Notes under the pieces: model-generated
The model's database searches: none
What the model saw: only the letters and a program-made list of their open reading frames with translations
What the model was told of the DNA's origin: nothing
Made by a program: the position numbers and the translations under genes
Virus record (IMG/VR): IMGVR_UViG_3300020411_001573
Span: 1-30,860 of that record
Origin: a virus
Strand: one strand, 5' to 3'
DNA: 30,860 nucleotides
Shown: one piece after another, positions 1-30,860 of the stretch
Layout: each line of letters opens with the position of its first letter
How positions within the stretch are numbered: position 1 is the stretch's first letter

Positions 1-98
1 TATTCTCTATGTCGTTTTAAATTTCTTATTTGAATATCACTAATGTGATGTATGTATTTTAGTTTCCTAAAAGGAACTTTTATTTTATCTGTTACCAT
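1..98 (-). CDS. 47: gp47-like recombination nuclease subunit, N-terminus only
   Basis: Only the first 32 codons are inside the window; the gene runs off the left edge. The N-terminus reads HHISDIQIRNLKRHRE around residues 17-32. This matches the start of the metallophosphoesterase fold of T4-type gp47 (SbcD/Mre11 family), which with gp46 resects DNA ends for recombination-dependent replication. D21 fits the first metal-binding Asp of motif I. The usual D-x-H is D-I-Q here, so the His ligand position is Gln. The ATG overlaps the end of the primase by 14 bases, which suggests translational coupling. The family call is from a short but characteristic segment and the location beside a primase; the remainder cannot be judged. 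Confidence 0.7.
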   Translation of the reverse strand, partial: MVTDKIKVPFRKLKYIHHISDIQIRNLKRHRE

Positions 99-927
99 AA
101 ATTTTCATTCTCATTAATTCTTTAAAATCAACTTCCGTTGAAGTGTTTATTTTATCTATCATTTTTAAATAACCCAAATCACTCGGGTCGGTTTGTTTCA
201 TTTTAACAAAGTTTACGTCAATTCCCATGTTGGTAAAGTCCTCTACCATCTTCAAAGAATCCTTGAAAGCATCCTCATCCAACGAAACAATTATGTTAGA
301 TACTTTCTTTTGAACTATCTTTTTATAAAGTTTAGGTAATATAGTTTTACCAAACAAGGGAATCGAATTACTTTTTATAGCCATGGCATCAAACACGCCC
401 TCACAAAGAACAATCGGTTCATTCCAATTAACATATAGGTCAAAACCGATAATATCTTTAGATACGGGTGGATTTTTGTATTTCATTCCACCTTTATAAA
501 AATCTCTTCCTACGAAATAATTCAATACACCATCACTATCATAACTCGGTATAATAATTCTATTTTGATATACACCACTTAAACAATAACCTAAATTATA
601 TCGTAATATATCTTCATTCCTAATACCTCTTTTATATAAGAACTTTAATGCGTGTTGTTTCTGTATATCATCTCTATCATCCATAAAGGATTTAAATTCT
701 TTTGGTAATCTTAATACTTCTTGTTTTGTATCAGGTTCTGATACAAAAAATGTACCACCAATACTATCACTTAATTCTTTGAATAAACTTCTATCGGCAT
801 TCGTTGCCTTTAATAACTGAAATAAATTGTGTCCACCTTGATTACTTACCCAACAATGCCACTTACCCGTTTGGATATTTACTTGTAGTTTTGGTTTGTG
901 ATGTGAAACGAATGGGCTCCACCACAT
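85..927 (-). CDS. 61: DNA primase, gp61/DnaG type (start probably upstream)
   Basis: This is a phage primase that would make RNA primers for lagging-strand synthesis with the replicative helicase. The N-terminal part has the DnaG zinc-ribbon layout (SPFVSHHKPKLQVN, then GKWHCWVSNQGG). However, the first usual Cys is Ser4 and the last usual Cys is Asn29, so the zinc site looks degenerate. A TOPRIM core follows, with LCEG (E176) and LDED (D217, D219) as the metal-binding residues. The ATG at 927 sits immediately before the WWSPF motif, while relatives normally have 30-40 residues before it. The frame stays open upstream to 1017 with no ATG, GTG or TTG. An ATT codon at 1005-1003, behind GAGGAG inside the previous gene, is a candidate start and would add 26 residues. 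Confidence 0.85.
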   Translation of the reverse strand: MWWSPFVSHHKPKLQVNIQTGKWHCWVSNQGGHNLFQLLKATNADRSLFKELSDSIGGTFFVSEPDTKQEVLRLPKEFKSFMDDRDDIQKQHALKFLYKRGIRNEDILRYNLGYCLSGVYQNRIIIPSYDSDGVLNYFVGRDFYKGGMKYKNPPVSKDIIGFDLYVNWNEPIVLCEGVFDAMAIKSNSIPLFGKTILPKLYKKIVQKKVSNIIVSLDEDAFKDSLKMVEDFTNMGIDVNFVKMKQTDPSDLGYLKMIDKINTSTEVDFKELMRMKIYGNR

Positions 928-992
928 ATATTCGTTTGATTTTTTTAATGAATACCCTTTAGATTTAAGGGCTCTATCTAATATATTAATAA

Positions 993-1325
993 CTAACTGA
1001 TTAATTTTATAAACTCCTCAATTTCTAAAACCGCATAAGTTTTACTTCTGTTTCTTTTAAATATCAATACTGGAGTAGAATCGTTAGCATTTTCTTCCGC
1101 CTGTTCTAATGAACTCCATATGTTTAATTTCTCTTGATTTTTACATTCGATTGAATATGGTATAAGTTTACGAGCAGCCGGTGATAATTTGATATCTTCA
1201 CCTGAATCTCCCATTACTGCAGAACGAATATCATCTGGTTCTAAAGTATCGAAAGTTTCGAGAAGAATATCTCGGACTTTATTTTGTAGTCGTTTACCCT
1301 TGTTTTTCGCTGAACGAGTTTTCAT
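993..1325 (-). CDS. PD-(D/E)XK-like small nuclease
   Basis: This 110-aa protein has the layout of small phage nucleases or resolvases: a basic N-terminus (MKTRSAKNKGKRLQNKVRD), an acidic pair E43-D44 and a strand ending ECK at 60-62. Together these resemble the catalytic E/D...(D/E)xK motif, and Q75 lies on the following helix. It probably cuts branched or foreign DNA during phage replication, but the substrate cannot be read from the sequence. No Shine-Dalgarno site is visible. An AT-rich promoter-like box lies only a few bases upstream, so the transcript may be nearly leaderless. Its 3' end overlaps the open frame of the primase, which lies in the -1 frame relative to this gene. Confidence 0.65.
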   Translation of the reverse strand: MKTRSAKNKGKRLQNKVRDILLETFDTLEPDDIRSAVMGDSGEDIKLSPAARKLIPYSIECKNQEKLNIWSSLEQAEENANDSTPVLIFKRNRSKTYAVLEIEEFIKLIS

Positions 1326-1327
1326 AA

Positions 1328-1345
1328 CTATATATAAATATAACC
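1328..1345. promoter_or_regulatory. AT-rich near-palindromic promoter-like box, copy 1
   Basis: The plus strand reads CTATATATAAATATAACC and the minus strand contains TATATTTATATATAG. The core is shared with boxes at about 13057-13069 and 25318-25331. The minus-strand TATATT hexamer would place transcription start about 5 bases before the ATG at 1325. No -35 hexamer is visible. The plus strand contains TATAAATA, the T4 late-promoter consensus, but no plus-strand gene follows here. Confidence 0.25.
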
Positions 1346-1358
1346 TAAATTTCCCAAA

Positions 1359-1769
1359 TTAAAATTTATTTTTCCAAAATCTACGATATTCCTTTTTTGC
1401 CCATTTTTCGGCTTCTATCTCAAATTTATTATCATTATAGTGGTGTTTACCTTTACCAACTTGATAATTCATTTCCCATTCATAATCTAATATATAGTTT
1501 TTCTTACCTAATCTCTTAGCATCCATTGCATGTTTGATTTCATGTAATACTGATATCACAAATTCTGATTTTTTTGAGTAATTTGTTCTTATTTTGATAA
1601 TATTTCTATGAACATCATAATCACCCTTCATTGAATCATCTTTATATTGTGTTGTTTTAATTTTTACTCTTGGTGGGATTTTTGATTTATAGTAATTTAT
1701 TATTTCTTGTGCCATAAATACAAAATCTTCCCTTTCCTGTATTAAATAAATTTCTTTTAATGTAATCAT
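1359..1769 (-). CDS. HExxH zinc metallopeptidase-like protein
   Basis: This 136-aa protein carries a zincin signature, H76-E-I-K-H80, in the helix SVLHEIKHAMDA. A downstream acidic helix with E117 and E119 could supply the third zinc ligand. Length and layout resemble small SprT- or ImmA-like metallopeptidases, but the family cannot be fixed by eye and no substrate is evident. Its ATG overlaps the stop of the PAP2 gene (ATGA), so the two are translationally coupled. Its N-terminus (MITLKEIYLIQE) resembles that of the PAP2 protein (MIKLQELLGIKK), possibly a shared targeting peptide. A processing or head-associated protease is an inference. Confidence 0.65.
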   Translation of the reverse strand: MITLKEIYLIQEREDFVFMAQEIINYYKSKIPPRVKIKTTQYKDDSMKGDYDVHRNIIKIRTNYSKKSEFVISVLHEIKHAMDAKRLGKKNYILDYEWEMNYQVGKGKHHYNDNKFEIEAEKWAKKEYRRFWKNKF

Positions 1770-2398
1770 TTTAATCCCGCATATAGAACTTTCGCTAATT
1801 CTTCCCCAAAGAATTTATCACTTGGATAATGAGCCTTTGCTATAATTCTTGAATGTGCTATTTCCTCTCCAAGTTTCCTATATTCTTTTCCATTTTTTGG
1901 GTCATAGGAAGTTAAAATTTCAGCAACCAAATAACCTTGTGTGGCGTGCCCACTTGGATAACTTGGTGTTTTCATACTTGCAATTGTAGTTCCATTTAAA
2001 TCAATACCATAGAATTCGGCTACTTGATATGGTCTTGGACGATTATAATGATACTTCATTTTCATAATATATTTAGCACTTTCTTTTATAACTTCTTCTA
2101 AATAAGTTAAATTAATACTAACTTTATTTTTTTCTACTAAGGGCTTAAAACTTTCAAATACTTCATCTCGTTTTTTAACTAAATCTTCATCTGTTTTAAG
2201 TTTTGATAAATAATTTAATTCTTTTAATGTATTCTTAGAATCATTATCTGGTTTATGAGTAAATCCTAAACTATATGGTAATGATATATCTTCATGAAAA
2301 TGTTTTACCGACATACTCATTTTTTTCTTATGTTTAGGTTTTATAGATTCACTATAAACCATTTTCTTAATTCCTAATAACTCTTGTAATTTAATCAT
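1766..2398 (-). CDS. PAP2-superfamily phosphatase
   Basis: All three catalytic motifs of the PAP2/class A acid phosphatase superfamily are present and in order: K113-x6-R120-P121, P148-S-G-H151, and S183-R-x5-H190-x3-D194. The enzyme should hydrolyse phosphate esters through a phospho-His intermediate; possible substrates are nucleotides or isoprenoid/lipid phosphates. There is no signal peptide or transmembrane helix, so it is predicted to be soluble and either cytoplasmic or packaged. AGGAG lies about 9 bases before the ATG at 2398. The N-terminal dozen residues resemble those of the neighbouring metallopeptidase. A phosphatase of this kind is unusual in a T4-like replication neighbourhood. 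Confidence 0.85.
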   Translation of the reverse strand: MIKLQELLGIKKMVYSESIKPKHKKKMSMSVKHFHEDISLPYSLGFTHKPDNDSKNTLKELNYLSKLKTDEDLVKKRDEVFESFKPLVEKNKVSINLTYLEEVIKESAKYIMKMKYHYNRPRPYQVAEFYGIDLNGTTIASMKTPSYPSGHATQGYLVAEILTSYDPKNGKEYRKLGEEIAHSRIIAKAHYPSDKFFGEELAKVLYAGLK

Positions 2399-2410
2399 TA
2401 TAACTAACTC

Positions 2411-2551
2411 CTATCTAAACTTTGGATATTGTTTGGTTGGATTCTTAGCTTTCCATTTCTTGTGTTGTTTTGCAGTTCTACCTTCTCGTGCCCATTTGGC
2501 ATTTAATTTTTGTCTTAATTGTTTTCTACTTTTTGCTGCTCTGTTTGGCAT
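2411..2551 (-). CDS. Small highly basic protein (46 aa)
   Basis: The short open frame begins MPNRAAKSRKQLRQKLN and ends PTKQYPKFR. It contains many Lys and Arg, several aromatic residues and almost no acidic residues. Its ATG lies one base after the stop codon of the coiled-coil gene upstream, so it is probably translated by coupling. Nucleic-acid binding is a reasonable guess from composition alone; I do not recognise a family. About 10 bases separate its stop from the PAP2 gene's leader. Confidence 0.6.
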   Translation of the reverse strand: MPNRAAKSRKQLRQKLNAKWAREGRTAKQHKKWKAKNPTKQYPKFR

Positions 2552-2552
2552 C

Positions 2553-3272
2553 TTATTTCCAATCCCATATCTTAAATAAGTTATATGTTACTCCAAATCC
2601 CCAAATTGGTTCTGTTAATCCTGTTTCACTATTATAAGTGATTCCTAACATAGGCCCAACTGAAATTTGGTTTTTTGGTGGTTTCACTCTATAAGTATCA
2701 CTTACACCACCTTTAAGTGTTACTCCATAAAATTGTCTATCTGGGTTTATTGCCCTAAATTCATACTTACCAACATTTTCAATTATTGGTGTTCCTAAAG
2801 AAATACTTCCATCAAAATCAACATCGGTTCCTGAATCAACAATTGTATTATTTTTAATTCTTAATCCACTTCTACCAAACAATCGTATATAATTATCTTG
2901 TGAACCAAATTCTCGTTCAAATGGAACTATTGCACTTCGTACATCATAGACATCTAACTTCATTGTATTTAATGAATCAATAAGATTTTGAACTCGTTGT
3001 TCATATTCTTTTTCCCAACGAATTCTTTCATAATACTCAGTTTTTATTTTACTGATTTCAGTATCTTGAGTATCATTATCTATCTGTAATCTTCTTACAA
3101 CCGAAGTTAAACTATCTATTGTTTCCTTATTATCTTGAATAAGTTGTTCTTGTCTTTCACTATCCTTTACCAAGAAATCATATTCTTGTTTTGCATAATA
3201 ATACCTTATCGTAAAGATAGATAAAACAAAAATAACATTCAGTGCAATACCCAATAAGGTACTTTTACTCAT
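2553..3272 (-). CDS. Membrane-anchored coiled-coil protein, spanin-like architecture
   Basis: The 239-aa protein has one N-terminal membrane helix (about residues 6-23). A long charged coiled coil follows (about 28-110), then a beta-rich C-terminal part ending in strands with alternating hydrophobic and Gly residues (ISVGPMLGITYN, IWGFGVTYNLFKIW). This order (inner-membrane anchor, periplasmic rod, C-terminal domain able to meet the outer membrane) is the architecture of phage spanins and of some coiled-coil proteins in phages of Bacteroidota. It is the last gene of the exported-protein run and is followed one base later by the small basic gene. A lysis role is inferred from architecture only; a structural or export-related role is also possible. 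Confidence 0.5.
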   Translation of the reverse strand: MSKSTLLGIALNVIFVLSIFTIRYYYAKQEYDFLVKDSERQEQLIQDNKETIDSLTSVVRRLQIDNDTQDTEISKIKTEYYERIRWEKEYEQRVQNLIDSLNTMKLDVYDVRSAIVPFEREFGSQDNYIRLFGRSGLRIKNNTIVDSGTDVDFDGSISLGTPIIENVGKYEFRAINPDRQFYGVTLKGGVSDTYRVKPPKNQISVGPMLGITYNSETGLTEPIWGFGVTYNLFKIWDWK

Positions 3273-3285
3273 AAGTTAATCCTTA

Positions 3286-3816
3286 CTATTTTAAATTTTT
3301 GGTTGCGGTGTCAATTGCTTGTCTAACTGCACCACCTAATTCAGTTCTATTAAATGGAATATCATCTGAAATTTGTAATCCAGCAGCTGATATTCTTGTA
3401 GCAATTTCACCCTGTCCTCTGGAAGTTTTTACTCTACCAGTTTGATTATCTTTTATAGATATTACCATATTCACCTGAGTTTTAGAATTTCTACGATTAA
3501 ATAATCCTACAATACTAAATGCTTCATTTGGTCTACCGATATAAACAACTTCCGCAGATACAACAAAATTAGCATTATCATCATCTACTAATATATATCT
3601 TGAATTAGAAAATGATTCTTCTAAAAGTTGACGAATACCTAATGTTACTCTATCATCTTTTATACCTGTATTTTCATCAACCTTTACAAACTCAGAAATT
3701 TTTAATGTTGGTTGGATTAAATCTTCACCTACTATTGCAGGTTGTGGTAAATCTTGTCCACGAACTAACCCAAACATTAAAAAACTGAATAATATTACTT
3801 TCATTGTTGTTTTCAT
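3286..3816 (-). CDS. CsgG-domain exported protein, short form
   Basis: The 176-aa protein has a signal peptide (MKTTMKVILFSFLMFGLVRG, then QDLPQP). The rest resembles the periplasmic alpha/beta domain of the CsgG family: ISEFVKVDE, the LGIRQLLEESF helix, then RYILVDDDNANFVVSAEVVYIG, and a terminal helix GGAVRQAIDTATKNL. It has no Cys after the signal peptide, so it is not a lipoprotein, and it is too short to contain the whole CsgG pore fold. It has an AGGAG site 6 bases before the ATG. It lies two genes downstream of the lipoprotein CsgG homologue, which suggests partners in one complex. The function is inferred from family resemblance. Confidence 0.65.
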   Translation of the reverse strand: MKTTMKVILFSFLMFGLVRGQDLPQPAIVGEDLIQPTLKISEFVKVDENTGIKDDRVTLGIRQLLEESFSNSRYILVDDDNANFVVSAEVVYIGRPNEAFSIVGLFNRRNSKTQVNMVISIKDNQTGRVKTSRGQGEIATRISAAGLQISDDIPFNRTELGGAVRQAIDTATKNLK

Positions 3817-3825
3817 TTTGTTCTC

Positions 3826-4821
3826 CTAAAAATAAGTTCCAAACATTATACTGAAACTTTTGTCTCTCTCACCATAGTCATTAACTATAGTATTATATCC
3901 CATTGATACTCCAACATTCAATACAAATGCTTGTCCAACTTTCCAATCAACTGATATGGTCGGAAAGAGTATTATGGGACTCTTTAATAATAAATATTGA
4001 TTTCCTTCAGAATTACCCTCATAATATCGAAATAATGTATAAGCAATATAATTAGAAAATGTAACTTTTGTTCCATTAAAATTAAATGGAAATTGTTGTC
4101 CATAAACTACTGATATATTTCCAAAGTTAAATTTACTAACATTACCATATGAACCAGTAAGAACAAGTGCCTCTGTATTTTTCTTTTGTAATGCCTTTGC
4201 ATATGAGGCAGATGCTAACCAATCCCAACCCTCAAATGTTTTATAAGTTAATACACTTCCATTTACTTGAACATTTTGTTTTTTTGCCTTAAATTTAAAT
4301 CCTTGGCCATAGGTTAATGAACCCTTTCTAAAATCATCAGTAAAATTAAAATTACCATCGTGCCTTCTTGTTCCATCAAAACTTTCTGCTGTATAAACAC
4401 TATTAAAGGCAGTAACCCACCTATCGTTATTTGTTCTTGATGTAGAACGAATTGCGTAATTTATTTGTTGTGGTTCGGATGATATATCCTCATCTGATTT
4501 ACTGAATTGTTCACTAACATTACTTGCTATAACTGAAGATAAAACCTCTTCTGCAACTCTTACTGCACATGGAAATAAATCCTCAAAATCTTTATATACA
4601 CTCTGTGCCCAAGCTTCTAATTCACCATTAATAACTTGTTCGAATGTAAAATATCTTGTTTTATTATAATAGGTAACCCAGAATCCACGACCATCTGAGT
4701 CACCAAAATTATAAACTGAACTTACAACATTTTGTTCACATGGGTCTATGTAATTATAAAAAAATGATTGGGCGGAAACACTACTCCAAAGAGCCAATAA
4801 TACTATTAATTTCCGAAACAT
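3826..4821 (-). CDS. Exported protein with predicted outer-membrane beta-barrel
   Basis: The 331-aa protein has a signal peptide (LIVLLALWSSVSA, then QSFF). The mature N-terminal 100 residues contain IDPC (about 26-29), a segment FTFEQVINGELEAWA and LFPCAVRVAEEVLSS. The two cysteines could form a disulfide. The rest alternates polar and hydrophobic residues, with many Gly, Tyr and Phe and a C-terminal Phe (IMFGTYF), as in outer-membrane barrels. The start overlaps the CsgG gene's end region (TAAAATGAATG), implying coupling. In curli systems CsgG works with the exported CsgF; whether this protein plays a similar part cannot be told, and I do not recognise its family. Confidence 0.5.
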   Translation of the reverse strand: MFRKLIVLLALWSSVSAQSFFYNYIDPCEQNVVSSVYNFGDSDGRGFWVTYYNKTRYFTFEQVINGELEAWAQSVYKDFEDLFPCAVRVAEEVLSSVIASNVSEQFSKSDEDISSEPQQINYAIRSTSRTNNDRWVTAFNSVYTAESFDGTRRHDGNFNFTDDFRKGSLTYGQGFKFKAKKQNVQVNGSVLTYKTFEGWDWLASASYAKALQKKNTEALVLTGSYGNVSKFNFGNISVVYGQQFPFNFNGTKVTFSNYIAYTLFRYYEGNSEGNQYLLLKSPIILFPTISVDWKVGQAFVLNVGVSMGYNTIVNDYGERDKSFSIMFGTYF

Positions 4822-4826
4822 TCATT

Positions 4827-5468
4827 TTACCAACCTTTTCTATCGATTGCCTTTATTACATTAACAACTGCTGTTTCCATTGCTTTGTTTGAAGCAGAAC
4901 TTAAAGAACTTTGATTCCACTGCATATTTGGATTTTTTAGAAATCCAGAACCTACAGTCGATGCTCTTCCTTGTCCACTACCAACTACATATTGTGTGTT
5001 TTCTAAGTTAACTAACTTAACTTGAATACCAACAATAGTTTCATTAGCTGTTTGGATTTTACCACCTTTGATATCTTCAGTAAGGTTTACTGCAAAATCA
5101 TAAATGGTAACATATCCCCAATATTTAGCTTTATCTATTTTAGCGTTGTTTGCTTTTAAATCATTTAACATTGCTAATTGATTATCTCTATCAGCCTCAA
5201 TTAAATTAAATCTACCAACATAAGATACTACATTCTGTAGTTCTTGTGTTAGTCCAAATGCAACTCTTTTTTCTGCCAATTCAGGATATCTATCTTCAAC
5301 ATCTTTATTGAATTTTACTTCAACAATCTTTAGTCCATCTACTTTTGTAATCTCCACCTCATCCAATGATTTTTGTTTTTCATATTCACCAACATATTGT
5401 TCAGTTGATACTGAAGCGGCACATGACATAAAAACCATTGCAAACAATATTGAGAATAGTTTGTTCAT
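4827..5468 (-). CDS. csgG: CsgG-like curli secretion lipoprotein
   Basis: The 213-aa protein begins with a lipoprotein signal (LFSILFAMVFMSC, Cys17 as the likely lipidated residue). CsgG-type features follow: RVAFGLTQELQNVV, a strand/helix with GRFNLIEADRDNQLAMLNDL, a central AKYWGYVTIYDFAVNL strand, VQVKLVNLENTQ-type strands, and a C-terminal helix KAMETAVVNVIKAI. CsgG forms the nonameric outer-membrane pore that exports curli subunits. At 213 residues it is somewhat shorter than typical CsgG. CsgG-like genes are known from some marine T4-like phages. The family assignment is good; export of a specific substrate is inference. AGGAG lies 7 bases before the start. Confidence 0.7.
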   Translation of the reverse strand: MNKLFSILFAMVFMSCAASVSTEQYVGEYEKQKSLDEVEITKVDGLKIVEVKFNKDVEDRYPELAEKRVAFGLTQELQNVVSYVGRFNLIEADRDNQLAMLNDLKANNAKIDKAKYWGYVTIYDFAVNLTEDIKGGKIQTANETIVGIQVKLVNLENTQYVVGSGQGRASTVGSGFLKNPNMQWNQSSLSSASNKAMETAVVNVIKAIDRKGW

Positions 5469-5477
5469 TCGTCTCTC

Positions 5478-5873
5478 CTATTTTTTATCGCCTCTATCCC
5501 ATCCATAAGGTCGTTTTTTATCATGTCCCTTACGATGAGATTTTTTAGCGTATTCGTGTCCTATCCAAAAAGAAATTCCACCAACAACTACATAACTTAA
5601 AACTCTATGTTTTTTTGTTGGTTTTTTAACTTCATATCTTTTATGGTCTAATGCTCTCATGTGAGCTCTTTTATGTGCTGCTTCGAATTTTCTCCATTCA
5701 GCATCTTGAGCTCCCATCCACACCTTTTGTCCCCAAGAAAGTTTATTCATCTTTTCTTGAGCAAGATTTTGTCTCATTTCTCTTTGTTCTTGTTTAGTAA
5801 TTTCTTTATCGGTTTCTGTTTGTTGTCCAAATAAAGGAACCATTAAACATATCATAAATACTATCTTTTTCAT
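5478..5873 (-). CDS. Exported or membrane basic protein, unknown
   Basis: The 131-aa protein has a signal peptide (KKIVFMICLMVPLFG, then QQTETDKE) and a charged helical stretch rich in Gln, Glu and Arg. A hydrophobic segment (VLSYVVVGGISFWIGHEYA, about residues 91-109) follows, and then a strongly basic tail. It therefore probably sits in an envelope membrane with a basic end. No family is recognised. The gene lies between the small coiled-coil membrane protein and CsgG, with AGGAG four bases before the ATG, and is part of the same transcription run. Confidence 0.6.
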   Translation of the reverse strand: MKKIVFMICLMVPLFGQQTETDKEITKQEQREMRQNLAQEKMNKLSWGQKVWMGAQDAEWRKFEAAHKRAHMRALDHKRYEVKKPTKKHRVLSYVVVGGISFWIGHEYAKKSHRKGHDKKRPYGWDRGDKK

Positions 5874-5886
5874 AGTACTCCTTTCC

Positions 5887-6267
5887 CTATCTTAAATCAG
5901 ATAGTGGGTCTTTTAGTAATTTCTCCAATCGTTTAATCTCATCTTGTAATTTATCAATCTCATTTTCAAGTTTGATAATATCACCATCATAAGATTTAAC
6001 TTTTGGTGTTTTTAATCCATCAACTTTCTCACGAAGATATTTAAAATCTTCATCATACTTATTGAATTTTTCTGTTACGATTTCTATATCAGAAGCTTCT
6101 GCAAATCCTTGAACTACTTCTTCCAACCCATCAATACGGCCAGTAAAACTATACCAACCAGCAATGACGGTAGAAAGAAAAGTAACAATAGCAATAATAT
6201 TATTAATTGATACTTTGAATCCTTTTCCTTTAACTTCTTCAATAGCTTGTTCTATATCCTTTGCCAT
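5887..6267 (-). CDS. Small membrane coiled-coil protein
   Basis: The 126-aa protein has a single membrane helix at about residues 22-41 (INNIIAIVTFLSTVIAGWYSF). A long heptad-like helix follows to the end, with the last 40 residues strongly coiled coil (IIKLENEIDKLQDEIKRLE). The layout resembles XhlA-type haemolysin/holin accessory proteins and also simple scaffolding proteins. AGGAG lies 7 bases before the ATG. It sits directly downstream of the PorV/Q-like barrel gene and is part of the envelope block. Function is unknown; the holin-accessory reading is only one option. Confidence 0.55.
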   Translation of the reverse strand: MAKDIEQAIEEVKGKGFKVSINNIIAIVTFLSTVIAGWYSFTGRIDGLEEVVQGFAEASDIEIVTEKFNKYDEDFKYLREKVDGLKTPKVKSYDGDIIKLENEIDKLQDEIKRLEKLLKDPLSDLR

Positions 6268-6284
6268 AACTTATCTCCTATTTA

Positions 6285-7166
6285 TTATATCTTTACATTT
6301 ATAGTAAGTTGAAAGGTGTTACTTAAAGGATGAATTTCATCACCATAAATATACCCTACACCTATTAAATATCTATCATAATTGAAATCTAATCCAAGTG
6401 ATGGATAACTTAAATCGTGTGTATCATCTTTAAAGTATCCAAGTCTTACCTTCATTATATCTTTTATATTATAATCAACTCCCCATCCTGCAGTATAATA
6501 ACCATCATAAATATTATATTGTTCATATAATGTAAAATCTTTTAATGGAACACTAAGTCCAACATTTAAACTTGATGGTAATTCAGAGTCAAAATCATTA
6601 AACTTTGGTGCCAATCCCACATTTTGTATTGCAACATCTGCTTCAAGATTTAAGTTTCCTATTTTTAAATTTGGAAAAAAGAATCCTGCATCAATTACTA
6701 AACCAGTTGCCTTTTCGGTATGTAAACTATGATTTATAAGTTTCCCTTTAACACCAGCATATACTTTATCTCTTAATTGTGTTCCCCATCCTGCAGATAC
6801 TACAACTGAGTTTGGATTAAAATCTCCTAAGATAATTCCACTTTCATCTGAATAATTTTGTGAACCATAATCAAAATATAATAAATCAAATGACCATTGT
6901 TTGTATGAACCTTGAAGATAATTATATCCCATATCCTCAGTTATATTTTTCAACCAATCTACTCTTGTAAATCCAACATGACTTAATGTATCCAAATCAA
7001 ATGAATTACGAGCAGGATTTCTAAATACCAATGATTGGTTTCCTACACTTGCCTCATATGATGTTGGTGAAATAGTCAACATTCTATTTACTTGTGCAAA
7101 CAATTGACTACTCAATGATAATATTATCATTAATATTAAAAATATACCAAATTTATTCTTTTTCAT
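6285..7166 (-). CDS. PorV/PorQ-type outer-membrane beta-barrel
   Basis: The 293-aa protein has a signal peptide (FGIFLILMIILSLSSQLFA, then QVNRML). It begins with a segment typical of the PorV/PorQ/UPF0164 barrel family: LTISPTSYEASVGNQSLVFRNPA. It continues with repeated amphipathic strands (VVVSAGWGTQL, KVYAGVKGKLINH, VIDAGFFFP, VAIQNVGLAP, KVRLGYFKD, YLIGVGYIYG) and ends on an outward strand. In type IX secretion, PorV carries cargo with a C-terminal sorting domain from the translocon to the attachment complex, and PorQ with PorZ forms part of that complex. Here the gene follows a T9SS-type cargo and two mini membrane proteins with overlapping ATGA junctions, which points to joint function. 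The exact PorV/PorQ placement is uncertain. Confidence 0.65.
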   Translation of the reverse strand: MKKNKFGIFLILMIILSLSSQLFAQVNRMLTISPTSYEASVGNQSLVFRNPARNSFDLDTLSHVGFTRVDWLKNITEDMGYNYLQGSYKQWSFDLLYFDYGSQNYSDESGIILGDFNPNSVVVSAGWGTQLRDKVYAGVKGKLINHSLHTEKATGLVIDAGFFFPNLKIGNLNLEADVAIQNVGLAPKFNDFDSELPSSLNVGLSVPLKDFTLYEQYNIYDGYYTAGWGVDYNIKDIMKVRLGYFKDDTHDLSYPSLGLDFNYDRYLIGVGYIYGDEIHPLSNTFQLTINVKI

Positions 7167-7306
7167 TTTTCGAATCTCCTAACTATCCAAGCTATACCCA
7201 TAAACGTCCCAAAGAAAGCAACTAATTGGAACCAAAACCAACCAGTTAATACTAACACTTGAAATGCCAAAGGTAAGGTACTTATATACGCTTGTAGTGC
7301 ACTCAT
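7163..7306 (-). CDS. Mini membrane protein 2 (47 aa)
   Basis: The short frame begins MSALQAYISTLPLAFQVLV and carries an aromatic hydrophobic span (LVLTGWFWFQLVAFFGTFMGIAWIV) followed by the basic end RRFEK. It should be a one- or two-pass membrane protein. Its start overlaps the stop of mini protein 1 (ATGA) and its stop overlaps the ATG of the barrel gene (ATGA). The tight chain supports it as a real gene although it is very short. Confidence 0.6.
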   Translation of the reverse strand: MSALQAYISTLPLAFQVLVLTGWFWFQLVAFFGTFMGIAWIVRRFEK

Positions 7307-7407
7307 TTCTTTTCTACCTTCTCACTAACCCAAACGATGACGGATATTAATCCATACGCCGCTGGTATGCTTAAAATTATTATTGCTCCAAATAATATCT
7401 CACTCAT
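7303..7407 (-). CDS. Mini membrane protein 1 (34 aa)
   Basis: The frame reads MSEILFGAIIILSIPAAYG and then LISVIVWVSEKVEKK: one hydrophobic span with a charged C-terminus. The ATG shares a base with the TAA stop of the 879-aa secreted protein (TAATG), and its stop overlaps the next start (ATGA). Nothing else fills the 240-base gap between the two larger genes. It is probably a membrane peptide; no family is recognised. Confidence 0.55.
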   Translation of the reverse strand: MSEILFGAIIILSIPAAYGLISVIVWVSEKVEKK

Positions 7408-10046
7408 TATTTAATGACCGTGAATTTATTTGCTTTTATTTTTCTATCAGTCTGTAATACAAATACATAAACTCCAGGTTCTAATGTCTGATGTCCATCA
7501 TAAGTTGATACCTCAGAAAAGAATGAACTTGGTTGATTTGTAAATTCAAATGTATGTATTCCAGCATCTATTTCTTCATCTAACAATGTTCCAACATATT
7601 GTCCCATTGAATTTAAAATATAAAGTTTTACATTTTCTCGTTGGTCAAGATAAAATTGGAACTTAGTATTCTCTTTAAATGGATTTGGATAATTGTATGT
7701 TATATCATCATTATTTGGTTGTCCACCACCGAACGCCCAATATTTATTCCATACCATTACTTTACCATCTTTTCTATCCATTAATAAATCTTTACCACTT
7801 GGACTTCCTGCATTTTTCTTACCAACAAATTTAATTGGTGCTTCTGTCCATTCGGCATCTGGGAAATTAGCTTGGAAAATTAATTTCAATCCAACAATTT
7901 CTTTATTTATGAAATATTTTTCAGGTGCATTTCCTGGAGTATAATCCATACCACCAAATGAAACTCTTTGCCATCCATCTGCTCTTGCTTCATGAACATT
8001 CACATATGTCATCCAAGGCCCTGGCAATATATCTGTTTTCATATCTATGAATTTAAGTTCATCAGATTTAAATTCAATTTCAAATTCAAATCCTGCAACA
8101 TCTATTTCTTTAGATTCTTCAGGTTTAATTGTTAATGGAATTTCTATTTGGTCTCCACTTGAAACTCTGACCGTTGAATCTGCTGGTAATGTTAAGAAAA
8201 CATCAGGAGTAGTTTCTGCTATTTTATTTACCCAAGTATTAGGTGCATTACCATTACCCCATCTATAATAAGTTGTTCCATTTACATCAATATACCCATC
8301 AGCACCATTTCCTGGTTCATCAACTTTAGTTCCTGTAGTATTGATATCACCAGTAAAGAAGTATGCCCAATCAGGTAATGTATAATCAGGATTTGCATCA
8401 CTATTATATGTAGATGAACCCGCACCTATATTAACCTGTAAGGTATCTAATCCAGTTTGAATATCATTCATCAATGGATTTGTTACTTCTATTTGTCCAA
8501 ATGTTAAAGTTGTATCTTGGTCAAAATCATCATCCTCAAAGACAGTAAATTCATATTTTTGATTTCCCCAAGTTTCATACCAAGTATAATTAAATGGTTG
8601 ATTGTTTTCTTTTAATGTATCAATAGTTGACCAATTTTGTAATGTATCTCCATTTAAGTGAACATAAGTATCAAAAATTCCTGAAGTATATGCCCATATA
8701 AAATATGAATCATTTAATTGGAATACATCATCACCATCAACATCACCAATAAAATATTCTGTAGTGTTTAATGTATCATAAGTTGCTGGGTCTGCTTGCC
8801 ACTTACCACTTTGGAAATTAAATGAAGCAATAGCATCATTGATATTACTAATTGCATATCTATCAAGTGTATAAGATGTATGAGTTTCTATATCATCATC
8901 TTCATCTGGAGGATAAAAAGATACACGATAAACATTATTTCTTGGTAATTGAATATTAAAATATCCTCTATCATCGGTATAAGTTGAATCATAATAACTT
9001 ACTCCTAAAAATCCCTCATCTGGTATTTGATGGTCTGAAGTTGTTCCTTTTAAATCATATCTAAATGTTGAAGTATAATCACCAATAACATCATCAGAAT
9101 TATCTTCATCGGTATTACTTGAAGTATTTGTAACTGTCTCTATATTATACCAATTACTATAGTTACCTGGATTACTCTGGTCTAATTCAAATCTTATTTT
9201 CCAATATGGGAAAGTATTTTCTGCTCCCCTATCTACACCTTGAACATATCTGAAGTATCCCTCAACATCTACAAGTTCAGGGTGAAGTGTGATATCACCA
9301 CGAGCACCACCATCATAAGTTTGTTCCGTTCCATAATTTCCATCAATATAAACTTTGTAATCTAATAGATAATCATCACTTACATAAGTATAATATCCAC
9401 TTCCACCTTGATATAGTGTTGGAACTCTAAATGATTGTGGTTGGAAATTATCTACTACATCTTCTATTTTAAAATATAATTTTAATAATTGTGTTTGATT
9501 TCCATCACCATTTCCAAATGTATGTGTATTTCCATTATGAGATACCATTGTAATTCTTAACCAATCATAACGATTATTTGCTTGTGATATTTCACTATCA
9601 GCAGTTTGTAAAGAATCCACATATCCAATGTTTGAATAGTGAGTTACTTCATACGAGTAATGTGCGTTCGAACTTTCATCACCTTCAGTCCAACCTGATA
9701 TATAAGAACCCTTTAATACTTCTGTATCATCGTGGTCCCAATCAATTAAATCATTATCAAATACTAAATCTAATCTAAATGCAGTTACATCTGCATCATT
9801 ATCATCTAAGGTAACTTCCATTACCATAACTGAATCTCTCCAGGCATCAAAATTATTATTATATAATGCTGGATTATTTACATCATCAGCAAGATAAGTT
9901 TGTAGATTATGTGTGACATTATCTCTCCACCAAAAATCTGGTGTATCATATGTGTCAATTTGCATAACTCTTATGATAGGATTTTGAGCCTGAACAAAAC
10001 CCATAACCATTAAGAGCCAAAACATTTTCTGAAGCATAAGTTTCAC
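7407..10046 (-). CDS. Large secreted protein with T9SS-type C-terminal sorting domain
   Basis: The 879-aa protein starts with GTG, behind AGGAG 7 bases upstream. It has a signal peptide (residues 1-20, then QNPIIR). An N-terminal beta domain (about 75-195) looks cohesin-like. A dockerin-like calcium loop, GDVDGDDVFQLND, lies at 434-446, and a weaker one is near 566-590. A clear cohesin-like domain spans about 615-768 (DVAGFEFEIEFKSDELKF). The end (782-879) is a Por-type sorting domain: YNYPNPF, KLYILNSMGQYVGTL, LEPGVYVFVLQTD and KANKFTVIK. Such domains direct cargo through type IX secretion to the cell surface. No enzyme motif was seen. It heads an operon with a PorV/Q-like barrel. Adhesion or surface masking is plausible but inferred. 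Confidence 0.75.
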   Translation of the reverse strand: MKLMLQKMFWLLMVMGFVQAQNPIIRVMQIDTYDTPDFWWRDNVTHNLQTYLADDVNNPALYNNNFDAWRDSVMVMEVTLDDNDADVTAFRLDLVFDNDLIDWDHDDTEVLKGSYISGWTEGDESSNAHYSYEVTHYSNIGYVDSLQTADSEISQANNRYDWLRITMVSHNGNTHTFGNGDGNQTQLLKLYFKIEDVVDNFQPQSFRVPTLYQGGSGYYTYVSDDYLLDYKVYIDGNYGTEQTYDGGARGDITLHPELVDVEGYFRYVQGVDRGAENTFPYWKIRFELDQSNPGNYSNWYNIETVTNTSSNTDEDNSDDVIGDYTSTFRYDLKGTTSDHQIPDEGFLGVSYYDSTYTDDRGYFNIQLPRNNVYRVSFYPPDEDDDIETHTSYTLDRYAISNINDAIASFNFQSGKWQADPATYDTLNTTEYFIGDVDGDDVFQLNDSYFIWAYTSGIFDTYVHLNGDTLQNWSTIDTLKENNQPFNYTWYETWGNQKYEFTVFEDDDFDQDTTLTFGQIEVTNPLMNDIQTGLDTLQVNIGAGSSTYNSDANPDYTLPDWAYFFTGDINTTGTKVDEPGNGADGYIDVNGTTYYRWGNGNAPNTWVNKIAETTPDVFLTLPADSTVRVSSGDQIEIPLTIKPEESKEIDVAGFEFEIEFKSDELKFIDMKTDILPGPWMTYVNVHEARADGWQRVSFGGMDYTPGNAPEKYFINKEIVGLKLIFQANFPDAEWTEAPIKFVGKKNAGSPSGKDLLMDRKDGKVMVWNKYWAFGGGQPNNDDITYNYPNPFKENTKFQFYLDQRENVKLYILNSMGQYVGTLLDEEIDAGIHTFEFTNQPSSFFSEVSTYDGHQTLEPGVYVFVLQTDRKIKANKFTVIK

Positions 10047-10079
10047 AAAATTTCTCCTCTATTTCTTAGACCCTCAATT

Positions 10080-10141
10080 CTACATCAGGTCATCCTATTT
10101 ACTCTATATCAACTCCCGAACGGTCGTCGGGTTTGGTGTAG
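10080..10141. other. Structured leader: nested inverted repeats
   Basis: CTACATCA (10080-10087) can pair with TGGTGTAG (10134-10141), and within this CCCGA (10115-10119) pairs with TCGGG (10127-10131) around a 7-base loop. The segment is much more GC-rich than its surroundings and lies in the 5' leader of the secreted protein gene. Read as plus-strand RNA, the outer helix has a G-U pair; read as minus-strand RNA, it has one C-A mismatch. No U-run follows, so it is unlikely to be an intrinsic terminator. It does not fold as a tRNA by eye. Mobility of the function (mRNA stability, translation control) is not known. Confidence 0.4.
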
Positions 10142-10164
10142 CCTTTATTTACCTATTAATAAGT

Positions 10165-10170
10165 ATTATA
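10165..10170 (-). promoter_or_regulatory. Candidate -10 box (TATAAT) for the secreted-protein operon
   Basis: The minus strand reads TATATATATAATAC, with an exact TATAAT. The position 17 bases upstream reads TAACAC, a poor -35. Transcription from here would begin near 10158 and include the structured leader before the GTG start at 10046. The 144-base gap between 10047 and 10190 holds no gene. A separate promoter would set the exported-protein operon apart from the tail genes. Confidence 0.35.
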
Positions 10171-10190
10171 TATATAAAAATCCATATGTG

Positions 10191-11198
10191 TTATACATCA
10201 AATCTTACAACTATTGCGTTTTGTGCATTTGTAGTAAGTTTAATAGGTTTTCCTAATTTACCTATAACCAATAACTCACCTTTATCATTATAAAGACCGA
10301 CAGTTGTTACATAAGGTCTAAACTCTGAATGAGTTACAAAATTCTGTGCAGTATCTGTTGCATTATATGAAGATAAAAATGTTCCAATACCATTCTTATC
10401 TGGTTGGTCACCAGGTGGTAAGAAATTGGACATTGAAACAGTCCCTTCTGCAAGTGTAAGACTTCCACTTAATCCTGAAGTTACACTTTTGTTTGATGTT
10501 AGATTAAATTCGTTTGGTTCTGCCCTAACGATATATTCATATTCATAATGTGTTTGAGTTGATTTATATCTTAACTCATGTCCACCACCATCAGTTCCAG
10601 CGTTTACCAAAGAACCTGTATCTGTTATAATTAATAATCCATGTTGATAAATTGCATTACCAACTTGGGAACCACTTCCTTTTGTATTAGTTTTATCATA
10701 ATCAAAAGAACTTGATTTATATGCTGCAAAACTTGATGAAAAGTTTCCGAAATCATATAAATTACCATCACCATCATCTCGTATTTTAAATGTTTGTCCA
10801 CCTGTAGTTACATCTAACTTAATACTACCAGGTTTTATTTCTTCCCCAAATAATTCTTGTGGAATACTAAACACTCTTGCACTACCTTCTAAAACCCTCT
10901 TTTCTTTTTGTGGATTGTTTTTTCCAAAACTTCTGAATGGTTCATCATTCTCATAATACATTTGTTTTATCATGAAGTAATTTGGAATATCATAGTAAGT
11001 TCCATATTCGAAGGCACCTGTCATATAGTTTCCGAAACTTTGAGATGCCGCGGAACCAGTTTGAAAATTATAAATGGAACCACTAACTGCCTTAAGCACA
11101 ATATGCCCACTACCACTATCATTATTAGTTAGTAAGAAACTTTTAAAGGTTTTAAAAGGTTTGATTGACTTGTCTGATGGGTCAATGTTCTTTAACAT
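10191..11198 (-). CDS. Phage structural protein, paralogue A
   Basis: The 335-aa protein is beta-rich, with many Ser, Gly and Thr, as in tail or neck proteins. Its C-terminus, YVTTVGLYNDKGELLVIGKLGKPIKL, matches the end of the next upstream protein (YITQVGLYNDDNELLAVAKLSKPVLK) and shows that the two are paralogues. Its N-terminus (MLKNIDPSDKSIKPFKTFKS) differs. It is transcribed with the tail genes and is the last gene before the structured leader. I cannot assign a T4 counterpart; virion location is inferred from context. Confidence 0.65.
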   Translation of the reverse strand: MLKNIDPSDKSIKPFKTFKSFLLTNNDSGSGHIVLKAVSGSIYNFQTGSAASQSFGNYMTGAFEYGTYYDIPNYFMIKQMYYENDEPFRSFGKNNPQKEKRVLEGSARVFSIPQELFGEEIKPGSIKLDVTTGGQTFKIRDDGDGNLYDFGNFSSSFAAYKSSSFDYDKTNTKGSGSQVGNAIYQHGLLIITDTGSLVNAGTDGGGHELRYKSTQTHYEYEYIVRAEPNEFNLTSNKSVTSGLSGSLTLAEGTVSMSNFLPPGDQPDKNGIGTFLSSYNATDTAQNFVTHSEFRPYVTTVGLYNDKGELLVIGKLGKPIKLTTNAQNAIVVRFDV

Positions 11199-11207
11199 TG
11201 TTATCCC

Positions 11208-12239
11208 CTAAAAATCAAGTTTAACTTTTATTATAGCTTCTCTTGCGAAAGATTTAAGAACTGGTTTACTTAACTTAGCAACTGCTAAAAGTTCATTATC
11301 ATCATTGTAAAGTCCCACTTGTGTAATATACACTTTAGGGTCTTTAAAGAATGTAGTTTGAGTATAAGCTCCATCTGAACCCGTAAAGAAAGTTGGATTA
11401 GCACTATGATTATATTTTCTGTTATTTACTCTACAAAAATAATTTGTTGAACTAATTTCTTCTTCTCTACGAACTTGAAACTTCTTACCAGCAACTATTG
11501 CATCAAAGAACTTTCTTGGATTATCTGCAAACGCATCTGTATTTCTTCCTGATGCTAACATTTGATAATTATCAAGATGTGTAGCGTTTAAGATTATAAT
11601 TCCTAAATCTGGATAGAATAATCCTATACCACCACCTGTTTCAGAAGCTGCTGCTGTTTTAATTACACCTGTTCCAGTTTCTAATGAACCAGTAACAACA
11701 TTAAATACTCTACCACCTTCATTGACGGTTGGACTATTTGTTGCACCACTATCATCGATTAGTTTTAATGGTGTTTGAACACTACCACTTAATACTAATT
11801 CCCAATTACCTGGGTCAATCTTTTCTCTCATTCGTGCTCTATTAAAAGCGATGAAATAGAAATCAGGTGAACCACTTGGTGCACTTGTCATTGAAAACTT
11901 TTCAGTTTGTGGTGCCAAAACAACATTAGCAAATTGTCTATACATTGCTGCTGATTGTCTTCCACCAGTAGTTAGTTTGGTTGTATTACCTGCCGAACCA
12001 CTACCTTCAAAGTGTGCATATCCAATATCAAATTGTACTTCTGCTGTTGCAGAATATGATGAATCATTTACATCTTGATGATAAACACTTAAATGTGAAC
12101 CTGTTATACTTCCTGCTGCGGATTTAGTATAAAAGGAATTTAATGTTCCACTTCCACCACTAAAAATACCACTTGATACTTTAGTTCGTTGATTCTCAAC
12201 TACATCATTATCAAAATCGAATCTTGTAAATACTGACAT
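11208..12239 (-). CDS. Phage structural protein, paralogue B
   Basis: The 343-aa protein opens SVFTRFDFDNDVVENQRTKV, continues with a Ser/Gly-rich segment, then SPDFYFIAFNRARMREKIDPGNWELVLSG, a stretch that has a counterpart in paralogue A (ERVLEGSARVF... KPGSIKL). It ends with the shared TQVGLYNDDNELL motif. AGGAG lies 6 bases before the ATG. It probably forms part of the tail or baseplate, and the tandem copies imply a duplication followed by divergence. The exact role is unknown. Confidence 0.65.
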   Translation of the reverse strand: MSVFTRFDFDNDVVENQRTKVSSGIFSGGSGTLNSFYTKSAAGSITGSHLSVYHQDVNDSSYSATAEVQFDIGYAHFEGSGSAGNTTKLTTGGRQSAAMYRQFANVVLAPQTEKFSMTSAPSGSPDFYFIAFNRARMREKIDPGNWELVLSGSVQTPLKLIDDSGATNSPTVNEGGRVFNVVTGSLETGTGVIKTAAASETGGGIGLFYPDLGIIILNATHLDNYQMLASGRNTDAFADNPRKFFDAIVAGKKFQVRREEEISSTNYFCRVNNRKYNHSANPTFFTGSDGAYTQTTFFKDPKVYITQVGLYNDDNELLAVAKLSKPVLKSFAREAIIKVKLDF

Positions 12240-12249
12240 CTTCTACTCC

Positions 12250-13017
12250 TTATAATTTACTTGGGTCAGCTTTAACTTTAACTGAAACATTATATGTTGC
12301 TCCAGTAGCTAAACCAACTATGGTTATATTAGTATTAGTATCAGAAGTTACTGAACGAGATACAACATTTACTGATTTACCTGTAATTGTTATTGAACTC
12401 TTTCTTTCTTCTTCATTCAAGAATACTGGAGTTGTTGCTCCTGTATTAACTTGTAAATCTGCTATTAATTCTTCTTCCTTAATCACCTCATCAAAAATCC
12501 TTTGTAAACCAGGTCTGAATTGGTCTCGTTTAGCAAAAGCTCTTTTAGCTCTTTTTGGTGGTGACTCTGGTAATCTTTTCTTAGCAACAACTACTGGAGT
12601 TAGATTTGCTATAGTTGCATCATGTAAGATAAAACTATATCCAGCTTCAGCATCACTACCATTTCTTGTATTTGGTGTGATTGTTTGTGCAATACCAGGA
12701 CCATTAAATGTTAAAGAAGGAGATGGAACTTCCAAGATAGGAAGTTTCGCAGTATTTTTTGGAAGAGATACTAATTTAAATCTCATTACTTGATTCTCAT
12801 CAACAAATGCTTCTAATAAGGGCATGTTTTCTATTACACTCCCATAGTAATTTGAACCATTTGGATGTGCAGTATCCCATAAACGATAATCGATTTCATC
12901 ATCACTTAAAGCGAATTTAGTAATCTTGAATTCGTCTTGTCCTCTAGCTAACAATTCACGACCTTTCTTTGTTAGTACGGCGTCGACAGTTACACTTGTA
13001 TTGTTTAAAAATCCCAT
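12250..13017 (-). CDS. Tail/baseplate structural protein
   Basis: The 255-aa protein begins MGFLNNTSVTVDAVLTKKG, followed by RELLARGQDEFKITKFALSDDEIDYRLWD. This N-terminal style (a KKGRELLA helix and then KFALSDDE) recurs in structural proteins of marine T4-like phages as I recall them. A basic middle region (KRLPESPPKRAKRAFAKRDQ, about 147-166) is followed by a beta-rich tail with an Ig-like repeat of Thr and Val (TNITIVGLATGATYNVSVKVKA). AGGAG lies 6 bases before the ATG. A candidate promoter lies about 45-75 bases upstream. Its specific place in the tail cannot be read from the sequence. Confidence 0.65.
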   Translation of the reverse strand: MGFLNNTSVTVDAVLTKKGRELLARGQDEFKITKFALSDDEIDYRLWDTAHPNGSNYYGSVIENMPLLEAFVDENQVMRFKLVSLPKNTAKLPILEVPSPSLTFNGPGIAQTITPNTRNGSDAEAGYSFILHDATIANLTPVVVAKKRLPESPPKRAKRAFAKRDQFRPGLQRIFDEVIKEEELIADLQVNTGATTPVFLNEEERKSSITITGKSVNVVSRSVTSDTNTNITIVGLATGATYNVSVKVKADPSKL

Positions 13018-13063
13018 TTTTTACTCCTATTGATTGAACTTAGATGGAAAGTGTTCATATATA

Positions 13064-13092
13064 AATATAACAACATCAAATTTTCTACTCAA
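13064..13092 (-). promoter_or_regulatory. Candidate sigma70-like promoter upstream of tail genes
   Basis: The minus strand reads TTGAGT (13092-13087), 17 bases, then TATATT (13069-13064). The -35 matches four of six bases and the -10 five of six. It falls in the only gap (13018-13084) of the tail run, overlapping slightly the end of the 1624-aa gene, and would serve the genes from 13017 downstream. The plus strand of the same box reads ATATATAAATATAA, a T4-late-like sequence, so orientation is not certain. Confidence 0.4.
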
Positions 13093-16000
13093 CTATTAAT
13101 TTAGAATCACCTGGTTCTTTAGTTATTAATCGAGTTGGTGATGTTATAGTTACTTCAACTGGTTCCTTACCATCTATTGTATTTTCCTTTGTTAATTGTG
13201 TTTGTTTATAAAATAATCTAAATAATTTTGATTCATAGGCCATACTCTGATATTCTGCTGGTTCAAATGATGCACTATATTGATAATTTCCACCATATTG
13301 TGTATGAATCCCATATCCATTTGCATCAGAAACACTTAATGAACTTGTATAAAATTTTAATTTTATTTCATTATGTTCTGATAATCTTGAAGAACTTACA
13401 AATGGTTGAGTTGCCTCTTCAAATTCTGTTGTGGTTCCACCTAATGTTATACTTGCTGTTGCGTATAAACTTCCATAAGGACTTATATAATCTATTTCTT
13501 CTAACCTAACTAATGTAGGTAATCCAAGTGTTCCAAGTGAACCAGATTCTAAGTTATGAATATTAACCGCACCATTATACATTGGAAATTCTCCACTTGG
13601 TATAATTGTTCTATCATCGGAACCACTAATGAAGTTTGTCATCTTCAATCCATAATCAAAGTGTCCTGCATTTTCATAATATGTATTTTCAAGTTCTGGT
13701 AATTTACCAACAACTTCTTTATTTCTTTCTAATATATTTGGTTCAATTAATAAACCTAAATTTGTATTTGCCCTTGCAGGTATTAACTTTTCAAGTTGAG
13801 TCCAAATACTTGCATCAAAATAATCAATCAATCTCATATAATCCCAAAAGTTATTTGGTGAATTATATTTTTTAAAATAATTTCTTTGTTGTTGTTCTAA
13901 TCCACGATATTGGTATTTATATTGGTCTCTTGGGTCTCCGATATAATCATCAAAATTCATATCTGCTATACTATACATTATATCTTCATTGATAACATCT
14001 GCTGGTGAAAAATAAACTCCTAACTTATTACTATCAACTGGTGCAGTATCTTGTGATGATTTTTCTCTTCTAACATTATATGCTAATTGTCCATCTAATG
14101 AAGTATTCTCAATTCTAATCTTGGTTGCATTTCTTCTTGATGGGCCAAGATTAGGAACTTTCATTTCTTCTACATCAACTAAACTTCTATAATTATTACC
14201 ACCAAATTGTTGAGTACTTCCACTATAATCATAAGTTTGTGGATGTGCAATATTAGTAAGTGATGAAGTAGTTGCATAAGTAACATTATTATCTAATGGT
14301 ATTCTTAAAACTAAATTATCATAATGTGATTGTGTTGTATTACCATTATATGCTTTAGGTGCCCTTAAATGATTTTCAAATACACTCTGAGATAATGGTT
14401 CACTCCATAATCTGAATTCCATTAATGAACCACTAAATTGTGTTCCAAAGTTTGAACCATTACCACCAAGATAAATAAATCCACTTGAAGTAAATGCGGC
14501 GTTTAATGCGTTTCCTGCGGCCGCAACTCCACTATCAAAACTTTCACTTGTAGAATAAACAACTCTATTTCTTGTTGAATCATATTGTCTTGTTGTAAGT
14601 TCATAAGTTACATTTTGTGTAATTGAATCACTTGTTAAATCAACTCCACTTGCACTCTTTCTTGTTAACATTACACTCCACATTTCATCATTATAGAATG
14701 GTTGTTCAGAAGAAGTAATATATTGAATTCCAGTTGATGCACTTACACTAAATCTTAAATACCCCTTATTATCTGTATCTCCATTATCTTGTAATTGAAT
14801 TGCAAATTCATTTCCTTTTTGTACAATAACTTGGTCTTGTGATTTAGGACTTCTAAATCTAAATTCAATTGTTTCTGGTTTAATACCACTTGTTGAATCA
14901 TTTTGCCATTGTGATTCAACATATTCTTTTGATTTAAAATCTAATGCGTATGTAAACTTTCTTTTTATTTCATAACTAACTCTTTCATTTAAATCTGGTC
15001 CACCATATTCTCTAACTCTTAATATAGAACTTGGAACACCATAACAATTTAATAATCCTTTAATTGCTCTTGTGTTTCCTTTGTTCTTTAAGAAGAATGG
15101 TAAGTTAGCCAATAATCTTTTCCATATTTCTTCAGTAACTTCTTCTTGTGGTGATTCATATTTATCAGAACCATCGGATGCCTTACCTACCAAATATTCT
15201 GGAAGTATAATTAAATCATTACCATTAGTTACATCCATCCCTAAAGATTTAGCAACCTCACGAACAATATCTTTTGAAATACCCTCTGATAATTTATTTG
15301 AATGTTCATTAATATCTGTAAAGTGTCTTAGGTAAGTCCATATCTCATCAAATTGTTGTCCTATCATATCAACAAATTCTAAAAATACATTATTTTGAGT
15401 ATCAGTATTAACATGAAGTGGTAAATTATTTACTAACCTATTAGTATTGTTATCATCAAATAATGATGCACTTGTTATAACATTATTATACCAAGTAGTT
15501 GAAGTTGAACCACTCGTATGTGCTAATGTATATGGTGAAGTTGAATTTTCTTTTGGCCATGTTGCTTGATACCACTCACCAACTGAACTTGAAACATAAG
15601 AACCACTTTGATAATATAAATAATGTTCATATGGGTCAAAACTATTTATCACTTGTTCTTTCTTTACATCAAAATTATTCATTGATGTTGCAGAACTTGT
15701 AACATTAGTTAAGGCAAAACTTTCAGAAGTATAGTATTCAATTAATTCTACTTTATCTCTAAAGTTTCTAACTCTTTGTTCTGCCGAACCAAAATGAACA
15801 AAATTTCCAAATCCAAAATCTGTAGTTTCTTCACCTATTGTATCTGTTCTTTTTGCATAATCTACATTAACTTGAACATCTAATAAACTACCAGAAAGAA
15901 CTTTATTTTTAATATCTTGTTGTGTAGTTGAATCAGTTCCAATTAAATCATTATGTGTTCTATATTGTGTTCCTCTAAAATTAATTGGATTATCAACTGA

Positions 16001-17959
16001 GTTTAAATTAGGAACTCTTAAATATAATAATTCTTCTTTTTCTTCAATAAATGGAACTAACTCTATAGTATCTTCATATGGTTCCATTTTTTCTTCAACA
16101 AAATAAACTAAATCATTTACTTCAATCTCATCATCAAGTTTATCATATAATTTAAAGTATCTTGCAGTTTTATCTGTTATATCTTTTAATGGTAACTCTT
16201 CATCATGTGCCTTTGGTGCATCAAAACTATTAATAATTAAATTATATTTTTTATCGGTAACTAAATAAGTGTTTAATCTTGTAACTTGATGTTTAGTATA
16301 GTTAACAAAAAATTCATCAAATATTTTTCTTGAATTATCTTCTCCACTATGTTCTGATTCATTTGCTGCAGATTCATATGTTTTATCAACTTTAATTCTA
16401 TTATAATCTAATACTTCTATAATCTTTGCTTTAAAATCAACTGGAACTTGTGTTGTTGTTCTAACTTCAACTTCAAAATCTTCTTCTACCCACTCACCAT
16501 CATATTCACCTATTATCTCATCAACTTCTTCTTCATTTTCTATTTTTTTTATTGTATCAATATCATATGTTGGTAATTTAAAATCAGTAATGAATTCATT
16601 AAGTGGTTCAAATTGATTACTTCTTCCTAAATTAGTTCCATAACTTCCACCACTTTCCATATCACTTTCACCTGCCTGACCACTACCATCTTCAAAGAAT
16701 TCTTCACTTAATGGTCGTATCATATTAATTCTTTTATTTCTCATATCTAAGAAATGATTAATACTATTCCATTTACCAAGTGTAGCAGATGTTACATTGT
16801 TAGCAATAATAGTATGATGTTTATCAAGAACTAAATTCCAAACATCCAATGCTTCAGAAACAAACTCATTACCAATTTCGTTTGCCATATACCACTTACC
16901 TTGATGTTTAATTGGATGGTGGTCTGTAGTGATAAGATTTTTATAACGAACTAATTTATCTCCGTAAGGTCTGTTATCTTTAACTACCTTTAATACTTTT
17001 GCGTAACCCTGTTCTGTTTTTACTTTCATACCAGGTTTCATCATCTTGATTGGTATGGAACGATTGTTACTTAATTTTATTTTTGTATCACCTGTAAAAC
17101 AAACACTTCCGTAAGAATCTTCTTCTCTATCATCTTCCCATTCCTCTTCTGGACCTGGAACATCTTCTATAGTTTTCTTAGGGTCGGATAATTTTTTTTG
17201 TGCCTGTAATGCCTTTTTTACTAATCTTTTTTCAGTTCGTTTTGTAGTACTCGTTAATGAATACTCAAACATTTCTTTAATAGTAATTTCACCACCAACC
17301 ATTGCATCAGTAAATCCTCTTTCACCTGGTGCATCATTAAACACTAATATATTAGGGTCTGTTAAATCCCATCGAATAGTTCCACCACCACCTCTTTTAA
17401 GTGGTATGTAAACTATATTCTTATTCATAGATGCAAAATTTTTCTTGTAAGGAACATTTTTAATTTCCTGAACATCTACTTTTAATTCTCTTTTATTTGG
17501 TGATATTTGTTTAATGAAATATTTTAATTCTTTTGGAAATAATTCTGTTGGTTCTACTTTTTCTTGTTTTCCACCAAAAACATTTTGTGTAAAATATCTT
17601 GTTTTTCCATTTATAACTCTTGTTGCTATTCTACCATTATGAACATAACCATTTTCATTTAGGAAGACAGTTTTTTTCTTACCTGCAACTCTTCTTAAAA
17701 ATAAATACTTTACTTTATATCTACCTTCCTTATAACCAAGTTGTCTTAAATGTGTTCCAATATCTAAATCAATAGTTGAATCATCTTGAAATAAAAGTTC
17801 CCCCGCTGATAGTATTTCATCATCTATCTGATTTCCATCTTCATCATAAACATAAAGATGGACAAAGTCTTTGTTATCTCTCCCATACGAACTATAAAAT
17901 GGTTTAGGAGCGATTAATTGTTCACTATCTTTTGGTTTTATTCCCTCAAACTTTGCCAT
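13085..17959 (-). CDS. Giant baseplate protein with internal Hint (intein-like) domain
   Basis: The 1624-aa protein lies downstream of gp6 and two small genes and is presumed a baseplate or tail component. A Hint domain occupies about residues 287-388: block A starts at C287 (CFTGDTKIKL), block B is TTDHHPI with T345 and H348, and the end is DVWNLVLDKHHTIIANN (N387-N388). The last residues lack the usual His-Asn followed by Cys, Ser or Thr, so protein splicing looks unlikely, although N-terminal autocleavage at C287 is possible. A LamG/concanavalin-like domain falls at about 1000-1200 (GSLMEFRLWSEPLSQSVFENHLRAP). The rest is beta-rich. Similar giant proteins near gp6 are common in marine T4-like phages. 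Confidence 0.75.
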   Translation of the reverse strand: MAKFEGIKPKDSEQLIAPKPFYSSYGRDNKDFVHLYVYDEDGNQIDDEILSAGELLFQDDSTIDLDIGTHLRQLGYKEGRYKVKYLFLRRVAGKKKTVFLNENGYVHNGRIATRVINGKTRYFTQNVFGGKQEKVEPTELFPKELKYFIKQISPNKRELKVDVQEIKNVPYKKNFASMNKNIVYIPLKRGGGGTIRWDLTDPNILVFNDAPGERGFTDAMVGGEITIKEMFEYSLTSTTKRTEKRLVKKALQAQKKLSDPKKTIEDVPGPEEEWEDDREEDSYGSVCFTGDTKIKLSNNRSIPIKMMKPGMKVKTEQGYAKVLKVVKDNRPYGDKLVRYKNLITTDHHPIKHQGKWYMANEIGNEFVSEALDVWNLVLDKHHTIIANNVTSATLGKWNSINHFLDMRNKRINMIRPLSEEFFEDGSGQAGESDMESGGSYGTNLGRSNQFEPLNEFITDFKLPTYDIDTIKKIENEEEVDEIIGEYDGEWVEEDFEVEVRTTTQVPVDFKAKIIEVLDYNRIKVDKTYESAANESEHSGEDNSRKIFDEFFVNYTKHQVTRLNTYLVTDKKYNLIINSFDAPKAHDEELPLKDITDKTARYFKLYDKLDDEIEVNDLVYFVEEKMEPYEDTIELVPFIEEKEELLYLRVPNLNSVDNPINFRGTQYRTHNDLIGTDSTTQQDIKNKVLSGSLLDVQVNVDYAKRTDTIGEETTDFGFGNFVHFGSAEQRVRNFRDKVELIEYYTSESFALTNVTSSATSMNNFDVKKEQVINSFDPYEHYLYYQSGSYVSSSVGEWYQATWPKENSTSPYTLAHTSGSTSTTWYNNVITSASLFDDNNTNRLVNNLPLHVNTDTQNNVFLEFVDMIGQQFDEIWTYLRHFTDINEHSNKLSEGISKDIVREVAKSLGMDVTNGNDLIILPEYLVGKASDGSDKYESPQEEVTEEIWKRLLANLPFFLKNKGNTRAIKGLLNCYGVPSSILRVREYGGPDLNERVSYEIKRKFTYALDFKSKEYVESQWQNDSTSGIKPETIEFRFRSPKSQDQVIVQKGNEFAIQLQDNGDTDNKGYLRFSVSASTGIQYITSSEQPFYNDEMWSVMLTRKSASGVDLTSDSITQNVTYELTTRQYDSTRNRVVYSTSESFDSGVAAAGNALNAAFTSSGFIYLGGNGSNFGTQFSGSLMEFRLWSEPLSQSVFENHLRAPKAYNGNTTQSHYDNLVLRIPLDNNVTYATTSSLTNIAHPQTYDYSGSTQQFGGNNYRSLVDVEEMKVPNLGPSRRNATKIRIENTSLDGQLAYNVRREKSSQDTAPVDSNKLGVYFSPADVINEDIMYSIADMNFDDYIGDPRDQYKYQYRGLEQQQRNYFKKYNSPNNFWDYMRLIDYFDASIWTQLEKLIPARANTNLGLLIEPNILERNKEVVGKLPELENTYYENAGHFDYGLKMTNFISGSDDRTIIPSGEFPMYNGAVNIHNLESGSLGTLGLPTLVRLEEIDYISPYGSLYATASITLGGTTTEFEEATQPFVSSSRLSEHNEIKLKFYTSSLSVSDANGYGIHTQYGGNYQYSASFEPAEYQSMAYESKLFRLFYKQTQLTKENTIDGKEPVEVTITSPTRLITKEPGDSKLIVE

Positions 17960-17963
17960 TTAT

Positions 17964-18548
17964 TTATCTCCCAAACAACTTCTTAATGAACTTTTTAACT
18001 TTCTTTTTTGCTTTTGCAATTGCCTTTTTACCTACTTTGTCTTTAATTTTCTCTAAGGTACTTTTAGTTGATTTCACAGCTTTCTGTTCTGGTGATAATG
18101 ATTGATTAGTTACTTGTTCAATTGCATCTTCTAAAGATTTATTCAATTCTTTGTTTGTTTCAATCTGTTCTTGTAATTGTTGTTTTAATGCTTCAATTTC
18201 TTCTGGTGAAGTTCCTTCTTCCTCTTCAACTTCTTTTGGAAATATTTCAGTAAAGTTTAAATCATCACCAAAAAATTTTAATACTCTTATCGGTGTTGAA
18301 GATTTTTGTTCTACTGGTATTCTTACATATTGATATGGTTGTTCAATTGATTCACCCTTTTTATCTGGGTTCTCAAGTGATAATAAAACTCCATCCTCAT
18401 CACGAAGTGGATTTGTAGCATCAATAGAACCAGATATACTAAGTCTCTGTGATTCTTCTTGAACAAGTTTTAAATGTTTTCTTTTATCTGAATCCTCTAC
18501 ATTAACATAATAATCTGAACTTCTTATTTGTTCACTTGTATATGGCAT
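17964..18548 (-). CDS. Baseplate-associated coiled-coil protein with basic C-terminus
   Basis: The 194-aa protein has a beta-type N-terminal half. A Glu-rich coiled coil follows at about 105-145 (SPEEIEALKQQLQEQIETNKEL), then a Lys-rich end of amphipathic helices (KKAIAKAKKKVKKFIKKLFGR). The last 30 residues look like a membrane- or nucleic-acid-active basic helix. The ATG overlaps the stop region of the ferredoxin gene, and the SD is GGGAG. It lies between the ferredoxin and the Hint-containing protein in the tail block. No family is recognised; a tail role is contextual. Confidence 0.6.
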   Translation of the reverse strand: MPYTSEQIRSSDYYVNVEDSDKRKHLKLVQEESQRLSISGSIDATNPLRDEDGVLLSLENPDKKGESIEQPYQYVRIPVEQKSSTPIRVLKFFGDDLNFTEIFPKEVEEEEGTSPEEIEALKQQLQEQIETNKELNKSLEDAIEQVTNQSLSPEQKAVKSTKSTLEKIKDKVGKKAIAKAKKKVKKFIKKLFGR

Positions 18549-18847
18549 TATTGTATCTCCCTACCAAAGAAATCATAATTAATTTTTATATATTTTTTCC
18601 ATTCATCTGGAGTGTCATCTTCATCAAAAATTGCTTCTACTGGACATTCTGGTTCACACGCTCCACAATCAATACATTCATCAGGGTCAATATATAATTG
18701 TAACCCATCAGGATTGAATCCATCTGCCTTTGCTTCTTCACCCATACCTTCTTTATCAAAAGGCCCATGAATACAATCAACTGGACAAACTTCAACACAA
18801 GCTGTATCACAAGTTCCTACACATGGTTCTGCAATTATATAAGGCAT
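18548..18847 (-). CDS. 7Fe-type (3Fe-4S/4Fe-4S) ferredoxin
   Basis: The 99-aa protein is a bacterial ferredoxin of the FdxA/Azotobacter FdI kind. C9-x7-C17 with C68 fits the 3Fe-4S cluster; C21, C58, C61 and C64 fit the 4Fe-4S cluster. C13 and C25 are extra. The motifs [11 protein letters not shown] and [18 protein letters not shown] are near-identical in style to cellular proteins, and the [15 protein letters not shown] tail also aligns. A loop at about 31-50 ([19 protein letters not shown]) is longer than in FdI. It is a soluble electron carrier. It sits inside the baseplate gene run with no gap from neighbours, which is unusual and suggests it is expressed late with the tail genes. Confidence 0.85.
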
Positions 18848-18848
18848 T

Positions 18849-20027
18849 TTATCTCACCACTTTAAATGACCAGTCATCATCATATATTATTGAGTTTTCA
18901 TTTGCCCCACTACCACTTACAACCTTAATTTCAAATCTATAAAATCTTTCTGGTTGGAACCCATTCATCCAAAGATTAAAGTAATTACTTGTTGCATCAC
19001 AACTAACAATTGAACCTGTACTAAATGGTATTATTACTTCTTCAGTTTCTGCATCTTTTACTGAATAATAAGTTCCTTGTGTTAATGCTCTACTACCACT
19101 TGGTAAAGTTTTAATTGTTAATGCTGCTGGTGTTGTATCAAATCCTCTTGTTGGATATAATTCTCTACCAACTAATCTAAATTTAACTTTTGATTTTTCT
19201 TTATACTCTGGTTTTATGTTTTGGAAATAAACAGTCAATCTATCTAACTCAGTTGCATTTAGTTCAGATAAACTTCCAGTATTCCAAGAACTATCATCCC
19301 ACATAACTTCTAATTTAGGTGGATAGATTGTGTGTGTTTCTCTTGAAAAGAATTTTAAATTACCAAGAATACTTGTATCATATTCTGCCGAACCTGTAGC
19401 GGTTGTTGGGTCAAAGATAGAATGTGCACTTTGAGATGTTGCTACATTTTCTCTCTTTATAATAAATCCTTGATTTCCAAATACTGAACTTGAATAGATA
19501 TGATTATTAACCAAATCAGTTACATCCATTCTTATATCTTGTGTTTCATAAACTAAATCATATGATGATGAAACATTCCATCCACTATTCAAACTTGAAG
19601 TAAACCAAGTTCCACCTTGAGTATCACTACCTGTTACCCATTGTGTTTCAGTAGTATCATTATCACGATACTTCCAACTTGCTCCATCACTTATAGTTGG
19701 GTCTCTATCTAATCTACCAGTTCCACCATTCCAACTACCCGTTACAATATATGCCCACAAAGTAGATTCAGTAGCCAATTCCGTTGAACTTGCATCATAT
19801 AAATTTAAAAAGAATTTTGCATCACTTGGTATAATTCCATCTTGTATTGATTTAGAAATATAACTATAATCAAACTTCATTAATATTCTTGAAACACTAA
19901 TTGTACTACCAGCCGAATTTACATTCTTATTAACTTCTAATATCTCATCCAATCCTGTATTGATTGATGAAGTTACATTACCAGAATAGATTGTTGTATC
20001 GGTTATTGGATATTCAAAATAATACAT
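18849..20027 (-). CDS. Baseplate structural protein with CBM-like beta domains
   Basis: The 392-aa protein begins with [20 protein letters not shown] and contains [30 protein letters not shown] and [15 protein letters not shown]. This is the jelly-roll layout of the DNRLRE/CBM96-type domain, which appears in surface and virion proteins. The C-terminal half ([22 protein letters not shown]) is also beta-rich. Its ATG overlaps the stop of gp6 by one base at 20027. In marine T4-like phages proteins of this type follow gp6 and are virion-associated; glycan binding is a possibility only. Confidence 0.65.
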
Positions 20028-21997
20028 TATACATCTCCTACCACTCTACCCTCGATATCTGTATCAGGGAATTTAAGTTCAAATATACTTGGGTCTAATG
20101 ATGGATATATTACACCATCTTTTGTTGCTGATTGTAAATCATAAACATGACCACTATAACCTTCTTCTGTTTTGTATTTATTATCTATCACTACAAGTTG
20201 TTTCTGTGGATTATCATCTTCTGGTGGAACAACACTTGCAACACCATCCACTAAAGAAATCTTATAGGCAATATCACTCAATACTATTGGTTCATTAATT
20301 TGCCATCTCTTAATATTAAAATGTTTCCTTACCTCATCAATACATTTCAATAATACTTTATTTTTATTATATCCTCGTTGAGTAATAATTGAAAATCTTA
20401 CTGATATGTTTATAACATATGCATCTTTAATATTAATTGCATCTGTTAACATTCTATATTGTGAAAGATATATTTTTAAATTTTGTTTTGTAGCATCATT
20501 TAAAATTACTAACTTACCATCATTACTATATCCTAAACAATAAAGATTTAAAGCAAATGGATTAGGTATTACCAATGAAGATTTGTTTTTTGATATCTTA
20601 CCATTTTTAATAATTGTTTGTGTATTTTCTTCTAATTGTTCATCTTGAACTATAAATGATTTTGCTATGTTTCCATATTTTTGTGGTAAAGAATATACTC
20701 TTGTGATATAATCTTCTTTTGTAACTGCTCTGTTTTGTGAATTAAAATAAGCCAATGCATTTTGTCTTACTTCTTCAGGTGATTCTCCACCACTTCCACC
20801 AGTAGCAGGGTCTGGATTTTTTATTGATAAACTTTCTTTTGTGTTCTTAACATCCGATGCAGTTAATCCATCTTCATCTAAAGTAAAAGTAACACTATCT
20901 CTATTAATAATTTCATTAGATAAAACATTATCATCATCACTTCCACCATAAGTATATGTAATAGTTAATGTAGTAGAACTTGGTGCCAATCCGAATGTTC
21001 TTGTTTTTAAGAAATTAGTTGGGTCAAATGATTCATCAAGTTTACTTAATCCACCTGCAAGAGATGAACCAACATTATCTGGGTTTGGTATTAATTCTTC
21101 ATCAGGAGATGAACTTATTCCTGCACCAAATCTAATTTCTGTTTTACCATCACTACGAACATAAGTTGTAAACCTACGAGCAGTTTTAATTAACTTCAAC
21201 ATATAAGGTGTATCACCAGAATGTGAAGAAACATCAGGAGTATTAACACTATTATTTTCTATTGATTCAAAGACTGTATCTTGTGCCAAGAAAGGAACTT
21301 CATACCATTTATTTCCATCACTATCTGAAATTGATTCTATATGAATAACATTTTCTTCACCTAAAATAACTTTATCAAATTTTTCTGCTGCTCCAAAAGT
21401 AAATGTTTCTTCCTTTTTCTTTCCAGATTCTAAAATTCCTTTTTTAGTTATTCTAAAATGTGTTGGATTAACACCAGAATAATTAGAAATAACTTCTTTT
21501 CTTTCATCCAAAGATGAAGATGTTTTAAAGTTAACACTATCTAATAATCTAAATTCTGTTCCATTCTTTGATGAAAATTTACTATCTGCATCTATTGATA
21601 ATGCATAATTTGTATTTGGAACATATTCTCCACCATCAAGAGTTGCTGGAACTTCTATACTGAATTCACCGATTGCTATAGATGGACTTGATAGTTTTGG
21701 TTTATATCCGAATGATTGTGCAATCTTAAAAATATTTTTCTTTTCCTCGGCAGCATGTAGTAATGATTCACGATATTGATTATCAATATAAAATCCTAAT
21801 ACATCTCCTACATATGCAGCCATTTCGATAAACATCATACCTGGTGATGATTCATTAAAATCATTGTATGAGTTTGGAAAATATGCTTTTGCAAATTCAA
21901 GTAGATTTTGTCTTATAGATGGGAAATCTCTACCGAGATATTTTACCTCTTTCTTATCTACCTTTTTTAGTGTGCCGTATTCTACTTGTGTTGGCAT
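20027..21997 (-). CDS. 6: Baseplate wedge protein gp6-like
   Basis: The 656-aa protein is close in length to T4 gp6 (660). The N-terminus shows the gp6/gpJ family pattern: YLGRDFPSIRQNLLEFAKAYFPN followed by SSPGMMFIEMAAYVGDVLGFYIDNQYRESLLHAA. The middle has GGSGGESPEEVRQNALAYFNSQNRAVTKEDY, the typical Baseplate_J segment. The C-terminus holds HFNIKRWQINEPIVLSDIAYKI and VDGVASV. In T4, gp6 dimers form the inner ring of the wedge that opens when the tail contracts. It is preceded by gp25 with only a base or so between them, the usual T4-like order. Confidence 0.9.
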   Translation of the reverse strand: MPTQVEYGTLKKVDKKEVKYLGRDFPSIRQNLLEFAKAYFPNSYNDFNESSPGMMFIEMAAYVGDVLGFYIDNQYRESLLHAAEEKKNIFKIAQSFGYKPKLSSPSIAIGEFSIEVPATLDGGEYVPNTNYALSIDADSKFSSKNGTEFRLLDSVNFKTSSSLDERKEVISNYSGVNPTHFRITKKGILESGKKKEETFTFGAAEKFDKVILGEENVIHIESISDSDGNKWYEVPFLAQDTVFESIENNSVNTPDVSSHSGDTPYMLKLIKTARRFTTYVRSDGKTEIRFGAGISSSPDEELIPNPDNVGSSLAGGLSKLDESFDPTNFLKTRTFGLAPSSTTLTITYTYGGSDDDNVLSNEIINRDSVTFTLDEDGLTASDVKNTKESLSIKNPDPATGGSGGESPEEVRQNALAYFNSQNRAVTKEDYITRVYSLPQKYGNIAKSFIVQDEQLEENTQTIIKNGKISKNKSSLVIPNPFALNLYCLGYSNDGKLVILNDATKQNLKIYLSQYRMLTDAINIKDAYVINISVRFSIITQRGYNKNKVLLKCIDEVRKHFNIKRWQINEPIVLSDIAYKISLVDGVASVVPPEDDNPQKQLVVIDNKYKTEEGYSGHVYDLQSATKDGVIYPSLDPSIFELKFPDTDIEGRVVGDV

Positions 21998-21998
21998 C

Positions 21999-22451
21999 TT
22001 ACTCTCCTGTATTAAATGTAAATGTTAATTCGTTTACTGCATCGGGGTCTTCAATATTCACAATAAATTCTACCCTAACATAAAGTGTATTAGGATTTGA
22101 ACCATCCGTTGTAGTAAACACATTATTTATTGTTATATAAGGTAACCAATAATCTACTGCCTCTCTTATTGATTGTTCAACTGAATCACCAATATCATCT
22201 GTTATTTGTTCAAATATTATATTCCATAAATCTGAACCAAATGTTGGTTGTCCTAATCGTTCACCTTTTCTTGTAAGTAAAAGATTTTTTAAATTAGAGT
22301 ATGCCTGGTCTGTTAATGTTTTTGCTCTTGGAAAAAATCCATCCCTACCATCTTTATATGTAAGTGGAAATTTTAATCCAAAATAAGAATCATTATCAGA
22401 AGCAATTTGTCTTACTGATGGATTATTAGTTAATTTAACATTTTCAGGCAT
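21999..22451 (-). CDS. 25: Baseplate wedge protein gp25-like
   Basis: The 150-aa protein has the GPW/gp25 signature: NLKNLLLTRKGERLGQPTFGSDLW, with E64-R65, P69 and F71-G72, corresponding to the EPR core that contacts gp6 and the sheath. C-terminal strands (TLYVRVEFIVNI) complete the family fold. Length is near that of T4 gp25 (132). It sits directly before gp6, the conserved order in contractile-tail phages and related systems. It initiates sheath assembly on the baseplate. Confidence 0.93.
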   Translation of the reverse strand: MPENVKLTNNPSVRQIASDNDSYFGLKFPLTYKDGRDGFFPRAKTLTDQAYSNLKNLLLTRKGERLGQPTFGSDLWNIIFEQITDDIGDSVEQSIREAVDYWLPYITINNVFTTTDGSNPNTLYVRVEFIVNIEDPDAVNELTFTFNTGE

Positions 22452-22455
22452 TTAC

Positions 22456-22941
22456 TTATCCTCTTCTTGAACCCTTTTTCTTTTCAATAGCTTTCATAAC
22501 ATCTGAATAATTTCGTGTTAATGCGTTCATCACTCCATCACCTACTTGTTCTGGAGTAGAACCAGCTTCCGCTAAAGTTTTTGCTGCTAAATGATTTAAT
22601 TTTGTTTCTTGTGGAGCCATATCTCCGTAACCCAAGACATCCTGTACATTTGAACTATCAAATGTTCCACCACCTAATGAAGGCCATTCTTCAGTTCCCT
22701 GTTTAGAGTTTCCTTCAATTCCACCGACCGTTTCATTTAGTACATTATTCAAAGCCTCATTCGATGTATAATGAACCTTTTCTTTTTTCTTATACTGCTT
22801 ACGAATTGGTTCTTTGAATTCTTTTTCAGTAAGTGATTTTAGAGATGATTTATTCTCCTTAATAAATATCTCATTCACTTGTTTTTTAACTTCTTTACGA
22901 ACTACTAATTCAATTATTTTTATTAGTTCTTTTTTATTCAT
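22456..22941 (-). CDS. Conserved-type tail block protein, unknown
   Basis: The 161-aa protein has a Lys-rich helical N-terminus (MNKKELIKIIELVVRKEVKKQV) and a middle part rich in Gly and Ser (SLGGGTFDSSNVQDVLGYGDMAP). A helical C-terminus (LAAKTLAEAGSTPEQVGDGVMNALTRNYSDVMKAI) is followed by a basic end. It is upstream of gp25 by 4 bases and probably belongs to the baseplate or its assembly. AGGAG precedes the ATG. No family is recognised. Confidence 0.6.
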   Translation of the reverse strand: MNKKELIKIIELVVRKEVKKQVNEIFIKENKSSLKSLTEKEFKEPIRKQYKKKEKVHYTSNEALNNVLNETVGGIEGNSKQGTEEWPSLGGGTFDSSNVQDVLGYGDMAPQETKLNHLAAKTLAEAGSTPEQVGDGVMNALTRNYSDVMKAIEKKKGSRRG

Positions 22942-22943
22942 TA

Positions 22944-23744
22944 TTAACTCCTATTCAGTTCCTGTTGGTATTCGAATCCCATTCCTGCGAAAAACGCATC
23001 CCATTCTTTATCATTTTTAAATTTTCTTTCTGAAAATGGTGATTTATCTATATTACCATAAAATGCACCTTGCCTAAATGCTCTACCATCAATTGCTGCA
23101 TGTATTTCTCTTGTTGTAGTAATATTTTGTTCTTCTAAATATGTTCTAAAATCTTTCTCAAACATTTGTTCTAAATATATCTGCATATCTACATTGGCCC
23201 CTGGATAATCATATCTATCTTCGGGGTCTGTTCCAAATTCTTCTTCTACCTCATCTATAAAAGTATCATTATCTTTATCATTATCTAATACTTTATATCC
23301 AGCGAATACTAATGGTGGTGCACTTGTGGTTGCTCCTGTAATTGTTTTCATATGAGTTTTGAATGCTTTAATTAATTGTTCAATAAACTCATCAATATTT
23401 TTATTAGTTACACCTTCTTTATCAACAAATGCAGATGTAATACCTGGAATAATTATTGTTGCACCACTTGCTGTTTTTGCACCCATCCAATATAATTTTA
23501 ATCCAATATCAAGTGCCTTTGAAAATTCAAATAATCCAAAAGATAAAAAAGATAAGTTTAACATCGTTTCTAATAAATCTTTATTACCTTTAACTAATGG
23601 TGTTGGTGGTGCAGTTCCAAGTCCACTTAATCCTGTCCTAACACACAAATCATATGAATCTGCAATTGTTTTAGCAGTATTTTTACTTTTAAATTCATCT
23701 TGAAAAGATTGTTTATATTGAGCTCTAAAAATACTCCAACTCAT
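22944..23744 (-). CDS. Tail block protein with calcium-loop motif
   Basis: The 266-aa protein begins MSWSIFRAQYKQSFQDEFKS. A hydrophobic middle (about 61-100) may be a buried helix. At 154-174 it has DNDKDNDTFIDEVEEEFGTDP, the Asp/Asn-rich repeat seen in thrombospondin type 3 and dockerin-like calcium sites (D154, D156, D158, D160, then E166). The C-terminus (AFYGNIDKSPFSERKFKNDKEWDAFFAGMGF) is aromatic-rich. It lies between the OB-fold hub and gp25. A baseplate location and Ca2+ binding are inferred; no T4 counterpart is assigned. Confidence 0.6.
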   Translation of the reverse strand: MSWSIFRAQYKQSFQDEFKSKNTAKTIADSYDLCVRTGLSGLGTAPPTPLVKGNKDLLETMLNLSFLSFGLFEFSKALDIGLKLYWMGAKTASGATIIIPGITSAFVDKEGVTNKNIDEFIEQLIKAFKTHMKTITGATTSAPPLVFAGYKVLDNDKDNDTFIDEVEEEFGTDPEDRYDYPGANVDMQIYLEQMFEKDFRTYLEEQNITTTREIHAAIDGRAFRQGAFYGNIDKSPFSERKFKNDKEWDAFFAGMGFEYQQELNRS

Positions 23745-24889
23745 TACTCTACCTTATTATTTTTACTATTCAAAGTACTATTCATTATTCCTTTAACTTC
23801 TCCTATAAATGCGGCACCTGCTGGATTAGGTGCTACTGGACCAACTGGACTTAATAAACCAGATTGTAATACTTGAATTAATTTATTTAATACTTTTACT
23901 AATTGATTACCCAATACGATTGGTTCTGTTGCCTGAACACTACCAATCTTTGTTACTGGTGATTCAATTACTAATTCTTTAACTGCCCCAAGAGAAAAAT
24001 TTCTTGAACTAAATAAACCAATATCACCTTCATTCTTAGTATTAAATATAATCCTATCCGAACTTAATAAAATATTTTTACCTTTATATGGTCCTGATAC
24101 TAATTTACTTTCTACTGATGGTTTAAATTCTAATTCTTGATTTGTAGTTAAATAAATACTTGAACCATCATTATCTATATTTTCTTTAATAGGTGATTTT
24201 TCTTCACCCTCTTTTGTTTGTCCAACATTTAAAATAATGTTTGGTGAATCTTGATTTTCATTTTTTATATCACTACCTAATCGTATAGTGTTTCCAAATC
24301 TACCCTCAACAATAACATCACCTTCATTTGGTAAAATTTTTCTTGCATCTGTATCTACACCATAATCATTAAAGTAATAACCTTTAATTGTTTTAGTATC
24401 ATCTTGTTCATTTGGTGTAGTAATATCTTTCTTAGTAACTAAAGTATCTTTATGTTTTTGTTTACTAACACCAAACCAAGTATTTAAATTAGGATTTCCA
24501 AATAAATTTAATTGTGAAGTATAATAATAATCCCCAAGATATTTTACTCCAATTACTACTTCACCAACTATTGGTGTAGTTGAAACACTTGGATTTAATG
24601 GTTTAAAAGTTTTACAATTATCAATATTCTTCCCTTGTTCAGATAAAATAAATCTACCAATAATTGCACCTACAAAACTATAATCAGGATTACCATCTCC
24701 TGTTTTTGGGAATGATGATTTACTTTCATCTAAATGAACTTCCAAAACTTCTAATGGTTCTAATTCATAAAATTCTGTTTGTGTGGTAAGTTCCTTTAAT
24801 AAACTTATCGTAGAATCGACAGTCTGAACTCTATTTCCAAGTTCAGGTCCAGTTCTATTACCTGGGTCATGTATCTTAAAATTTGCCAT
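23744..24889 (-). CDS. 5: OB-fold baseplate hub protein, gp5-like
   Basis: The 381-aa protein has an OB-type segment in the N-terminal half (VGAIIGRFILSEQG, PIVGEVVIGVKYLGDYYYTSQLN). A repeated beta section of the spike type follows (EGRFGNTIRLGSDIKN, SIYLTTNQELEF, GKNILLSSDRIIFNTKN). This is the arrangement of gp5-like hub/spike proteins of marine T4-like phages; the lysozyme domain of T4 gp5 (575 aa) is absent. The stop shares a base with the next gene's ATG. It presumably forms the central hub through which the tube passes. Confidence is limited because the motif is read by eye. Confidence 0.7.
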   Translation of the reverse strand: MANFKIHDPGNRTGPELGNRVQTVDSTISLLKELTTQTEFYELEPLEVLEVHLDESKSSFPKTGDGNPDYSFVGAIIGRFILSEQGKNIDNCKTFKPLNPSVSTTPIVGEVVIGVKYLGDYYYTSQLNLFGNPNLNTWFGVSKQKHKDTLVTKKDITTPNEQDDTKTIKGYYFNDYGVDTDARKILPNEGDVIVEGRFGNTIRLGSDIKNENQDSPNIILNVGQTKEGEEKSPIKENIDNDGSSIYLTTNQELEFKPSVESKLVSGPYKGKNILLSSDRIIFNTKNEGDIGLFSSRNFSLGAVKELVIESPVTKIGSVQATEPIVLGNQLVKVLNKLIQVLQSGLLSPVGPVAPNPAGAAFIGEVKGIMNSTLNSKNNKVE

Positions 24890-25266
24890 TAGTTATTTAT
24901 TTTTGCTGTTATATCATCTGAGTGGTCTTGTAGTTCTTGGACAGTATGGTCTATTTGTTTCATAAGTTGTTCTTTTTCTTGTTCTGTTAATCCAAACTCA
25001 TCTTCAGAACCTTGTTTAGAAGCAGTAGCCAATCTTTGTACTATAGTTGCCAACTTAACAAGTTGTTCATCATTCTTCACATTTATTTCCAAGTATTCCT
25101 TTAACATTGGAATAATTTGCACAGCTGTATCACCATCCTTGATAAACCCAACTACCTCTTTCATTAATACTTCTAATTGTTCTTTATTTCTATTGGAATT
25201 ATCATAGATGTCTTTGAATACATCTGACAAGGTTTTACCCTCAAAAACTTCAAAATCGATTGCCAT
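24889..25266 (-). CDS. Helical protein upstream of hub gene
   Basis: The 125-aa protein is almost entirely helical, with long runs of charged and Leu/Ile residues (NKEQLEVLMKEVVGFIKDG, EQLVKLATIVQRLATA, EQEKEQLMKQIDHTVQEL). It begins MAIDFEVFEGKTLSDVFKDIY. It shares its last base with the start of the hub gene, so it is translated together with it. A coiled-coil chaperone or structural partner of the hub is a plausible role, but no family is recognised. It is the first gene of the tail run; the only upstream sequence is the divergent spacer. Confidence 0.6.
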   Translation of the reverse strand: MAIDFEVFEGKTLSDVFKDIYDNSNRNKEQLEVLMKEVVGFIKDGDTAVQIIPMLKEYLEINVKNDEQLVKLATIVQRLATASKQGSEDEFGLTEQEKEQLMKQIDHTVQELQDHSDDITAKINN

Positions 25267-25317
25267 ATTTTTACCTATATTGATTCAGTAATAAATATCA
25301 AATACTTAAAAAATACC

Positions 25318-25335
25318 TATATATAAATATATACC
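25318..25335. promoter_or_regulatory. T4-late-like box in the divergent spacer, copy 3
   Basis: The plus strand reads TATATATAAATATATACC and contains TATAAATA at 25322-25329, the T4 late-promoter sequence. It lies about 93 bases upstream of the plus-strand 73-aa gene and fits as its promoter. The minus strand reads TATATTTATATATA, about 52-60 bases upstream of the gene at 25266. The near-palindrome could therefore serve both directions. No good -35 hexamer is seen on either side. Confidence 0.45.
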
Positions 25336-25372
25336 AGAAATTAATATTAAATATATACAATAGTTATTTAAT

Positions 25373-25391
25373 GTCGGGTATAAAGTCCGAC
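25373..25391 (+). other. Leader hairpin of the plus-strand gene
   Basis: GTCGG (25373-25377) pairs with CCGAC (25387-25391) around the loop GTATAAAGT, with a possible extra G-U pair. It lies about 30 bases upstream of the start in an otherwise AT-rich leader. No U-run follows, so it is not a terminator. Stabilisation of a highly expressed message is a guess. Confidence 0.4.
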
Positions 25392-25421
25392 GAAATTGAT
25401 AACTAACGGGAGAAGAACCAT

Positions 25422-25643
25422 ATGAAGGAAATCATAACACTCGTGAAAGACTGGGCAGATGACATTGCTCATCTACTTCTTTCTTTCGTAGCCATTGGGG
25501 CGGTTTCCGAAGTAATCTTCGGAAGTGGTATCTTTGGTGTTAATGTTATTGGTAACCTAACAGCAATCATTAATAACTTCGGCGAATCTGGTTTCGCTGG
25601 ATTAGTCGCATTATTGGTGTTAGTGGGTTTATTCCGTAAGTAG
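25422..25643 (+). CDS. Small hydrophobic membrane protein (73 aa), only plus-strand gene
   Basis: The protein starts with an amphipathic acidic helix (MKEIITLVKDWADDIAHLL). A hydrophobic span follows at about 17-38, then a polar loop with GNLTAIINNFGESG. A second strong span at about 57-71 (GFAGLVALLVLVGLF) ends with a basic RK. A clean SD (GGAG, 9 bases upstream), a leader hairpin, a T4-late-like box and a strong terminator make a self-contained unit. Its base composition is visibly richer in G and C than the neighbours, suggesting selection for high expression. Options include a holin-like peptide, a small virion membrane or coat-like protein, or a host-membrane modifier; none can be chosen from sequence alone. 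Confidence 0.8.
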   Translation: MKEIITLVKDWADDIAHLLLSFVAIGAVSEVIFGSGIFGVNVIGNLTAIINNFGESGFAGLVALLVLVGLFRK

Positions 25644-25664
25644 TACTATATCGGATTAGCTAAT

Positions 25665-25696
25665 AAAAAAGGGAAGTGAAAACTTCCCTTTTTTTT
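25665..25696. terminator. Bidirectional intrinsic terminator
   Basis: GGGAAGT (25671-25677) and ACTTCCC (25682-25688) form a perfect 7-bp stem around the tetraloop GAAA. Six A residues precede it and eight T residues follow. It ends the plus-strand 73-aa gene and, on the other strand, lies immediately after the stop of the methyltransferase gene at 25698. Confidence 0.92.
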
Positions 25697-25697
25697 G

Positions 25698-26603
25698 TTA
25701 CCAAAATTTATTCTTGGTTTCTATAATATATTCGTGAAAATTATCTTTGAACTTACCTAATCGTTTTGCAGTTTCTTTTGGATTACCCTTTGAAAACATT
25801 AAAACATTTTGATGTGATTTAGGAACTTTTCTACTTGTGTTCATAAATTTTTCAGCTCTCATACCAGCAGTTGCAGGTTCTTGTAATAAAATCATTTCAT
25901 TATAATAAGACATTCCAGCATCTTCAAATGCCTGAATAGTATCTGGAACTAAACCAACATAAGAATCTTTTTCTCTTACCTCACCAACAACAAATACAGC
26001 AAAGGAATTATCTTCTAATTTATTACAAGATTTATGAATAATTTCTCTATATTGTTTTAAGAAAGTTTTATAATCCATATTGGAAATATCCTCTGGGTTA
26101 TCTGAATATTGTTCAAGATTATAATAAGGTGGACAAGAAAATAAAAAATTATATTTACCTTTTAACTTATCTACATTTATGGAATTATCATGTATCCAAT
26201 TTGGTATATGAGTATCACATATTTTTTTACCTTGAATAATATTATGTTCTATTTGATTTTTAGATAAATCAATACCAGTATAATTTCTTTTTAATTTACT
26301 TGCAACAATTCCTCTAACTGAACCACCTGCAAAACAATCTAAGATTTTATCATCTTCTTTTGTAAACCATCTATAAATACATTCACATAAAACGGGGTCA
26401 AATATTGAAGTTCTATTTTGTCCCATTCTATTCATCAAATCACTAAGACTTAAAAGATTTTCTTCTCTACCTAATTCACTTTCTATACCAAGTTCTTTCC
26501 ATAATTTCTTTCGTCTTTTCCATCTACCAGATTTTATATCAAGAACACTAATAGGTGGAATTACGAATACTTGTTCAAGTCTACCTGACCTCTCTTTTAC
26601 CAT
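25698..26603 (-). CDS. DNA methyltransferase (CPPY-motif)
   Basis: The 301-aa protein is an S-adenosylmethionine-dependent DNA methylase. The SAM loop is LDCFAGGSVRG (88-98) with acidic GIDLS at about 110-114. The catalytic motif is SCPPYYNLEQYSD (156-168), of the beta-class D/N/S-PPY/F type, here CPPY. The N-terminal FVIPPISVLDIKSGRWKRRKKLW is typical of phage methylases of this family. It should add a methyl group to an amino nitrogen of A or C. No cognate restriction enzyme is seen, so it may protect phage DNA. The ATG directly follows the gp55-like stop with no SD. It shares PPYxNxEQYS with the larger methylase at 28595. Confidence 0.85.
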   Translation of the reverse strand: MVKERSGRLEQVFVIPPISVLDIKSGRWKRRKKLWKELGIESELGREENLLSLSDLMNRMGQNRTSIFDPVLCECIYRWFTKEDDKILDCFAGGSVRGIVASKLKRNYTGIDLSKNQIEHNIIQGKKICDTHIPNWIHDNSINVDKLKGKYNFLFSCPPYYNLEQYSDNPEDISNMDYKTFLKQYREIIHKSCNKLEDNSFAVFVVGEVREKDSYVGLVPDTIQAFEDAGMSYYNEMILLQEPATAGMRAEKFMNTSRKVPKSHQNVLMFSKGNPKETAKRLGKFKDNFHEYIIETKNKFW

Positions 26604-27329
26604 CTATAAATTACTCCAACTACCTGTTGATTTGGTATCAATTGAACCCGTTGTAAGATATGCTGTTTGTAATTTATTATGGTGTTTCTTCATCACATTA
26701 ATTACTCTTGTGATATGTTGTGTATTAGAACCAGTCATTTCTCTAATTAAAATGTAAAGGGCCTTCTTATTGAAGTTATCAATATTATCTCTCATCTCAA
26801 TTAATTCAACAACTGCATTAGCAACATCTAAATCCTTTTTTCTTTTAAATACAGTCGTAAGATTATTCTTCCAATACTTAGCAAGTTCCTCTACATATTC
26901 AACTTTCATATTTTGAACTTCTTTAATTTCCGCATCTTTAAGAGCATCTCTTTTATAATCAACTACATCTTCAGCATCATGTTGTTTCATTCGTTTGTAG
27001 TTATTATTGTTATGTAGAATTAAATAATTCTTAGCAACAATACTGAAGTATGAGAAGGCCTTACCCTTACCCTCAGTAAACTTATGCATGTTCATAACTA
27101 AGAAACTAACCACTTCATGTTTAACATCTTCACTCGGAACATCAAAGTAATAAAACTTAAATGTATGAATAATATTCTCTGCCAATTTCTCAAAGGCAAT
27201 TCTAATATGGTCATTATAAATTCTATTTCTTATATGTGCTCTTGGTTCATTATTATAACGAATAACTGCTCTTTCAGTTACATCTGTAAAGTAATATCTT
27301 GTTGAGCCTTTTTTTGCTTTTCTTGGCAT
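26604..27329 (-). CDS. 55: gp55-like late-transcription sigma factor
   Basis: The 241-aa protein has the layout of phage sigma factors. It has a region 2-like helix set (DVPSEDVKHEVVSFLVMNMHKF) and a pattern EGKGKAFSYFSIVAKNYLILHNNNNYKRMKQ that resembles the RNAP-core-binding and -10-binding part of T4 gp55. A helical C-terminal part with IREMTGSNTQHITRVINVMKKHH resembles a DNA-recognition helix-turn-helix. T4 gp55 (185 aa) directs late transcription from TATAAATA boxes, with the clamp and gp33. The neighbouring HD-domain protein and methylases are in the same run. It ends SIDTKSTGSWSNL without an obvious hydrophobic-acidic clamp-binding tail. Confidence 0.75.
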   Translation of the reverse strand: MPRKAKKGSTRYYFTDVTERAVIRYNNEPRAHIRNRIYNDHIRIAFEKLAENIIHTFKFYYFDVPSEDVKHEVVSFLVMNMHKFTEGKGKAFSYFSIVAKNYLILHNNNNYKRMKQHDAEDVVDYKRDALKDAEIKEVQNMKVEYVEELAKYWKNNLTTVFKRKKDLDVANAVVELIEMRDNIDNFNKKALYILIREMTGSNTQHITRVINVMKKHHNKLQTAYLTTGSIDTKSTGSWSNL

Positions 27330-27589
27330 TATATCTCCTGTTCTGTGATTGATGTTAAATCATTTACTGCGTTTTTGATACCCTCAAAAACTACCCCTAT
27401 CTCATCATCAGATTCAAACTTACCCTCTGAATCTAATTCTGATAGTATTCTTTGAGTTTGAATTAATCTTGCTGAATAATTCTCAACCCAATCTTCTAAT
27501 CTCTCTACCTTTTGAAATTGATTGTAAGTTGTCCAACCAAGAACTCCTGATAGTATTATTGTAACTCCAAGTAATATTTCTATAATCAT
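27329..27589 (-). CDS. Small membrane protein
   Basis: The 86-aa protein starts with one membrane helix (IIEILLGVTIILSGVLGWTTY, residues 2-22). A charged helical part follows (QFQKVERLEDWVENYSARLIQTQRIL), then an acidic C-terminus. Its start overlaps the stop of the HD-domain gene (ATGA), and its stop shares a base with the next gene's ATG. It is likely to be a single-pass anchor with a cytoplasmic coil. No family recognised. Confidence 0.6.
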   Translation of the reverse strand: MIIEILLGVTIILSGVLGWTTYNQFQKVERLEDWVENYSARLIQTQRILSELDSEGKFESDDEIGVVFEGIKNAVNDLTSITEQEI

Positions 27590-28362
27590 TTTTTATCTCC
27601 GAATAGTTCATCAAATAAATCCTTAGCATTATCACCAGAAAGTTTAGTATCAACTTCTGTTTCTACTGCCTTCTTAATATTCTTTACTGATTTATTTACT
27701 TTTTTTGTTTCTTGTTCTTCATCATATTTCCACAAATCAAATTCAATCTTAGTTGATATATGGTCTGCCCAATGTATAATAAGTGGTAAAGAATTTTTAA
27801 GTGATTTCTTTGGGTCATAGGCCTTTAAATAAAATTCATTTGATTCATCATATAAACCATCAGAACATTTAATTCCCATTGTTTCATTTAAACTACAAGT
27901 AATTCCAAAGTGTTGTAAGATAAATAATGCTCTATCTGTAACTCTCATACTTTGTATTTCATTATTGTAAGTAAAAACCTCACCAAGATTTTTTCTTCTC
28001 CAATCATTATCTTGTGGAACATAATACTCTTCATTCAAATCACCAACCTTACCTAAATCATGATGTAATGCAGAAAAGGCCAGTTCTTCATCTGTCCAAT
28101 TCTTCTTTCCACCACCAGATACATAAAGTTCTGATACTCTCTTTGCGTTTTCATATACATGAAGTACATGATTTACATAACCACCAACATAACAATTATG
28201 ATATTCTTCTTTTGCTGATGCAGGTGCAACTATCATTCTATCTTGAAGATGATTATACATAGTTAGTAATTTTTCTAACCTCTCACCTTCAAATGTATCA
28301 TTTAATACACCTATTAGTTTATCCCAATTTTCTTGTAACTGGGTTTCATTTAATTGCTTCAT
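27586..28362 (-). CDS. HD-domain phosphohydrolase
   Basis: The 258-aa protein carries an HD metal-site set: H65 in YVNHVLHVYE, H100-H101-D102 in FSALHHDLGKVGD, and a later D in LIIHWADHIST. HD enzymes hydrolyse phosphate esters, often nucleotides; the substrate here cannot be determined. Versions are frequent in marine T4-like phages near late-transcription genes. The C-terminus KDLFDELFGDKK resembles the clamp-binding tail of T4-type proteins (as in gp43), suggesting contact with the sliding clamp. It is coupled to the small membrane gene. Confidence 0.8.
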   Translation of the reverse strand: MKQLNETQLQENWDKLIGVLNDTFEGERLEKLLTMYNHLQDRMIVAPASAKEEYHNCYVGGYVNHVLHVYENAKRVSELYVSGGGKKNWTDEELAFSALHHDLGKVGDLNEEYYVPQDNDWRRKNLGEVFTYNNEIQSMRVTDRALFILQHFGITCSLNETMGIKCSDGLYDESNEFYLKAYDPKKSLKNSLPLIIHWADHISTKIEFDLWKYDEEQETKKVNKSVKNIKKAVETEVDTKLSGDNAKDLFDELFGDKK

Positions 28363-28376
28363 TTTTCAATCTCCAT

Positions 28377-28598
28377 TTATAATTTCTTCAACTGCCTTCT
28401 TTTTAAATTCATTCTATGTTGATAGGTTCTTATAGTTTGAACTACTCCGAATGTTCCATCATCATTAACACTTTCAACCTCATAAGGTGGTTCACCTTGT
28501 TCCATAATTCCTGTTAAAGTTGGAATTACAAAATCCCCAACTTCTAAACCTTCTTTAGATTTATCAATTACTTTCCATTTTATTTTTCTTTTCTTCAA
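28377..28598 (-). CDS. Small basic protein, TTG start
   Basis: The 73-aa protein starts with TTG, five bases behind AGGAG; the TTG shares bases with the TGA stop of the methyltransferase (TTGA), so expression is coupled. It begins MKKRKIKWKVIDKSKEGLEVGDFVIPTLTGIM, which has the look of a small beta-barrel (KOW/SH3-like) fold, and ends with a basic helix (HRMNLKRRQLKKL). No family recognised. Confidence 0.6.
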   Translation of the reverse strand: MKKRKIKWKVIDKSKEGLEVGDFVIPTLTGIMEQGEPPYEVESVNDDGTFGVVQTIRTYQHRMNLKRRQLKKL

Positions 28599-30217
28599 GT
28601 TAACTCCTTTGGTTTATAGAAAACAAATATAGGTTCATACTTATATGCTTTCCCTTGATGTTTTACTGAATTTAATATACCAGTTTTAGTTGGGTCTAAC
28701 CCTACCATTCTGGTCATTAACATTTTTAATTTACCTTTGTATTCACAACCGAGATGTTGTAAAATCTTTTTTGAATCTCCCTCTAAATCATAATATGTAT
28801 CTTTACCAATCTTGATTGATGCGATATTCCATAAAATATATCTATCTGGTTTTAGATATTCATATGCTGTTTTTAATGTGGGATATAAGAAATTTTTTCT
28901 CCAATCTTCATACTGATTGTATGCTTTAAAACTTTGATTTTCATCTTGAGAATATTGTTCACGATTAAAATAAGGTGGTGATGTAAAAACAATATCAAAC
29001 TTTCCTTTATACTTTTGAAACTCAGGATTGTTCCCAATTAACTCACTACCATCATCAAACATTCTATATGTATTTGATTGTTTCTGAACTTCGAAAAACT
29101 TACTAAAATTTTCTGAAAAATTATCTATACAATTATTATTATAAAAATTTGCTACTGCTTCATATCTACCTTTGGTATCTGGATTAGGGTCTGTTCCAAC
29201 ATAGTGTGTTTTCTTTCGAGAACTCATTGCCCCAATTATTCTACCACCCCATCCTGAAGATGAATCATAAATAGTTATTGGTTCCTCTACATGAGATGTA
29301 TATGTTTCATAAATATATTTTGCTGTAAGTGCTGGAAAGTTTACTGCTGGTTGTCCACAACTTAATCTAAATACTTGTAATATCTTTGGAAAAATTCCAT
29401 CAGTTTTATTATACCACCTAATTAAATAATGAAAAGTATTTTTCTTACCACTCTTTAATTCTACACTTGATACGATATCACCAAGATTAGATATTTGTCT
29501 TTTGTTTAACCAACCTTGTTCTACACAATGATTAACATCATCTGCACTTAAATATAAATTTTTAAAACCTGAATACTCATCATTAATAGTTCCATAATTA
29601 TCCATAGTATTATCTTTTACTTTTGCTAATACTAAATCTAAATCAGAATATTTACCATTAAATATTTTACCCTCATGAGCTTGTTGTATGAATTCCATTC
29701 CTGTTTGTCCATCCCAAAATGGATTTTCATCTTTCTTATTAACAATACTTCTACTCCAACTATACATTGAGTCTCGTTTAACTGCCCTCTTCATAATGTT
29801 AACAAACTTTTCTTCCATATCAGGGTCTGCAAAATGGTCATAAATAGATAAACCATTATCTGCGGATTTACCAATACTGATTTTTGTTTTTAACATTGTT
29901 GGAAAGAATTGATTTACAACACTTGCATCTTTATTAAAGTTTTGAATTAATCCTAAAGATTCTTCATCACCTGTTAAATCTTCTTCTAAGAAATTACATG
30001 GATTACTTTTTAGTTTGGACATTTTTTTAATAATACCTTCTTCATCAGCACCAATTACTGGTGGTGTTCCAAACTCATCCCATTGTGTTGTTACTTCTTT
30101 TCTTAGCAAACGAGCCCACTCAACAAATTGAGTATCACTCAATCCTAACAACTCATGATAAGTTGTATTAGATTTAAACTCCGCAAACTTGGAGCGTTCA
30201 TAAAACCATTTGTTCAT
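28595..30217 (-). CDS. Large DNA methyltransferase (SPPY-motif)
   Basis: The 540-aa protein has a SAM-binding motif TIYDSSSGWGGRIIGAMSS (315-333) and an acidic residue at GTDPN (341-345). The catalytic motif is FTSPPYFNREQYSQ (411-424). The SPPY form is usual for N4-cytosine methylases, while N6-adenine enzymes more often have DPPY. The N-terminal 300 residues lack recognised catalytic motifs and could be the target-recognition domain. No restriction partner is seen. A sigma70-like promoter lies just upstream, with transcription start roughly 9 bases before the ATG and no SD, so it may be an early gene. Confidence 0.85.
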   Translation of the reverse strand: MNKWFYERSKFAEFKSNTTYHELLGLSDTQFVEWARLLRKEVTTQWDEFGTPPVIGADEEGIIKKMSKLKSNPCNFLEEDLTGDEESLGLIQNFNKDASVVNQFFPTMLKTKISIGKSADNGLSIYDHFADPDMEEKFVNIMKRAVKRDSMYSWSRSIVNKKDENPFWDGQTGMEFIQQAHEGKIFNGKYSDLDLVLAKVKDNTMDNYGTINDEYSGFKNLYLSADDVNHCVEQGWLNKRQISNLGDIVSSVELKSGKKNTFHYLIRWYNKTDGIFPKILQVFRLSCGQPAVNFPALTAKYIYETYTSHVEEPITIYDSSSGWGGRIIGAMSSRKKTHYVGTDPNPDTKGRYEAVANFYNNNCIDNFSENFSKFFEVQKQSNTYRMFDDGSELIGNNPEFQKYKGKFDIVFTSPPYFNREQYSQDENQSFKAYNQYEDWRKNFLYPTLKTAYEYLKPDRYILWNIASIKIGKDTYYDLEGDSKKILQHLGCEYKGKLKMLMTRMVGLDPTKTGILNSVKHQGKAYKYEPIFVFYKPKELT

Positions 30218-30232
30218 AATTTTTATAACCTA

Positions 30233-30261
30233 AATATACTACATTAATTTTCAATTGTCAA
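30233..30261 (-). promoter_or_regulatory. Sigma70-like promoter of the methyltransferase operon
   Basis: The minus strand reads TTGACA (30261-30256), a 17-base spacer, then TATATT (30238-30233). The -35 is perfect and the -10 matches five of six. It lies in the gap between the two genes and points at the methyltransferase gene at 30217. Recognition by the host housekeeping sigma factor early in infection is inferred. Confidence 0.65.
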
Positions 30262-30268
30262 GCCTTTT

Positions 30269-30835
30269 TTAATCATTATTTACTAAATTACTATTAATTA
30301 CTAAATCAGTTTTTAATATCTCTGCTTCTGTAAACTTATAAGGTTTAGTTCCTGGGCTCTCTAATATATCAATACGATTTACCCATCGTTTATTCATAGT
30401 ATCTCGTACTTGATATACTCCATCTTTTCCATCTGTGCCTTTAAGAACAATAAAATCACCATAATCTAAAAATCCACCATGTTGTTTCAGAAGATTTCTA
30501 CTCACCGCTATAAATCGGTACTCACTAGCCTTATGTACTCTAATACGCGTTCCATCCGCGAGAATGTTCGGTGTAGAATCTGTCTGATAACGAACTGGAT
30601 GATACATCGTTACAGTCACATTCATTCCTTCAAGTTTAAACTCATCAACAATGTTGTTGAGCCTTGTATTTTCCTCTTTCAATTCCACGACACTAAGTCG
30701 GTGAAATTCTTTATAATCTTCAAATAGGTTTACCCATACAAAACCATTAAAAATGGTGAAGAGTAAAAAACCAAGATATAATTTTAAATTCTTCATACTC
30801 GTAATATCATATGAAGTTTTATCATATTCACTCAT
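30269..30835 (-). CDS. Membrane-anchored 3D-domain peptidoglycan enzyme
   Basis: The 188-aa protein has one membrane helix at about 18-37 (KLYLGFLLFTIFNGFVWVNLF). A short coiled coil (about 48-62) leads to a 3D (three-Asp) domain: YQTDSTPNILADGTRIRV, RFIAVSRNLL, LDYGDFIVLKG, VYQVRDTMNKRWVNRIDIL. D86, D145 and D156 are candidate conserved Asp residues. The domain is found in MltA-type lytic transglycosylases and spore enzymes that cut peptidoglycan. With the anchor facing the periplasm, the enzyme could act in lysis or entry. The catalytic residue set cannot be confirmed by eye. AGGAG precedes the start. The gene precedes the methyltransferase gene. Confidence 0.75.
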   Translation of the reverse strand: MSEYDKTSYDITSMKNLKLYLGFLLFTIFNGFVWVNLFEDYKEFHRLSVVELKEENTRLNNIVDEFKLEGMNVTVTMYHPVRYQTDSTPNILADGTRIRVHKASEYRFIAVSRNLLKQHGGFLDYGDFIVLKGTDGKDGVYQVRDTMNKRWVNRIDILESPGTKPYKFTEAEILKTDLVINSNLVNND

Positions 30836-30860
30836 AAATAAATATCTCCTAATTTGTTTA

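Follow-up and report, generated by a model that had tools for sequence, protein, structure and literature searches.

Phages are already known to carry genes for T9SS cargo, as described for Cryophage (PMC7468147) and for crAss-BACON gut phage contigs (PMC6949934). In the parts of these two reports available to us, the phage genes end in type A sorting domains, as in the locus described here, and their products are thought to use the secretion system of the host; superinfection exclusion is suggested for the Cryophage cargo (PMC7468147). Unlike here, the cargos in those parts are enzymes, PA14 or BACON proteins, and no carrier barrel is described. Dedicated carriers are known for type B cargos, which are served by PorP/SprF proteins (PMC12618676). 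The genes for type B cargo and outer-membrane carrier adjoin, and the carrier can hold its cargo on the cell surface (PMC12618676, PMC9143113). These pairs were our working analogy, although the sorting domain of the present locus is of type A and its barrel belongs to the PorV family. Parts of an outer-membrane secretion system have also been found in marine myoviruses as the curli pores CsgGF (PMC9004378), a likeness to our phage that does not extend to the system itself.

Here we analysed a viral locus in which a candidate T9SS cargo gene is followed by a gene for a PorV-family barrel. The author of an earlier note on this DNA was not aware of any description of such a pairing in a phage. 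Phage-encoded cargo alone is already published, in the reports above; the literature searched held no account of a cargo accompanied by a carrier of its own.

Results

The window analysed is a stretch of 30,860 nucleotides, positions 1 to 30,860 of IMG/VR record IMGVR_UViG_3300020411_001573. Its viral genes include a gp6-type baseplate wedge and a DNA primase. The gp6 protein matched phrog_6 (3e-21), was 41-48% identical to gp6 of the Flavobacterium phage immuto and the Microcystis phage Mel-JY01, and had syntenic neighbours; the tail module is likewise syntenic with both phages. By these genes, the contig is a T4-type phage (myovirus) related to the cultured immuto, in agreement with the T4-like label of the earlier note.

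The cargo, two mini-ORFs and the barrel were all recovered as minus-strand ORFs at the coordinates first proposed, with the peptides quoted from them, and the overlaps reported between successive ORFs were confirmed as being of 1 or 4 bases. The cargo ORF (7407-10046) is followed by a 34-aa single-helix mini membrane protein (7303-7407), which overlaps the cargo stop by 1 base and is conserved in several relatives, and by a 47-aa mini membrane protein (7163-7306) with 4-base overlaps with its neighbours. The latter was seen in this window only and had no relative in the related loci. The barrel (6285-7166) comes next. Further along the same strand lie a 126-aa single-helix and coiled-coil protein (5887-6267), present after the barrel in the relatives that extend that far (75-98% identical), a 131-aa secreted protein (...PLFG/QQTE, the slash marking the predicted cleavage site; 5478-5873) found in part of the family, a 213-aa lipoprotein (4827-5468) with a weak LpoB-like signal (17.4 bits), a 331-aa secreted protein, probably of the outer membrane (3826-4821), a 176-aa secreted periplasmic protein (3286-3816) and a 239-aa protein with an N-terminal helix, a coiled coil and a weak spanin-like match (2553-3272). 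The lipoprotein was the most conserved of the cassette families aligned (76-92%). We had considered the 213-aa and 176-aa proteins as members of the CsgG family; this was not supported, and Pfam, NCBIfam and PDB profile searches returned no CsgG match for either. Scans of the sequence for repeats and promoters added nothing.

The 213-aa, 331-aa and 176-aa proteins have homologues in immuto (vB_FspM_immuto, MW353176), where a homologous cassette (10527-16409) contains a cohesin and a sorting domain (45.4 bits). In both phages a cargo with these domains stands beside lipoprotein, outer-membrane and periplasmic genes, and the tail modules are similar. The immuto cassette differs in that its cargo-like domains are divided among three ORFs, one of them a C-type lectin, and in that it lies far from the tail genes. 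A PorV-family barrel was looked for in immuto and was absent.

The cargo is 879 aa long and starts with GTG. Its signal peptide (...GFVQA/QNPII) is predicted to precede an N-terminal beta region, followed by a dockerin-like loop, a cohesin-like domain and, at the C-terminus, a T9SS type A sorting domain. Its N-terminus is hydrophobic and, in relatives, our own scorer placed a signal-peptidase-type site followed by Gln. The Cohesin match (residues 626-672) scored 21.5 bits, just below the cut-off. The sorting domain spans residues 782-879 (7410-7703, minus strand), of which residues 786-876 matched TIGR04183 with 22.9 bits (E 6e-5; cut-off 23). The same model matched 9 of 9 aligned relatives (best E 7.5e-7) and gave 24-39 bits, above the cut-off, for relatives in longer records; 14 related records exceeded the cut-off, and the sole match below it was a fragment in record G003. 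Judged by these scores, the cargo family as a whole passes TIGR04183. The earlier description of a secreted protein with a sorting-type C-terminus is therefore upheld by the signal peptide and by the matches of all nine aligned relatives. The window's own domain is borderline, at 0.1 bit under the curated cut-off. A near-invariant lysine close to the C-terminus is present; K871, K874 and K879 are invariant across 8 aligned sorting domains, and nearly all other cargos have a tail of the KFTVxK type.

AlphaFold2 modelling of the whole cargo gave a result (pLDDT 40) too poor for a fold search or a judgement of function. In the 409 Bacteroidota genomes searched, the only relative of the cargo body lay on a phage contig within a MAG, and an origin from a bacterial surface protein found no support in this sample. 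PHROGs held no family for cargo or barrel, and a tblastn search of 50,697 phage records matched neither.

The barrel has 293 aa, a signal peptide (...QLFA/QVNR) and 14 predicted strands. The earlier note had called it PorV/PorQ-type, and at the level of the family this is right: it scored 108.5 bits (E 5e-31) against NF033709 PorV_fam (cut-off 90), a model matched by 7 of 7 relatives, although scores in a wider set of relatives straddle the cut-off. Neither specific name could be given. The barrel reached 63.5 bits with the PorV equivalog NF033710 (cut-off 250) and 73.2 bits with the PorQ equivalog NF033711 (cut-off 220), and the phage barrels formed a clade of their own (support 100/100), neither PorV nor PorQ and weakly sister to PorV. 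PorP/SprF type B carriers gave no match up to E 1 in the NCBIfam or Pfam lists.

The AlphaFold2 model of the barrel (pLDDT 69) has 14 strands and is FadL-like. A PDB sequence search with the phage-barrel profile returned a single match, PorV 6h3i (7.4e-7), and the best fold match was also PorV (8gl6_F/6h3i_F, E 1.5e-12), although fold alone does not separate PorV from FadL (Z 25.2 vs 24.4). Conservation of the barrel peaks in WLKNITEDM (71-79) and LLYFDYGSQ (95-103), and these segments align with Asn87 and Phe115 of PorV, two residues that cryo-EM shows holding the conserved lysine of the cargo through their backbone. The WLKNITEDM segment, in the first extracellular loop, has the length common to PorV and is four residues longer than in PorQ and other family members. 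The phage barrel thus resembles Flavobacterium johnsoniae PorV (PDB 8gl6/6h3i; PMC10994853) in best sequence and fold match, first-loop length and aligned cargo-contact sites; it differs in being about 100 residues shorter, in lacking the large insertion that PorV sequences have after strand 9 and before strand 10, and in its separate clade. It shares family and similar length with PorQ, from which it differs in the first loop.

A search of IMG/VR with the single barrel sequence found nothing; an alignment query retrieved 30 loci, and in 30/30 the cargo stood immediately upstream. Conversely, all 54 complete phage cargos (54/54) had a sorting domain, and the barrel was present for 43/43 complete cargos with at least 1.1 kb of downstream sequence. 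The linked loci span 34 barrel clusters at 90% identity. Median dN/dS was 0.15 in the barrel gene and 0.20 in the cargo gene; by this measure, both are under purifying selection. The gene order proposed earlier is therefore fixed in related phage contigs; absence of the pair from all relatives, or want of a significant sorting-domain or barrel match, which the earlier note took as counting against its reading, was not seen. Most gp6 relatives had neither sorting domain nor barrel, mostly due to short contigs. Both were absent also from an 82-kb record with 52% gp6 identity (G032) and from the complete Mel-JY01, which confines the trait to part of the gp6-related group.

Gln followed the predicted cleavage site at 29 of 54 placed sites against a background of 4.1%, a count that excludes the lipoprotein and is rough, since our scorer can be a few residues off at some sites. 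The Bacteroidetes average is 71% (PMC5837995). In the barrel this residue, Q25, is invariant (35/35). The sites obey the Bacteroidetes Q-rule and so indicate Bacteroidetes as the host phylum; by this signature, the marine virus probably infects Bacteroidota.

Discussion

With a cargo tagged for the host T9SS next to a relative of its carrier, the virus may dress infected cells in a surface protein of its own. On the sequence evidence, we consider it reasonably probable that the two genes are a T9SS cargo/carrier pair, by which a phage protein is placed on infected cells through the host's own translocon. Cargo and barrel would be exported by the host Sec system, and the barrel would be inserted into the outer membrane by the host BAM. 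The sorting domain would enter the SprA translocon of the host; the related phage records examined contained no SprA. At this translocon the phage barrel would dock in place of host PorV and grip the sorting domain with its conserved first extracellular loop. It would then take the cargo to the surface, where the cargo would remain bound or be handed on, and the infected cell would display a phage-made cohesin/dockerin-like binding protein, likely for superinfection block, receptor masking or altered adhesion. The earlier note had suggested that such a protein could affect adhesion, superinfection or particle release. More tentatively, and with some doubt, we propose that the barrel might supplant PorV at the SprA gate and keep the cargo anchored on the infected cell. 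No other type A cargo/carrier pair would then be known to work apart from the standard PorV/PorU route, and none had been known from a virus.

Immuto has the cargo and no PorV-family barrel, so some cargos of this kind can do without a carrier. This also suits a different and rather unlikely explanation, that the cargo leaves via host PorV while the barrel competes with or inhibits host T9SS traffic, masks a receptor or is an unrelated FadL-like channel. The missing PorV-specific insertion and the nearly equal fold likeness to FadL point the same way, but the perfect cargo-barrel linkage and the peak of conservation at PorV cargo-contact sites argue against it. We also judged it unlikely that the 9-kb block as a whole serves egress (lysis) or breaching of the envelope. 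In that reading the outer membrane would be weakened by the barrel together with the lipoprotein, the other outer-membrane protein and the spanin-like protein, and the cargo would be an exported helper. Phage-encoded CsgGF pores have been proposed as lysis timers (PMC9004378), and the block does hold, besides further secreted proteins, a weakly LpoB-like lipoprotein and a spanin-like coiled coil; yet the LpoB and spanin matches are weak, neither endolysin nor holin was identified in the block, and no part in lysis is known for the type A sorting domain.

The position of the cargo right after the tail module, a place taken in immuto by genes for tail fibre and spike, raises the question of a virion adhesin or tail fibre with an incidental signal peptide and sorting domain. 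This is improbable, as the signal peptide has a Q-rule site, no complete cargo lacks the sorting domain, and in immuto the cargo and the tail module are some 70 kb apart, with the cargo beside the lipoprotein, outer-membrane and periplasmic homologues. PorV-family proteins are common in Bacteroidota, and the locus might stem from bacterial DNA that was wrongly assembled or binned as viral; this is practically refuted by many independent contigs that keep the block between the same phage tail and primase genes, and the one cargo-body relative among the Bacteroidota genomes was itself on a phage contig.

If the cargo/carrier pair is real, phages bring a T9SS component of their own, beyond borrowing the system for cargo, and the infected surface becomes phage territory. 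The phage barrel would be a compact, naturally occurring carrier with which to dissect cargo choice by PorV-family barrels, and the cargo half can be tested now in immuto, with its cultured Flavobacterium host. It would also suggest that many unassigned PorV-family barrels of Bacteroidota are cargo-specific carriers. Among bacterial family members other than PorV and PorQ, 11 of 20 adjoin an ORF with sorting-domain features, compared with 0 of 10 for PorQ, and a cargo with its own barrel thus looks like a natural arrangement.

Results

The window, a complete IMG/VR virus record of 30,860 bases, is a phage sequence, with phage matches that include a gp6-like baseplate wedge and a primase. Nearly all of its genes lie on the minus strand, and its tail genes are syntenic with those of the cultured Flavobacterium phage vB_FspM_immuto (immuto) and the Microcystis phage Mel-JY01. 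An envelope-gene block (993-10046) is flanked by the tail module and the DNA primase. Mel-JY01 carries a GIY-YIG gene after its counterpart of the last tail gene of the window (10191-11198), and the counterpart of the window primase (85-927) comes next. The envelope block thus occupies this tail-gene/primase junction. Its first four genes encode a secreted cargo of 879 aa (7407-10046), mini membrane ORFs of 34 and 47 aa, and an outer-membrane barrel of 293 aa (6285-7166), joined successively by 1- or 4-base overlaps.

The last 98 residues of the cargo scored 22.9 bits against the T9SS type A sorting domain TIGR04183 (cut-off 23) and all nine aligned relatives matched, in line with an earlier note that had read this C-terminus as a T9SS sorting signal. 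The cargo also contains a cohesin-like region and loops of the pattern GDVDGDD..LND, read as dockerin-like, with matches mostly below or near cut-offs. These features suggest a role in binding, not catalysis.

The same note had described the barrel as PorV/PorQ-type. This stood at family level (108.5 bits, cut-off 90) but not for either member, since the score was below both the PorV (63.5 against 250) and the PorQ (73.2 against 220) equivalog cut-offs. The AlphaFold2 model has 14 strands (pLDDT 69), and its top two Foldseek matches (E 1.5e-12 and 3.4e-11) were both to PorV in T9SS complexes. VIA-align gave a tie between PorV (Z 25.2) and FadL (Z 24.4), and PorV was the only match when PDB was searched with a sequence profile of phage barrels. 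When placed in a tree alongside PorV, PorQ and unassigned Bacteroidota members of the family, the phage barrels formed a single clade (support 100/100), weakly sister to PorV (93/84). They lack the large stretch that PorV has inserted between strands 9 and 10. Their two best-conserved segments, residues 71-79 and 95-103, align to the PorV segments containing Asn87 and Phe115. The main-chain carbonyls of these two PorV residues bond the nearly invariant lysine of RemZ, a cargo domain (PMC10994853). The first loop is as long as in PorV, whereas PorQ and the unassigned members are four residues shorter there. Judging from this alignment, the phage barrel may retain the PorV-type cargo-gripping loop.

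Cargo and barrel are a fixed pair. Searching IMG/VR with an alignment of seven phage barrels yielded 30 loci, all 30 with the cargo immediately upstream; where loci extended far enough, the 126-aa gene lay downstream and gene order was kept on both sides. The reciprocal search from the cargo found 81 loci, in which the sorting domain was present in 54 of 54 cargos with a complete C-terminus and the barrel in 43 of 43 loci with at least 1.1 kb of downstream sequence, spanning 34 barrel clusters (90% identity). The pairing of cargo and barrel noted earlier in the window recurs in related phage contigs. Median dN/dS was 0.15 for the barrel and 0.20 for the cargo.

Such pairs look like a normal bacterial arrangement, since, of 20 bacterial loci with PorV-family barrels other than PorV and PorQ, 11 had a same-strand ORF with sorting-domain features within 300 bases. 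The corresponding counts were 0/10 for PorQ and 10/10 for PorV, where the neighbour is presumably porU, which itself has a sorting domain. Some bacterial genomes hold dozens of candidate non-PorV/non-PorQ barrels. In four bacterial clusters (L213, L215, L219 and L221), one ORF with sorting-domain features precedes two consecutive PorV-family barrels. Multiple family members and such clusters suggest unassigned cargo-specific carriers in bacteria. For type B cargos with PorP/SprF carriers, pairing of cargo and barrel genes has been demonstrated experimentally (PMC12618676; PMC9143113).

The best conserved of the aligned cassette families (76-92%) is a 213-aa lipoprotein (4827-5468) with only a weak LpoB-like signal. 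Its homologue in immuto (7e-24) lies in a cassette at 10527-16409 of MW353176 (L253), beside a row of three: a secreted C-type lectin protein, another secreted protein, and a 243-aa protein that combines a cohesin domain (36.6 bits) with a strong sorting domain (45.4 bits). A 103-aa membrane protein lies in between, and the lipoprotein gene is followed by homologues of the window's 331-aa and 176-aa genes; no PorV-family barrel was found in immuto. The cohesin-like region of the window cargo matches the 243-aa protein (1.1e-9). Since this homologue sits in an envelope cassette about 70 kb from the immuto tail module, the comparison favours grouping the cargo with the envelope genes over assigning it to the tail. 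With these three proteins in one row, immuto is a ready experimental system.

In Bacteroidetes, about 71% of signal peptidase substrates have Gln immediately after the cleavage site, which does not hold across the whole FCB group (PMC5837995). In five secreted families of the block, Gln occupied the predicted +1 position at 29 of the 54 sites that could be placed, against a background of 4.1%, and all 35 non-redundant barrel sequences kept Q25. A related phage contig carrying the cassette (NZWA01000008.1) is binned inside the GTDB Flavobacteriales MAG NAT55, which has SprA and PorV. Together with the Flavobacterium host of immuto, these observations make a Bacteroidota host with a T9SS likely. 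SprA was not found among 16 related virus records, possibly fragments; the translocon is therefore presumably supplied by the host.

Phage-encoded T9SS cargo is already known. Such a cargo has been described for Cryophage, with superinfection exclusion suggested (PMC7468147), and a gut-phage study places sorting domains close to BACON genes (PMC6949934). In the open-access literature searched, we found no phage-encoded PorV-family barrel described, either by itself or together with a cargo.

Other features of the window

A PAP2-type phosphatase (1766-2398; Pfam 3e-11), which many relatives share, lies downstream of the cassette; its substrate could be lipid A or undecaprenyl phosphate. Residues 286-395 of the 1624-aa tail protein (13085-17959) form a Hint/Vint domain (Pfam Vint, 2.5e-19), which might be an insert that splices itself out of this phage structural protein or serves in its autoprocessing. 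Two genes (25698-26603 and 28595-30217) match DNA methyltransferase families (phrog_498 and phrog_12517).

Follow-up and report, generated by a model that had tools for sequence, protein, structure and literature searches.

A Vint-type Hint domain with predicted self-cleavage in a probable baseplate protein of a phage family

The 1624-residue product of an open frame on the minus strand of a marine phage contains, at residues 287-397, a genuine Hint-fold domain of the Vint type. Based on the residues that this domain keeps and lacks in all of its phage copies, on its selective constraint, and on the gene layout of its relatives, we concluded that it probably cleaves itself once, at C287, and that a single gene of the baseplate region would in this way yield two structural proteins. 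Hint domains in phages are already known, mostly as inteins in enzymes, and Vint has been described from eukaryotes, with a role that is little understood. If our reading is right, a probable virion protein has a Hint domain in the place of a gene boundary; the two products would then arise in a strict 1:1 dosage, and the timing of baseplate assembly might be switched by the cut. The window analysed here, 30,860 bases in length, is an entire IMG/VR record; it is linear and probably a genome fragment, and the features discussed below are listed in Table 1.

Table 1. Positions of the Vint-containing open frame and its parts in the window
Feature	Position	Strand	Basis
1624-aa ORF with Vint; probable baseplate component	13085..17959	minus	open frame, gene order
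N-module, aa 1-232; separate gene of 282-327 aa in split relatives	17264..17959	minus	profile search, ORF layout of relatives
Hypervariable linker 1, aa 233-286	17102..17263	minus	identity 0.22, dN/dS, pLDDT
Predicted scissile bond V286/C287	17099..17104	minus	C287 on intein residue 1; Cys invariant
Vint (Hint-fold) domain, aa 287-397	16769..17101	minus	PF14623, 8r2c profile, fold match
Block B, T345-D-H-H348	16916..16927	minus	TxxHP invariant in 44 distinct copies
Block F, H382-T383	16811..16816	minus	invariant in alignment
A392-T393 at the intein His-Asn place	16781..16786	minus	intein structural alignments end at 393
Post-Vint helix and conserved M413 (codon 16721..16723)	16721..16768	minus	Met in 43/44 copies
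Hypervariable linker 2, aa 414-500	16460..16720	minus	pairwise identity 0.22, gap fraction 0.51
Conserved C-module, aa 505-1620, with weak LamG/concanavalin-like lectin domain	13100..16447	minus	family core used for tree

Identification and fold of the Vint domain

A first-pass annotation of this DNA had placed a Hint domain at residues 287-388 of a giant baseplate protein (17101..16796, minus strand), and both the coordinates and the motifs it listed are present as described: C287FTGDT, TTDHHP with T345 and H348, and VWNLVLDKHHTIIANN. The Pfam Vint family (PF14623) matched the 1624-residue protein with an E-value of 2.5e-19 and 70.1 bits against a cut-off of 27, which is far beyond chance. 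A profile built from 29 phage Vint copies found the Tetrahymena Vint structure 8r2c in the PDB (E 3.7e-7) and, besides that, nothing better than E 1. AlphaFold modelling, for which the input was an alignment of proteins from the window and from the collected loci, predicted a Hint fold with pLDDT values of 90-97 over residues 291-390 and of 86 over residues 391-400. The top Foldseek match for the domain model was again 8r2c (E 8.9e-8, rmsd 1.8), followed by Tetrahymena BIL2, mini-inteins, a bacterial BIL domain, and Hedgehog, and the VIA-align Z scores were 15.1 for BIL2, 15.0 for 8r2c (124 residues), 13.7 for the bacterial BIL domain, and 12.2 for Hedgehog. The Hint fold of the earlier reading therefore stands, but Pfam and 8r2c assign it to Vint rather than to the BIL domains or inteins. 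In eukaryotic VWA-Vint proteins, VWA and Vwaint domains precede Vint; Pfam gave no VWA match in the 1624-residue protein, and for this reason we speak of a Vint domain and not of a VWA-Vint protein.

The fold reaches to approximately W397 and is followed by a helix at residues 400-409, so that the end of the domain moves beyond the N388 given originally. In the structural superpositions residue 287 lies on intein residue 1 and the usual last match at the intein end is residue 393; the counterparts of the His-Asn pair and of the +1 residue are thus A392-T393 and L394 instead of N388 and V389, as had been supposed.

Genomic context of the protein

The name "baseplate protein" is a sound guess because genes for gp6-like (20027..21997) and gp25-like (21999..22451) baseplate wedge proteins lie upstream of the open frame in reading order. 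Homologues of the protein hold a similar gene position in two cultured phages, and in one of them, a Flavobacterium phage, genes annotated as baseplate shortly precede the homologue. Gene order thus bears out the baseplate label of the first-pass annotation, while homology to a known baseplate protein does not: the 1624-residue protein had no match among PHROGs, and the C-module core, considered as a possible T4 gp7-like baseplate wedge protein, had no useful match among PHROG, Pfam, and PDB profiles. The model of this core (pLDDT 63) gave weak lectin-like matches alone, too weak to name the protein, and the C-module has a weak Pfam match to Laminin_G_3 and a weak fold match to the neurexin LNS domain.

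Catalytic residues and predicted cleavage

Residue conservation was scored over 44 distinct phage Vint copies, which diverge to 53% identity. The cysteine of block A, the TxxHP of block B, and the HT of block F were invariant in all 44, and motifs A and B with a weak F are the pattern described for Vint, a name taken from eukaryotic VWA-Vint proteins (PMC2362128). Where an intein would end, the phage copies carry Ala-Thr, or once Ala-Ser, followed at +1 by Leu, Met, or Asp, and the class 1 intein end of His-Asn with Cys, Ser, or Thr at +1 was found in none of them. Since A392-T393-L394 replace the His-Asn pair and the nucleophile, the residues for the first step, an N-S acyl shift at C287, are in place, whereas those for Asn cyclisation and splicing are not. 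The absence of splice residues from every copy makes N-terminal self-cleavage at V286/C287 the best reading, and it upholds the earlier proposal that this domain could cleave at its N-terminal side, by way of C287, T345, and H348, without splicing.

The same residues weigh on the idea of a protein-splicing intein, either functional or recently degraded, which would share the Hint fold and the position of residue 287 on intein residue 1. We rejected this idea as close to negligible in probability because none of the 44 copies has a terminal His-Asn or a +1 nucleophile; the same type of end occurs in every copy across two clades, there is no endonuclease domain, the region is under strong purifying selection and not in decay, and the insertion lies in a hypervariable linker and not at a conserved site.

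In the mechanism that we propose, the N-S acyl shift at C287 would be followed by hydrolysis of the V286 thioester, with water as the presumed acceptor. This would release an N-module of 286 residues and leave a C-module of 1338 residues with Vint at its new N-terminus, and both products would be expected among the virion proteins. Position -1, just ahead of C287, is occupied by Val in 41 of the 44 copies and otherwise by Ala, Ile, or Thr, so that 43 copies have a β-branched residue (V, I, or T) there. In inteins a β-branched residue at -1 usually slows the first cleavage step, and the predicted cut may for that reason be slow or dependent on assembly.

A residue of this kind might also favour a longer-lived intermediate, which would suit a reading in which the Vint thioester is resolved by a nucleophile other than water and the N-module becomes joined covalently to a protein, a lipid, or a surface group. 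Such chemistry is native to the Hint superfamily, as in Hedgehog (PMC7664689), but no acceptor domain is evident in the phage protein, the post-Vint helix is short and variable, and the split relatives manage without any Vint, so that we hold this outcome to be quite improbable. Its more specific form, with Vint as an acyl-transfer device that hands the N-module to a nucleophile of a baseplate protein or of the cell, in tail assembly or at the host surface, is in our judgement decidedly improbable; if true, it would mean a covalent link within the virion or made by it.

Architectures among the relatives

Loci were gathered by three IMG/VR scans, with P0001, the C-module of a split form, and a relative of the fused type as queries, together with a scan by Vint profile and two isolates. 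The loci whose core was usable numbered 239; many of these were the same contig found twice, and the set reduced to 125 distinct cores and to 94 clusters at 95% identity: 28 fused with Vint, 44 with split genes, 19 fused without Vint, 2 isolates, and 1 with a broken frame. In both isolates a single chain spans the core, and an N-module was not detected. Within one phage family the same two modules are thus encoded by separate genes or joined in a single chain, either with or without Vint, and these three architectures form a natural experiment on the purpose of a self-cleaving domain.

Comparison of forms with and without the insert, as the first-pass annotation had suggested, bears on both the products and the need for cleavage. 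The N-module of the 44 split clusters has a gene of its own, of 282-327 residues, as compared with 286 residues for the predicted cleavage product, and in 29 of these clusters the N-gene and the next gene overlap in a TAATG stop/start. Given these N-genes and their separate C-module genes, the predicted products of 286 and 1338 residues resemble the two-gene proteins of the relatives, and Vint would be the protein-level counterpart of the stop/start codon pair, with a ratio of strictly 1:1. The 19 clusters with one chain and no Vint indicate that cleavage is not universally needed in this family.

Several smaller differences were seen among the split forms. In L063, L066, and L068-L070 an additional open frame of 289-380 residues, basic- and proline-rich, stands between the N- and C-module genes. 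The N-genes of the unlike relatives L272, L275, L279, and L058 all end in GGFS-stop, and within the GGFS codons, immediately ahead of the start of the following gene, lies AGGAGG or a comparable stretch of purines; this shared end may therefore reflect a ribosome-binding site. A lone case of split genes with Vint (L035:2947-7766) has the N-module and Vint in different frames that overlap just before the catalytic cysteine, and we discarded it as a natural split because its appearance is that of a frameshift, either a single-base indel introduced by sequencing or a gene that is broken.

Selection on the domain and its linkers

Mean pairwise identity was 0.69 in Vint, 0.49 in the N-module, 0.53-0.67 in the C-module, and 0.22 in both linkers. 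We calculated dN/dS from pooled close pairs, numbering 31 to 94 by divergence band, and the values are descriptive as the pairs share sequences. Among the regions measured, Vint was under the strongest purifying selection, with 0.12-0.14; the values were 0.19-0.25 for the N-module and for residues 505-760 of the core, and about 0.4-0.7 (0.41-0.74) for the two linkers, with linker 1 at about 0.4-0.5. A decaying remnant would not be expected to look like this in either selection or identity. The linkers that flank Vint vary freely in length and sequence, as tethers would, and over residues 221-280, the region of linker 1, the model has a pLDDT of only about 30-35. We also observed that dS in the same pairs was lower in Vint (0.16) than in linker 1 and the core (0.33-0.35), which could mean that Vint DNA is exchanged between phages.

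These patterns can be set against the view that the Hint domain is catalytically idle and that the baseplate protein retains it only for its structure, as a spacer. The β-branched -1 residue and the existence of relatives that lack Vint and remain one uncut chain would agree with an idle spacer, but none of the 44 copies departs from the Cys, the TxxH, or the His in spite of the divergence noted above, and variable linkers of low model confidence on both sides do not suggest a rigid spacer. We therefore consider this view unlikely, and self-cleavage at C287 remains our preferred reading.

Position of Vint relative to the gene boundary

A methionine occurs 15-22 residues past the conserved Vint core in 43 of the 44 copies and is M413 in our protein. 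When the segment that follows the domain in L040, which has Vint, was aligned Met to Met with the second gene of L274, which is split, the match was 65% over 66 columns (E 2e-21), and the start Met of the L274 gene fell on the L040 counterpart of M413. On the N-terminal side of Vint, linker 1 could be aligned only weakly with the N-gene ends (best E 0.002). As the linkers drift, the strong match at the boundary comes from the Vint copies that are closest to the split forms and does not hold everywhere. It is suggestive that Vint sits where the split relatives have their gene boundary, but the change between Vint and split forms was perhaps one event, which makes the coincidence one observation and not statistical proof.

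The same methionine could be taken as an internal start from which the C-module is made separately, the Vint region being a mere leftover. Its presence in nearly all copies and its alignment, in L040, with the second-gene start codon of the split relatives would be in keeping with this, but a Shine-Dalgarno-like sequence precedes the ATG in only 1 of the 43 copies, as compared with 19 of 29 genes in the window, and purifying selection at the protein level extends over the whole Vint coding region. Internal initiation at M413 was rejected on the Shine-Dalgarno count, and we regard a separately made C-module as very improbable.

In a FastTree phylogeny of the C-module, in which the outgroup is long-branched, the split genes form one group and the Vint copies form two, one of which (L038, L040, L046, L055, L140, and L143) is sister to the group of split and fused forms. 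This topology would fit a history in which Vint was gained once and later lost or replaced. Vint may have been gained at a gene junction, or its loss may have left a stop and a start.

Comparison with known Hint proteins

Eukaryotic VWA-Vint proteins (PF14623; 8r2c from Tetrahymena) are the best family match to the phage domain by sequence and by Foldseek, and they likewise lack the classical His-Asn end. The phage protein differs in that it comes from the baseplate region, has no VWA, and carries Vint internally with approximately 1230 residues after it. The Hog domain of Hedgehog (1at0, 6tyy), which passes its N-terminal part to cholesterol (PMC7664689), has in common with phage Vint the Hint fold, an N-terminal Cys with TxxH, and a single cut on the N-terminal side, which in our protein is predicted; however, it is not the closest in sequence, and phage Vint is followed only by a short helix and then a variable linker, in which no sterol-recognition region was apparent. 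Bacterial BIL domains (2lwy) and Tetrahymena BIL2 (6y75) share the fold (Z 13.7-15.1) and cleave rather than splice, but BIL2 has a C-terminal Asn (N143) where phage Vint has Thr or Ser, and the phage sequence is nearer to Vint than to BIL.

Phage inteins sit in the genes for TerL and ribonucleotide reductase (PMC3556154, PMC3853055). These too are Hint folds within phage proteins, but they lie in enzymes and are read as splicing, whereas phage Vint is without splicing residues and belongs to a protein that is probably structural, where it occupies a variable linker. The BFVD entries named "Hint domain containing protein", from uncultured Caudovirales and giant viruses, are also viral Hint folds, some with fn3 or collagen-repeat names, but they are different proteins from the 1624-residue Vint protein. 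In the open-access literature searched, we found no report of Vint in a phage tail or baseplate protein.

Distribution of phage Vint

All 80 loci kept from an IMG/VR search with phage Vint profile patterns carry Vint in this same protein. The annotated phage collection gave no significant Vint match, and the isolates Mel-JY01 and immuto have none. The genome contigs searched gave one match, L151 (NZZP01000021.1), a 17-kb contig of a Gammaproteobacteria MAG; it encodes the whole phage-type protein and is probably a phage contig in the MAG bin. Among 398 genomes of the phylum of this MAG, two exceeded the Pfam Vint cut-off, one of them being the MAG itself. Two bacterial hits, L284 and L286, were set aside because they scored under the Vint cut-off and carry Hint domains of another kind; in L284 a Cys-rich part precedes this domain, and the end is His-Asn with Lys after it. 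Two further bacterial hits, L283 (over the Vint cut-off) and L285, had no Hint sequence in the frame read.

Other genes in the window

Among the baseplate genes, 18548..18847 (minus strand) encodes a ferredoxin-like protein of 99 residues with two 4Fe-4S cysteine motifs. By eye, the minus-strand regions 7407..10046 and 3286..7166 hold a cluster of secreted or outer-membrane-like proteins, in which the end of an 879-residue protein resembles a type IX secretion sorting domain and 6285..7166 (minus strand) encodes a PorV-like β-barrel. Such a cluster would suggest that the host belongs to the Bacteroidota/FCB group.
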